46,257 bases of DNA, taken from contig JARFPM010000013.1 in the NCBI GenBank assembly GCA_030444405.1, positions 1-46,257 of the forward strand, given 5' to 3'. Of this stretch, positions 1-46,257 are shown in pieces (the stretch's first letter is position 1; each line of letters begins with the position of its first letter). Both the position numbers and the translations under genes were made by a program. Source of the stretch: Nitrospira sp. Its GTDB lineage: Bacteria; Nitrospirota; Nitrospiria; Nitrospirales; Nitrospiraceae. The notes below the pieces were generated by a model, which had not been told where the DNA came from, ran no database searches, and saw nothing but the letters and a program-made list of their open reading frames with translations.

Positions 1-1340
1 TCCGGGGCGACCACGTCGCGGTCGAGCTGGTCGGGATCGTAGGCGAAGTCGTCGTCGAGTCTCTCCCACCGCTTCGTCCGCGTCTCCCGATTCATCACCT
101 GCACGCTATACCCGGCTTCGACCGTGGAGCCTGCCTGCGTGATGGCGGTGCGGATGCGGTACACGTCGTAGTTGACGTTGACCCCGTCGGCCACGGCCTG
201 CTCGTGGTTGTATTCCATGACGAGGTTTTGATTGAAAAAGCCGAAGGTCTGCTTGTTGGGCGTGGCGGTGAGGCCGATGAGGTGAGCATCGAAGTATTCC
301 AGCACCTGCGCCCAGAGGTTGTAGATAGACCGATGGCATTCGTCGGTGACGATGATGTCGAAAGTCTCGATGGGGATAGCCGGGTTGTAGTCGATGGGTT
401 CTGGTTGCTTGAAGAGCCGTTCGAGGCCGGAGACGGAGGCTTCTTCGTCCTCCTCCGACAGTTCCCGCCCCTTGAGCATGGAATACATGCGCTGGATGGT
501 GCTGATGCAGACCCGCGCGGTGGTATCCAGGGTATTGCCCGCCAGCCGCTGGACAATGAACTCTTCGGTGAACTTGAAGTTGTTGTAGGGCGAAACGTAC
601 TGCTGAAACTCTTTCAATGTCTGGTCGCCCAGATTGCCGCGATCGACCAGGAAGAGCACGCGCTTGGCCCCGGCGAACTTGATCAGCCGGTAGATGAAGT
701 TGATAGCCGTGAAGGTCTTGCCGCTGCCGGTGGCCATTTGGATGAGGGAACGAGGGCGATCCTGGGCCAGCGACTTTTCGAGATTGTTGATGGCGGTGAT
801 CTGCGCAGGCCAGAGTCCGGTAGTGCTGAGTGGCGGCAGCGTTCTCAAGCGGCCACGGAGCGTCGGTGCTGCTTCTGCTGCCAGGGATGCGCCATGCAGA
901 TCTCTTGGTTCCTCGCAGCACTGCGGGATCATGGCCGCAAGCATCTCAGGTCGATGGAAGTTGAACACCGGGCGGCTGCGGGGTTGGGGATCGAGGCCGT
1001 TCGTGAAGCGCGTTTCCACGCCGGTGCTCTGGTAGAGAAACGGCAAGGGTCGGATATGGGCGGGTAGGTCGGCAGGAAGCCCCTTGCTGTATTTCTCGGC
1101 CTGGACTTCCACGCCGACTAACGGGAACCCTTCCTTCTTCGCCTCAACAACTCCGGCGGCTTTCGCATCTATATACAGGAGGTAATCCGCGAAGCCGTGC
1201 CCGCTTACGAGGGGGAAGTTTCTGAGGGCCACTCCTCGTCCAGCATGAAGATTGGTGCTCTTGTAGTCTTGGACTTTCCAGCCCGCCTGCTCCAGTGCCT
1301 GGTCGATATGCTCGCGCGCTTTGTCTTCGGGAGTGGCCAT
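1..1340 (-). CDS. hsdR: Type I restriction enzyme R subunit (HsdR), N-terminal part; runs off left edge
   Basis: ATP-dependent DNA translocase and nuclease subunit of a type I restriction-modification complex. The frame is open from an ATG at 1340 to the window edge, giving about 446 residues. Visible in order: an HsdR N-terminal nuclease domain with a PD-(D/E)xK pattern (D52, E66, K68); an SF2 helicase motif I, QMATGSGKT, at about 201-209; a DECH box (VTDECHR) near residue 332; then LTATPNKQT and NVNYDVYRIRT, typical of HsdR. The C-terminal helicase half and any hsdM or hsdS lie outside the window, so completeness of the system cannot be judged. The first 45 codons overlap, in another frame, the tail of the upstream lipoprotein ORF. 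Confidence 0.88.
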   Translation of the reverse strand, partial: MATPEDKAREHIDQALEQAGWKVQDYKSTNLHAGRGVALRNFPLVSGHGFADYLLYIDAKAAGVVEAKKEGFPLVGVEVQAEKYSKGLPADLPAHIRPLPFLYQSTGVETRFTNGLDPQPRSRPVFNFHRPEMLAAMIPQCCEEPRDLHGASLAAEAAPTLRGRLRTLPPLSTTGLWPAQITAINNLEKSLAQDRPRSLIQMATGSGKTFTAINFIYRLIKFAGAKRVLFLVDRGNLGDQTLKEFQQYVSPYNNFKFTEEFIVQRLAGNTLDTTARVCISTIQRMYSMLKGRELSEEDEEASVSGLERLFKQPEPIDYNPAIPIETFDIIVTDECHRSIYNLWAQVLEYFDAHLIGLTATPNKQTFGFFNQNLVMEYNHEQAVADGVNVNYDVYRIRTAITQAGSTVEAGYSVQVMNRETRTKRWERLDDDFAYDPDQLDRDVVAP

Positions 1341-2257
1341 GGGCGCCTAGAATACCTCTTTAATGCGTGGAAATCACCTCGCCTGTCGGGGGGACGTGAG
1401 GCTAAAGAATGGCTCCAAGGAAGTGCTGAGCCTGCGTCGATGAGACGTTGGAGTTTCGTGACGGCGTGGTGACGCTGCTCGGGAGTCACATGCTGATCGA
1501 TAGAAAGGACCATGGTCTTGGCGGCTTCGCGCATTTGGCGGACTGCGTTGTGATAGGACTGTGGAGCGGTCTTGTCGGGGGAGACGAACATGGTGTGGAG
1601 TTCTCGGGCGATCCGCTCGGGAGTCCGGGGCTGATGGAGGAGGGTCAGGAGTTCCTGCTGGCGCTGTTGCTGATAGGCAACCAAGACCTCCTGCACATCG
1701 GGAAGCCCGAGGCTCCACTCGCGAATCCGTTCCTGCTGTTCTTTGGTCAGCGGCCCCAGCCAGTCTTTCAACCAATCAAGGGTGGCCTCAGCTCGCTTGC
1801 TCAAACGTTCGGACGGCGGGTTCTGAACAAGGCGTTCGGTTTTGGCGTTGTCTTTCTGCAAAACCGATTCGAACGTGCGCACCTGACGGGCGTCCACCGA
1901 GGCGAGAAAGACCCCGCTCTCGGCTACGACACGCTCAAAGAGGTCGGCGCGTAGACGATCATAGGTGGCATAGGCCCAATCGACATCCGGACCTGTGAGT
2001 CCCTGCTCGATCCGCTGACCGATCTCGCGAAGGAAGGTTTCATACTGTGGCAGAGCCTCATGCCGGTGTCGGGTGAGCAAGGGCGTAAGACGTTGTGCCA
2101 GATCATGACGTTGGTTGCTGTTGAGGTCGAAATAGTGGTCGAGCTGCCACAGGATGATTCGATCGGCGTAGCGATAGGTGGTGGTGAGCGAGCAGCCGGC
2201 GAGGGCCAGCAGGAGCAGAACGAGGCACCAGAGCCACGGGTGGTGCCGTTCGGGCAT
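1205..2257 (-). CDS. DUF6279-like lipoprotein with aberrant C-terminus
   Basis: Predicted outer-envelope lipoprotein of unknown function. I chose the ATG at 2257 because AGAGGAGAG lies just upstream and the resulting N-terminus is a lipoprotein signal peptide (hydrophobic run, then LALAGCS lipobox, Cys at about residue 22). After it comes TTTYRYADRIILWQLDHYF, which I recognise as the hallmark of DUF6279 proteins, followed by a long helical domain. Family-like sequence stops at LQRLID near residue 272. The remaining roughly 78 residues are basic, low-complexity and unlike the family, and overlap the hsdR start by 136 bp. The original stop codon was probably lost by frameshift or rearrangement. 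Family assignment is from memory of the motif. Confidence 0.7.
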   Translation of the reverse strand: MPERHHPWLWCLVLLLLALAGCSLTTTYRYADRIILWQLDHYFDLNSNQRHDLAQRLTPLLTRHRHEALPQYETFLREIGQRIEQGLTGPDVDWAYATYDRLRADLFERVVAESGVFLASVDARQVRTFESVLQKDNAKTERLVQNPPSERLSKRAEATLDWLKDWLGPLTKEQQERIREWSLGLPDVQEVLVAYQQQRQQELLTLLHQPRTPERIARELHTMFVSPDKTAPQSYHNAVRQMREAAKTMVLSIDQHVTPEQRHHAVTKLQRLIDAGSALPWSHSLASRPPDRRGDFHALKRYSRRPWPLPKTKRASISTRHWSRRAGKSKTTRAPIFMLDEEWPSETSPS

Positions 2258-2752
2258 ACTTCTCTCCTCTGCCATCCAATGGTTCATGACGTCTTCTGAT
2301 ATGTTCGCAAGCATTGCGGCGTGATGCAAGGGGATGCTGTGAGGAAAAAACTGCTGAGCCGAAAGTCCTGACTGTTGAATCTGCCCTGCCCGTGCGACAG
2401 AAAAGGTGCAGCAACCTTTCTGTAACTGACTTGCATGCCGCCGCAGCTTACCCTTTCCTCAGCGAGATTCACCCCCTCTGAGGAAGGGGAATGGTGAAAG
2501 AAGTGCTGAGTGCCACCGAACAGTGCTGAGTATTGAGTGCTGAGCGGCAAGGACGAAGAGCTGATGGCTTCTGGCAGAAGCAGGAGACGAGCGGCTCGTC
2601 GAATGGGCTGCCTGCTCAATCGAGGCAAGGATTTTGGCGCTGGCTCATGGCAAGCAGAACGGGAACGTGACGCGGTGTCCTCATGGCCGTTGCGTGTCCC
2701 ATCGGAGTAGAATCGCAGCACGCGCGGTGCTTTCCCTCAGGAGAACTGGCCG
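2258..2752. other. Intergenic region between divergent genes; repeats and one hairpin
   Basis: No convincing gene in about 495 bp; open frames here lack recognisable protein character. It must hold the promoters of the leftward lipoprotein and the rightward peptidase. I see a hairpin at 2397-2423 (arms ACAGAAAAGGT and ACCTTTCTGT, one bulged A), three copies of AGTGCTGAG between 2502 and 2544, and a degenerate GATGGC-type repeat at about 2555-2581. Confidence 0.5.
2501..2544. repeat. Short direct repeats AGTGCTGAG (three copies)
   Basis: Copies lie at about 2502-2510, 2522-2530 and 2536-2544. A fourth copy (GAAGTGCTGAG, 1420-1430) lies inside the aberrant 3' part of the lipoprotein gene. They look like slipped-strand or intergenic repeat DNA with no coding sense. 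Confidence 0.55.
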
Positions 2753-3733
2753 ATGCTGGTGACGACGGAAATGAATGAGCGCAATCGCCGGGAGGCGCTG
2801 GCGGCCGCCGGACTGGCGGCGCTCATGGCCGCGTGGCTGGGCTGGCTCTTCCCGGTGCTGTGGCTACTCGTGGGGCTGAGTCCTCTCGCCTACTGGTGGG
2901 TGCGCCGGCGCTGTCTCCGGCGGCTGGCGGTGATGCGGCAGCCGTTTCCGGCTGCGTGGGAGACGATTCTGCGCACGCACGTGGCGTTCTTCCGGGCCCT
3001 GGATGGGACGGGCCAGGCGCGGTTTCGGCAACTGGTGCAGATCTTCCTGGATGAGGTCCGGGTCACGGGGATCCGCACAGAGGTGGACGACACCATCCGC
3101 GTGCTGGTCGCGGCGAGCGCGGTGATTCCGATCTTTGGATTTCACGACTGGACGTATCACCGGCTGCACGAGGTGCTGATCTATCCGGACGCATTCGACG
3201 ACGCCTACCGGACCACCGGGGGCAAGCAGGAGACGATTTTGGGTATGGCGGGGCTGCACCATTTGAGCGGGGTGATGATTCTCTCGAAACCGGCGTTGCT
3301 GGCGGGATTCGATCATCCGTCCGGGCATCACCACGTGGGGGTGCACGAGTTCGCGCACCTGGTCGAGCGGGAGGAACGCGAGTATGGGATCCCGCCGGAA
3401 GTGCCCTGGATGGCGGTGCGGCAGTGGATGCGGTTTGTGGCGCAGGAACTCGCCCATCCGTCACGGCCACGGGCCAGGCTGGACGCCTATGCCTACACGA
3501 ACGAGCATGAATTCTTCGCGGTGCTGGCCGAATATTTCTTCACCTCGCCCGCGTCCCTGGAACGACGAGCCCCGGCCCTGTATGCCCTCATACGGGACCT
3601 GTTTCACCAGGACCCGCGGGCGCTGCTCAGCCTGGCTCCTCGTCCACCCGGTGGTCTTGGCCGCAACGCCCCCTGTCCCTGCGGCAGCGGGAACAAATAC
3701 AAACACTGTTGTTTCGCCAAGGCCGGCTCGTGA
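2753..3733 (+). CDS. MtfA-like zinc metallopeptidase (M90 family) fused to a SEC-C zinc motif
   Basis: Predicted zinc peptidase related to MtfA, which in E. coli binds the Mlc repressor and is an aminopeptidase. Layout of the 326 residues: a hydrophobic segment at about 17-48 that should anchor it in the inner membrane; an MtfA-like domain with the zinc site HEFAH (198-202) and the family segment NEHEFFAVLAEYFF (250-263) carrying the third ligand region; and a C-terminal SEC-C motif, NAPCPCGSGNKYKHCC (305-320), as in the SecA tail. E. coli MtfA lacks both the membrane segment and the SEC-C tail. AGGAG lies 9 nt before the ATG. It is monocistronic, with a hairpin about 60 bp after the stop. 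The substrate is unknown. Confidence 0.85.
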   Translation: MLVTTEMNERNRREALAAAGLAALMAAWLGWLFPVLWLLVGLSPLAYWWVRRRCLRRLAVMRQPFPAAWETILRTHVAFFRALDGTGQARFRQLVQIFLDEVRVTGIRTEVDDTIRVLVAASAVIPIFGFHDWTYHRLHEVLIYPDAFDDAYRTTGGKQETILGMAGLHHLSGVMILSKPALLAGFDHPSGHHHVGVHEFAHLVEREEREYGIPPEVPWMAVRQWMRFVAQELAHPSRPRARLDAYAYTNEHEFFAVLAEYFFTSPASLERRAPALYALIRDLFHQDPRALLSLAPRPPGGLGRNAPCPCGSGNKYKHCCFAKAGS

Positions 3734-3761
3734 TGCATGACGCCTCTCTTCCTGGGGACGG

Positions 3762-3796
3762 AGAGCGGATGGCTGATGGCTTATGGCTTATGGCAG
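3762..3796. repeat. Degenerate short tandem repeat (GGATGGCTGATGGCTTATGG type)
   Basis: A run of GATGGC/TTATGGC units just after the peptidase gene. Similar runs occur at about 2555-2581, 5128-5183 and 5468-5512, each in an intergenic position and often preceded by GAGAGCG or AAGAGCG. This looks like a dispersed intergenic repeat family. Confidence 0.6.
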
Positions 3797-3827
3797 GACC
3801 CTTCAAAGGGATCCTGCATCTTCTTCT
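3793..3827 (+). terminator. Possible terminator after the MtfA-like gene
   Basis: Hairpin with arms GCAGGACCCTT and AAGGGATCCTGC (one bulged base) and a CA loop, followed by the pyrimidine-rich ATCTTCTTCT. The T-run is interrupted, so it is not a canonical Rho-independent terminator. Confidence 0.4.
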
Positions 3828-4087
3828 GAGACCCTCGTGACTATATCCGACAAGCAAAACACCGTTAAGACCCATTTCGCGACCCAGCGGAGGGGTGAGT
3901 GCTCCACTCCCCTCGCTGCGCACCATTTCAACACCCTGCTCCGCCAGGCCGTAGACCGGCACGCTTCGACAACATAGAATAGCCTGACGTCTTCATCCGG
4001 CCGGCACTGTTGCTGTTCGGAGCTTCCGCGCTTGAACTGACCAGGGGCACTTCCCCGTGTTTGGATTGTAATGCATTCTCCTGGGCC

Positions 4088-5116
4088 ATGACATACGTCG
4101 CTGGATGTGTCGTAACCCTGCTGGCTCTGGCAGGATGGGTTTATGCGCGATACGAGTTCGATCTTTCTGAGGTCACCGCGCGGCTGGTCAGAGACAGCCA
4201 CGTTGCGACAACGGCCTGCGGCCCCATCGAGTACTCGGATGTAGGATCGGGCCCGGCCGTTCTCGCTATCCATGGAGCCGGTGGTGGCTATCCTCAAATG
4301 GCGGAGTTTGGCACTACCCTGGCCACTGCCGGATTTCGTGTGGTCGCTGTCTCCCGGTTTGGCTATCTCCGAACACCACCCCCCATCAATGCCGGGGTGA
4401 AAGAGCAGGCGGCTGCTCATGCGTGCCTTTTGGATAGCTTGGGGATCACGACTGCCGCAGTCTTTGGGATTTCCGCCGGCGCCTCATCATCCATACGGTT
4501 CTGTCTGGACTTTCCGGCCCGTTGCTCCGCCTTAGTCCTGCTCGTCCCAGCAGCCTTTCCCCCCGGCACAACCACGAAGGACACCACGCCTCCGTCACCC
4601 TATATGTCGTTTGTGCTCGATCATGTGCTGAGGTCAGACTTCTTGATCTGGACACTGACACGAGTGGCTCCGCGCATGCTGATTGAAACGGTCCTGGCGA
4701 CACCGATCGATGTGTATCAGAAGGCCGATTCCAGCGAACAGGCACGAGCACTCCGCATCATCAAAGACATCTTTCCAGTTAGTCAGCGGATTGAAGGCTT
4801 ACGCATCGATGCCCGCATGGCCGCCCCCCTGATTCCTGAGGAACTCAAGACAATCTCGGTGCCGACGCTCGCAATTAGCTGTGAGGATGATCTGTACCGG
4901 ACTCTGGCAGGAGCTTCGTACGCCACACAGCACATTCCGGGTGCTCGCTTGGTCACGTTTCAGAGCGGCGGTCACGGCTGGCTTGGCCACGATGCGGATG
5001 TGAAACGTGAGATCTCGCAATTTCTCCAAGCGGTTACGTTGTCAAACGCAACCGGCGAGGGAAGAAGCGGTGTCAGGACCCTGTCTGTAACGGATTCATC
5101 CGAACAGTCGTTCTGA
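4088..5116 (+). CDS. Membrane-anchored alpha/beta-hydrolase fold protein
   Basis: Serine hydrolase of the alpha/beta-hydrolase superfamily; substrate unknown. From the ATG at 4088 it has 342 residues: an N-terminal hydrophobic helix (about 5-20), the oxyanion segment HGAGGG (62-67), a nucleophile elbow GISAG (Ser129), an acid in SCEDD (about 267-268) and a catalytic His in GGHGW (about 296). All three triad positions are present, so it should be active. The frame is open upstream to a TTG at 4010, but no Shine-Dalgarno favours that start; none is strong for 4088 either, so the start is uncertain. It has no operon partner; the preceding 277 bp holds only the repeat and hairpin. Confidence 0.75.
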   Translation: MTYVAGCVVTLLALAGWVYARYEFDLSEVTARLVRDSHVATTACGPIEYSDVGSGPAVLAIHGAGGGYPQMAEFGTTLATAGFRVVAVSRFGYLRTPPPINAGVKEQAAAHACLLDSLGITTAAVFGISAGASSSIRFCLDFPARCSALVLLVPAAFPPGTTTKDTTPPSPYMSFVLDHVLRSDFLIWTLTRVAPRMLIETVLATPIDVYQKADSSEQARALRIIKDIFPVSQRIEGLRIDARMAAPLIPEELKTISVPTLAISCEDDLYRTLAGASYATQHIPGARLVTFQSGGHGWLGHDADVKREISQFLQAVTLSNATGEGRSGVRTLSVTDSSEQSF

Positions 5117-5127
5117 AGATCGGAGCG

Positions 5128-5183
5128 CATGGCGCATGCCTGATGGCGGGAGCTGCAGAGAAGAGCGGATGGCTAGATGGGAA
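5128..5183. repeat. Degenerate ATGGC-type intergenic repeat
   Basis: Contains CATGGCGCATGCCTGATGGC and AGAAGAGCGGATGGCTAGAT, resembling the repeat at 3762-3796. It lies between the hydrolase stop and the convergent MoaD-like gene and slightly overlaps the 3' end of the latter. Confidence 0.5.
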
Positions 5184-5451
5184 TGTCGCGTGTGCCGTCG
5201 TAGGAGGCGCGGGACTGAAAGGAGAATTTCACCACATCGCCGTCTTGGACCGGCGAATCCTCGCCGCCGATCCGCTTGTTGACCGTGACGAGGAGCTCCC
5301 GATTGGCGAAGTAGGGCTTGAGCCCGCCAAGCTGTTCCTGATTCGCCTCGACCAGCTTCTTCACCGTCGTCGGCCCGGACACCCGAACCTCGAGGTCGCT
5401 TTCCCCGACTGCCTCACGCAACGTATTGCCCAGCACCAGCACGGTCACCAT
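5173..5451 (-). CDS. MoaD/ThiS-like beta-grasp protein lacking a C-terminal Gly-Gly
   Basis: Small (92 residues) ubiquitin-like beta-grasp protein of the MoaD/ThiS group, whose classical members carry sulfur on a C-terminal diglycine for molybdopterin or thiamine synthesis. Family features are the short beta-strand start VTVLVLGNTLRE, the VKKLVEANQ helix and the VNKRIGGEDSPVQDGDVV segment that normally precedes the tail. The C-terminus here is SYDGTRDIPI, with no GG, so conventional activation by an E1-like enzyme is not expected unless the tail is cut. GGAGGG sits before the ATG at 5451. It follows the large dehydrogenase on the same strand with a 107-bp gap. No moa, thi or E1-like gene is nearby. 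Confidence 0.7.
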   Translation of the reverse strand: MVTVLVLGNTLREAVGESDLEVRVSGPTTVKKLVEANQEQLGGLKPYFANRELLVTVNKRIGGEDSPVQDGDVVKFSFQSRASYDGTRDIPI

Positions 5452-5467
5452 GAACCCTCCTTCCTCA

Positions 5468-5512
5468 AGAGCTTATGGCATATGGCTGATAGCAAGAATG
5501 AAGAACGGATGC
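5468..5512. repeat. Degenerate TTATGGC/GATAGC intergenic repeat
   Basis: GAGCTTATGGCATATGGCTG followed by ATAGCAAGAATG, another member of the repeat set, between the MoaD-like gene and the dehydrogenase gene. Confidence 0.45.
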
Positions 5513-5558
5513 CTCGAACAACCGGCTTACTCTTGGTCCGTGCCATAGCTACTCGCCA

Positions 5559-8396
5559 TCAGTTCTTCTCACGACGGTCGGCTGCCTCATAGGCCTCGTG
5601 CAGCAGCTGCGCGACGTGTTTGACCTCCACTCCTTGCCGCAACCCGTTCTTCAATTGAATCATGCAGGCCGGGCAACTGGTGGCCACCACGTCTGCCTCG
5701 GTTTGCGCGATGGCACGGGCTTTCCGGTCGAAGATCTTCTGTGATGTGGCATAGTCTTTTATGAGGTATGTCCCAGCCCCTCCCGCACAACGATCGGCAT
5801 CCTGCATCTCGACGAAATTAACCCCCGGCAAAGACGACAGCACCTGCCGTGGCTCTTTCGTCACCCCGGCGGCCCGGAGATGGCAGGATGAATGATAGGT
5901 GACGCGTTTTGTCGTTCCGCCGGTGTTGGCCATGGGAGGATGCTGCGGTGAGCGGGCGACGAATTCCGAAATATGCACCACCTTCTTGGCCAGTTCTTCG
6001 GCTTGCCGCCGCTCGGCCCCTTCTGGAAAGAGTGCGGGATAGTCTTTCAGCATGAGTGTGCAGGAAGCACAGCCGGTTACAATCGTTTCGTAGGGAGCGA
6101 ATGACCGGAGGTTAAATCGGGCGCCGTCGCGCGCAAGCTCAACGTGTCCGTAGGTCTGAACCGGGGTCCCGGAACAACGTTGTGGCGGTAGTGCCGGCTC
6201 GACTCCGTGTTTCTTCAACACGTCAATCACCGCATCTCCCACTCCATCGTCGAAATAGTTCGCCGCGCATCCGTGAAAATAGGCCACACCTCCCAGTTGG
6301 GACGGGCTCGAGCCGGCTGGAATCAAGTCCGTATGGCGCTCCCGCAAGTGCCTGGCCGCGAGCTTCGGCAACACCAGCTCGCGTGGCAGACGCGCCGTGG
6401 GGGCCAACAGGGTCATCACCGGCTTCGTGGCCGACTCCAGAAGCCCTCGTAACCATGGGCGATCCCAGAACCGTTGTGTGCGCCCCAGGAATCGCAGCAG
6501 GGACTCAAAGCCCGTCCCCCAGGCTTGGAGCCGGAAGATCCAGCCGGCCAGCCGGTTGGGATGTTCGGCCCGCTTTTGCAGAATCAACTCAGAGACGTCC
6601 ACGCCGGCGGGACAGATCGTCCGGCACGATTTGCAATTGAGACAGGCCTCCACCACCCGCTGGGAGTTCAGATAACTGTAGTCCTTGGCCGTCACGATTT
6701 CGAACCACCCGCGCGAACTCATGTCTTCGGATTGAAAGACATCGTAGACCGGGCACACTGAATTGCATTTGGCGCAGGTCGCGCAGGACTTCGACAGTCT
6801 GGTGTAGTCGATATGTTCGGTAAACGAGGTCTCGCTCAGCTTGATGCCTGGATTGAGCACGTTTCCAGGGTCGAACGATTGCTTGACCTGGACGAACAGG
6901 TCGTAGAGTTCTTCGCCGAACATGGTCTTCACAAACTCGGCACGGACACGCCCGTCACCATGTTCACCACAGATTGATCCGCCGAAACGATTCAGGACTG
7001 TCGTATGAATGTCCCGATAGGCATTCACCATTTTTTCGAAATCGCCACGATCGTTCACGTCCAACAGCGGAACGATGTGTGCGTTCCCGTTTCCGATATG
7101 GCCGAAGATCGCGACCGGCACGCTCTGCCCTTCGAAGAACTCTTCCAGATACCGGATCAACTCGCTGATCCTCTCGGCCGGCACGACGACGTCGTCGACA
7201 AAATTGATCGGTTTCTTCTTGGGATCGAATCGATAGAGCGTCGGATACAATGCCTTTCGAGCCTTCCAGAGTTGCTCCCGACGCTCCGCATCGAACGCGA
7301 GCGTAGGTTCCGACGCCAGCTTGTAGGGCCGGCAGATGGCGGCCAAGGCTTCGGCCCGCTCACGGAGGTCGATCTCGAGCGAATCCGCGTCGAGCTCAAG
7401 CAGCAGCGTGGCCGTCGCATCGGCCGGAATGCCATGTTTCCCTCGGCCGATCAAGTTGAGCGTATTGGCGTCCATGACTTCCAAGGCACTCGGCCGGAGC
7501 GTCAGGATCCGAGGCACGGCGTCGCCGACTTCTTCCAAGTTGTTGAAGTGGATGAGCGCCGTCAGCGTGGACTTGGGCTTGTCCACCAGCGTGAGAGTCG
7601 CTTCACTCATGACGCCCAGCGTTCCTTCGCTGCCGACGAACAATTTGGGCAAGTCAAAGACTCCCTGTGCCAGCCCCTCGGCCACCCCAAAGAGGTTGTA
7701 CCCGCAGCTGTTCTTGCTGACGGTCGGCCGTTTCGCGGCGATGAGATCCGCATGGGCCTGGGTCATGACCAGGACATCCCGCAAGGCCGGTACTGTCGTG
7801 AGCAGACGCTCCAGCGTCGAATCATTGAGATCATAGGATCGCGCCTCGATCCAGGTCGACGAGGTGAGGCATAGTCTAAGACTCTGAACATTGTCCTTCA
7901 CCGACCCGTAACGCAGCGTGTGCGGGCCGGACGAATTGTTGGCGACCATGCCACCGAGCTTGCACATGTCGCCGCTCGACGGGTCCGGTCCGAACAACAG
8001 CCCTTGGGAACTGAGCTGTTTATTCACTTCTGCCAGGACGATACCCGGCTGGACCCTGGCCCATCGCTCCTCTCGATTCACTTCAAGGATCCGATTCAGA
8101 CGTGAGACGTCGAGGATGATCCCTGAACCGATGGCGGAACCGGTCAAATTGGTGCCGGCTGCCCGAGGCGTGAGGGGAATGCCTCGCGACACGGCATAGC
8201 CGATGGTCGCGGCGATATCCTCTTCCGATTCAACGAGCACCACCGCCTGCGGCTCGATGCGATAGATGCTGGCATCGACGGCGTAGGCCGTCCGGGTGGG
8301 GACGTCGTCCTTGACCTTGTCGGCCCCGAGTTTGGCCCGAAGATCGGCAGCGATGGCGCGGGATCGATCCGGAAGAATGAGAGTTGAAGCGGTCAT
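5559..8396 (-). CDS. Fused FAD-linked and Fe-S 2-hydroxyacid dehydrogenase (GlcD/GlpC or D-lactate dehydrogenase type)
   Basis: Membrane-associated respiratory dehydrogenase that oxidises a D-2-hydroxyacid (glycolate, D-lactate or D-2-hydroxyglutarate are the usual substrates) and passes electrons via Fe-S clusters. Domains in 945 residues: FAD-binding PCMH (about 48-230, with PRAAGTNLTGSAIG); FAD-oxidase C domain (about 270-520, with GHIGNGNAH and GEHGDGR); two 4Fe-4S motifs, CATCAKCNSVCP (538-549) and CLNCKSCRTICP (585-596); then two cysteine-rich CCG domains with HGCAANYFDDG, TGCASC, SSCHLRAAG and ATSCPACM. This is the GlcD+GlcF fusion also seen in YdiJ-like enzymes. The ATG at 8396 is divergent from the NAD-linked dehydrogenase gene; the 104-bp gap must hold both promoters. 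Confidence 0.9.
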   Translation of the reverse strand: MTASTLILPDRSRAIAADLRAKLGADKVKDDVPTRTAYAVDASIYRIEPQAVVLVESEEDIAATIGYAVSRGIPLTPRAAGTNLTGSAIGSGIILDVSRLNRILEVNREERWARVQPGIVLAEVNKQLSSQGLLFGPDPSSGDMCKLGGMVANNSSGPHTLRYGSVKDNVQSLRLCLTSSTWIEARSYDLNDSTLERLLTTVPALRDVLVMTQAHADLIAAKRPTVSKNSCGYNLFGVAEGLAQGVFDLPKLFVGSEGTLGVMSEATLTLVDKPKSTLTALIHFNNLEEVGDAVPRILTLRPSALEVMDANTLNLIGRGKHGIPADATATLLLELDADSLEIDLRERAEALAAICRPYKLASEPTLAFDAERREQLWKARKALYPTLYRFDPKKKPINFVDDVVVPAERISELIRYLEEFFEGQSVPVAIFGHIGNGNAHIVPLLDVNDRGDFEKMVNAYRDIHTTVLNRFGGSICGEHGDGRVRAEFVKTMFGEELYDLFVQVKQSFDPGNVLNPGIKLSETSFTEHIDYTRLSKSCATCAKCNSVCPVYDVFQSEDMSSRGWFEIVTAKDYSYLNSQRVVEACLNCKSCRTICPAGVDVSELILQKRAEHPNRLAGWIFRLQAWGTGFESLLRFLGRTQRFWDRPWLRGLLESATKPVMTLLAPTARLPRELVLPKLAARHLRERHTDLIPAGSSPSQLGGVAYFHGCAANYFDDGVGDAVIDVLKKHGVEPALPPQRCSGTPVQTYGHVELARDGARFNLRSFAPYETIVTGCASCTLMLKDYPALFPEGAERRQAEELAKKVVHISEFVARSPQHPPMANTGGTTKRVTYHSSCHLRAAGVTKEPRQVLSSLPGVNFVEMQDADRCAGGAGTYLIKDYATSQKIFDRKARAIAQTEADVVATSCPACMIQLKNGLRQGVEVKHVAQLLHEAYEAADRREKN

Positions 8397-8500
8397 AATG
8401 GCACGTGGCGCATTCTAGACGGCAGGCGGACGGAGGACAAGAGGCGGTTGTCGGCAGGCCCTGGTATCCCGTAGAATCTCGCTCGCCTTCGAGCGACTCT

Positions 8501-9457
8501 ATGACGAAGCCAACACTGTTTCTGACGCGACCGCTGCCCGAGCCGGTCATGGCCGGGATCCCGGCCCGCTATGAACTCATCTCCGACCCGCCGGACCGGC
8601 CGCCGTCTCCGGTTGAATTGAAACAGGGATTCGCCCGGGCCGATGCCGTCATCTGCACCTTGAGTGATCGTATCGATGCCGACCTGCTGTCTCATGCCCC
8701 CCGCCTCAAGATCGTAGCCAATTACGCGGTGGGCTACAACAACATCGATCTGGCCGCCGCACGGTCTAGGCACATTGTGGTCACCAACACGCCGGATGTG
8801 CTGACCGATTCGACGGCGGATTTGACCTGGGCGCTGTTGCTCGCTGTGGCGCGACGCGTTGTCGAAGGTGATCGCTGGATACGAACCGGCACCTGGCCGG
8901 GCTGGGCCCCGACGCAGATGCTCGGCTCCGACGTGTCTGGCAAGACTCTCGGCATCGTCGGCATGGGACGCATCGGCCAAGCCGTCGCACAACGAGGGGC
9001 CGTGTTTCGGATGCCGGTGATCTATGCAGGCCGTCGTCGCGTACCAGCGCCACTGGACCTCCCATGGGAATGGCAGCCCCTCGATGCAGTCCTCGCGAAG
9101 TCCGATTTTCTTTCGCTCCATGTCCCTCTCACCGATATGACTCGTCACCTGATCGGCCCACGCGAGCTCACCCTGATGAAACCGACCGCGTACCTGGTCA
9201 ACACGTCCCGCGGACCGGTGATCGATGAGGCGGCGCTGGTGTCGGCGCTTGAGGCTGGAACAATCGCGGGAGCTGGGTTGGATGTCTACGAGCAAGAACC
9301 TACGGTCTGTGCTGGTTTGATATCTCTGCCGAACGTGGTTCTTCTTCCTCACTTAGGATCGGCCACACTCGAGACTCGCGTTCGGATGGGACTCATTTGT
9401 CTCGACAATATTGCCGCTGTGTTGGGAGGCCGTCCGGCGTTGAATCGAGTGAACTAA
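8501..9457 (+). CDS. D-isomer-specific 2-hydroxyacid dehydrogenase (glyoxylate/hydroxypyruvate reductase type)
   Basis: NAD(P)H-dependent oxidoreductase of the D-2-hydroxyacid dehydrogenase family, 318 residues from the ATG at 8501. That ATG begins the conserved TKPTLFLTRPLPEPV strand; the open frame to 8405 adds only non-family sequence. Seen are the Rossmann motif GMGRIGQAVA, the substrate and cofactor segment NTSRGPVIDE, the catalytic Glu region YEQEP and catalytic His in LLPHLGSAT. The most likely role is reduction of glyoxylate or hydroxypyruvate. It is divergent from a membrane 2-hydroxyacid oxidising enzyme, and the pair could interconvert glycolate and glyoxylate; that link is inference. 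Confidence 0.88.
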   Translation: MTKPTLFLTRPLPEPVMAGIPARYELISDPPDRPPSPVELKQGFARADAVICTLSDRIDADLLSHAPRLKIVANYAVGYNNIDLAAARSRHIVVTNTPDVLTDSTADLTWALLLAVARRVVEGDRWIRTGTWPGWAPTQMLGSDVSGKTLGIVGMGRIGQAVAQRGAVFRMPVIYAGRRRVPAPLDLPWEWQPLDAVLAKSDFLSLHVPLTDMTRHLIGPRELTLMKPTAYLVNTSRGPVIDEAALVSALEAGTIAGAGLDVYEQEPTVCAGLISLPNVVLLPHLGSATLETRVRMGLICLDNIAAVLGGRPALNRVN

Positions 9458-9484
9458 GGTGTGATCGAGAAAGTCGTGCCGACC

Positions 9485-11611
9485 CTACGATGCATACCGA
9501 AAATCGATGTTCCCTACCCCTTTTGTTTCCTTCAAGACCGCCAGTCGATGTGGGACATCGTGGAACGAAGGAATCGACCGAAATGCGTGAGCGGCCTTCT
9601 CCCACTGTTCCTCCGCTTCATAGAGTAAGCCCAACTCATAGCGAATGGCTTGGCCCTTAGGCCCGAGGCAGCGAGGATCAGCCAAGACCGTTTCCAGTCC
9701 CAGAATTGCCTGAGCGATGTGTTGCTCCTCCTTGAGGCAGACAGCTGTCATCAGTGCCGAATCGAGATAGAACGGGTTGCTGTTCATCGATACCTGAAAC
9801 TCCGCCTTGGCTTCCTCGTACAATCCCATGTTCTTGTATGCCACCCCCAACGCGTAGTGCGCCTCGTAGTCAGGTGGCATAGCTGGTTCGTTCAGGTTCG
9901 GCGGCGGTGCAGCGGGGGGTTTACTCGGAGCCGCTGGTCCAGTTGAGGCTCGGCCGGCAGCGAGCGCGGTTGGATGGGCACCGGGTGATGCGGGACTTTC
10001 GGCCTTGTGCGGGTCGCTTGTTTGTGATGCGTATGATTTCCCAGCCGACGGAGCCTTTACCGGCTCGACCTGAAGTTGCCGTGAGGTCTCCGGTGAGGCT
10101 GTCGCCGCCTTGGAGGCCGCCGAGGCCTTTGCTGTCGGGACGGGTGAGGTGGTCACCGAGATGGTCTGTGATCGTTGTCCGTTCGAAATCACATCCGACT
10201 CGACTCTGGTTTCCTGCGGCTCACTGTCCTTCGCGAAAGGATTGCCGTCGTCCGGCACCGCACCTACCAGCGAAAATTCTCGATCGTCCTTCGTCAGACC
10301 GTTCGGACGGGTTGCCTGAGCACTGCCCGAATCAACTTCCAGTGATCCAGTATCCGTCGGTATTATATTGACAGAGCTCGACGGCGCTTCCGCCTCCGAC
10401 ACATTCTGAGCTGACTCGCTCTGTTCTTCAGGAGGACCTCCCTTCATTCGTGCCGCCAGTCGATTCACGAACGCTTCATCGCTGGACAGCGATCGCACCT
10501 TATCGAAGAGCTCTTCATGCAGACTTTCCATGCCGGGCTCTGGATGCTCCAACAAGAGTTCGATGGCCTTCGCATACTGCAGTGCGGCTCCTCCGCTCTC
10601 GCCTTTCTCTTCGTGCAGTTCCCCGTTCAGTTCCAGCATGGGGACGGAGTTCGGGTCAGCGGACAAGAACTCCTGAATCAGCGATTCAGCAAGAGCCAGG
10701 TCATGCGCCCGCAGCGCTGCCCCCGCCAAAAAGCGATATTCTCCGAGCGCCACTTGCACATCCCCGCGCTGCAAATGCAACCGAGCCAGGAGTTGACAGA
10801 CTTGAGGGTTTCCCGGTTCCCGTGTGAGCATTTGGTTCAGGATCGCTTCCGCACCGGCATACTGCTTTTCGTCAATGCGACGAACGGCCTCCGCCAGCAG
10901 GTCGAGCGGTTCGGACGGTTTCTGCACCGGCGCGGTAGATCCTGGTTTGACCGCTTTGATCGATCCAGCTCCACCTTTCTTCATGCTCTCGACGAATTGG
11001 GCCGCCTCGTTGTTCGCGGGATCTATCCTGAGTACGGCGAGATACGCGTCTTTTGCCTCATCGTACCGACCTTGCGCCGATCGTTCACGGCCCAACTGGA
11101 GATATACGTTGGTCGCTTCGTCCTGCTGGTTTTCTTGGACACAGAGTTCGGCGACGCGCTGCTGCGCGTTGAGATTCGACGGATCGTGAAGGACGATCTT
11201 CTTGTAGATTTCGAGCGCGTCCTTCCCTCGACGCTCTTTCAGGTAGTACTTCCCGAGGGTGAGGTAGTCCTGGACCGCACTGCTGATGAGTCCGCGTTCA
11301 ACGTTCAGGTCTCCAAGGTGGCGATAGACTTCGTATCGAGTGGGATCGCATTTAAGGACTTTTTTAAAGGCCGCGATTGCCTTAAGGGTGGCGCCTTCGG
11401 CTCGGAAGGCCGAGGCCGCCTGCAAGAATGCAGTGGCGGCCTCCCCGGGGGCATTACGCTTTAATTGCAAATCACCGATCGTATTATGAATAGTGCCGTC
11501 GGTGGGGGTTTCTGAGGCTAACTTCTTCCATTCGGCTATGGCCGCTTCGTACTGTCCACGGGAAGCGAAGAGCTGAGCTTGATGTAGAACTCGACTTCGA
11601 TCCGAGGGCAC
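9485..11611 (-). CDS. Large tetratricopeptide-repeat (TPR) protein
   Basis: A 708-residue TPR scaffold of unknown partner. The start is a GTG at 11611, chosen for GGAGG seven bases upstream. Residues 1-390 form a chain of TPR-like helical pairs (AIAEWKKLASETPTDGTIHN, AIAAFKKVLKCDPTRYEVYR, ALEIYKKIVLHDPSNLNAQQ and others). About 390-570 is a low-complexity linker rich in S, A, P, T and K, probably disordered. About 575-700 returns to TPRs (AHYALGVAYKNMGLYEEAKA). There is no signal peptide, so it is probably cytoplasmic. It converges on the upstream dehydrogenase with a 27-bp gap. The family resembles regulatory or assembly TPR proteins; no specific function can be claimed. Confidence 0.8.
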   Translation of the reverse strand: MPSDRSRVLHQAQLFASRGQYEAAIAEWKKLASETPTDGTIHNTIGDLQLKRNAPGEAATAFLQAASAFRAEGATLKAIAAFKKVLKCDPTRYEVYRHLGDLNVERGLISSAVQDYLTLGKYYLKERRGKDALEIYKKIVLHDPSNLNAQQRVAELCVQENQQDEATNVYLQLGRERSAQGRYDEAKDAYLAVLRIDPANNEAAQFVESMKKGGAGSIKAVKPGSTAPVQKPSEPLDLLAEAVRRIDEKQYAGAEAILNQMLTREPGNPQVCQLLARLHLQRGDVQVALGEYRFLAGAALRAHDLALAESLIQEFLSADPNSVPMLELNGELHEEKGESGGAALQYAKAIELLLEHPEPGMESLHEELFDKVRSLSSDEAFVNRLAARMKGGPPEEQSESAQNVSEAEAPSSSVNIIPTDTGSLEVDSGSAQATRPNGLTKDDREFSLVGAVPDDGNPFAKDSEPQETRVESDVISNGQRSQTISVTTSPVPTAKASAASKAATASPETSRQLQVEPVKAPSAGKSYASQTSDPHKAESPASPGAHPTALAAGRASTGPAAPSKPPAAPPPNLNEPAMPPDYEAHYALGVAYKNMGLYEEAKAEFQVSMNSNPFYLDSALMTAVCLKEEQHIAQAILGLETVLADPRCLGPKGQAIRYELGLLYEAEEQWEKAAHAFRSIPSFHDVPHRLAVLKETKGVGNIDFRYAS

Positions 11612-11769
11612 AACGATACCTCCACGAACAAACAGATAAACGCTAACAGCCTCAGTGGTTTTTGTCTAGGAAATGGCGGAATCAGGCAAGAAAACACTCG
11701 GGTAGAAGCGCCGACCCTCTTGATCGGAGGATCAGCCCTTCTATCGAGCCAAACGAGAGATGTGACGAC

Positions 11770-11988
11770 TTAAGACGCAGCGATCGCCGACTTGAGAACA
11801 TTGGCCGCTTGAGGACCCTTGGCTCCCTGTACGACGTCAAACTCGACGTTTTCCCCTTCCTTGAGGGTTTTGAAACCTTCTCCCTGCAACGCGGAGTAGT
11901 GAACGAAGACGTCTTCTCCGCTATCCAGCCGGATGAATCCAAACCCCTTTCGATCGTTGAACCACTTGACCGTTCCTTTTGTCTTCAC
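11770..11988 (-). CDS. Cold-shock domain protein (CspA family)
   Basis: A 72-residue single cold-shock domain that binds single-stranded RNA or DNA. The start is a GTG at 11988, preceded by AGGAGGG at ideal spacing; a longer frame to 12015 would include the ribosome binding site as codons, so it is rejected. RNP1 (KGFGFI) and RNP2 (VFVHYSA) are intact, as is the start [12 protein letters not shown]. It lies alone between the TPR gene and the divergent lptF gene, with a long 5' region, which is usual for csp genes whose leaders are structured. Confidence 0.93.
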
Positions 11989-12190
11989 AGAAGCCCTCCT
12001 TTTGTCAACAACCACGACTGGTTATGTAGCGGCCCCAGTCAATCGTCCCTGCATCAAAACAGAATAGTAATCGGGTAAGAATCCGGCTGGTAGATGGGAC
12101 GGGCACCTGAAGGAATGATACATCGCTCACGGAACCCATCATGTGAGTGGAAAGTCGCGCTGCATGTACCATAGGCTTCATGCTCTGTCA

Positions 12191-12217
12191 AGCGAATCTT
12201 CAAGGTGAAGATTCGCT
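12191..12217. promoter_or_regulatory. Perfect 12-bp inverted repeat upstream of lptF
   Basis: AGCGAATCTTCA at 12191-12202, spacer AGG, and TGAAGATTCGCT at 12206-12217: a perfect dyad with a 3-nt spacer. It ends six bases before the -35 element of the lptF promoter candidate. There is no T-tract on either side, so an operator or activator site is more likely than a terminator. Confidence 0.5.
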
Positions 12218-12223
12218 CCAGTG

Positions 12224-12252
12224 TTTACAGGTGAGAAGGACTTCCCTATAGT
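12224..12252 (+). promoter_or_regulatory. Sigma-70-type promoter for lptF-lptG
   Basis: -35 TTTACA (12224-12229), a 17-bp spacer, and -10 TATAGT (12247-12252), each 5 of 6 matches to consensus. It sits about 30 bp before the lptF start codon, giving a leader of roughly 20-25 nt. Confidence 0.55.
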
Positions 12253-12281
12253 GTTCAAAACTTTTCCGATGCAGACATTCT

Positions 12282-13373
12282 GTGATCTTACGAACGCTAC
12301 TCGATCGCTATATTTTCACGGAACTTCTCTCTCCGTTTGGTCTCAGCCTCGGCGCGCTCTGCTTTGTCATGTTGACCCGGGAACTCTTGCGTCTTGTAGA
12401 ACTGTTGGTGTCTAAAGGGGTCGGTTTCTGGGCGATTCTCAAAGTGATCGCCATGCTGCTTCCCTCCGGTCTCGTACTCACGCTTCCGATCGCAGGCCTG
12501 ATCGCATCGGTGACGGCATTTGGCCGGTTATCCTTTGACAAGGAACTGGTTGCCATGCGCGCAACCGGGCTCAGCCTGTTTCGACTCTCGCAGCCGGTAC
12601 TCCTTTTCTCGGTGTGTGTCTTTACGCTGACATTGATATTGTCTCAATGGGGGCAGCCATGGAGCTCATTGAATCTCAAGAAAGTGGCTCTCAATCTGCT
12701 CAAAGATCAGCTTGTTCTGGCCCTGGAACGAGGCACCTTTAATGAGCCGATTCCACGCATGATGATTTATGTTCCAGAAGGTGAGTCGGGCCGGCCGGCC
12801 GAGGGTATTTTCATCTCGGATGAACGCCTGCCCGACGAACCTCGCGTCATTGTGGCGGAGCAATACCACCTCTTGATGGATGCGGCCCATTCGCAGGTTG
12901 CACTCCAGTTGGTGAACGGAGTCATTCATAGCCGACCTCGACGGGTCGACCAGTATCGCCAGATTACGTTTGCCAGTTATGATCTCAAGATCGATCTGAA
13001 CCTCAGCAGCTATTCGGCCACCGAAGAACGCCCGTCCTATGAACAGATCATGGCCCGGCTGGCCGAGTCCGGCGGCAAGGATGCCGGCTCTCTTCGTCGT
13101 TTGATGGAATACTATAAAGACTTGGCCTTTCCGACAGCTTCGCTCGTATTCTGTCTGCTCGGCGTGCCGGTCGGAATCGTCTCGAAGCGCTCCGGACGGA
13201 TCGGCGGGTTTGCCGTCGGCGTGGGCATCATCATCGCGTTTTATATCCTGAATGTCGGGTGTGATTTTTTGGTGACGGCATTGATCCTTCATCCCTTTGC
13301 GGGCGCCTGGTTGCCGAACATCGTGTTCATCGTCATCACCGTCGCTCTTTTCTTGAGGATGAGCCGGCAATAG
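12282..13373 (+). CDS. lptF: LPS export permease LptF
   Basis: Inner-membrane subunit of the LptB2FGC transporter that extracts lipopolysaccharide from the inner membrane and pushes it over the periplasmic bridge. 363 residues, normal for the family. It begins at a GTG (12282) with the characteristic ILRTLLDRYIFTELLSPFGL start, has three N-terminal membrane segments (about 14-120), a periplasmic beta-jellyroll region (about 130-270) and three C-terminal membrane segments with LGVPVGIVSKRSGR. lptG follows after 4 bp, so the two are cotranscribed. The Shine-Dalgarno is weak, and a strong-looking promoter lies just upstream. Confidence 0.9.
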   Translation: MILRTLLDRYIFTELLSPFGLSLGALCFVMLTRELLRLVELLVSKGVGFWAILKVIAMLLPSGLVLTLPIAGLIASVTAFGRLSFDKELVAMRATGLSLFRLSQPVLLFSVCVFTLTLILSQWGQPWSSLNLKKVALNLLKDQLVLALERGTFNEPIPRMMIYVPEGESGRPAEGIFISDERLPDEPRVIVAEQYHLLMDAAHSQVALQLVNGVIHSRPRRVDQYRQITFASYDLKIDLNLSSYSATEERPSYEQIMARLAESGGKDAGSLRRLMEYYKDLAFPTASLVFCLLGVPVGIVSKRSGRIGGFAVGVGIIIAFYILNVGCDFLVTALILHPFAGAWLPNIVFIVITVALFLRMSRQ

Positions 13374-13377
13374 CTAC

Positions 13378-14469
13378 ATGACGATCCTATTTCGGTACAT
13401 CCTTCGCGAATACTCGAAAATTTTCGGAACGTGCTTTTCAGGCTTGGTAACCATCTATCTCGTGATCGACTTTTTTGAGAAAGTCCGCCGGTTCCTGCGC
13501 TACGAATCGGGAATCGTCCCTATCCTCACGTACTTCGCCTTGAAGATTCCCTCTATTTCGTTCCAAGTTGCTCCGTTCGCGATCTTGGTGGCGACCTTGC
13601 TGACGCTCGGTCTATTCGCACGCAGTAACGAAATCACCGCCATGCGCAGCTGCGGGATCAGTTTATTGTGGATGACCTCGCCGTTTCTCCTGTTTGCCAC
13701 CGGCGTGTCCGCGGTACTCTTCCTTTTCAGCTCGACCGTCATTCCGCTCGCCTCGGAGAAAGCCGAAGAAGTTCGTGTGGTCCAGATCGAACAGCGACCA
13801 GCTCCGGTCACCACCAAAGCAACCCAGCCCTGGGCCCGTATCAGCGCCGATGGACTGATGGAAGTCGATGAGATCGATGTCACAGGCAGGACTCTGCGAG
13901 GTGTACGAATCTTTTATTTTCGTCCGCCGTTTAAACTTGATCGGATTACGGAGGCGGCTGAAGCCCGCTATACTCCTCAAGGCTGGATCATGCTGAACGG
14001 GTATCATCGCCGCTTCCAATCGGACGACACCGTCGAGCTGGATTTGTTCACGGAACAAGAGATCAGCATTCCGTTGATTCCCGATGATTTTTCCTCTTCA
14101 CTTGTGGGGAACTCGGAAACCATGACGTTTGGGGAAATCCGAAATTACCTCGCGCGCTTTCGGCACGAAGGTTTCTCGTTCGCCCGTCTGCTGACGGACT
14201 ACTACGGCCGTGTCGCATTCCCATTGGTGGCGGTGGTGATGGTGCTTGTCGGAATCGCGTTGAGTTTGCGGCGAAGCGGAGTCCGCGGTGGGAACATGGC
14301 CGTGGGTATCGGACAAGCGTTCATCGTCGGATTCTGCTACTGGACGACCCACTCCGTCGCCATCGCACTAGGACGAGGGGGAGCCTTGGCTCCTATGCTT
14401 GCCGGATGGATGGCGAACGCGCTGTTCCTCAGCTTCGGCCTTTATCTATTACTGAAGGTTCGACATTGA
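13378..14469 (+). CDS. lptG: LPS export permease LptG
   Basis: Partner permease of LptF in the LPS export ABC transporter. 363 residues starting LFRYILREYSKIFGTCFSGL, with membrane segments at about 12-120, a periplasmic jellyroll at about 130-265 and three C-terminal membrane segments carrying LVGIALSLRRSGVRGGNMAV. Its placement four bases after lptF, and the LptG-like length, distinguish it from a second LptF. The lipid A genes downstream fit the role. Confidence 0.9.
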   Translation: MTILFRYILREYSKIFGTCFSGLVTIYLVIDFFEKVRRFLRYESGIVPILTYFALKIPSISFQVAPFAILVATLLTLGLFARSNEITAMRSCGISLLWMTSPFLLFATGVSAVLFLFSSTVIPLASEKAEEVRVVQIEQRPAPVTTKATQPWARISADGLMEVDEIDVTGRTLRGVRIFYFRPPFKLDRITEAAEARYTPQGWIMLNGYHRRFQSDDTVELDLFTEQEISIPLIPDDFSSSLVGNSETMTFGEIRNYLARFRHEGFSFARLLTDYYGRVAFPLVAVVMVLVGIALSLRRSGVRGGNMAVGIGQAFIVGFCYWTTHSVAIALGRGGALAPMLAGWMANALFLSFGLYLLLKVRH

Positions 14470-14484
14470 ACAGAGGTTTCCTAG

Positions 14485-14529
14485 TTGACTGTACATCGGT
14501 CTTCCGGTAAGAAAGGCGCCGTGGGCGCC
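14485..14529 (+). promoter_or_regulatory. Possible promoter and GC-rich leader hairpin before the FabF-like gene
   Basis: TTGACT (14485-14490), a 17-bp spacer and TAAGAA (14508-14513) form a moderate sigma-70 candidate. Immediately after it, GGCGCC-GTG-GGCGCC (14515-14529) makes a 6-bp all-GC hairpin directly before the AAGGAGGG ribosome binding site, so the leader may affect translation or partly terminate lptG transcripts. Confidence 0.35.
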
Positions 14530-14546
14530 CATAAGGAGGGAGAAAC

Positions 14547-15803
14547 ATGGCCTCGCGCGTGGTAATTACCGGTCTCGGGGTGGTATCTCCCGTCGGGATC
14601 GGCGTCAGCGAATTCTGGAAGTCGGCCCTTGCGGGTCGTTCGGGGGTTACTTCGATCCCTTCCCTTGGTTGGTTTCCGATGTCCGGCTATCGTTCGCGCG
14701 TTGCCGGGCAAGTCCACAATTTCTCACCGGAACAGTATTTGTCGACGACACAGGCGAGTCGCGTGGATCGTTACGCGCAATTCGCCCTGGTCTCCACGAA
14801 AGAAGCGCTCGCCGATGCCGGTCTGAGTATGGCCAAGGAGGCTCCCTATCGCGTCGGCGTCATTGTTGGAGCCGGTATGGGCGGAATGTTGATGGGAGAG
14901 CGTGAGATCACACAGCTCTTTAAGACTCAACGACCGCACCGCGTGCATCCCAATTTCATTCCTACGATCACGCTGAATTCTGCTTCGGGCATCGTCGCGA
15001 TGGCACACGGCGCCAAAGGACCGAACCTCACCATCTCGACGGCCTGCTCCTCCAGTGCCCATGCCCTCGGCCAAGCCCTGCAATGCATTCGCAGCGGTCA
15101 GGCCGATGTCATTATCGCCGTCGGAGCTGACGCGAGCATTACTCCGTTGGTCTTTGCCGGGTTTTGTTCCTTGCGTGCCCTCTCCAGCGAGTTTAACGAT
15201 GCTCCGGAACGAGCGTCCCGCCCCTTTGATCGACGCCGCGATGGATTCGTCATGGGCGAGGGCTCTGGCGCATTAATCGTGGAATCATGGGCGCACGCCA
15301 AGAAGCGGAAAGCGAGAGTCTATGCCGAACTTGTCGGGTATGCTGCCACCAGCGAAGCCTATCACATGATCATTCCTCAGGAAGATGGTGAGGAAATCTC
15401 CATGACCATGAAGATCGGTCTAGACTCCGCCGGCATCGGGCCGGATCAGGTCGACTACATCAATGCCCATGCGACCTCCACGACGATCGGCGACGCCGTC
15501 GAGACCAGAGCAATCAGGAGTCTTTTTAAGAATCGCGCGGACAAAATCGCCGTCAATGCCACGAAGTCACTCGTCGGCCATACATTAGGAGCGGCTGGAG
15601 CGATCGGCGCTGTGGCAACGACCCTCTCAATCCATACCGGGCAGATTCACCCCACAGCGAACTACGAGGAACCGGACCCAGGTTGCCGTTTAGATGGGAT
15701 CCGACGTGCCGTCCAAGAACGAAAGGTTCGGTACGCGATCTTGAACGCATTCGGATTCGGCAGCAACAATGCCACGGTTGTCTTTAAAAAATTTGTGGCG
15801 TAA
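14547..15803 (+). CDS. Beta-ketoacyl-ACP synthase II (FabF-like)
   Basis: Condensing enzyme that elongates acyl chains on acyl carrier protein. 418 residues, with the Cys-His-His triad: C167 in STACSSSAH, H308 in NAHATSTT and H345 in VGHTLGAAG. An excellent GGAGGG precedes the ATG. Cotranscription with an acyl carrier protein 79 bp downstream and lpxD beyond it points to supply of acyl chains for lipid A or another envelope lipid. Whether this is the housekeeping fabF cannot be settled here: no fabD, fabG or fabH is adjacent, so a dedicated, non-housekeeping ketosynthase is plausible. Confidence 0.9.
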   Translation: MASRVVITGLGVVSPVGIGVSEFWKSALAGRSGVTSIPSLGWFPMSGYRSRVAGQVHNFSPEQYLSTTQASRVDRYAQFALVSTKEALADAGLSMAKEAPYRVGVIVGAGMGGMLMGEREITQLFKTQRPHRVHPNFIPTITLNSASGIVAMAHGAKGPNLTISTACSSSAHALGQALQCIRSGQADVIIAVGADASITPLVFAGFCSLRALSSEFNDAPERASRPFDRRRDGFVMGEGSGALIVESWAHAKKRKARVYAELVGYAATSEAYHMIIPQEDGEEISMTMKIGLDSAGIGPDQVDYINAHATSTTIGDAVETRAIRSLFKNRADKIAVNATKSLVGHTLGAAGAIGAVATTLSIHTGQIHPTANYEEPDPGCRLDGIRRAVQERKVRYAILNAFGFGSNNATVVFKKFVA

Positions 15804-15882
15804 GACACTGTTGAACGATATCGAGGAACCCTGCGCCGAATTCACGCGCGACAAGCCTCATTCCACTTGAAGGAGCATCATA

Positions 15883-16338
15883 ATGACGGAACCGATCGAT
15901 CCCGCGATTACCTCTAAAATCATTCAGGCCTTGGCCAGCTATCTCAAGCGAGACCCTGCGTCGATTACCGAGTCTCATCATCTCCGTGATGATCTGGGCC
16001 TCGACTCGGTGGCCGTCATCGAATTGCTCTTTGAGATCGAGGAACGATTCAAACTGCAAATTCCGGATCAAGATCTCCCGGGGTTGAGTACCGTTGGTAC
16101 CGTAGCCGCCTATGTCCAGCGGCGGCTCGCTGAACCTAAGACTGAGTCCAAGCCTGAATCGGCCAAACCCGTGACCACGGCAAGTAAGTCGAAGTCAGCG
16201 AAGTCGACCATGACCAAGAAAGTCTCGGCCAAGTCCCCGCCCACTAAGAAGGCGACTTCAGTAAAGCCCGCTTCCCCGGGGAAGCCAAAGAAGGCATCCG
16301 CCGTTACGTCTGGGAAGAAGAAAGCGGCGGCCAGATGA
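15883..16338 (+). CDS. Acyl carrier protein with a long lysine/alanine-rich C-terminal tail
   Basis: The first 82 residues are an acyl carrier protein domain with the phosphopantetheine serine in GLDSVAVIEL (S42) and normal helices. Residues about 86-151 form a strongly basic, low-complexity tail with repeated KSAK, TKK, KPAS and KKA motifs, like histone H1 or bacterial H1-like proteins. Ordinary ACPs are about 78 residues and acidic throughout. AAGGAGC precedes the ATG. The stop overlaps the lpxD start (ATGA), so the two are translationally coupled, suggesting that this ACP delivers hydroxyacyl chains to LpxD. The tail might bind membranes, LPS phosphates or nucleic acid; this is inference. 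Confidence 0.88.
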   Translation: MTEPIDPAITSKIIQALASYLKRDPASITESHHLRDDLGLDSVAVIELLFEIEERFKLQIPDQDLPGLSTVGTVAAYVQRRLAEPKTESKPESAKPVTTASKSKSAKSTMTKKVSAKSPPTKKATSVKPASPGKPKKASAVTSGKKKAAAR

Positions 16339-17435
16339 ACAAGCCCCAACTGCCTTCTCCAATCACATTGGCTCAAATCCACGAGGTTGTTGGAGGGACG
16401 ATTCACGGCGACAACCAGACGCCGATCTCCGGCTTAACGAGCCTCGGCGAAGCCAACCCAAACGCCTTGTCGTTCATAACCAACGACAAAATGTCGAAAG
16501 CGGCGGCCACCATCCGCGTCGCAGGGCTACTGGTCCATCGGCATCTGCCTGATCTCGCTGTACCGCAAATCGTCGTGGACAATCCGATGCTGGCCTTCGC
16601 CCGTGTCGCACAGAAATTTTTTGTTTGTAAACAGGCTCCTCGGGGCATTGCCGAACATGTGACACAGGGCGCCGATGTGCGCATCGGAAGCGATCCTTCT
16701 ATTTGGCCTTTTGTTACCTTGGGCGACCGTGTGACGATCGGCAACCGCGTCACGCTCTATCCAGGGGTCTTCGTAGGATCGGATTCAACGATTGGGGACG
16801 ATTCCGTTCTGTATCCCAATGTCGTCGTTCGCGAAGGTTGTTCACTTGGTGCGCGAGTGATCGTGCATAGTGGAACCGTGATCGGAGCCGACGGGTTCGG
16901 GTATGTGCAGCATGAAGGCCGCCATCATAAGATCCCGCAACTCGGCGGCGTTGTCATCGAAGACGACGTTGAACTGGGAGCCAATGTGACGGTCGACCGC
17001 GCGACATTCGGACGGACCCTGGTGAAGCAGGGCACCAAAGTCGACAATCTCGTCCAGATTGCCCACAATGTTACAGTGGGAGAGCACTGCATCCTTGTTG
17101 CGCAGGTTGGCATCGCCGGCAGCACAACCATCGGCCACCATGTGATGATCGGCGGCCAGGCTGGGCTTGCTGACCATCTCACCATCGGAGATCAAGTCAT
17201 GATCGCGGCCAAAGCCGGCGTTAATCGAAGCCTTGGATCTAACCAAGTGGTAGCCGGCATCCCAGCGATGCCTCAGGAAAAGGTAATGAGAATTCAGGGA
17301 AGTATTTTCCAACTTCCTGCTATAAAAGACCTCGTCCGCGATTTAGAACAGCGCGTTGTGGCCCTTGAAGTGCAGTTGAAAGGATCGTCGGGTCGGACTC
17401 CGCGATCAAAAGCAGCTCGTTCTAAGAAGAGCTAA
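16335..17435 (+). CDS. lpxD: UDP-3-O-acylglucosamine N-acyltransferase LpxD
   Basis: Third step of lipid A synthesis: transfer of a hydroxyacyl chain from ACP to the 2-amino group of UDP-3-O-acylglucosamine. 366 residues: the LpxD N-terminal uridine-binding domain (about 1-100), then hexapeptide repeats forming a left-handed beta-helix (about 105-320), with the catalytic His in QIAHNVTVG (H244) and the GADGFGY segment. The last residues (PRSKAARSKKS) form a short basic tail echoing that of the preceding ACP. Start ATG overlaps the ACP stop. lpxA, lpxB and fabZ are not in the window. Confidence 0.93.
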   Translation: MNKPQLPSPITLAQIHEVVGGTIHGDNQTPISGLTSLGEANPNALSFITNDKMSKAAATIRVAGLLVHRHLPDLAVPQIVVDNPMLAFARVAQKFFVCKQAPRGIAEHVTQGADVRIGSDPSIWPFVTLGDRVTIGNRVTLYPGVFVGSDSTIGDDSVLYPNVVVREGCSLGARVIVHSGTVIGADGFGYVQHEGRHHKIPQLGGVVIEDDVELGANVTVDRATFGRTLVKQGTKVDNLVQIAHNVTVGEHCILVAQVGIAGSTTIGHHVMIGGQAGLADHLTIGDQVMIAAKAGVNRSLGSNQVVAGIPAMPQEKVMRIQGSIFQLPAIKDLVRDLEQRVVALEVQLKGSSGRTPRSKAARSKKS

Positions 17436-17439
17436 GACT

Positions 17440-17979
17440 TCACCTCTCGGCTTTTTCTACTTTAATTACTCTCCGCCACAGGAACATCCTTGCCCAATAG
17501 AACCCTGCCCAAGGCATCAGGAGCGCCGGAACCATGCTCACAGGGCCATAGGCAGATGCTGCAATGGTGCCTCCGATCAAAATCATCGCGCCCAGCAGAT
17601 ACGCGAGCGGGACGAATTGACGTCCCGGATGCTCGATGGTTGTCGCGTCAGACCTCTTCTTAAGCTTTCCTCGCTGCCGATTCAGCCCTTCTTTCATGCG
17701 GGCCGCGAGAACTTCGGGGAACTCTCGCAAGAGATACCGTTGATAGAGCGTCTGCGCTGCTCCCAAGCCTATGCCCGACATGAACAATCCCGAGCTCTGA
17801 TAAAAGGTATCCCAGGTATAGCTGTCGGTTGCGAGCCATTGGTATGCCAGACCTCCAACCGCGCCGATCACACAGACGAGTCCGAGAAGGCCGGATGGCA
17901 TGAGGATGTACGTTTTAACGTACTCCTGGGCCAGCTGCATCGTGTGCTGTGGATGATGAACGTTGATGAGCTTCGGCAC
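17440..17979 (-). CDS. Hypothetical four-helix membrane protein
   Basis: Not recognised. From the GTG at 17979, which has AGGGA upstream, it has 179 residues. Two hydrophobic helices at about 26-48 and 62-82 are followed by a basic cytoplasmic-type loop (LNRQRGKLKKRSD) and two more helices at about 122-160 (LAYLLGAMILIGG and ALLMPWAGFYWARMFLW), ending with basic residues. The topology suggests a small inner-membrane protein. It converges on lpxD with a 4-bp gap, so the two genes share a terminator region. A longer frame to an ATG at 18021 exists but lacks a ribosome binding site. Confidence 0.6.
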   Translation of the reverse strand: MPKLINVHHPQHTMQLAQEYVKTYILMPSGLLGLVCVIGAVGGLAYQWLATDSYTWDTFYQSSGLFMSGIGLGAAQTLYQRYLLREFPEVLAARMKEGLNRQRGKLKKRSDATTIEHPGRQFVPLAYLLGAMILIGGTIAASAYGPVSMVPALLMPWAGFYWARMFLWRRVIKVEKAER

Positions 17980-18208
17980 GTGATTCCCTTTGCGATCGTC
18001 AGACACTCGGAGGCCAAGCACAACATTATACCCATCCGGATCTCTACAGCAAAGAGCTGAACGAGTGGGCTTTGACTCCTTGATTTTGATCTGCTAGGCG
18101 TCAAGTTGACCGCGCGCTCTCCACGAACACGGTATGGACCTTGTGAAGATCCCCTGTGGATCAACCACATCAGGTCGATCGTAAAGCCATCCAGAGCGGA
18201 GCCCAGCG

Positions 18209-19297
18209 TTATTGATCTGGCCTTTGCACGTGCGCGAAGCAGGTATCGGTACCAACATCTGGCGGTTTCAACGAGGTTCTCTTGGTGTCCACCACGCCTT
18301 GCAGCGTCAACGCAACCGCATCAAGACTTTCGAGCAATGAGGTGAAGGAATCAGAAACGGCAGTCGGCACAACAGACATTGCCGGTTTGGAGGGTGCTTC
18401 CGAAAATCTGATCCGCCCGACCACGGGCGGATTGAGAATCTCCGCGATCGATACTAACGGCATGCGGCTCAAATCAATTTCACAAGAACCAGTTCCCTCA
18501 TGTCCCTGCTGATCATCCATCCGTACAACTGGGCGAAGAGGATAGCTGCTATTCACTTTTGCCACCGTTCCTACTTCTCCGGCCGTCAATCGCACTGTCG
18601 TTCCAAGTGGGTAAACCGAAAATTGCTCAACGAGTGCCTTCAGAATCTCTCGAGGAAAAGTCCTTCGTTCAGCGACCAGAAGTTCCTTGACCGCTTCGTG
18701 CGGGAGCAGGCGACGGCGATAGGGGCGCTCGCTCACCAATGCATCGAATACATCGACCACTCCCAAGATCTGGGCCATTTCATTGATCTCTCTTCCCGCG
18801 AGTCGATTGGGGTACCCCTGCCCGTTGAAGCGTTCGTGAGCCTGACGCGTCAATTGCGCCAACCAGCGATACGCCGGTCCGCACTTCTCGACAACCTGAT
18901 ACCCCAGCTCAGGATGCCGTTCGATGAGTCCCCGCTCTTCCTGGGTCAAACGGCCGGCCTTGGTGATCAAAGATCTCGGCACGGCAAATAGTCCGATATC
19001 ATGGACAAATCCGGCCAGTGCCAACCGCTGTAGTTCTTCCCCATAGTACCCAAGACCGATCCCTACCTTCGTTCCGAGTATGGCCACATTGATCAGATTG
19101 GTGATGAGTGGTGACCCAGACGGTCCAGCCAGTGCTTGCACCACGAGCTCATCGTTGTGCTGCAGCGATGAAACGACATCCCCCGCCAGAGCCTCAAGTG
19201 GTTCTAGTGAGATGGAACGATGCCCCTGAACGGCGATCGCTATCTCGCCCAACGCGTGTTCTGCATTCTGATACCAGTTCGTCAAGACATCACCCAT
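18209..19297 (-). CDS. HD-GYP-like domain protein, probably degenerate
   Basis: Resembles HD-GYP cyclic-di-GMP phosphodiesterases. 362 residues: an N-terminal helical part, the HD-GYP domain at about 90-215 with HDIG (99-102), ERHPELG, NGQGYP (158-163) and DVFDALVSERPYRR, and a C-terminal region with no clear match. Key residues differ from the consensus: HDIGK is HDIGL, HHExxDGxGYP reads AHERFNGQGYP, and IADVFDAL is VVDVFDAL. Catalysis is therefore doubtful and it may bind rather than hydrolyse the nucleotide. The ATG overlaps the ExeA-like gene by 16 bp, making it the last gene of the chemosensory operon. Confidence 0.75.
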   Translation of the reverse strand: MGDVLTNWYQNAEHALGEIAIAVQGHRSISLEPLEALAGDVVSSLQHNDELVVQALAGPSGSPLITNLINVAILGTKVGIGLGYYGEELQRLALAGFVHDIGLFAVPRSLITKAGRLTQEERGLIERHPELGYQVVEKCGPAYRWLAQLTRQAHERFNGQGYPNRLAGREINEMAQILGVVDVFDALVSERPYRRRLLPHEAVKELLVAERRTFPREILKALVEQFSVYPLGTTVRLTAGEVGTVAKVNSSYPLRPVVRMDDQQGHEGTGSCEIDLSRMPLVSIAEILNPPVVGRIRFSEAPSKPAMSVVPTAVSDSFTSLLESLDAVALTLQGVVDTKRTSLKPPDVGTDTCFAHVQRPDQ

Positions 19298-20160
19298 GTG
19301 CCGCTATTGTCTCGTCGATGCAGCATTTCAGTCGCAACTTTTTCCACCAATGAGCGTCTGATCCGACGCACTCCCAGAACGCGCCCGAAGTATAGGCACA
19401 AGTCGCAAAGCGAGTTGATTAATCGGCATACGCCGCCAGTGCGATGATAAATGGAGGAAAGCGCACTCGGCGAGAATATGGACAACTCACCTCCGGCAGC
19501 AGCGAGACGAGCGAGGATGTAGGCTTTCGTCTCGGCACGATCCAAATATTCGATGTGATGTTGAATGGCCACTCGCTGAGCGAGCTGAGGAATGTGCGCG
19601 ATACGCTCCCGTAGTTCCGGCTGTCCTAAGAGCACGAGCGTGATGAGAAACCGGTCATTTAACTGGAAATTGCTGAGGAGGCGCAGTTCTTCAAAAAGGC
19701 GGTCGTGTTCGATGGCCTGGGCTTCATCCACTACCACAACCGTGTCGACTTCTCGGTGGTAGTTGGCCAGCAGTTGATCGTTCAGGCGACGCAACTGCTC
19801 CACTCGTGTCCCCTGGGGATCCAATCCAAGTTGGAACAAGATCTCGCCGAGAAATTCATTCCCTGGGATGGTCGGATTCGATATGAGTCCGATCTCATAC
19901 CGAGATCGAGGAAGCTTGAGAATCACAGCACGACTAAGGAGCGTCTTCCCACTTCCGATCTCGCCGGTCAGCATCACGATTCCTTTACGTGCATGAATCC
20001 CGTACAGGATTCGTTCTATTGCCGCTTCATGTTTGGCCGATGGGACATAAAACTTCGGATCCGGCACATTTTCAAATGGGCGAAGACGCAGCCCCCAATG
20101 AGGTTCATAGGCCGAGTCCTGAGTCAAATTATGACCTTGTACCGCATCAACAAGTGGCAC
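19282..20160 (-). CDS. ExeA/GspA-type AAA+ ATPase
   Basis: AAA+ ATPase of the ExeA family, used elsewhere to assemble type II secretion or type IV pilus secretins. 292 residues, with YEPHWGLRLRPFENVPDPKF (the family start), Walker A GEIGSGKT (66-73), Walker B VVVVDEAQ (141-148) and a C-terminal winged-helix-like end. It lacks the C-terminal peptidoglycan-binding domain of full ExeA, so it should be cytoplasmic. The start is GTG at 20160, chosen for AAAGGAC upstream. Its position between the HPt-like and HD-GYP-like genes suggests it is an effector or assembly factor of the chemosensory system. Confidence 0.82.
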   Translation of the reverse strand: MPLVDAVQGHNLTQDSAYEPHWGLRLRPFENVPDPKFYVPSAKHEAAIERILYGIHARKGIVMLTGEIGSGKTLLSRAVILKLPRSRYEIGLISNPTIPGNEFLGEILFQLGLDPQGTRVEQLRRLNDQLLANYHREVDTVVVVDEAQAIEHDRLFEELRLLSNFQLNDRFLITLVLLGQPELRERIAHIPQLAQRVAIQHHIEYLDRAETKAYILARLAAAGGELSIFSPSALSSIYHRTGGVCRLINSLCDLCLYFGRVLGVRRIRRSLVEKVATEMLHRRDNSGTWVMS

Positions 20161-20220
20161 GAGTACGTCCTTTTTGTTTCAACATGCCGGCAAGAGTGCA
20201 GCATCGGGGATGGAGCTCAT

Positions 20221-21159
20221 TCAATGAAACAATACACCTTGTATGGCCATGCGCTCCGTCCGTCCGCTTTCCGCCCATTCCTCAATCCCCTTCACATTCT
20301 GGCCCAGCCGTGATTGGATCGCGTCATAGTTCTTGGCATCCACCACCACACGGCGTTGCATCACGATCGTGAGGAAGCTATGCAACCCCATAAAAAACAC
20401 CATCGCATGGGAGGCATTGACCTGCTGAGCGGCGGACCACAGCTGCGCGACACGTTCAACAGCATTCTGCAAGTCGGAGGACGGTGGGTTGGGGACGACA
20501 CGACCATTCTTGAGGATCTGAAGGATAGCTGTCAGATTTGGAAGTTCTTGTCGAACGACTTGGAGAAAGCCTTGATCTCCTTCGGCTGACCGGTCGAGAA
20601 ACTCCTGGATGGAAGCTACGTTGTATTGTTCCACCCCGCGATCGATCAATCCCTCCGTCTGGGCTATCATTGTCTGAACCAAATTTCGATGGAATGCGTT
20701 GGAGGCCGTGCGGTGATCGTGGAGTCCACGGAGTAACACCAAAAACTCTTTCGTCGCGATCATCGTCGGAGGATCTTCGGCGGAAGCTGGGACATGTTCC
20801 GCATCAAAGGTCACACCCGTCGCTCTGGTCAGAGCTCCATGGACATGCCCCAGTTGCTTGCAGAGTGCGATGAAGTCATCGGCGGAGATTCGCGCGGAAG
20901 GGTCTTGAACGGCTTCAACAAATGGAAGAGCTGAGAAACTAGCCCGCTCGACATCACTCAAGTTAAGCGTAGCCGCAGACCCACCAAGGTTCGCAATCCC
21001 AACCTTGATTGTCTGAGCCAAGGCACGATGGCGGTCGAAAGGGGGAGATTGCTGTAGCTCATCGAGTGCGACGTGAATTTGCTGAAGCCATTCCTGTGCC
21101 TCTTGAACGAAAAGTTCAACTAGATCTTTCTGGAACGCATCTTCAGTTTCAACGGACAT
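20221..21159 (-). CDS. HPt-like protein lacking the phosphoacceptor histidine
   Basis: 312 residues. The N-terminus (VELFVQEAQEWLQQIHVALD) matches the start of CheA-type HPt domains, and the segment IANLGGSAATLNL aligns with the HPt signature AHTLKGSAxTLG; the phospho-histidine position is Ala56 and the following Lys is Gly59. Residues about 130-300 are a helical region without a recognised family. Phosphotransfer through this domain is not expected, so an adaptor role is more likely. It is cotranscribed between a receiver/coiled-coil protein and the ExeA-like ATPase, with gaps of 54 and 60 bp. Overall function is unknown. Confidence 0.65.
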   Translation of the reverse strand: MSVETEDAFQKDLVELFVQEAQEWLQQIHVALDELQQSPPFDRHRALAQTIKVGIANLGGSAATLNLSDVERASFSALPFVEAVQDPSARISADDFIALCKQLGHVHGALTRATGVTFDAEHVPASAEDPPTMIATKEFLVLLRGLHDHRTASNAFHRNLVQTMIAQTEGLIDRGVEQYNVASIQEFLDRSAEGDQGFLQVVRQELPNLTAILQILKNGRVVPNPPSSDLQNAVERVAQLWSAAQQVNASHAMVFFMGLHSFLTIVMQRRVVVDAKNYDAIQSRLGQNVKGIEEWAESGRTERMAIQGVLFH

Positions 21160-21213
21160 CGGCTTCGGCCCTTCAACAAGAACACAACCATCTAGGCGCT
21201 CCGGCTGGCTGGC

Positions 21214-22410
21214 TCAGGATTGCCCCCTCCCATTTCCAAGTTGGGAGGCCAACCCGGCAATCTCACCTAACTTGCGTGCCATTTCCTCAAGCCGTTTTGT
21301 GGCGTTCTCCGCGGCTTCTTCGGCTTCCACCACTCGTCGAGCGAGCATTCCGTTGCGGTCTCGTTCTGCGGTCAGGAGCCCTTCCATTTCCTGAACTCTC
21401 GTCGCCACTCTCTCCAATTCTTGAAGTTGTCCCATTGTCTCTGCCCCCTTCCGTCGTTCCGTCAAAAGTTCGACTTCGAGGTCCTGGATTTTCTGGTAAA
21501 GCTCGGCTCCCTGCTGTTCCGCACTCGCGAGTCTTGCTTCCACGTCTCTTGCCCTGATCGACACCTGCTCCAAATCCGACAGTTGCTCCACGAGTTCCTC
21601 TGCCGCCGCCCGTTCGGCAGTAAGAGCGGACTCGAGCTCCACAACCCGACCGGAGATCTTCTGCGAGTGCTCGACTTCTTGCTTGAGTGCATCGACCGCG
21701 CTCTGTTCGGCCTTGAGTGCAGTTTCAAGCTCCGAGATTCTCACTGCTTGATGCTCGGAGTGGGTGAGCTTCGCTTCAAGATCGCTAATCCGCTGCCGCT
21801 CGGCCACCAACTGCGTCTCGGCACCCTTCGCATGTGTGAGCTGTTCAGCCGCTTCTGCCAAGCGTTTGCCCAAGTCTTCTGATCGAGCGCGTTCTGCCCG
21901 TAATTGATCTTCAACTTCTTTGAGCTTCACTGAATCCTGCCCTGCGCGCGCCTGTTGTTGGTCCGCCATCGGAGAAGCCTTCTCGACAGTTGCGGGCGTT
22001 GGGCTGGTGGCGGGTCTGGGGGCAGCTGCCGGCGACGGTTCCTGCCGTTTTGCTATCAGCTCGAGGACTCGATCCTTGAGGGACGTTCCTTGAAAAGGCT
22101 TCTTCAATACCCCATTCGCGCGGCAGGACTCGGCTTGTTTAGTCACTTCATCGTTCACGATTCCGGAGATGAGCAGGACGGGCGTCGCTGCGAGTGTGGG
22201 GTTTCCACGCACAAATGCACACACTTCGTACCCGCTCTTATCCGGCATGATGACGTCGGACACAACAACATCGGGCCGTTCCTTTGCTAGATAAGCCAAT
22301 GCTTCTTCTCCGTTTGCCGCGAGAGTGACGCCGAGGCCTGCCTCGGTCAACAGTCGCTCAGCCACCTTGCGAACTGCGATGCTGTCGTCGGCTAGTAAGA
22401 TCTTCGGCAT
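21214..22410 (-). CDS. Receiver-domain protein with a long coiled-coil tail
   Basis: 398 residues from the ATG at 22410 (AAAGGTG upstream). Residues 1-125 are a CheY-like receiver with the acidic pair D8/D9, phosphoacceptor D52 (VVVSDVIMPDKSG), S82 and K104 (VLKKPF). A proline/alanine linker (about 126-160) leads to a continuous coiled coil to about residue 385, with heptad-like repeats of QLRAERARSEDL and ELETALKAEQS type. There is no DNA-binding or enzymatic output domain. Phosphorylation by the hybrid CheA upstream could control a rod-like scaffold, for example for polar or pilus localisation; that is inference. Confidence 0.85.
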   Translation of the reverse strand: MPKILLADDSIAVRKVAERLLTEAGLGVTLAANGEEALAYLAKERPDVVVSDVIMPDKSGYEVCAFVRGNPTLAATPVLLISGIVNDEVTKQAESCRANGVLKKPFQGTSLKDRVLELIAKRQEPSPAAAPRPATSPTPATVEKASPMADQQQARAGQDSVKLKEVEDQLRAERARSEDLGKRLAEAAEQLTHAKGAETQLVAERQRISDLEAKLTHSEHQAVRISELETALKAEQSAVDALKQEVEHSQKISGRVVELESALTAERAAAEELVEQLSDLEQVSIRARDVEARLASAEQQGAELYQKIQDLEVELLTERRKGAETMGQLQELERVATRVQEMEGLLTAERDRNGMLARRVVEAEEAAENATKRLEEMARKLGEIAGLASQLGNGRGQS

Positions 22411-22445
22411 GCCTACACCTTTCGTCCATCCAGGCACAGGGGGAA

Positions 22446-22892
22446 TCACACAGTCGATCCAAGTCGTGATACCGAGAGAATCGGGACTTCATCGAGGCCG
22501 TTGGTATAACTGCCTTCGGCCGGCAAATCCTTGCCTTGGTATGCCTGAAGCGCGGCAGGATCAAAGGTATGAAGAACCGGGATCTCCTCATCAATGCACA
22601 TCGCCATCTCTCCGAGGGGATGCTTCACCTTCAGACATAGAGGACTGCTCCCTTGCACAGTAAGATGAAGGGATGCGGCCAGATCGAATACCGGTAGCAC
22701 GGTCTGCCCCTGACGAACGACCGCCGTGACAAAAGGGGTTCGACCAGCGACCGGGATAGATTGGTGCCACTGAGAAATACCCGACACATCCAATGCTTTT
22801 ACTGCCAATCGTCTCCCCCCCACTGAAAACACCAACAGCTGCCATGATTGACGTGCCGTTTCCCGCTGATGCCTATGACCAGCCCTCAGCAT
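22446..22892 (-). CDS. CheW-like coupling protein
   Basis: Single CheW domain (148 residues): QLLVFSVGGRRLAVKALDVS at the start and RTPFVTAVVRQGQTVLPVFDLA in the middle match the two-lobed CheW fold. CheW proteins join MCP receptors to CheA. It overlaps the upstream CheW-like gene by 7 bp. It is one of three CheW proteins in the operon and is the most divergent, possibly serving a different receptor or a structural array position. Confidence 0.75.
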   Translation of the reverse strand: MLRAGHRHQRETARQSWQLLVFSVGGRRLAVKALDVSGISQWHQSIPVAGRTPFVTAVVRQGQTVLPVFDLAASLHLTVQGSSPLCLKVKHPLGEMAMCIDEEIPVLHTFDPAALQAYQGKDLPAEGSYTNGLDEVPILSVSRLGSTV

Positions 22893-23455
22893 ACCCGGCT
22901 ATCGTTCACTGAAATCTTCGGGGCTGCCACCAGTCGAGGAGTGTTTTCTTGCCCCCCACTGCCGTCTAAGCCCGATACCTGCTCATCAAGCACCCAGTTT
23001 GTATTGAGCACCAACGCAATGCTGTTTCCGAATAGGATCATGCCTCGGTACCAGTGTCGTTCCAGTCCACGGAACTGCATAGGAAGCGGCAGAACTTGAG
23101 ACTGTTGGAGTTCCAGGAGTCCGTGCACCGTGGTGACTCGAACGTTTCCGCGCGCTTCTCGTTCAGAAAGCAGCACGACACGTGTGTCCGTCCCGCCCCG
23201 ATCGTTGGATACACTCAATCGATTGGCCAGATCGATGGCCCTATACACCATGCCGTGAATCGTCGGGTTTTCAACGTATCCAGCCTCTTTGAGAGTCAAC
23301 ACTCCCTGTATAGACTCGGCATCTAACGCCAGGTACCGTCCGCCTAATGTCACGATGAGAAATCGTGATGGAGCAGCTGGCGACGAAGTTACCGTCATCG
23401 CTTCCCGGACGCCCAAGCCAAGACCTTCTTGCCCATTCTCTGTAACAAGTCGCAT
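22886..23455 (-). CDS. CheW-like coupling protein
   Basis: CheW-domain protein of about 189 residues. The domain begins at RFLIVTLGGRYLALDAESIQ and continues through IHGMVYRAIDLANRLSV and RVVLLSEREARG. An ATG at 23398 would also give a complete domain, so the start is uncertain. It follows the hybrid CheA with a gap of about 31 bp and is translationally coupled to the next CheW. Its role is to link receptors and kinase or to tune the array. Confidence 0.75.
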   Translation of the reverse strand: MRLVTENGQEGLGLGVREAMTVTSSPAAPSRFLIVTLGGRYLALDAESIQGVLTLKEAGYVENPTIHGMVYRAIDLANRLSVSNDRGGTDTRVVLLSEREARGNVRVTTVHGLLELQQSQVLPLPMQFRGLERHWYRGMILFGNSIALVLNTNWVLDEQVSGLDGSGGQENTPRLVAAPKISVNDSRVC

Positions 23456-23486
23456 TTCGTCAACCAATACGAATATTTCCGCAAGG

Positions 23487-26400
23487 TTACATGCGGAGCG
23501 CTGGGGCGCGCCCAATCCACCGCTCGATCTCCTGTAGTAACGTTCGTTCTTCCACTGGCTTAGCTATATAGGAATTGGCACCGATGTTGAGTGCTATCTG
23601 CCGGTGTTTATCCCCTGCCCTCGTCGTCATGACAACGACAGGCGTCTGTTTCGTTTCGGGTCGGCTTCGGAGCGCCTGAATGACTTCAAATCCATTCAGC
23701 TTCGGCATCTCGAGATCAGTGAGGATCATCCGATAACTGTTGGCTGATGCTTTTCGGAGTCCATCTTCCCCGTCAACCGCTGTATCAACCTGGTATCCAG
23801 CCGACTCCAGCATCCGTCCGACAAACTTGCGAATACTTAACGAATCGTCCACCAGCAGTAAGCGTGACCCCATCAGCTCATTCGCCACTGCCTCCTTTGG
23901 CACCGATTCCTCCGGCAAGAGCACGGCCTTAGAGAAAACAACACGTGCAGCTGCTTCTTTTGCCTCTCGTGAGATTAAGCGGCCTGGGTCAATAACAAGA
24001 ATGACCCGTCCTTCTGGGTCGATCGTTGCGCCTCCGAAAAACGAATGTTCTAATGGCTTTAACGGTCCGAGGGACTTGATCACGATTTCCTGCCGCCCCA
24101 ACAACTCATCGACCGCCAATCCCATTGGACCTCCAGCGGCCCGAACGATCACAACCGGCATCGTCCAGTCAATGCTGCCTGATTCGCGACGGAGCATGTG
24201 ATACAACGATTGAACTTCGATGTTTTGCTCACCGACCTGTAAGAACGTACGACGATCTTCTTCTCGCAAAGAGGAAGCTGTCGGTATCGTCACTTCCTGA
24301 ATATTCGGCAAAGGAATCGCATAGCGTTCGGTACCAGAACGCACCAATAACGCAGTCGCGATGAGCAGCGTGAGCGGAAGGTTTAAGGTAAACTTGGTAC
24401 CAACACCCTGTTCTGACTCCACGTCGATATGCCCATTCATGCCCTCGATGACTCGTTTGACAACGTCAAGCCCCACACCTCGGCCTGCCTGGTCCCCTAC
24501 CTTGTCGGCGGTTGAAAAACCGGGTAGGAAAATCAGCTGAAGGAGGTCCGCATCAGACATCGTTTGTAGTTGCTGTGATTGTGCTAGTCCGATCTTGCTG
24601 GCTTTTGTCCGTATTTTATCCAAATCCAACCCTGCCCCATCGTCTTCCACCTCGATGATGACCGAGTTTCCACGATGCGCTGCGTGCAGATAAACAGTCC
24701 CAATGGCTGGCTTGCCCTTCGCGACTCGGTGGGCTGCCGGCTCAATACCGTGGTAGACGGCATTCCGGACCAAATGGACCAATGGATCCACCAATCGTTC
24801 CACCACTCCTGTATCGACCTCCGTACGCTCACCTGATGTGACCAAGGACACTTCTTTATTTGAGGCTCGGGCCATTTCTCTGACCGCTCGATGAAACCTC
24901 GTGAATGGTGTCCCGATCGGGACCATACGAGCCCTTGCGATTTCGTCTCTCATGAATAACGTCAATTGTTGCAGCTGGCTCATATCGTCATGAGCTCTAC
25001 GGATCGACCCATCTAGTTGGGACATGGATTCACTAATATCAGCCGTGACTTCACCAAGGCGGCGAGCCAAGACATTGAAATCGTCGTACTTATCCAGCTC
25101 GAGGCTACCAAAATCGCCGAATATCGGAAGTCCTTGCGGAGCAGGTACAGTTGCATTGCTCGGTGCTTCCTGATGCGTAAAGGTGTGCTTATCGGCGAAC
25201 GATTGAACGGAATCGACCAAACGACTCTTGAATGCCAAGACCTGCTGCGACAATTGTTCCAATACTCGCAGTCGTTGTTCCAATCGGCCACGTCCAATGA
25301 CTAACTCTCCGACCAGATTCATCAATCGTTCTAACCGAGCATAGCTGACTCGAATAGCCTCACGTTCCTCGGCCGATCTCCCCTCGGAGGACTTCTCTTG
25401 CCCTTGGGACTCCTCCCTTTCACCCTGTGGTTTTGGCAGAGACCTGGAGACATGATCCGGTTGATGCGCCGCGGTGGTTTCAACGGCGCCACCCTGTTCT
25501 AGTCGTTTCAGCTCTGACCGCGCCGCATTGTAGCGCTGTCTCGTTGCCTCCACCTTGCTCAGATCTCTTCGTATCAGCACTCGAACAACATCGATTGATC
25601 GCAGTATCCAATCGGTGTGTCCGGGCAACACCTGAAGGCGACCGTCCCGTACCGCCCCCATAAAGTCTTCGACGTGATGAACAAGATCTCCGATAGACTG
25701 AAAACCGATGGTATAGGCAGAACCTTTCAAGGTGTGCGCAGTTCGAAAGAGCTGGTTGATCAGTTCCTTGTTTTGAGGGTCCTTATCCAGCCGGAGAAGA
25801 TTGGCCTCCAACGATTCCAGATACTCTTCCGCTTCAGGGACAAAGTACGACATGTCCTCCGGGTCTAACTCAGGGACCAAGTATTCATCGGACAAGCCTT
25901 CTGGGGGAATCTGGATCTCAACAAGCGTCTCCTTCTGAACAGCGATTGAGGTACCGACATCTACGCTGGGCGTAGCTGCCTGCGATGGATCCGGTGCTTC
26001 TTCGCACATCCGAGTAAATTGATGAACAAGAAGCGGCACATCACGTTGAAGTTCCTCTACGCTGGCCGGATCATGTTGGAGAATAAGGCGGATCATTGCA
26101 GCAGCTTTCGCTTGCATCTCAAGAAAAGCATGGTTCAGCTGAAGGCGCTTTTCCCGAACCGCAATCATGGAATCTTCCATAGGCCGGGCAATATCCCCAA
26201 TGACTTGGAAGCCTACGGTGTAAGCTGAGCCCTTCAGAGTATGCGTCGCGCGAAAGAGCCGATAGGTCGCGTCTTCATTGTCTTGCTTCTCTCTCAGACT
26301 GCGAATTAACTCATCGATGGTACAGAGATACTCCTCGGCTTCAGGAATAAAATAGGACAAGATTTCTGGATCGAGTACGGGACGGACATACGCCTCGCTG

Positions 26401-26813
26401 ACAACTGGTTTTGCAGTCGATGGGTCTCTCAAGCTCTCCAAAGACGCGAGACAACGGGTCACGAGGCCTTCATCCTCGCTGCCGCCCTGGCCAATTGATC
26501 GAATCAAGGATCCAAGGCCTTGTAGGACCTCTCGCATCACCCCTACAATGCGAGACCAGTCAGGAATGAGCGAGTTATCCGTGCCCTCGAAGATCGTTTC
26601 GAGTCGTTCCGCTAATCGTGCAACCCCGCCGTATCCATAGAGGGCAGCTGCGCCACGAATGCGGTGAGCGATGATGTACTGATCGTGGAGCGCTTCAGGT
26701 GTGGGGATCGGGTCGCCGTCGGAATGCAGAGCTTCTGATAATACTCTGATGCCGTCCGAGGCTTCTAAGACAAAAACACTGATCAAATCAGGCTGATTGG
26801 ATTGCAAACCCAT
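23487..26813 (-). CDS. Hybrid CheA histidine kinase with three HPt domains and a C-terminal receiver (ChpA/PilL-like)
   Basis: Central kinase of the chemosensory operon, 1108 residues. Three HPt domains with phosphoacceptor histidines at H50 (AHRIRGAAALYG), H191 (THTLKGSAYTVG) and H360 (AHTLKGSAYTIG); a dimerisation region (about 480-640); an ATPase domain with N-box HLVRNAVYHGIE, G1 EDDGAGLD and G2 GRGVGLDVVK; a CheW-like regulatory domain (about 800-930); and a receiver with phosphoacceptor D1033 (LTDLEMPKLNGF). This layout matches ChpA of the Pseudomonas twitching-motility system, which has more HPt domains. The first HPt is less conserved than the other two. It lies between the MCP (48-bp gap) and two CheW genes. 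Confidence 0.93.
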   Translation of the reverse strand: MGLQSNQPDLISVFVLEASDGIRVLSEALHSDGDPIPTPEALHDQYIIAHRIRGAAALYGYGGVARLAERLETIFEGTDNSLIPDWSRIVGVMREVLQGLGSLIRSIGQGGSEDEGLVTRCLASLESLRDPSTAKPVVSEAYVRPVLDPEILSYFIPEAEEYLCTIDELIRSLREKQDNEDATYRLFRATHTLKGSAYTVGFQVIGDIARPMEDSMIAVREKRLQLNHAFLEMQAKAAAMIRLILQHDPASVEELQRDVPLLVHQFTRMCEEAPDPSQAATPSVDVGTSIAVQKETLVEIQIPPEGLSDEYLVPELDPEDMSYFVPEAEEYLESLEANLLRLDKDPQNKELINQLFRTAHTLKGSAYTIGFQSIGDLVHHVEDFMGAVRDGRLQVLPGHTDWILRSIDVVRVLIRRDLSKVEATRQRYNAARSELKRLEQGGAVETTAAHQPDHVSRSLPKPQGEREESQGQEKSSEGRSAEEREAIRVSYARLERLMNLVGELVIGRGRLEQRLRVLEQLSQQVLAFKSRLVDSVQSFADKHTFTHQEAPSNATVPAPQGLPIFGDFGSLELDKYDDFNVLARRLGEVTADISESMSQLDGSIRRAHDDMSQLQQLTLFMRDEIARARMVPIGTPFTRFHRAVREMARASNKEVSLVTSGERTEVDTGVVERLVDPLVHLVRNAVYHGIEPAAHRVAKGKPAIGTVYLHAAHRGNSVIIEVEDDGAGLDLDKIRTKASKIGLAQSQQLQTMSDADLLQLIFLPGFSTADKVGDQAGRGVGLDVVKRVIEGMNGHIDVESEQGVGTKFTLNLPLTLLIATALLVRSGTERYAIPLPNIQEVTIPTASSLREEDRRTFLQVGEQNIEVQSLYHMLRRESGSIDWTMPVVIVRAAGGPMGLAVDELLGRQEIVIKSLGPLKPLEHSFFGGATIDPEGRVILVIDPGRLISREAKEAAARVVFSKAVLLPEESVPKEAVANELMGSRLLLVDDSLSIRKFVGRMLESAGYQVDTAVDGEDGLRKASANSYRMILTDLEMPKLNGFEVIQALRSRPETKQTPVVVMTTRAGDKHRQIALNIGANSYIAKPVEERTLLQEIERWIGRAPALRM

Positions 26814-26861
26814 CCGCTTGCCTTTAGGCCGGGAAAGACTTGCCCGGTAGAGCTTGAATCA

Positions 26862-28751
26862 TCAGGCCAGCTTGAATTGCGACACAGACGCCGTCAAACC
26901 TTCAGCCAGTTTCACCATGTCTTCGACCGTCGCACGTGCTGAATCGGTGGCTTTCTGAGTTGCCATTGCACCTCCCGTAAAGTCTTTGATCGAGCGTCCG
27001 ACGTGATCGGTTGAAACCGTTTGGTCAGCGGCCGCCGCTGCAATGCTTTGGGCAAGCTCAGCAGACCGTTGAGCAATCGTTGAAATCTCCTTAAATACGT
27101 CACCCGTACGCAACGCCGAAGCCGATCCCGCTTCGACTGCCTGCGTCTCATGTTCCATCGCAACCACGGCATGTTGCGTTTCGCCCTGGATGACTTTCAC
27201 CAGATCCGCAATCTCGCGTGTCGCTTGGGTCGAACTCTCCGCGAGCTTCCGCACCTGGTCGGCGACAACGGCGAAGCGAGCCCCGGCCTCGCCTGCGCCG
27301 GCAGCTTCGATAGCGGCGTTTAAAGCCAACAAGTTCGTCTGATTCGCAATGTCTCGAATGGTCGACACGATTTGCGAAATTTCCAGTGAGCGATCACCGA
27401 GCGCTTTGACCTGCTTGGACATCCGTTGAACGGCTGATCGGATACGCTGCATATCCTGAACGGTTTCCTGCACCGCCACTCGGCCGTCTTCAGTCGCTTT
27501 CAACACTTGCCGAGCTGATTCGGATGAAGCTTCGGCTGTATCCGACACTTGCCGCATGGAGGCGGCCAGCTGTTCGACCGCGCCGAGCGTCCTCATCGAC
27601 TCATCCGCTTGATGCTTAGCTGTTCCAGCCATCTGTCCAGCGTTATCGCGCAGTGCACCGGCAGATCTATTGACTCGTTCGGCCGATTCTCGGACCTGTT
27701 TCATTAATTGCGCGAACCGCTGGATCATGAGGTTGAAGCCATCGGCCAAGTTACCGAACATGTCGGCCGTCACTTCGCCTCGCTTGGTCAGGTCTCCCTT
27801 CCCAACATCGGATACGAGCACCAGAAATTGCACCAGGCGTTTCTGCATGGTATCCCGTTCTTCTTCGGTGGAGACCAGGCGCGTAATGCGGTCGAGCATG
27901 GAGTTGAAAGCCTTGGCCATGTGCCCGACCTCGTCGTCGCTGTCCAGCCGAGCTCGTGCCTGCAGATTCCCAGCAGCGGCCTGTTGGGCAACGTCGGCGA
28001 CATGCACGATATTGCGGGCGATGTTGCGGGCGAGAAAATAGCTGATCGCACCGGCCAACATCAGGGCCAGCACCGCGCCCATCAATACGATATTCGTCCG
28101 ATACGACGCTTCAGCTTGTCCGTTGTCGTTCTGCTCCTTGGCAACCTCACGGATGGTCGTCATAAGCTCGCGCACTCGCAACGTCGCCGAACCATATTTG
28201 CTCGCCGCTTCGACAGACAATGCGAATTGCCCACGATCCCGCATCGCCTGTTTCTGGTCATCTGACAACGAGGATCCGAAGCTGTCCGCGAACGCTCCTA
28301 CCGCACCCTCCGTGGCTGTAAAGTAATCGCGCAACGCTTTGCGAAGGTCTTCCAGGTCTTTACTCTCATTTCTTCCGGTCGAGGATTCATGTAATTGGGA
28401 TGCCTGGTAGGCATCGAGTGGCGCAAGAGTTTGTCGCTTTAATTCTGCGAGCGGAACCAATGCTTCTTCAAAGTCACTCTTCCGGGTCTGTCGTCCAAGA
28501 TTCAGCAGTGCGCTATGATAGAGGCCCAGGTTGGTACTACTGATCCCGACGTTTGAAAGGGCCAGAGTCGACCCGTTGTAAATCGACTGCAACTCGCCTT
28601 TCAGCTTATGGAGCCCGATCAGACCTATCAAACCAACGGTGATCATGATGGCGCTCACGGCGGAAAACCCAATAATCAGCTTGGGCAGAGTCTTGAGGTT
28701 TTGAAACCATGATTGCATTGGCCTTGCCACCGGCTTGCTATACCTCGCCAT
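26862..28751 (-). CDS. Methyl-accepting chemotaxis protein, PilJ-like
   Basis: Transmembrane receptor, 629 residues from the ATG at 28751, preceded by GGAGGAGGAA (an ATG at 28769 overlaps that ribosome binding site and is rejected). TM1 is at about 24-47, a helical periplasmic sensor at 48-219, TM2 at 220-241, HAMP at 242-295, and a second HAMP-like segment at about 305-355 ([20 protein letters not shown], as in PilJ). The signalling domain has the tip [17 protein letters not shown] followed by [16 protein letters not shown]. The usual EAARAGE and RGFAVVA are altered at two positions, and no CheR-tethering pentapeptide ends the protein. It lies between a CheW gene and the kinase. Confidence 0.92.
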
Positions 28752-28811
28752 GACGTTCCTCCTCCTCACCGCTCACGACCACGCCCTGTTCTATACAAGC
28801 CACTGTTTCTT

Positions 28812-29333
28812 TCACCGATTCGTTTGAGGACTCATATCAGTGCTCGATTCCTCAACAGACGCTAATAACTTCGAAAGTTCCAACATGGCGCTTACGCGAT
28901 TCTCGACTCGTACGAGTCCTGACAAGAAGGGGTGTTTGTCGGTTGCACTCGGCACCGAGGAGTTCAGCAGGTCGTCAGGAGAGATGGTCCGGATCTCCGG
29001 GACATCGTCGATGAGTAGACCAACCTGATGAGGACCATGCCGTACGACAATCGCATATCTCGAAACAGTTGAGGGAGACACTCCCAAAGACAGCCTCAAG
29101 TCCGCCAGCGGGACAATAGTTCCACGGAGATTGGCCACGCCCACCAGTGATGCCGGCATTCCAGGCACCGGTGTGATCGACTCAAGCTCGAAGACTTCAC
29201 GGACTTGGCGAAGATCGACGGCGAACAACTCCCCTCCCAGAGTGAACAGGCAAACCCTCCACAAACCTGTGGATTGTGTTTGCTCGGGTTCTGAGTCGGA
29301 GCTGAGCTGAGGTAACTCACATGGTAGTTCCAT
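28812..29333 (-). CDS. CheW-family coupling protein (PilI-like)
   Basis: 173 residues with a canonical CheW domain: FTLGGELFAVDLRQVREVFE, PVPGMPASLVGVANLRGTIV and PLADLRLSLG. This is the most conserved of the three CheW proteins in the operon. It is second in order, directly before the MCP, as PilI precedes PilJ in Pil-Chp systems. It should couple the MCP to the hybrid CheA. Confidence 0.9.
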   Translation of the reverse strand: MELPCELPQLSSDSEPEQTQSTGLWRVCLFTLGGELFAVDLRQVREVFELESITPVPGMPASLVGVANLRGTIVPLADLRLSLGVSPSTVSRYAIVVRHGPHQVGLLIDDVPEIRTISPDDLLNSSVPSATDKHPFLSGLVRVENRVSAMLELSKLLASVEESSTDMSPQTNR

Positions 29334-29359
29334 CGTCTTTCAACCCATGCATCATTGAG

Positions 29360-29725
29360 TCACTCAGCTAACGCAAGCTTGATTGCCTGTAACAGCTCTT
29401 CAGATTTGAACGGCTTGACCACATGTCCGTTCGCTCCCTGTTGTTGTCCCCAAAACTTGTCGCTTTCCAGGCCTTTTGATGTGCAGAGTACGATCGGAAT
29501 ACTCTTAAATCGGGCATCGTTCTTCAAATCCCGACAAGCCTGAAACCCATTGCGGCCAGGCATCACCACATCCATGACAATCAGATCGGGCTGCTCCGTA
29601 ACGATCTTGTCTTCGAGATTGTCGGTGCTTGAGAATGACACGACCGTATGGTGAGCGGCTTTCAGGTACAACTCAATGAGTTGTATCTCGGCCTGTGAAT
29701 CATCGATCACCACAATCTTGCTCAT
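29360..29725 (-). CDS. Stand-alone receiver protein (PilG/PilH-like)
   Basis: Single CheY-like receiver of 121 residues: D8/D9 acidic pair, phosphoacceptor D52 (VMDVVMPGRNG), T82 and K104 (HVVKPF). Length and position at the head of the operon match PilG or PilH, which control pilus extension and retraction motors in Pseudomonas. A good AGGGAGAGGAAAG lies before the ATG. The gene begins 28 bp after the end of the decayed haem-protein gene, so it probably depended on that gene's promoter. Confidence 0.9.
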   Translation of the reverse strand: MSKIVVIDDSQAEIQLIELYLKAAHHTVVSFSSTDNLEDKIVTEQPDLIVMDVVMPGRNGFQACRDLKNDARFKSIPIVLCTSKGLESDKFWGQQQGANGHVVKPFKSEELLQAIKLALAE

Positions 29726-29752
29726 GAGACTCTTTCCTCTCCCTAGGACTGA

Positions 29753-30497
29753 TCATTGAAACGCCCAACGCAACGGCATGACTACACTGATGGCGCCAGC
29801 CAGCTCTCCCTCGTTCACACTTCTTTCTTCGTACCGGTCATATCCTGCTCTCCCTTGGGACCACCATGGCACATCAGTCAGCTGGCTCCCGCATATTCAG
29901 GATCCATGACGCGCATGACTGGCTTGCCGCTAAGCGTCGTCACCTTTGCATATTGTTGCCCCTTCGGATGGCGTGGATCGGCAAACATACGAAGGACTTC
30001 GGCTTCAAAGTCATCTGGCTAATTACCAGGGAAGCGATAGTCTGTACCCGTCAGCTTGACCCTAATACCGGTCTTCGCAAAAACTTTTGCCCGACCTTCC
30101 GAGCGAACGCCGACGGAACAAACCCTTTGAAGGCGATGCCCTGCTTGTTGATAATAGATTGTGCCTCGAGCACGACCTCGAGTTCGGACTCCAGCATGGC
30201 CAAGAGAATCTCGCTCTGCGGAATGCCGCTCGAATGGGACAAGTCGACTCGAGTCTTCGCTTTGAACTTGTCAATGACCTGGCTTACTACGAACTTATCG
30301 GTGAAGCCTTTGTCAGCTTTAGATGCGTCATTGACGAGCGGCGGGTGTTCGGACACCACCGCTTGTCCGGCCCGCACCAACTCGATGAGCAGTTCCGCGA
30401 TCTCTCCCTCATCTCCTGCCTCTGCATGGGCAAAGCCCTCCCCCATCACCACACAGAGCCCGACTCCCGCAATCAATGCCGACACCCGCGCCCTCAT
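29753..30497 (-). pseudogene. Decayed Tll0287-like (DUF3365) c-type haem protein gene
   Basis: Reading the minus strand gives a signal peptide (SALIAGVGLCVVMGEGFAHA), then DUF3365-like sequence (VNDASKADKGFTDKFVV, LESELEVVLEAQSIINKQGI). The frame is lost at the A-run 30079-30083 (a 1-nt change). In the shifted frame come KTGIRVKLTGTDYRFPGN, a TAG at 30019-30021, then DDFEAEVLRMFADPRHPKGQ and MRVMDPEYAGAS. A TGA at 29878-29880 replaces the first Cys of the haem motif (xLMCHGG). Another frameshift near 29811-29825 precedes GELAGAISVVMPLRWAFQ and the stop. Two nonsense codons and two frameshifts make this a clear pseudogene. The ancestral protein was probably a periplasmic haem sensor or redox protein. 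Confidence 0.85.
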
Positions 30498-30539
30498 CTC
30501 CCACCCTCGTGACATAGTCGATTCGTGCTGTTCCCATGC

Positions 30540-30567
30540 AGTGTATCGACTTGTTGACGGTTGGCAA
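30540..30567 (-). promoter_or_regulatory. Candidate promoter upstream of the haem-protein pseudogene and chemosensory operon
   Basis: On the minus strand, TTGCCA (30567-30562), 16 bp, then TACACT (30545-30540), matching 5 and 4 of 6 consensus bases. It lies about 45 bp before the pseudogene ATG at 30497. It may still drive the receiver gene, which has no clear promoter of its own in the 27-bp gap. Confidence 0.4.
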
Positions 30568-30668
30568 GAAAACGGTGATTATCGGCATTTTCTTTGGTTG
30601 TAGGGGGTGTCGATGTAATGCGGGAGTTAGTATTGAGAAGGATCTTGACGAATGTCGGACAGGCTACT

Positions 30669-32198
30669 TCATTTGAGGAGCCCAGACAGATCGACATTAC
30701 TGGATAGATGATCAGCCCACCGATCGAGTTCGCTCTGCAATCGAGAGGTAACTGACTTCGAGGCATGAATATCAAGGGGTGGAAGTCCTTTCCTCATACG
30801 AGCGCGATTGAGCCAGGCACGACGAAAGCCAGGCTCATCAAACACTCCATGGATGTACGTACCCCACACAAGGCCGTCTTTTCGAATGGCTCCATCGAAC
30901 TCTTCTTCGCTCCTAGCGATCGACAGGCGAATTTCCTCACCCGGGACGGAACGGCGGCGAACCCTAAAACAGGGAAATTCGTTCACTCGTAGCGTGACGC
31001 CTATACGGATCTGATACCCACGGACCAAGCTCTGGCCAGCCGGGAAGAAGTCCGTTGGGTGGGCTTCCACCTGTGTAGTGCATTTCGTTTGTTTGAGCTC
31101 GGTCTCCGTACTCAAGTAGCCCAGTCCGCCGCTCATCCCACCCTGTTCGACCCCGCAAGGGTCCGAGATCGTTCGGCCAAGCATTTGATAGCCACCACAG
31201 ATACCGATTAGCTCTCGGCGACCATCTATATGATCGTCGAACACAGGTAGATATCCCCGTCCCTTCAAGTAGGATAGATCGGCCAGAGTGTTCTTACTTC
31301 CAGGAACTATCACAATGTCCGCGCCGACAAGGGCCGCCGGTTCAGCCACATATTTCAATGCCACATCCTGTTCAGCCGCCAAGACGTTGAAATCGGTAAA
31401 ATTGCTCATATGCGGCAGTAAAACAACGGCAATGTTGATTTGATCGGATGAAAAAGTCGTCTGTCGGTACCTGGCCAGATCCAGACTATCTTCTTGGTCC
31501 AGCATCAGATCACGAAGAAAGGGCACCACGCCCAACACAGGAATCCCACTCCGAGATTCCAGGAACTGCACCCCATCGGCGAACAACTTCGCATTGCCTC
31601 TAAACCTATTGATGATGACGCCGCATACCCTGGTACGTTCGTCCGGCTCCAGCAAATCCAATGTTCCAAGCACTTGGGCAAAAACCCCACCTCGATCGAT
31701 ATCAGCCACCAAGAAAACCTTGGCATCAGCTAACTTAACGATGGGCCAATTGACCAAATCTCTCTGCCGGAGATTCATCTCAGCTGCACTGCCGGCCCCT
31801 TCAATAACCAGCACATCGTACCGACTCGCCAAACGCGCATAGCTTTCTTCTACGACAGCCCTAAGCCGTTGTCGGCCATCGAAATATGTGGAGGCCTCCT
31901 GTTTCGCGAACATCTTGCCAAGAACTATAACTTGAGAGCAGTTGTCCGACTCGGGCTTGAGCAAGATTGGGTTCATATCAACATGCGGTGGAATCCCACA
32001 GGCTTCCGCCTGCAGGGCTTGGGCCCGCCCGATTTCACGGCCGTCAGGGGTCACGAATGAGTTCAATGACATGTTTTGAGCTTTGAATGGAGCCACACGC
32101 ACTCCGGCACGATGAAGCAGCCGGCAGATCCCGGCTGTGATCAAACTTTTGCCTACGTCCGATCCGGTTCCAAGAACAGCAAGTGCCCGTGTCGTCAT
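30669..32198 (-). CDS. cobQ: Cobyric acid synthase (CobQ/CbiP)
   Basis: Glutamine-dependent amidation of adenosylcobyrinate diamide side chains b, d, e and g to give adenosylcobyric acid. 509 residues from the ATG at 32198, where the family start TTRALAVLGTGSDVGKS begins. That ATG overlaps the cbiZ stop (ATGA). The N-terminal synthetase domain has the P-loop-like GTGSDVGKS. The C-terminal glutaminase domain has Cys in GICGGYQMLG and His in TYIHGVFDEPG. It is the last gene of the cobalamin operon; no corrin-ring genes are in the window. Confidence 0.93.
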   Translation of the reverse strand: MTTRALAVLGTGSDVGKSLITAGICRLLHRAGVRVAPFKAQNMSLNSFVTPDGREIGRAQALQAEACGIPPHVDMNPILLKPESDNCSQVIVLGKMFAKQEASTYFDGRQRLRAVVEESYARLASRYDVLVIEGAGSAAEMNLRQRDLVNWPIVKLADAKVFLVADIDRGGVFAQVLGTLDLLEPDERTRVCGVIINRFRGNAKLFADGVQFLESRSGIPVLGVVPFLRDLMLDQEDSLDLARYRQTTFSSDQINIAVVLLPHMSNFTDFNVLAAEQDVALKYVAEPAALVGADIVIVPGSKNTLADLSYLKGRGYLPVFDDHIDGRRELIGICGGYQMLGRTISDPCGVEQGGMSGGLGYLSTETELKQTKCTTQVEAHPTDFFPAGQSLVRGYQIRIGVTLRVNEFPCFRVRRRSVPGEEIRLSIARSEEEFDGAIRKDGLVWGTYIHGVFDEPGFRRAWLNRARMRKGLPPLDIHASKSVTSRLQSELDRWADHLSSNVDLSGLLK

Positions 32199-32923
32199 TG
32201 ATGTGACTCCCGCCAAGCCTTTGCCTTCGCTAAACCCCGAGTGACACATTCGGCAACGACTCGTCCGACCAGCGCCCCCATAATGGTGTGCGTCCCCCCA
32301 TAGAGGTGCGATGGACCCTGTCCGCGCAGCCGGCAAGCAATTACGACTGCGTCCGTGCCGGTTCCAGTGGCGAGGATCCCGCTATGGCAACTAGGCACTG
32401 CATGGTCGCGCAATACTCCAGTCTTGGCTTCGGTGGCAACTTGCACGACACCGACCATCGCGGCGTGAGAGAGACTGCCGTTCGTGATGAGAATGAGATT
32501 GATCGTACCGGGCTTGCCCCGTCTGTCGCGATGAGAACGTTGCGGTGGCCATTCTCCGGCTTGGACCGCGTTCGTTACGCCGACCGTCGCAAAACATTCC
32601 ACCCAGAGCCCGTCCGATGCGGCTCGTGCCGTAACCAGCTGTGTCATCGGTACCGCCGTCATGAGTCCAACACAGCGTACGCGGATTCCGAGTCGGGAGG
32701 CCACCTTTCGTAACAAGCAGGAGGGCTCAGTGAAGGTCTTAGACTGATCCTCGGACGCGGAAGGATTTGCCTCAACCTGATGATTGAGTACGCAGGAAAC
32801 CACCGTGAGCCCTCCCCCTTGTGGCGCGGATGAGAGCACACGTTTCCGACCTTCAAGATTGATAACCAGTGTCTGCCCCATCACTCGGTAGCGGGTGCGG
32901 ACTCGTGTGGAAGTATTCTTCAT
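32195..32923 (-). CDS. cbiZ: Adenosylcobinamide amidohydrolase CbiZ
   Basis: Cleaves the aminopropanol arm of adenosylcobinamide (and in some species pseudocobalamin) to adenosylcobyric acid, so that a new nucleotide loop can be built. 242 residues. Family segments seen are LMTAVPMTQLV, FATVGVTNAVQAGE, GTINLILITNGSLSHAAMVG, VQVATEAKTGVLRDH and ATGTGTDAVV. It is translationally coupled on both sides: the ATG overlaps the cobD stop and its stop overlaps cobQ. Its presence shows that the operon does corrinoid salvage and remodelling. Confidence 0.9.
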   Translation of the reverse strand: MKNTSTRVRTRYRVMGQTLVINLEGRKRVLSSAPQGGGLTVVSCVLNHQVEANPSASEDQSKTFTEPSCLLRKVASRLGIRVRCVGLMTAVPMTQLVTARAASDGLWVECFATVGVTNAVQAGEWPPQRSHRDRRGKPGTINLILITNGSLSHAAMVGVVQVATEAKTGVLRDHAVPSCHSGILATGTGTDAVVIACRLRGQGPSHLYGGTHTIMGALVGRVVAECVTRGLAKAKAWRESHQ

Positions 32924-34035
32924 CGCGAGACGCCCTGGAGGAGCAGTCGGGATATGGTCCGGATAAGCCGATCATTTTCTTGAACGGTTCGCACTGCGAC
33001 TCGGATGGAACGCGAGTTCGTGCCGGGTACGGACGAACAGTCACGAATCAGTAGGCCCCTGCTTCGCAATTGCTCCGTGATGTCACCCGCATGCCGGCCA
33101 CGAGGCAATTCGACAAGAAAGTAATTCGCGTATGTCGGCATCACGACACAGCCGGGTAACGCAGTCAGCAACCTTCTCATCCGTTCACGCTCACGTGCCA
33201 TGAATTGCAGACTCTTTCGTGCATGCGCCGCATCGTTCAGGGCAGCGAGTGCAGCGACCTGTCCCATCACGCTGATCGACCAAGGAGGCAGCTGCCGTCG
33301 CAATCGCCTGATGACCGTAGGGGTCGCCACCGCATATCCCACCCGCAATCCCGGCAAGGCGTAGAATTTGGTCATGCTGCGTAAGACAACCACACCAGGC
33401 CAGGATGCCGCATGCGGCAGGACAGATCGGTCTGGACAATAGTCGGCAAACGCTTCGTCGATTACAAGCCAGAGACCGCGCCGTCTGGCGGCCGTCGCTA
33501 ACCGCGCGACATCATCGGCTGAGCAGGCTTGCCCTGTCGGACTGTTGGGATGACAGAGTATGACCCCATCGATGGGGCGGCCATCGCTCCGTCCTGTTTC
33601 CATCACCCGGCAGAGATGGGCAATCGGGATAGCGTACTGGTTGCTCCGGTCTGCATACAGCGCCGTGGCCTGTCCTCCGGCTCGCACCATTGCGGCAGTA
33701 TATTCTGAAAAGGTGGGCTGAACGACAAGGAGCCGATGAATCCCCAATGCACGAGGAAGCACGTCAATCAGTTCTGTGGAACCGTTGCCGACTACGATCT
33801 GTTCCGAATGAATACGCCAGAACGTGGCCAACCCCTGCCGCAGATCCCAACAGTTGGAATCGGGATAGTGGCTCAAGAGATGCCTGGACGCTGTGATGGC
33901 CTTCCAGACGCGGGAAGAAGGCCCCAGCGGGTTGATGCTGGCGCTGAAATCAAGAATCTCGGTGGGATCACGGTTCAGTTCTCGTGCCGCGGCGTAGATA
34001 TCCCCACCATGCGCCCTTACGTTCAGACGAGCCAT
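32920..34035 (-). CDS. cobD: Threonine-phosphate decarboxylase CobD
   Basis: PLP enzyme of the HisC-like aminotransferase fold that makes (R)-1-amino-2-propanol O-2-phosphate from threonine phosphate, the linker of the nucleotide loop. 371 residues: the N-terminal HGGDIYAAARELN and DFSASINPLGP typical of CobD, HPNSPTG, VIDEAFADYCPD and the PLP lysine region SMTKFYALPGLRVGY. The start overlaps the end of cbiB by 13 bp. Distinguished from HisC by the N-terminal motif and by the operon. Confidence 0.92.
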   Translation of the reverse strand: MARLNVRAHGGDIYAAARELNRDPTEILDFSASINPLGPSSRVWKAITASRHLLSHYPDSNCWDLRQGLATFWRIHSEQIVVGNGSTELIDVLPRALGIHRLLVVQPTFSEYTAAMVRAGGQATALYADRSNQYAIPIAHLCRVMETGRSDGRPIDGVILCHPNSPTGQACSADDVARLATAARRRGLWLVIDEAFADYCPDRSVLPHAASWPGVVVLRSMTKFYALPGLRVGYAVATPTVIRRLRRQLPPWSISVMGQVAALAALNDAAHARKSLQFMARERERMRRLLTALPGCVVMPTYANYFLVELPRGRHAGDITEQLRSRGLLIRDCSSVPGTNSRSIRVAVRTVQENDRLIRTISRLLLQGVSR

Positions 34036-34979
34036 CTGATCCCCGCCGCCAGAAACACCCCCAGCACCGAAGCCGCCACCATGATCTTTGCTGCCACCAT
34101 GATGTCACGAGGTTCGGCACCCCGTCCTTCTTGGCCGAGAACAGGACGGTCTTCTGCGATGCCGTCATAGAGGTTGGTGCCTCCCAATTTCACTCCTAAG
34201 ATCCCAGCCATGGCCGCCTCGGGGCTACCGCTATTGGGACTAGGATGTTTGCTCCTGTCGCGACGAAACACCCGCCATCCGTTGCGAACCCGTTCCAGTT
34301 GTCCCGTGGTCAATCCAGCACCAAAGATGAGCAAGACTGCCGCTATACGAGCCGGAATCCAGTTGATCAGATCGTCGAGCCGAGCCGATGCCCATCCAAA
34401 ATCTGCATATCGGTCGTCTTGGTGACCAACCATCGAATCCAGTGTGTTGACGGCCTTATAGGCCAAGGCCAATGGGGCGCCGCCAACTGCCAGAAAAAAC
34501 AGCGGGGCGATCACACCGTCCGCCGCACTTTCCGCGACCGTTTCCACCGTCGCGCGAGCCACCTCGGATTCGGAAAGCTCCGCCGTATCCCGTCCTACGA
34601 TCATGGCCACAGCTCCGCGTGCAGCAGGGAGATCGCCGGCTTGGAGCGGATCATCCACCGCACGGACATGATCCCACAGGTCCCGTGCTGCAAGAGTCGT
34701 CGAAGCCAATGCGATCGACAGGGCCGACCCCAGCCACCCCGCAAAACGTTCGGCCTCTTCAATGAGAACGGCGCTGATACAATACATAACAATCGGCAAT
34801 CCTCCGGCCAGACAGATCCCAGCGAAGCGAAGGCCTGTACCACTCCGACAGATCATTCGTACTCGGTGATCGAGCCACGCAATGCACTGCCCCATCACAC
34901 GGACAGGATGCGGCAGCCAGCGGGGATCGCCACACATCGCGTCGAGCGAAGAAGCTATGAAGAGTTCGCCGCCGGTCAC
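34023..34979 (-). CDS. cbiB: Adenosylcobinamide-phosphate synthase CbiB
   Basis: Inner-membrane enzyme that attaches the aminopropanol (phosphate) linker to adenosylcobyric acid. 318 residues starting GTG at 34979, overlapping the cobS stop (GTGA). Family segments: DAMCGDPRWLPHPVRVMGQ, AVDDPLQAGDLPAARGAVAM, SESEVARATVETVAESAADG and YKAVNTLDSMVGHQDDRYAD. Several hydrophobic helices are present, including one at the C-terminus. Sequence after RRDRSKHPSPNSGSPEAAMA is the conserved C-terminal block. Confidence 0.93.
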   Translation of the reverse strand: MTGGELFIASSLDAMCGDPRWLPHPVRVMGQCIAWLDHRVRMICRSGTGLRFAGICLAGGLPIVMYCISAVLIEEAERFAGWLGSALSIALASTTLAARDLWDHVRAVDDPLQAGDLPAARGAVAMIVGRDTAELSESEVARATVETVAESAADGVIAPLFFLAVGGAPLALAYKAVNTLDSMVGHQDDRYADFGWASARLDDLINWIPARIAAVLLIFGAGLTTGQLERVRNGWRVFRRDRSKHPSPNSGSPEAAMAGILGVKLGGTNLYDGIAEDRPVLGQEGRGAEPRDIMVAAKIMVAASVLGVFLAAGIRWLV

Positions 34980-35740
34980 GGTAACCGGAGTAAGAGAGGA
35001 ACGAACAGCAGGAAGAGAATCTCGATCACTTCGTTGGCCGCCCCAAGGGTATCCCCGGTGATCCCTCCGAACCAGCTACGACAGGCCCCCCATCCGACGA
35101 GTAAAATCAGAGCCCCAGCTAAGAGGATCAGGCATGCACCGATCGCTCCGAAACCTCCTGCCAGTGCAATTGTCAAAACCACCGTGGACATAGCCACATG
35201 GCGCCACGACAGATGGGTAAGGAACGACGCCGCCAATCCCCCTTCCGTTCTGGCATTGGGCGAAATCCAAGCCAGCGTGACCATTGCCCAACGTCCCATT
35301 GCCGGCATGCAAAGTACGGCGGGGATCCGCAACTCAAGCGGCAGAGCCATCAATCCGGCATATCGGAGAATCAGCGAGAGAAAGAGGCCTGTTGCGCCGA
35401 TCGCACCGATGCGTGGATCCCGCATGATCAAAAGTCGTTCCGCTGGCGTACGACCTCCAGCCAATCCGTCCAAGGTGTCGGCCAACCCATCCTGATGAAG
35501 TCCGCGCGTCCACAGCACCAACAGAACGATCAGCAGCACATTCGCGACGGCAGGCGATAACATTGCGGTCAATCCAAAGTCAGCCACGATGAGCCCGCCG
35601 CCGATCAGCAGGCCGATGACGGGATACCACGCCATCGATGCGGCCAGTTCCGGCGCGGTCGGCTCGTGATGAGTCCGGCTCAAGGGGATGGTCGTCAAAA
35701 AGTGCCAGGCAAAGATGAACGGACGAGCCACGGTTCCCAT
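34976..35740 (-). CDS. cobS: Adenosylcobinamide-GDP ribazoletransferase CobS
   Basis: Cobalamin synthase, an inner-membrane enzyme joining adenosylcobinamide-GDP with alpha-ribazole (phosphate). 254 residues with several membrane segments; the family blocks FLTTIPLSRTHHEP, WTRGLHQDGLADTLDGLAGG and RLLIMRDPRIGAIGATGL contain the metal-binding DGLADTLDG motif. AAGGTG precedes the ATG. It lies directly after cobT with a 5-bp gap and is coupled to cbiB. Confidence 0.93.
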   Translation of the reverse strand: MGTVARPFIFAWHFLTTIPLSRTHHEPTAPELAASMAWYPVIGLLIGGGLIVADFGLTAMLSPAVANVLLIVLLVLWTRGLHQDGLADTLDGLAGGRTPAERLLIMRDPRIGAIGATGLFLSLILRYAGLMALPLELRIPAVLCMPAMGRWAMVTLAWISPNARTEGGLAASFLTHLSWRHVAMSTVVLTIALAGGFGAIGACLILLAGALILLVGWGACRSWFGGITGDTLGAANEVIEILFLLFVPLLLRLP

Positions 35741-35745
35741 ACGTG

Positions 35746-36798
35746 TTACACCTTGTCAGACACTCCGGCTTCGTCGAATGTTGCCATTTCCTTGTAGACC
35801 TTGATCGCAGCACAGACCAGATCCATTCCCAAACAGGCCCCCGTGCCTTCGCCAAGACGCAAGTCGAGATCCAACAGCGGCTTCAGTTTCAGATGCTCCA
35901 AGACCTGGCGATGGCCCTGCTCGACCGATCGATGGGAGGCAATGAGATACTCACGGCACAAGGGCTGAAGCCCGACGGCTATTAATGCTGCGGCACCAGC
36001 AATAAAACCATCCAAAACGACAGGTACCCGAGTGGCAGCTGCCCCGAGTATCAGTCCCGCCAATCCAGCGATTTCTAGGCCCCCGACCTTCGCCAGAACA
36101 TCGAGCGGATCCAGTATATCGGGGCGATGCAGGTCCAGCGCCTGCTGAATCACTGCCACCTTGCGCGTGTGGACGGACTCGTCGATGCCAGTCCCGCGTC
36201 CAGTCACTTCTGCCGCAGGGTGACCGGTCATCACCGCGGTAATGGCGGCGCTTGGTGTTGTATTGCCGATCCCCATCTCACCGGTGCCGATCAATCCAAT
36301 GCCGTCCCGCACGGCTTCTGCTGCCAGCTCGATGCCGACTGTTACGGCCTGCTCCGCCTGGTCGCGCGTCATTGCCGGTTCGACCGAAAGATTGCGCGTG
36401 CCCTTCATGATTTTGCGATCGAGGAGACCAGGCACAGGACCGAACTCATGATCGACCCCGATATCCACCACTTGCACATCCACACCGGCATGCCGTGCCA
36501 ATACATTCACCCCTGCTCCACCCCGCAGAAAATTCAACACCATTTGGGGAGTGACCTCCCGCGGATAGGCGCTCACCCCTTCCAGAGCCACTCCATGATC
36601 GGCAGCAAAGGTGAAAACCAGGCCTCGAGGAATATTCGGCTTCAGTTCGCCGGTGATCGTGACGTAGGATGCTGCCAATTCTTCCAGACGCCCGAGACTG
36701 CCGGGCGGCTTGGTCAGCCGATCCAATCGGGCTTGTGCTTTGGCATATAGACTGACATCGAGCGGCTGAATACGACGGCACAGGTCCTGTATCGACAT
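35746..36798 (-). CDS. cobT: Nicotinate-nucleotide--dimethylbenzimidazole phosphoribosyltransferase CobT
   Basis: Activates the lower-ligand base, normally 5,6-dimethylbenzimidazole, to alpha-ribazole phosphate. 350 residues from the ATG at 36798, chosen for GGAGGAG five bases upstream over a GTG at 36816. Family blocks: [57 protein letters not shown] and the C-terminal [14 protein letters not shown], whose Glu is the catalytic base in the Salmonella enzyme. All key segments are intact. Its usual supplier of base, bluB in this operon, appears interrupted. Confidence 0.94.
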
Positions 36799-36812
36799 GA
36801 CGGCTCCTCCAG

Positions 36813-37373
36813 TCACTTCAAGCGAAGCGATATTCCACTAACGACCAAATGCACTTCATCCGCTCCGGCGGCGATTTGCTGGTTCACCCGCCCGGCAAGA
36901 TCGCGAAATGCTCGTGTCGCCGGCTCAACCGGAACCAGGCCGAAGCCCAACTCATTGCTGACGATGACCACCCTGGCTGCTGCGGTCCGCATCCTCTGCA
37001 AAAGCGTTCCAGCTCGGGCGAGAATGACCGATTCTTTGAGGCCGGTTTCGACCAGATTACTTAACCAAAGTGTCACGCAATCGAAGAGAATCGTCCGGTA
37101 GCGAGGCCCCCGCTTGGCAAACCACGCCTCCACTTCTTGCGGCTCTTCAACTGTCTCCCAATCGGCCGAACGTGTGGCCTGGTGTCGAGCGATTCGTACC
37201 GCCATTTCATCATCTAACCCCTGCCCTGTGGCGACGAATGCGCGCGGCCTTCGCGAGCCGGCTAACCGGAGAGCGGCCTCACTCTTTCCTGACGATGCTC
37301 CGCCAAGCACGAGTATGATGCGGCCTTTGGCCCGTTGCGCCGGTCGACGTTTACTTGGCTTTCTTGGCGACAT
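36813..37373 (-). CDS. cobU: Adenosylcobinamide kinase/guanylyltransferase CobU
   Basis: Phosphorylates adenosylcobinamide and transfers GMP to form adenosylcobinamide-GDP. 186 residues from the ATG at 37373 (GGGAG upstream); a longer frame reaches 37400. Walker A is [28 protein letters not shown] carries the His that takes the guanylyl group; [20 protein letters not shown] is a family block. The start overlaps the pduO end by 23 bp. A short lysine/arginine-rich N-terminal extension ([14 protein letters not shown]) precedes the P-loop. Confidence 0.92.
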
Positions 37374-37947
37374 CGCGCTCCCATAAGAATTCCGGCTCAC
37401 CCTGCGTCTTGGCTACCCAACGGGCCAACACGAACAATGCATCACTCAACCGATTGACGAACTTGATGATCGTCGGATCAACGGGTTCCGTCTTTGAGAG
37501 GGCCACGCACAATCGCTCGGCCCGGCGGCAGACCGTCCGGGCCTGATGCAGAAACCCGGAAACTTTTCCGCCTCCCGGCAGGATGAATTCTTTCAGTGGC
37601 TTCAGGTCTTTCTGACACCGATCGATCAGTTTCTCTAAGCGAATGACATCTTGCACTGCCACTTGTGGCATATTTTTGAACGTTTGCCCAGGCGCCGTCG
37701 CCAGAATACTTCCGACATCGAACAATTTGTTCTGCACCCATCGCAACTCGTCTTCGAGTCGTTGGGCCGCCTGGGATTCCTCTTTCATGTCGGCGTTGAT
37801 GACCCGCACCACACCGACCGATGCATTGAGCTCATCGATTGTCCCGTACGCTTCGACACGCAGACTGTCTTTCCATACCTGCTGTCCACCGGCCAGTCTG
37901 GTTTTTCCTGCGTCCCCTGTTCTTGTATAGACCTTCGTGATGCGCAT
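37351..37947 (-). CDS. PduO-type cob(I)alamin adenosyltransferase
   Basis: Adds the 5'-deoxyadenosyl group from ATP to cob(I)alamin or corrinoid precursors. 198 residues from the ATG at 37947, starting RITKVYTRTGDAGKTRLAGG, the PduO ATP-binding N-terminus. Further blocks are YGTIDELNASVGV, HQARTVCRRAERLCVALS and VNRLSDALFVLARW. It is an ATP:corrinoid enzyme of PduO rather than CobA/BtuR type. An ATG at 37968 is an alternative start. The 3' part of the bluB frame runs more than 100 bp into this gene. Confidence 0.92.
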   Translation of the reverse strand: MRITKVYTRTGDAGKTRLAGGQQVWKDSLRVEAYGTIDELNASVGVVRVINADMKEESQAAQRLEDELRWVQNKLFDVGSILATAPGQTFKNMPQVAVQDVIRLEKLIDRCQKDLKPLKEFILPGGGKVSGFLHQARTVCRRAERLCVALSKTEPVDPTIIKFVNRLSDALFVLARWVAKTQGEPEFLWERDVAKKAK

Positions 37948-38632
37948 CCCCGTCCCCTCTCTTGCCATGGATCCGGTTGCCCCATGACTCATCGTGAATT
38001 AACTGTTCGACTGGAATCCGGCTCCGCCACCCGGCTGCTTCTAAATCGGGCTGCCCTTCACTCTTGGACACATGGCCTAGGCAGAGATAGGCGAGAACCG
38101 TCACCAATTTAGGCACGCCGATCACCCGCTTCAGCGCCTGGTGATCCAAGATGCTGACCCAGCCGGCCACGATGCCCTCAGCCCTGGCGGCCAGCCAAAG
38201 ATTTTGAACGGCGCAGCAGGTACTGTACAAATCAGTTGCGCGCACAGTGGAACAGCCGAGCACATGCGGGCCTCCACGCCGTCGGCCGCACCTCACACAC
38301 AGATTGATCGGCGCTTCCTCGATGCCCTCCAACTTCAAACGCCGCTAGAGTTCGCCTCTGATACCACGATAGGGGGCTGAAGCCTTGGCATTGGCCTCCA
38401 CAAACAAGTCCTTCACCGCACATTTCGTCGCCTGTTTCGTGATCACCACGAAATCCCACGGTTGCATGAATCCGACGGATCCGGCATGGTGGGCCGCGGT
38501 CAGCACGCGCATCAAAACGCCATCCGAAGTCGGAGTCGGCAAAACATTGCGGCGGACATCACGGCGCTCCAAAATCGCGCGATAGACGGCATCCCGTTCG
38601 TAATCTGAAAACCGTCCGTTGGTCCGTTTCAT
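37832..38632 (-). pseudogene. bluB: 5,6-dimethylbenzimidazole synthase BluB, interrupted by an in-frame TAG
   Basis: BluB is a flavin-destroying nitroreductase-fold enzyme making 5,6-dimethylbenzimidazole from FMNH2. From the ATG at 38632 the frame gives ERRDVRRNVLPTP, GSVGFMQPWDFVVI and YRGIRGEL, then a TAG at 38345-38347. Without any frame change it continues RRLKLEGIEEAPINLCV, GGPHVLG, LYSTCCAVQNLWLAARAEG and WVSIL. In the family, as I recall it, this position is usually Tyr (LYRSLKLEG), so one base change could explain the stop. After HDESWG, near the normal end, the frame has no stop for about 50 codons and runs into pduO, so the original stop also seems lost. The first fragment (95 residues) cannot be active alone. 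Confidence 0.8.
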
Positions 38633-38636
38633 TGGA

Positions 38637-38864
38637 TCATCTTCCCATCCTGCCGGGTGGTTTCAGAGCGGCGATGGATGAGCCAAAATCGTCCGCCCCC
38701 ACTTTCCCCAAACAAAGTGGACAGAGACAATCCTCATATCGTGCGGCAATCCAGTCCATCTGTGCGTCCGTGATCCCCAGCTTACCGCACCAGCATTGGT
38801 ATCCGCCGCACTCAAACAGGTGTCCACAAGACTCGCACGTTTTTTGTACCGGCCCTTTCATCAC
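38637..38864 (-). CDS. Small cysteine-rich CWC-type protein
   Basis: 75 residues with CESCGHLFECGG, QCWCGKLG and DCLCPLCLGK: eight cysteines in the pattern of the Cys_rich_CWC family (named for its CWC triplet), which probably binds zinc. Function unknown. It ends 4 bp before bluB and so is cotranscribed with the cobalamin genes; with btuB upstream it begins the downstream part of the block. Two adjacent ATG codons (38864 and 38861) could serve as start. A metal chaperone or cobalt-related role is conceivable but only inferred from position. Confidence 0.7.
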   Translation of the reverse strand: MMKGPVQKTCESCGHLFECGGYQCWCGKLGITDAQMDWIAARYEDCLCPLCLGKVGADDFGSSIAALKPPGRMGR

Positions 38865-38885
38865 TCAACCCCCGACTGTCCCGCT

Positions 38886-39001
38886 ATTCCTGCCGGAAGG
38901 AATGGTTCGTTTGATTCATCTCCATTACCAAATCCTCTTCGTGCATCAGCGTTCTTAGAAGGCTTGCACGTGCCGACGTTGTGTCGGCTGCGCCCCTTCT
39001 A
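38886..39001 (-). promoter_or_regulatory. Paired inverted repeats between btuB and the CWC-bluB genes
   Basis: In the 216-bp gap: a two-tier structure with outer arms TAGAAGG (38956-38962) and CCTTCTA (38995-39001) around inner arms GCCGAC (38972-38977) and GTCGGC (38983-38988), then a separate hairpin ATTCCT/AGGAAT (38886-38903). There is no U-tract, so it may be a processing site, attenuator or leader structure that separates btuB from the biosynthesis genes. I found no convincing -35/-10 pair. Confidence 0.35.
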
Positions 39002-39080
39002 CGGCAAGCTCAACCGTCGTCTATCTTAACTGCCCATGCGAGTCGGTGACGATCGATCGGAGATAACGAGCCATGTTGAC

Positions 39081-41108
39081 CTACAGTGGCAGATCATAAT
39101 TGATCCGCACGCCTCCATAGATAGAGCGGATCGGTGTGCCGAAGAAAAGAACCTCTTCGTACGCTTCGTTGAAGAGGTTGTCGACACGCAAGTACGCCTG
39201 GATCTGCTTCGTGACATCATAATTTGCGGACAGATTCCAGACCAAAAATGACGGCATCGATCCCTCATTCCCTACGTTGTTAAACCGCTGGCCAAAGTAC
39301 CGTCCCTCCAAATTAGCCCGCAGACCCTCAATGGGCATATAGCTGATGACCGTCGTCACTTGATTAAGCGGCCACTTCGGAAGTCGGGTGTCCGCAGCAT
39401 CAGTTAAATCGCGTGTGGCCGCGTAGGTATAATGAATATGGAGATCCAAGCTCTTCACCCATGGTCCATCGCGATACAAGTTCAACTTCGTGCTGACTTC
39501 CACTCCTTCGGCTCTGGCTAACCCAACATTCTGAGGACAGAATCCAAACGAACCAGGGGCCGTACATACGCTCGGATCGAACACTGACAATATGAGGTTT
39601 CGATACCGAGTCCAAAAGTATCCTACGCTGATCGAGCCCCGATCATTGGGTAATGTTTGTTCGACGGCTGCATCTAACGATTGGCTCTTCTCAGGCTGCA
39701 AGTTGGGATTCCCAAACCCGGGGAAATACAATTGATTGATCGTCGGAGCTCGAAATCCTGTCGCATAACTGGCGCGCAATTTCGTACCCGTTTCCTGATG
39801 CAAATACCCTCCTGTCACGCGATACGTTGTGGCGCCTCCGAACACATTGTACGCGTCCTGCCGAATGCCCGCCGTTCCAAACACGCGATTCCAGAGATTC
39901 AAGTGAGCCTCCCCAAATCCCGCGTTGCTACTGACGGCTTTGTCCTCAAAGACCACCACATTTGTGAGGAGATCGCGATAGTCGCCTTTCTGCTCCCGAA
40001 ATTGATAGCCCGCCGTTAACAATAACGGTTTGCCGACCTGGATGTTGTGCTGCCATTCAATCCGGTTGCTCGTCGTCTCAATTTGAGACTTAAAGGGGAA
40101 TCCGATCGGTCCCGTTGCTCCGGTCACGAGGTTACGTTCGGCCGTTCCTCCGTCACTCACAAGATTGTCTGTCGCTCGTGACAAGGTCAGCTGTTGTGAC
40201 CACCAGGTGGTGATAGGCTGCCTGTAGTTTCCGGCAAAGATGTATTGGGTATCGTTTGATTTCGCTCCAAAGACGTCCGCCGGATCGGATGCAAAGGTGA
40301 CTGGATTAAACGCAAATCCGTCAAAATTCACGATGCCGTTCAGCCATCGAAAACTAAACTCGATCCTTCCATCCTTAGGAAGGTCGGCACCGAGTCGAAC
40401 TGACCCTTGCCAGTTGTGGTATCCATCACGCTCAGTCGCCCCACGCCGATAATTGATCGCGGAAAACCCCGCTGTATCCCAACGGGTAATCGATCCGGAG
40501 AAATCTATGGGTCCCTTCTTGCCGACTAGATTGGCTCCTTCGCGGAGCGTGACGAAGGAGCCGTACTCTGCAAACACGGACACATTGGGTTTATCCCATC
40601 CGCGCCTGGTGGTGATGTTGATGACCCCGCCCATGGCATCTGAGCCCCAGAGCATACTCTGGCTTCCACGCAGAATTTCGATCCGCTCGATATTGTCCGA
40701 TGTCAAGTTGGCAAAGTCGTAGATTCCGGTGGTGGCGCTATTGACGATCGCTCCATCGATTAAGACGAGCGTCTGTTCGGGCGTTCCTCCACGCATCCGC
40801 ACGTCCACGAGCGTGCCCGGTCCTCCGCTCTGGTTGACCGAGAGTCCTTGAGCCCATCGAAGTGCCTCAGAAACCGTTTTGACTTTCCGCTGTTGCATCT
40901 CCTCACCAGTTATGACCTCCACAGCGCTCGTGACTTGTTTGGCCGGAATTGGAGTCTTGGTTGCGCTTACCACTACGTCGGGAGCTTGGATGACTTCCGG
41001 TTGGTCGGCCATCGCGACTTCCTGAGCCGATACGGGATATGCGAGAGCGATCATCCACGGAATGAGGGCACATGAACTGACAAAACGACGGGCTGAGAAC
41101 CGCAACAT
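39081..41108 (-). CDS. btuB: TonB-dependent outer-membrane cobalamin receptor (BtuB-like)
   Basis: Imports cobalamin or cobinamide across the outer membrane using TonB energy. 675 residues from the ATG at 41108 (AAAGGGAGG upstream): signal peptide ending near YPVSAQ, a TonB-box-like DVVVSATKTPIPAKQ, plug domain (SEALRWAQGLSVNQSGGPGT, RGGTPEQTLVLIDGA, RGSQSMLWGSDAMGGVINI) and a barrel with FRAPTINQLYFPGFGNPNLQ. The last residue is Leu rather than the usual aromatic. A cobalamin riboswitch directly precedes it and the btuFCD genes lie upstream, which supports corrinoid over siderophore as substrate. Confidence 0.92.
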   Translation of the reverse strand: MLRFSARRFVSSCALIPWMIALAYPVSAQEVAMADQPEVIQAPDVVVSATKTPIPAKQVTSAVEVITGEEMQQRKVKTVSEALRWAQGLSVNQSGGPGTLVDVRMRGGTPEQTLVLIDGAIVNSATTGIYDFANLTSDNIERIEILRGSQSMLWGSDAMGGVINITTRRGWDKPNVSVFAEYGSFVTLREGANLVGKKGPIDFSGSITRWDTAGFSAINYRRGATERDGYHNWQGSVRLGADLPKDGRIEFSFRWLNGIVNFDGFAFNPVTFASDPADVFGAKSNDTQYIFAGNYRQPITTWWSQQLTLSRATDNLVSDGGTAERNLVTGATGPIGFPFKSQIETTSNRIEWQHNIQVGKPLLLTAGYQFREQKGDYRDLLTNVVVFEDKAVSSNAGFGEAHLNLWNRVFGTAGIRQDAYNVFGGATTYRVTGGYLHQETGTKLRASYATGFRAPTINQLYFPGFGNPNLQPEKSQSLDAAVEQTLPNDRGSISVGYFWTRYRNLILSVFDPSVCTAPGSFGFCPQNVGLARAEGVEVSTKLNLYRDGPWVKSLDLHIHYTYAATRDLTDAADTRLPKWPLNQVTTVISYMPIEGLRANLEGRYFGQRFNNVGNEGSMPSFLVWNLSANYDVTKQIQAYLRVDNLFNEAYEEVLFFGTPIRSIYGGVRINYDLPL

Positions 41109-41114
41109 GAAAAC

Positions 41115-41133
41115 CTCCCTTTGACTCGAAGGG
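41115..41133 (-). promoter_or_regulatory. Hairpin overlapping the btuB ribosome binding site
   Basis: On the minus strand GCCCTT, a short loop, then AAAGGGAGG: the AAGGG of the Shine-Dalgarno can pair with CCCTT seven bases upstream. It lies just after the riboswitch aptamer, so it is a likely expression platform that shuts off translation when cobalamin binds. Confidence 0.5.
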
Positions 41134-41144
41134 CGTTGATAACC

Positions 41145-41325
41145 CCGACAGTTGGGTCTCCTGACTTGCGGCTCGTCGCTTCTCTGCGCCTTCCCATGCG
41201 TCGAAACGCACAGTGGCACGTTGCAGAGTCACTCCCCGCTTACAGTGGCGGCACCGTGATGGATTTGCACCATCTTCCCCGTCGCTGACGGTATGACCTA
41301 AAGAATCCCTCCCGGATATAGTGTT
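41145..41325 (-). ncRNA. Cobalamin riboswitch upstream of btuB
   Basis: Minus strand carries, in order, GGTGCAAATCCATCACGG, the core GCCGCCACTGTAAGCGGGGA, a variable stem region with a second GCCACTG, and the B12 box AAGTCAGGAGACCCA (about 41152-41166). These are the hallmark conserved segments of the AdoCbl/MeCbl-sensing aptamer. The 5' boundary is approximate. It lies between the nitrilase-family gene and btuB. Confidence 0.93.
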
Positions 41326-41346
41326 GTGCACCCAGATTCCCATGCA

Positions 41347-41378
41347 GGAGAGGGGGCCTCTCCTTCTGCTGACAGCAG
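41347..41378 (-). terminator. Two tandem hairpins after the nitrilase-family gene
   Basis: GGAGAGG-GGG-CCTCTCC (41347-41363) and the near-palindrome CTGCTGACAGCAG (41366-41378). They lie between the nitrilase stop and riboswitch 1. Neither has a U-tract, so termination is uncertain; they could end the btuFCD transcript inefficiently or stabilise it. Confidence 0.35.
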
Positions 41379-41441
41379 TCTGCATCGATCGATCCGAACA
41401 TTACTGACCCACCAAGCGTCATCTCCACGATCACAGTTGTC

Positions 41442-42215
41442 TCAATGCCGGATGTAGTCGACGGCATACTTTAAGGAACGCAGCGTCATGCCGTCGAAAT
41501 CCCAGTTGAACGTCAGCACAGCAGATTTCTTGGACGTGTGAGCGAGCAAGCGCCTCCCGTCTTGTACGATCAAACTTGGAGCGTTCCAGAAATCAAGGGT
41601 CTTTTCTACGCCGGTTCGGTTACAGACAATCAACGGGAGTCCTGTTTCATGGGTCCGCTGCTCCCATTCCCCATTCGGGCCGTGTATGCCCGGACCCCAT
41701 GATGCCGGTGAGACTAACATCTGCGCGCCTTCGAATTTAAGCGCTCGGGCGATGTTCGACGTATAGACGTCGCTGCATATGAGCACACCGACTTTAATTT
41801 CATCGCACTCGATCGGAGCGACCATGTCGCCGGGACTCGACCATGAGAGGGAATCACTCACCACATTGATCTTGCGATGTTTGCCAAGAATCTCACCGGT
41901 CGGGCCGATAACAAACACCGAATTATAGAGCCGACTGCCGTCCCGCTCCGGGCACCCGAGAAACACGGTTCGTTTCAATGTCTTGACCAGCTTGCAGACC
42001 TGCTGCATCCAAGAGTCTGGTTGCGGCTGTATCCAGCCCGAGCCGACGACGTGGGCGAACTGGAGTCCGCAGACCGCAAGCTCCGGGGTCACGATCCACT
42101 CAGCCCCTGTTGTGGCGGCGTGCTTGATGGCCTCGACAATCACGTGCCGGTTCCGCTCGATTGCTCCGGGAATCGTCTCAAGATGGAGCAGCGCGATCTT
42201 TCCCGTTCTCATCAT
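41442..42215 (-). CDS. Nitrilase-superfamily carbon-nitrogen hydrolase in the cobalamin uptake operon
   Basis: C-N hydrolase (amidase/nitrilase fold), 257 residues from the ATG at 42215, which overlaps the btuD stop (TGATG). The catalytic triad is complete: E45 (VTPELAVCG), K115 (GKHRKINVV) and C147 (VLICSDVYTS). Further family features are FLGCPERDGSRLYNSV and VSPASWGPG. The substrate is unknown. Tight coupling to btuD, and riboswitch control, suggest action on an imported corrinoid amide or on a small amide linked to corrinoid use, but a role in ordinary nitrogen metabolism cannot be excluded. No signal peptide, so cytoplasmic. Confidence 0.88.
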   Translation of the reverse strand: MMRTGKIALLHLETIPGAIERNRHVIVEAIKHAATTGAEWIVTPELAVCGLQFAHVVGSGWIQPQPDSWMQQVCKLVKTLKRTVFLGCPERDGSRLYNSVFVIGPTGEILGKHRKINVVSDSLSWSSPGDMVAPIECDEIKVGVLICSDVYTSNIARALKFEGAQMLVSPASWGPGIHGPNGEWEQRTHETGLPLIVCNRTGVEKTLDFWNAPSLIVQDGRRLLAHTSKKSAVLTFNWDFDGMTLRSLKYAVDYIRH

Positions 42216-43117
42216 CACGTTCCACCGGACACATGGCGTCCTGGAAGCGTTACCCGAGGCAACCCGGTGTGCGGATGCCGATCCACCAACACACGGCATC
42301 GATACACCGTTTCCAACGTCTCAGGCTGAATGACTTCATGAGGAAACCCGATTCGCACGATTCGTCCTTGGTCCAGCAACAGAATCCGATCACAATACTG
42401 GCTCACGAGATTCAAATCATGCGACACGAAGACGACCGTTAAGCCACGCTCATCGTTCAATCGGCGCAACACCGATCCGATCTCGACCTGATGTTGCAGA
42501 TCAAGAAATGCGGTCGGCTCATCGAGCAGCAAGACTTTTGGAGTCTGGGCCAGCGCCCGCGCGATCATGGTCCGCTGCCGTTCGCCACCGGAGAGGTCGG
42601 TCACCGCCCGCTGGGCCAGAGGGACGACGTCCATCATCATCATCGCTCGTTCCGCTATGACCACATCTTCTCGGCTTTCCCATCCCAATCCACCGATCCA
42701 TCGACCCCGGGGACGATGAGGGAACCGCCCCATCAATACGGTTTCTGCCACAGTAAAGGGGAAGAATTGCTGTGAATCTTGTGGCACGACTGCAACGACA
42801 CAAGCCACCTCTCGTTGAGCCAGAGAGGCTATGTCCTGTCCGAACAAGTCGATGTGACCCTGCTGGGGAGTCATGAGCCGCGCCAACACTTTCAGGAGGG
42901 AGGTTTTCCCCGATCCGTTCGGGCCGACGACACCCAGCACTTCACCCTCGTAAACCTGAAAGGAAACATCATCGAGAATCCATCCGGCGGCATGAGATTC
43001 CTTCGACTGGTAACGGAACCGAAGAGACTGCACATCATAGACGTGACGGCGTTCGACCATGCCGGTGATGCCGCTGCTCGTCGCGTCATCGGTTCGGTTG
43101 CGACTTGCTCCACTCAT
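42215..43117 (-). CDS. btuD: Vitamin B12 ABC transporter ATP-binding protein (BtuD-like)
   Basis: ATPase driving corrinoid import through BtuC. 300 residues from the ATG at 43117, which overlaps the btuC stop (ATGA); a longer frame to 43576 lies over btuC and is rejected. Walker A GPNGSGKT (65-72), Q-loop VVPQDSQQFFPF, signature DLSGGERQR, Walker B VLLLDEPTAFLD and H-loop VFVSHDLN are all intact. The family is shared with siderophore and haem importers; the riboswitch-controlled operon points to B12. Confidence 0.9.
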   Translation of the reverse strand: MSGASRNRTDDATSSGITGMVERRHVYDVQSLRFRYQSKESHAAGWILDDVSFQVYEGEVLGVVGPNGSGKTSLLKVLARLMTPQQGHIDLFGQDIASLAQREVACVVAVVPQDSQQFFPFTVAETVLMGRFPHRPRGRWIGGLGWESREDVVIAERAMMMMDVVPLAQRAVTDLSGGERQRTMIARALAQTPKVLLLDEPTAFLDLQHQVEIGSVLRRLNDERGLTVVFVSHDLNLVSQYCDRILLLDQGRIVRIGFPHEVIQPETLETVYRCRVLVDRHPHTGLPRVTLPGRHVSGGT

Positions 43118-44202
43118 GCCAAGCGATCCTTTCGCCAGAGCAGGAGATACACAAAGAACGGTCCGCCGGCCAGGGCTGTGATGATGCCGACCGGAATTTC
43201 GGTCGGCGATATCAGCGTCCTCGCCACGGTATCCGCGCCCATGAGAAAGGTGCCCCCGACCAGGGCCGATGCAGGAAGAAGGAGCCGATGGTCGGCGCCG
43301 ATCACCAAGCGCACGGCATGGGGAACCACCATCCCGATAAAGCCGATCATCCCGCTGACGGATACAACCGCTCCTGTCACCAACGCCGTCAACACAAAGA
43401 TCACGCGCTTCGCCTGTTCCGTATCGACGCCGAGCGATTGGGCCGATTCTTCCCCTAATGCCAAGACGTTCATGACGCGCATTTGACTGAAGAGCAGGAA
43501 AAGACCTATTGAAAGGTAGATAACGAGCGAGACCAGGCTGCCATAGGTGGGAGCGGTAAGCGTGCCCATCAACCAAGCCATCATCCCATACGAACGATTC
43601 GGCTCCAGGATCGATGTAATGAACATGATCAAGGCTGAAAAGATCGCGTTCAAGATCACCCCGGTCAAGAGCAGGCTGTGAATCGGCAACCGCTCATAGC
43701 TGGTGGCTGTTCGATAGATAATCACGAGCGCCAACAAGCCCCCGGCAAATCCGCAAGCCGGTAAGGCGGTCTCTCCCAGGAATGTGGTTCCTGCTCCGAC
43801 CAATACCCCCACCGCGGCACCGAGCGCCGCTCCGCTAGAGACCCCAAGCACATAGGGATCCGCCAACGGATTCCGTAAGAGGGCCTGCAACGCGACTCCC
43901 ACCGACGCCAACGAGCAACCGACCATGAAACCCAGCAGTATACGAGGTAGGCGAACCTGCAGGAGAATAGTTCTTGCGAGGTCCGATACCTGATCGTCGA
44001 TTTTTCTGTCGCGGAGGATGTCGACAAACACGCGTAGGATTTCCCCGTATGCAATCGGCTGGGCACCGAAGTGAAGACACATGAGGCTGACCGCAATGAC
44101 CGTGAGAGCGAGAATTCCGAGTGTCTTCGCCAAACGTGACCGTGTGAGGATGGCCCTATGAGACGCATTGCTGCCTTCAGAGGCTGCACGGCGGGGTAAC
44201 AT
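43114..44202 (-). CDS. btuC: Vitamin B12 ABC transporter permease (BtuC-like)
   Basis: Inner-membrane permease of the FecCD/BtuC family with about ten membrane helices; 362 residues from the ATG at 44202. Family blocks: RLPRILLGFMVGCSLASVGV, QALLRNPLADPYVLGVSSGA, SLGVDTEQAKRVIFVLTALV and GFIGMVVPHAVRLVIGADHR. The Shine-Dalgarno is weak, so a start at 44277, inside the end of btuF, is possible. It follows btuF with a gap of about 50 bp and is coupled to btuD. Confidence 0.9.
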   Translation of the reverse strand: MLPRRAASEGSNASHRAILTRSRLAKTLGILALTVIAVSLMCLHFGAQPIAYGEILRVFVDILRDRKIDDQVSDLARTILLQVRLPRILLGFMVGCSLASVGVALQALLRNPLADPYVLGVSSGAALGAAVGVLVGAGTTFLGETALPACGFAGGLLALVIIYRTATSYERLPIHSLLLTGVILNAIFSALIMFITSILEPNRSYGMMAWLMGTLTAPTYGSLVSLVIYLSIGLFLLFSQMRVMNVLALGEESAQSLGVDTEQAKRVIFVLTALVTGAVVSVSGMIGFIGMVVPHAVRLVIGADHRLLLPASALVGGTFLMGADTVARTLISPTEIPVGIITALAGGPFFVYLLLWRKDRLA

Positions 44203-44254
44203 GTCGGCACAAGAACTCGGTTGAACCGTGGCTGGCGGCCGTTTCAAAGGACCC

Positions 44255-45322
44255 TCATGGACGAAGCGCGCCCTCATTGGAACCGAACAGCTCCGGATGG
44301 ATGGCTCGGGCGAGTTGTTCCAGACCTTCGACGACACGAGGTCCTGGGCGATTCAAGAGGTTCGACGAGACTTCATGGAAGCGCTGTTGCTTCACGGCTG
44401 AAAGCGAGTCCCATCGACGCCACTGCTGTTGGTCGCTGCGCGGCACCGTTTCCACTTCGCCGCTTGGGAAGATCAGCACCTCCGGATCTTCCTTGAGCAC
44501 CGTCTCCATGCTCAGTTTCGGATAGGCCACACCGGTCTGAGCCGCGATGTTGACTCCTCCCGCAAGACCGATCATCTGGTGGATGAAACTTCCCGGCCCT
44601 ACGGTAATCAACGGCTGACTATTCAGGACATACAACACCCGCTTGGCTGGCAGTGTTTCGACCTGACCTCGGATCTCGGCGAGCCGTCGACGCATGCGCT
44701 GAGTCACTTCATTGGCTGCCAAGGTTTTCTCAAACATCTTCCCCAATGTGTGAATCTGAAGAGGGATATCCTCCAATGTTCGAGCATCGAGCACGAACAC
44801 AGGAATTTTGAGCTGTTCGAATTTCGACTGCAGATCGGGACGGAGAAAGTCTCGAGGCGCGAGCACGACTTCCGGCCGCAAAGCAACGACGGCTTCCACA
44901 CTGGGATTCGAATATCCGACCTTGGCTTTGGATTTCGCCGTCGCCGGGTAGTCGCAAAACTCGGTGACTCCGACAATCTGTTCATCCAGCCCGAGCGAAA
45001 ACAGCATTTCAGTGATACTCGGAGCAAGCGACACGATGCGAGCCGGCGGCTTGGACAGGTAGATTCTATGCCCGGCATCATCCACAAACGATCGTGATGA
45101 GACATGTGCCATAAACGGCATGCCGGTGAGGATTCCTTGTTGCCGTCGCTTCATCTCACCGTCATCTCCTTGCCCGCATTCAGCAGCCCGTGCAACAAAC
45201 ACCGACAGCACAACCATCAACCATGCCGTCGCAACCACAGGATATCTGTTCCATCGGCTCAAAAGAAAAATCCCCAAGGCCTGAATAGACCCTGAGGATT
45301 GCACCCGCTTCTTCATCCTCAC
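44255..45322 (-). CDS. btuF: Corrinoid-binding periplasmic protein (BtuF-like)
   Basis: Substrate-binding protein of the B12 importer. 355 residues. Start is GTG at 45322 or ATG at 45316 (M-R-M-K-K-R); GGGG lies five bases before the GTG. After a long N-terminal extension comes a hydrophobic segment (VATAWLMVVLSVFVARAAE) serving as signal or anchor. The helical-backbone binding protein follows: RIVSLAPSITEMLFSLGLD, VGVTEFCDYPATAKSKAKVG, EAVVALRPEVVLAP and GLAGGVNIA. It is the first gene of the btuFCD-hydrolase block, directly behind a cobalamin riboswitch. Confidence 0.9.
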   Translation of the reverse strand: MRMKKRVQSSGSIQALGIFLLSRWNRYPVVATAWLMVVLSVFVARAAECGQGDDGEMKRRQQGILTGMPFMAHVSSRSFVDDAGHRIYLSKPPARIVSLAPSITEMLFSLGLDEQIVGVTEFCDYPATAKSKAKVGYSNPSVEAVVALRPEVVLAPRDFLRPDLQSKFEQLKIPVFVLDARTLEDIPLQIHTLGKMFEKTLAANEVTQRMRRRLAEIRGQVETLPAKRVLYVLNSQPLITVGPGSFIHQMIGLAGGVNIAAQTGVAYPKLSMETVLKEDPEVLIFPSGEVETVPRSDQQQWRRWDSLSAVKQQRFHEVSSNLLNRPGPRVVEGLEQLARAIHPELFGSNEGALRP

Positions 45323-45323
45323 C

Positions 45324-45346
45324 CGTTCCCCAGCCTCGAGGGAACG
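45324..45346 (-). promoter_or_regulatory. Hairpin at the btuF ribosome binding site
   Basis: CGTTCCC and GGGAACG arms (45340-45346 and 45324-45330) with a 9-nt loop, ending one base before the GTG start. The GGGG that should bind the ribosome is in the stem, so this is a likely translational switch for the riboswitch just upstream. Confidence 0.5.
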
Positions 45347-45356
45347 ACAGTCAATT

Positions 45357-45575
45357 CTCCGAGCAGGTCTTCTGGCTCATGGTTCACCCTACTCCCCGGC
45401 CTTCCCAGCATGCTCGTGAAACGAATATCGTGGATCGTATCTCGCGTAAAAACGGAGACCCTTCACGAGCAACGTTTCACAGCCGCGCCAGTGGCTCTCA
45501 CGGGTTTCGTCCCCATTTACAGCGGCGGGACCGCGAGGGCGTTTCACCCTCTTCCCTTACTTCGGAGTTATGATG
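45357..45575 (-). ncRNA. Cobalamin riboswitch upstream of btuF
   Basis: Minus strand has AAGGGAAGAGGGTGAAA, then TCCCGCCGCTGTAAATGGGG, GAGAGCCACTGGC, GGGAAGGCCGGGGAGTAG, and the B12 box GAGCCAGAAGACCTGC (about 45362-45377). All conserved blocks of the cobalamin aptamer are present, and this copy is longer than the one before btuB because of an extended variable arm. Confidence 0.95.
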
Positions 45576-45581
45576 GGCAGC

Positions 45582-45611
45582 ACAATAGGAGAGAGCAGCA
45601 AAACTTGTCAA
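45582..45611 (-). promoter_or_regulatory. Promoter for the riboswitch-btuF transcript
   Basis: Minus strand TTGACA (45611-45606), 18 bp, TATTGT (45587-45582). Perfect -35 and 4 of 6 at -10, placing the transcript start at about 45575, directly at the 5' end of the aptamer. Confidence 0.55.
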
Positions 45612-45819
45612 GCTCGATCATGTCGCAGGGGCTCATCTCGTCTCTCATTGCCCCCTATAGTTTCACAAACATTACCTCCCTTGTTATATGTCAGAGATAA
45701 CTTCTATCGCGTTTCTATTTGTGTTCATGAAAGTACATCTCGCGCTTGTGGCCATCCATTCAGCTATGGTACTATCGTCAAGTTTCAATCAGGCAAGTCA
45801 GGCAAGAAGGAGAACGACT
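45612..45819. other. Divergent intergenic region between the btuF promoter and rpmB
   Basis: No gene seen. A weak rightward promoter candidate, TTGTGG (45746-45751) with TACTAT (45770-45775) and an 18-bp spacer, could serve rpmB. Confidence 0.35.
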
Positions 45820-46011
45820 GTGGCATGGATGTGTGAGCTCTGTCAAAAGAAGCCCGTCTCGGGCAACAACGTCAGTCACGCCAACAACAAAACCAGGCGA
45901 GTGTTCAACCCCAACCTTCAAACTGTGCGCGCAGTAGTGGGTGGGAGTCATAAACGTATACGCGTGTGCACACGCTGTTTGCGTTCCGGATTAGTCCGCA
46001 AAGCGGTCTGA
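45820..46011 (+). CDS. rpmB: 50S ribosomal protein L28
   Basis: 63 residues from a GTG at 45820 with AAGGAG seven bases upstream; the frame extends further 5' but without family sequence. It begins [20 protein letters not shown] and has [13 protein letters not shown] and [13 protein letters not shown]. Two CxxC pairs (CELC and CTRC) make it a zinc-binding form of L28. A TTTTT run follows the stop (46016-46020) after a short GC-rich hairpin, so termination there is plausible. Confidence 0.95.
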
Positions 46012-46035
46012 CGGCTTTTTCTCTTGGCATTGAAG

Positions 46036-46257
46036 TTACGGCGCCCCCCAGAGAATCCGACCTCCTCGCTCGACCAGCTTGATGGCCGACGGATCGTCAG
46101 GAGAGAGGGTCAGGGTACGGTTGCCGTCTTTGCTCCTCAGTACCAGCCCGACTTCGCCATTTGCGTCCAACCCAAGACCGGCTCGAGCTTTCCCCTTTGC
46201 ATCCAACAGTAAGAACTCTTCGGCATTCACTCCATTTGGCTTCTGCGCTTCCACTAG
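46036..46257 (-). CDS. Small hypothetical protein, possibly cut by the right edge
   Basis: Not recognised. At least 72 residues are visible, with a repeated sheet-like pattern (EFLLLDAKGKARAGLGLDAN, VGLVLRSKDGNRTLTLSP) that suggests short beta-strand repeats. No stop is seen upstream before the window edge, so the start may lie outside; an internal GTG at 46254 is possible. It converges on rpmB. Confidence 0.5.
   Translation of the reverse strand, partial: LVEAQKPNGVNAEEFLLLDAKGKARAGLGLDANGEVGLVLRSKDGNRTLTLSPDDPSAIKLVERGGRILWGAP

Follow-up and report, generated by a model that had tools for sequence, protein, structure and literature searches.

A lysine-tailed acyl carrier protein encoded beside lpxD in Nitrospira is a probable dedicated carrier for lipid A assembly

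Acyl carrier proteins (ACPs) are, in the textbook picture, small, acidic and freely diffusing shuttles. To our knowledge, polybasic tails have been described neither on the ACP of E. coli nor on its lipid A partner LpxD. In E. coli, ACP is the acyl donor of LpxD and docks on the C-terminal domain of that enzyme mainly by charge (PMC6286764). A carrier specific to lipid A is known from rhizobia and Agrobacterium, where the AcpXL gene is clustered with one or more ketosynthase genes and with a lipid A acyltransferase gene (PMC11901934). Another carrier, mycobacterial AcpM, has been solved in complex with the membrane proteins EmbA/EmbB and MmpL5, according to the titles of the PDB entries. The literature that we searched, which was not exhaustive, contained neither a description of a lysine-tailed ACP nor a biochemical study of Nitrospira lipid A.

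The DNA analysed here (the window) is a stretch of 46,257 nucleotides from Nitrospira sp. and forms contig C58 in an assembly of 3.46 Mb. A contig scan, which reaches close relatives only, returned sequences nearly all from Nitrospira or Nitrospiraceae, and the closest public relatives that it found for the window are Nitrospira metagenome-assembled genomes; convergent tailed ACPs elsewhere are possible. Away from the ACP gene, positions 20221-30515 lie mostly on the minus strand and look, by reading, like a large block for chemotaxis-type signalling, with genes for a hybrid histidine kinase and for methyl-accepting, CheW-like and response regulator proteins. Positions 30669-45322 look like a cobalamin biosynthesis block, after which come a TonB-dependent receptor and an ABC uptake system. 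Contig C53 of G000 holds a single open frame of 3095 codons (28750-35337) and, because this frame has three PP-binding domains, the genome also encodes a large multi-carrier synthase of the polyketide or non-ribosomal peptide type.

The plus-strand ORF at 15883-16338 gives an uninterrupted translation of 151 amino acids, made up of two parts in one frame: an 85-residue ACP domain (15883-16137) and a 66-residue Lys/Ala/Ser/Pro/Thr tail (residues 86-151, 16138-16335). The Pfam PP-binding model PF00550 matches residues 12-78 (E 2.5e-14; 53.7 bits against a gathering score of 20.8), and the GXDS serine is present as GLDS. This serine, Ser42 (codon at 16006-16008), is invariant in the family alignment and is the predicted 4'-phosphopantetheine attachment site, so that the protein is likely to be phosphopantetheinylated there. 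AlphaFold predicts the ACP helical fold with confidence (block-mean pLDDT about 86-90 across residues 11-80), and the Foldseek matches for the domain are ACP structures, including the LpxD-bound E. coli ACP of 4ihf/4ihh. Two closer assignments fail on score, since the protein reaches 52 bits against a cut-off of 70.45 for the housekeeping AcpP equivalog (TIGR00517) and 49.4 against 146 for AcpM (NF040636). The earlier note had described a normal acidic ACP with its phosphopantetheine serine, fused to a Lys/Ala/Ser/Pro tail of a kind that ACPs do not normally carry. The serine and the in-frame fusion are as it said, but the acidity of the domain is only mild: its net charge is -6, as compared with -16 in the housekeeping ACP, which is encoded next to a fabF on contig C169. 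That tails of this kind are not usual holds among the ACPs that we compared, as the housekeeping ACP is tail-less and the ACP models of NCBIfam stop near residue 77-100. With a tail of net charge +17, the complete protein comes to about +11; the pI is 4.66 for the domain, 10.89 for the tail and 9.88 for the whole.

The tail is a low-complexity segment with 18 Lys, 1 Arg and only 2 Asp/Glu, the bulk of the remainder being Ala (11), Ser (12), Pro (7) and Thr (8), and it is predicted to be disordered (pLDDT about 46-53 over residues 91-151). In 37 close pairs of relatives, differences per site at codon positions 1, 2 and 3 were 0.069, 0.050 and 0.141 in the tail and 0.014, 0.009 and 0.083 in the domain. 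The tail thus evolves faster than the ACP domain, and since its differences concentrate at third codon positions, it is translated in the frame given here. The uninterrupted ORF and this third-position bias rule out chance or a frame error as the source of the tail, including the shift out of phase past residue 85 that the earlier note had allowed for. Separately, in the relatives at loci L018/L059 and L022/L073 a break in the frame of the tail cuts the ORFs short, at 137 and 127 amino acids, possibly as a result of assembly or slippage errors in the repetitive lysine codons. Near its end, the tail contains a purine-rich stretch (GGGAAGAAGAAAG, 16312-16324, plus strand) that codes for the terminal GKKK, lies about 10 bases ahead of the lpxD ATG and may double as the lpxD ribosome binding site.

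The ACP gene sits in a run of plus-strand genes for envelope and acyl-chain functions. Upstream are two genes for LPS export permeases of the LptF_LptG family, lptF-like (12282-13373; PF03739, E 5.5e-75) and lptG-like (13378-14469; PF03739, E 8.7e-76), and a FabF-type ketosynthase gene (14547-15803; TIGR03150, E 1.2e-153) with the Cys-His-His motifs ACSSS, HATST and KSLVGHT. Downstream is lpxD, for UDP-3-O-acylglucosamine N-acyltransferase (16335-17435; TIGR01853, E 3e-106, above cut-off; PF04613), which overlaps the ACP ORF by four bases, its start codon running into the ACP stop codon (ATGA, 16335-16338). The order lptF-lptG-ketosynthase-ACP-lpxD is preserved even in families in which the ACP domains share only 45-50% identity. 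We searched 296 genomes of the phylum with a profile of the domain and counted the hits by hand; a clear gap in E value divides members of this ACP family (at most 3.2e-28) from generic ACPs (at least 5e-20). The protein was present in 76 of the 79 sampled genomes of the window's family and in 8/19 of a sister family; outside the order, the 296 genomes contained none. It was also present in every relative of the same genus that was searched, and a third family of the order has it in one genome, G053.

The genomes that have lost parts of this module are informative. A ketosynthase orthologue (64-75% identity class), which co-occurs with the ACP, was absent from 14 of the 15 tested genomes of the order that have no intact ACP of this family. 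In two genera in which the ketosynthase-ACP pair is missing (g3 and g8), lptG lies directly ahead of lpxD. We saw no ACP gene without lpxD in the genomes checked, and the two near-complete genomes without lpxD are missing the ACP too. From this pattern of loss, we conclude that ketosynthase, ACP and lpxD form one module; the link to lpxD that the earlier note had drawn from translational coupling is strongly supported by gene order and co-occurrence. The ketosynthase-ACP pair is an added element whose loss LpxD outlasts, presumably with the housekeeping ACP as its donor. Individual genomes show further states: G213 (L229) has no ketosynthase and a decayed ACP, and in G209 the ketosynthase, ACP and lpxD are all lost. 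G278 (L228) has an intact ACP but only remnants of the ketosynthase, and G162 (L227) has an intact ketosynthase but has lost the ACP and lpxD; these two genomes count against a strict linkage of ketosynthase and ACP.

LpxD itself ends in a short basic tail. The last 20 residues (GSSGRTPRSKAARSKKS, 17373-17432, plus strand), directly after the C-terminal helix, have a net charge of +7, and the corresponding segment was basic in 57/57 distinct relatives compared (+4 to +10). Many relatives without the ACP still have a basic LpxD tail, though a weaker one (mostly +2 to +6), so strict co-occurrence of the two tails is not upheld. The LpxD tail of one relative without the tailed ACP (G035, L187) is K/A/P-rich and H1-like in composition. 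The residues through which ACP and LpxD touch in E. coli are largely retained: ACP Glu47, equivalent by motif position to E. coli Glu41, is invariant, and LpxD Arg298, which aligns with E. coli Arg293, is Arg in 77/83 of the ACP-linked LpxDs. Because these contacts are kept, the ACP is likely to be a dedicated donor to LpxD. We also considered a special chain-length pocket of LpxD tied to the module, and set this aside as evidence: the residue aligned with E. coli M290 is Gly, which Chlamydia also has there (G298), but relatives without the ACP have this Gly equally.

Basic tails of this kind are rare among the proteins of these bacteria. In a 446 kb sample, made up of the window and of 400 kb taken from across the complete genome G024, only 3 of 480 ORFs finish with a stretch of comparable composition that is 20 residues or longer, which rules out a genome-wide habit of adding K-rich tails. 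The three are the ACP (65 residues), the adjoining LpxD (20 residues) and a CBS-domain-like protein. The last, so named by reading (L113 of G024, 10624-11101), ends lysine-rich: SKPRAKTSKKAA. A search of the window's own genome with the tail alone gave no second strong match, low complexity weakening such a search. LpxA, LpxB, LpxI and FabZ have neutral to acidic ends and no basic tail, and their genes are clustered elsewhere, with fabZ beside lpxA.

Among 80 distinct intact members of the ACP family, from close and distant relatives, all 80 had a basic C-terminal tail, of 16-99 amino acids. The tail is therefore not missing in close relatives, which the earlier note had named as a result that would speak against it, and its occurrence in each intact member over at least three families rules out a recent one-off fusion. 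In 60 distinct members the tail averaged 59 residues, with a net charge of +16.5 and 1.6% Asp/Glu. The last 12 residues carried a net charge of at least +2 in all 80 members (mean +5), acidic residues were nearly absent, and the 4066 tail residues included a single aromatic. The histone-H1-like character that the earlier note had seen is right as to composition and applies to most Nitrospira, where the tails are long; many members have instead only a short terminal K/R cluster, the other genera mostly having 20-30 residues that end in KKKK, KSKKA or similar. Tails of 16-25 residues (+5 to +10) occur in many genera, which shows that the long H1-like form is dispensable. Sequence change within the tail is selective in kind. 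In 20 independent, non-overlapping close pairs, tail lysine codons showed 36 synonymous transitions against 4 that alter the residue, each of these between Lys and Arg; a Lys/Glu change, likewise one transition away, did not occur. Codons for A, P, S and T in the tail showed 45 non-synonymous and 63 synonymous transitions (Fisher p 1.7e-4 against lysine). These counts indicate that the lysines are retained by selection, with the residues between them close to free, and hence that the positive charge of the tail is maintained by selection in Nitrospira and related bacteria.

What the charge is kept for can be read in several ways. If the tail were a largely neutral solubility or spacer segment, grown by slippage and without a specific role, one would expect the fast change in sequence and length and the free interchange of A, S, T and P positions that are seen; one would not expect strong purifying selection on lysine codons, the complete lack of K/E exchanges or a basic tail in every intact member across families, and we regard this reading, which we disfavour, as very unlikely. 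We give still less credence to the idea that selection on the terminal lysine codons acts chiefly at the DNA level, where they would provide a purine-rich ribosome binding site and the stop-start overlap for coupled translation of lpxD. An AAG/AAA-rich stretch does lie 10-20 bases ahead of the lpxD start and most Nitrospira have the ATGA overlap, but this would account for the last few residues only, whereas lysines are conserved tail-wide with AAA and AAG freely interchanged (the 36 synonymous changes above), and many relatives have a spacing of +2 to +15 with no overlap.

Alternatively, the tail could act on the choice of partners, by folding onto and screening the acidic recognition helix or by binding acidic faces of partner proteins, so that general fatty acid enzymes would use the ACP poorly but its own ketosynthase and LpxD would use it well. 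The electrostatic nature of ACP-LpxD docking (PMC6286764), the contrast in whole-protein charge with the housekeeping ACP (about +11 against -16) and the link to one ketosynthase and one acyltransferase are all consistent with this. A tail that ranges from 16 to 99 residues with no conserved register would nevertheless be unusual for a specific intramolecular contact, and the basic tail of LpxD itself would be expected to repel it, so we think this explanation rather unlikely. A tail of this composition might also bind another polyanion, such as DNA, RNA or ribosomes, or polyphosphate, and place the ACP at the nucleoid or near translating mRNA. Its K/A/P/S content resembles that of histone H1, and similar C-terminal tails drive the DNA binding of HupB and have been reported on actinobacterial Ku and topoisomerase I (PMC5676037). 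Against this, the conserved linked genes serve envelope assembly or acyl-chain synthesis, and outside Nitrospira the tails are mostly of 20-30 residues with a K/R cluster at the end rather than repeated PAKK-type motifs; we consider polyanion binding improbable.

The reading that we favour, tentatively and as somewhat less than probable when taken whole, is that of a dedicated lipid A carrier with its own ketosynthase, tethered by its tail at an anionic surface. Its parts differ in strength. That Nitrospira's order has a second, dedicated acyl carrier for lipid A assembly is probable. Tethering to the membrane, to LPS precursors or to nucleic acid, as the earlier note proposed, is possible, and we hold it plausible, though far from secure, that the tail keeps the carrier at the membrane by electrostatics. 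Such anchoring fits the tail because the segment is defined by charge only, tolerant of length and free of register. The ACP would be produced alongside its FabF-type ketosynthase and would pass a 3-hydroxyacyl chain to LpxD. Through its disordered, polylysine-type tail the ACP would be tethered electrostatically to an anionic surface; the lipid A pathway suggests the inner membrane, on its cytoplasmic face, as the most likely one. LpxD, basic-tailed as well, would be found at the same surface, an arrangement that would enrich the donor locally and segregate it from the bulk, strongly acidic housekeeping ACP. We favour the membrane because LpxD is also basic-ended and the partner genes serve envelope assembly; and because ACP and LpxD share this feature, the other lipid A enzymes checked do not, and the two tails would repel one another, we infer a shared target rather than contact between tails. 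It is a more doubtful proposition that the polycationic tail channels acyl chains to a likewise tethered LpxD, and thereby separates lipid A from general fatty acid synthesis by place and not by recognition alone. The tail has almost none of the hydrophobic or aromatic residues that often reinforce membrane anchors, which counts against such an anchor, and the basic LpxD tail of many relatives without the ACP counts against a coupling of the two tails. That a second ACP has a selected polycationic tail and is linked to one ketosynthase and to LpxD suggests that the cell may be able to address carriers to a particular place, and would offer a case of channelling in the lipid A synthesis of important nitrifiers.

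Set beside the known systems, the lpxD-linked ACP is like the AcpP-type ACPs (PF00550, TIGR00517) in domain, fold and phosphopantetheine serine, and differs from them in that it is separate from the housekeeping gene, falls below the TIGR00517 cut-off and has an added polybasic tail. Its top PDB sequence matches are to AcpM (1klp, 7bvc), which is also longer than a standard ACP (the 1klp chain has 115 residues), but AcpM serves mycolate synthesis and has no linkage to lpxD. HupB and other actinobacterial DNA-binding proteins likewise carry a K/A/P-rich basic C-terminal tail (PAKK/KAAK) on a conserved domain (PMC5676037), a likeness that we drew by composition alone; here the domain is an ACP rather than a DNA-binding one, and the tail is often much shorter. 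AcpXL offers a similar layout, in which a dedicated ACP is clustered with ketosynthase and lipid A acyltransferase genes, a likeness of arrangement only. AcpXL serves in the supply of very long chains to LpxXL, together with FabZ, two FabFs and a dehydrogenase, whereas the cluster described here has one ketosynthase, the primary acyltransferase LpxD and lptFG, with no fabZ, dehydrogenase or lpxXL gene between lptF and lpxD. Finally, the E. coli ACP-LpxD complex (PDB 4ihf, 4ihg, 4ihh) shows the same pairing of donor and acyltransferase, with electrostatic docking at the LpxD C-terminal domain, but there it is the general ACP that fills the role for which Nitrospira probably keeps a carrier of its own.

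Follow-up and report, generated by a model that had tools for sequence, protein, structure and literature searches.

A decayed gene for a Cache-type haem c protein at the head of a Nitrospira chemosensory operon

A chemosensory operon of Nitrospira sp. is headed by a pseudogene (29753..30497, minus strand) of a stand-alone c-type haem protein of the Tll0287-like/DUF3365 (sCache_heme) kind, identified by a PF11845 match, a three-frame profile match and alignment. It lies in the window, the whole stretch of 46,257 nucleotides that was analysed. With good confidence, we read it as the dead copy of an ancestral operon-head gene for a Cache-type haem c protein, presumably a lost accessory input, in an operon that was probably imported by recombination. 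We use the label G000 for the genome containing the window, and other G and L labels for compared genomes and fetched loci.

Lesions and identity of the operon-head gene

Four genes follow the pseudogene on the minus strand: a single-domain response regulator, or receiver (29360..29725, PF00072); CheW (28812..29333, PF01584); a methyl-accepting chemoreceptor with 4HB_MCP_1, HAMP and MCPsignal domains (26862..28769; PF12729, PF00672 and PF00015); and a CheA with multi-Hpt, kinase, CheW and receiver domains by Pfam (23487..26813). The shared strand and adjacency place the haem pseudogene in one operon with them. On its other side, also on the minus strand, is a cobQ-type cobyric acid synthase gene (30669..32336; PF07685 and PF01656). 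The receiver, CheW, receptor, CheA and cobQ-type genes, all on the same contig, are all open frames. Below CheA, the minus strand of the window at 18209-23515 carries two CheW-like genes, a receiver with a long tail, an AAA protein, an HD_5 protein and, at 20221-21159, a 312-residue frame with no Pfam match.

The pseudogene has its first codon at 30497, and alignment to G009, G063, G074, G001 and G019 places five lesions along it, all on the minus strand. Frameshift 1 is a one-base deletion in a T run of the coding strand (30081..30085, also evident from the reading frames) and is followed by an in-frame TAG stop (30019..30021), an in-frame TGA in place of the first Cys codon of the CxxCH motif (29878..29880), a second one-base deletion (frameshift 2, 29815..29820) and the loss of the stop codon, TGG standing at the stop position of the five aligned relatives (29765..29767). 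The alignment thus bears out two frameshifts and two stops, one of them at the first CxxCH Cys, as the earlier note had described, and adds the stop loss; that note's end coordinate of 29753 arises because the frame runs past the lost stop to a TGA at 29755-29753. None of these lesions is present in any of the five aligned relatives; G001 is also broken, by other lesions. A profile built from 26 intact orthologs fits the pseudogene in three successive frames, in order, at profile positions 1-142 (202.8 bits), 129-227 (171.6 bits) and 228-244 (13.1 bits), which means that the pseudogene contains two frame changes.

The window copy has neither a CxxCH motif nor an open reading frame. The axial haem ligand that this motif supplies is its His. 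Its cysteines bind the haem covalently by thioether bonds (PMC12889525). CxxCH is found in 26 of 26 intact orthologs, a count that follows from our definition of an intact gene as a frame of at least 200 codons with CxxCH. In a family search of its own genome, the window remnant gives a PF11845 match at 29842-30090 that spans one TGA and one TAG and scores 39 bits against a cut-off of 24.1; the remnant with its stops read through therefore scores above the cut-off, as does the intact ortholog L005 (85.6 bits). The same search returned three further PF11845 matches without stops in G000. These paralogs (C60:22257-22628, C110:6721-7176 and C152:29414-29740, or L132, L133 and L134) each show a CxxCH by eye; by our own reading, a large sensor-kinase-like open frame borders the C110 copy, and ATP-synthase-like frames lie close to the C152 copy. 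NCBIfam gave no match and PDB sequence searches nothing relevant, the search with profile A1 finding no match up to an E value of 1. An AlphaFold2 model of L005 made from two sequences had a mean pLDDT of 44.2, too poor for a fold search aimed at a Cache fold that holds a haem insertion between two strands.

Could the gene still yield a working product? Recoding of the TGA as selenocysteine, combined with programmed frameshifts, could in principle restore a functional protein, and the TGA does fall exactly at a Cys codon, but the TAG, the two frameshifts and the stop loss would have to be accommodated as well, and none of them is present in the five aligned relatives; we regard this as extremely improbable. 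A shortened product would be the N-terminal domain without haem, encoded by the open frame at 30515-30051 (154 aa). Here 138 native codons remain open and this part is not visibly more decayed than the rest, but it has neither CxxCH nor the C-terminal part, the 154-aa frame has no Pfam match, the full frame is present in 26 of the other 66 loci, and the long open N-terminal stretch that G001 also has is without an ATG start. Continued use of such a product seems very unlikely, although less so than recoding.

It is also unlikely, if a shade less so, that the lesions are a sequencing or assembly artefact and that the gene is intact in the organism. The genome is a draft of 170 contigs (99.63% complete, 1.91% contamination), frameshift 1 sits in a T run and the signature of relaxed selection in G000 is weak. 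Against an artefact, the 745 bases hold five lesions, of which three are codon substitutions, the neighbours on the contig are open, and 40 other loci, those of the one-contig genomes G001 and G064 among them, likewise lack an intact gene. As to relaxation, residues invariant in 21-22 intact orthologs are changed at 7 of 84 sites in G000 (two of them being the stops) and at 14 of 84 in G001; in the same test, run over 85-93 sites with each intact genome left out in turn, the intact G009, G063 and G074 differ at 2, 1 and 1 sites, the intact G026 at 4, and the fast intact lines G062 and G041 at 6 (of 91) and 8 (of 93). Genome-unique changes at codon positions 1 and 2 number 12 in G000, 10 in the intact G009 and 32 in G001. 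Pairwise dN of the haem gene is 0.116-0.129 from G000 to G009, G063 and G074, compared with 0.140 from G009 to G063, 0.156 from G009 to G074 and 0.051 for the close pair G063-G074. Strong relaxation of the G000 gene was not found. These counts point to a decay that would be recent, or else in part an assembly error; the same result allows both.

Linkage, repeated loss and the predicted operon promoter

Comparison with orthologous loci, a check suggested in the earlier note, found intact versions upstream of the receiver gene in relatives, so that note's inactivated DUF3365 c-type haem gene at the head of a chemosensory operon stands. We fetched 67 loci: those of the 65 of 79 genus genomes that had a DNA match (the window's included, the other 14 being left out) and those of G080 and G082, which belong to other genera. 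Most show the order cobQ, haem gene or gap, receiver, CheW, receptor, CheA; the exceptions are loci cut by a contig end or with no good match to one gene (for example, cobQ is unmatched in G026, G024, G071, G012 and G082, and the receiver match is wrong in G041). Of the 67 loci, 26 have an intact haem gene: 24 of the 65 genus loci, together with G080 and G082. In the other 41, that of the window among them, it is broken or missing. Several of these 41 retain remnants recognisable by the profile, clear in G001, G072, G035, G059, and G005 with its relatives, and weak in some loci of the type B defined below. The ortholog profile detected no haem-gene remnant in 14 of the 41, all of them type B. 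G001 holds a second full-length pseudogene with lesions of its own, none in common with G000. In G007, G005, G032, G076, G037, G010 and G043 (L102, L103, L109, L111, L120, L126 and L127) the haem gene is reduced to two short pieces, at about 44-77 and 191-238 of the profile, of similar layout in all seven loci, as if they came from one shared deletion.

Among the matches listed, which sample 196 genomes of the order, 54 of 56 genomes from 14 other genera of the family have a haem gene upstream of the receptor ortholog, at a distance of 626-1513 bases (median 1080). The two exceptions, G154 and G204, have the haem gene and receptor on different contigs; in G154 both are at contig starts, and the receptor match of G204 breaks off at residue 61, pointing to a contig break. 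Six genomes of family f2 have a receptor ortholog and, among the matches listed, no haem match on the receptor's contig; G087, G090 and G099 each have one unlisted match. Within the genus, G038, G045, G046 and G050 have a receptor only 48% identical and their sole haem-protein match on another contig. Since the haem gene is near the receptor in so many genomes of other genera and the losses fall within the window's genus, the linkage is old in the taxonomic family, and the gene appears to have been kept by related genera and lost several times in Nitrospira. Losses among type A loci fall on separate branches of the operon tree with intact relatives between them, and the safer count is four losses in type A lineages: G000; G001; G035 with G059; and G072 with seven others. 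A count of five independent losses on the full operon tree was softened for two reasons: without the receptor ectodomain type B does not form a clade, and unordered parsimony, in which a lost gene may be regained, can do with 4 changes.

What has been kept is the sequence in front of the gene. A scan found a sigma-70-type promoter-like site, TTGCCA-16-TACACT, at the operon head (30540..30567, minus strand), within a block (30519..30587, minus strand) that is conserved even in loci without the gene, at about 78-92% identity over the matched part. The site scored 9 of 12, and the region holds 3 promoter-like sites against a mean of 0.9 in shuffles. In the 41 loci without an intact gene, TTGCCA stands at -35 in 40 and TACACT at -10 in 39, and all 41 have a spacing of 16. 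The survey is partly self-selecting, since many gene-less loci were found through a DNA match that was the block itself; against that bias, all 54 listed genus genomes with a receptor at least 68% identical belong to the examined set. In these loci the distance from promoter to receiver start ranges over 100-843 bases. The 26 intact loci have TACACT in 22, a spacing of 16 in 24 and a varied -35 element (TTGCGA in 9, TTGCCA in 8); one of them, G080, has no site of the TTGCCA-TACACT type. A sigma-28 reading of GCCGATAA was dropped, as it is not common to all loci. Retention of the block in loci that have lost the intervening gene is as expected of an operon promoter under selection, and this predicted promoter suggests that the remaining genes are still transcribed. 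With the promoter kept and the haem gene dead, their transcript would begin with a leader of about 0.8 kb, mostly dead gene.

Two operon versions and their probable exchange

The receptors of these loci come in two forms. We call type B those whose ectodomain is closer to that of G064 than to that of G000, and type A the rest; the type A ectodomain of the window covers receptor residues 50-224, with borders set by eye (28098..28622, minus strand). Type B comprises 28 loci, none of which has the haem gene, or 29 with G054, whose fetched piece holds no receptor and whose ectodomain is 95% identical to that of G064. In the 38 type A loci the haem gene is intact in 26 and not in 12. Type B ectodomains are at least 72% identical to that of G064 and at most 56% to that of G000, and the cytoplasmic part of the receptor is 88-93% identical between G000 and eight type B genomes. 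A comparison that took in seven type A, eight type B and five outlying type A genomes limits the divergence between A and B to the first 240 or so residues of the receptor, and no such departure is seen in receiver, CheW or CheA. The branch leading to type B has 0.683 substitutions per site in the ectodomain against 0.016 in the cytoplasmic part, the largest excess of 121 branches. Borrowing of the type B ectodomain from a paralog found no support: among the matches listed from 196 genomes of the order, nothing outside type B exceeds 52% identity to it, and the nearest of these are orthologs.

That type B, the version with the rebuilt ectodomain, is without the haem gene in every locus seen is a hint that the haem protein and the receptor may have been coupled. 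The lack of clear acceleration after loss, the lack of a mirror-tree signal, and G071 are hints that they may not have been tightly so. In type A lineages after loss the ectodomain is not clearly faster, with ratios of 1.12 (0.78-1.57) relative to CheA and 1.40 (0.94-2.20) relative to CheW, and the mirror-tree comparison of haem protein and ectodomain gave no signal (partial r -0.29, 19 genomes). We set aside a speed-up of the ectodomain tied to haem-gene loss, as the stem branch with the excess depends on the same operon tree, and no clear effect emerges when type A is tested by itself. G071 (L085) combines an intact haem gene with a receptor, cut by a contig end, whose ectodomain may be a third form: its identity is only 33% to the ectodomain of G000 and 26% to that of G064. 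A divergent ectodomain therefore does not require loss of the haem gene.

For G000 the operon tree and the species tree disagree. In an rpoB+rpoC codon tree of 59 genomes (six with 26-54% of sites), G000 falls inside a group that is otherwise type B only. In the operon tree, with the ectodomain in or out, it falls with the type A relatives G063, G074, G001, G035, G059, G009 and the G072 group. The operon data reject a tree that places G000 with its species sisters (AU p 4e-48), and rpoBC rejects one that places it with G063, G074, G001, G059 and G035 (AU p 5e-4); the replicates behind both p values were too few for them to be exact. The pseudogene itself groups with the type A relatives G063, G074, G001 and G009, and the neighbouring cobQ-type gene groups in its tree with the species sisters.

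A scan of informative sites along the contig, comparing six type B sisters with four type A genomes, locates the change. Sites favour A by 123 to 36 at 29.75-27.25 kb, favour B at 31.5-30.75 kb (9 to 0) and at 23.5-21.0 kb (60 to 22); neither side prevails at 27.25-23.5 kb or at 32.5-31.5 kb (10 B, 13 A). Below the operon, the bin 22000-21751 favours A by 9 to 2, and below 23.5 kb nucleotide identity is higher to the sisters in every 500-base bin with both measured. The stretch of type A ancestry thus spans approximately 23500..30600, with rough borders, clear at 29.75-27.25 kb and mixed at 27.25-23.5 kb. In the operon bins the four compared type A genomes are about 68-81% identical to G000, the donor lying outside the sample.

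The best reading of this pattern, blurred borders included, is operon replacement by homologous recombination; a chimaeric assembly appears less likely, and a contaminating contig would not switch identity along its length. G000 probably gained a type A operon in this way, within a species group that is otherwise type B, and the haem gene would then have decayed. A rival to this one step of the explanation holds that the operon of G000 is native, that type B spread horizontally and that nothing was imported; it leaves the case for a dead gene unchanged. Type B is indeed not a clade in the operon tree without the ectodomain, the rpoBC tree calls for six or more changes of receptor type and the borders of the stretch are blurred; but rpoBC puts G000 inside a group that is otherwise type B only, and both contig flanks are mostly closer to that group by identity while the operon is not. 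We consider a native operon a possible but rather doubtful alternative, and import into G000 the likelier direction of exchange. The earlier note was right about a loss at the head of the operon and missed the horizontal-looking operon, the species sisters without the gene, the wider linkage and the repeated losses in the genus.

Possible role and comparison with known systems

The product of the intact gene would be a Cache-type domain that stands alone, carries haem c in covalent linkage and is probably exported. Such a periplasmic protein may have responded to NO or to redox state and biased the receptor, and its loss may have changed signalling through the operon. By analogy with tested family members, an NO- or redox-responsive accessory to the receptor is the most likely input, with NO slightly favoured. 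That the gene was lost repeatedly while the other pathway genes stayed points to an accessory rather than a core component, one that would be dispensable in the genus. A bolder proposal makes the haem protein a dedicated, separate co-sensor of the 4HB receptor, kept through the history of the family. There would then be two interchangeable versions of the operon, one partnered with the haem protein and one with an ectodomain rebuilt to work alone, swapped between species by recombination, and G000, from a haem-less lineage, would have taken in the haem version and later dropped its haem gene. The coupling tests with the ectodomain are negative or unclear, so this stays a minority view, conceivable but tentative.

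For G000 alone the result is a modest annotation, a dead gene rather than a sensor. The haem family and its fusions to chemoreceptors are already known (PMC12889525; PMC3460858); what is worth keeping is the conserved linkage, the repeated loss and the exchanged versions. A literature search of titles and the beginnings of abstracts found no earlier account of this operon's haem gene, its loss or the two versions. PMC12889525 proposes redox roles, not signalling, for stand-alone haem Cache proteins. A stand-alone member that is tied to one chemoreceptor across 14 genera, has no axial Cys and is absent from the version with the rebuilt ectodomain is a concrete test case for such proteins feeding chemoreceptors, and related species whose genes are intact, broken or absent lend themselves to comparison, in bacteria that matter for nitrification.

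Deshpande et al. 2026 (PMC12889525) named the PF11845 family (DUF3365/Tll0287-like) sCache_heme, with CxxCH conserved in at least 99% of members and nearly half of members standing alone. The Nitrospira protein is like this family in the PF11845 score of L005 (85.6 bits), in CxxCH in all 26 intact orthologs, in standing alone and, by eye, in a signal-like N-terminal stretch; it is unlike it in that the window copy is dead. The tested members differ in their haem ligands. In PMC12889525, a stand-alone protein of P. putida has an axial Cys and redox-like properties, and a HAMP-linked protein of P. azotoformans has no axial Cys and releases NO slowly. In 25 of the 26 intact Nitrospira-operon orthologs there is no Cys outside CxxCH after residue 30 (G024 has one more), so an axial Cys of the Tll0287 kind is not possible in those 25. 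They therefore differ from Tll0287 and the P. putida protein, and share with the NO-binding P. azotoformans protein only the missing axial Cys, since they stand alone. Geobacter GSU0582 and GSU0935 (PMC3460858, PMC12889525) belong to this same family of haem c sensors and are likewise tied to chemoreceptors, but as described there their haem domain is inside the chemoreceptor, whereas in Nitrospira the domain has its own gene within the operon of a 4HB receptor. Compared with Che operons that encode a receiver, CheW, a methyl-accepting receptor and a multi-Hpt CheA, the Nitrospira operon has all the domains, and is set apart by a haem gene at its head that is retained by related genera and has been repeatedly lost in Nitrospira.
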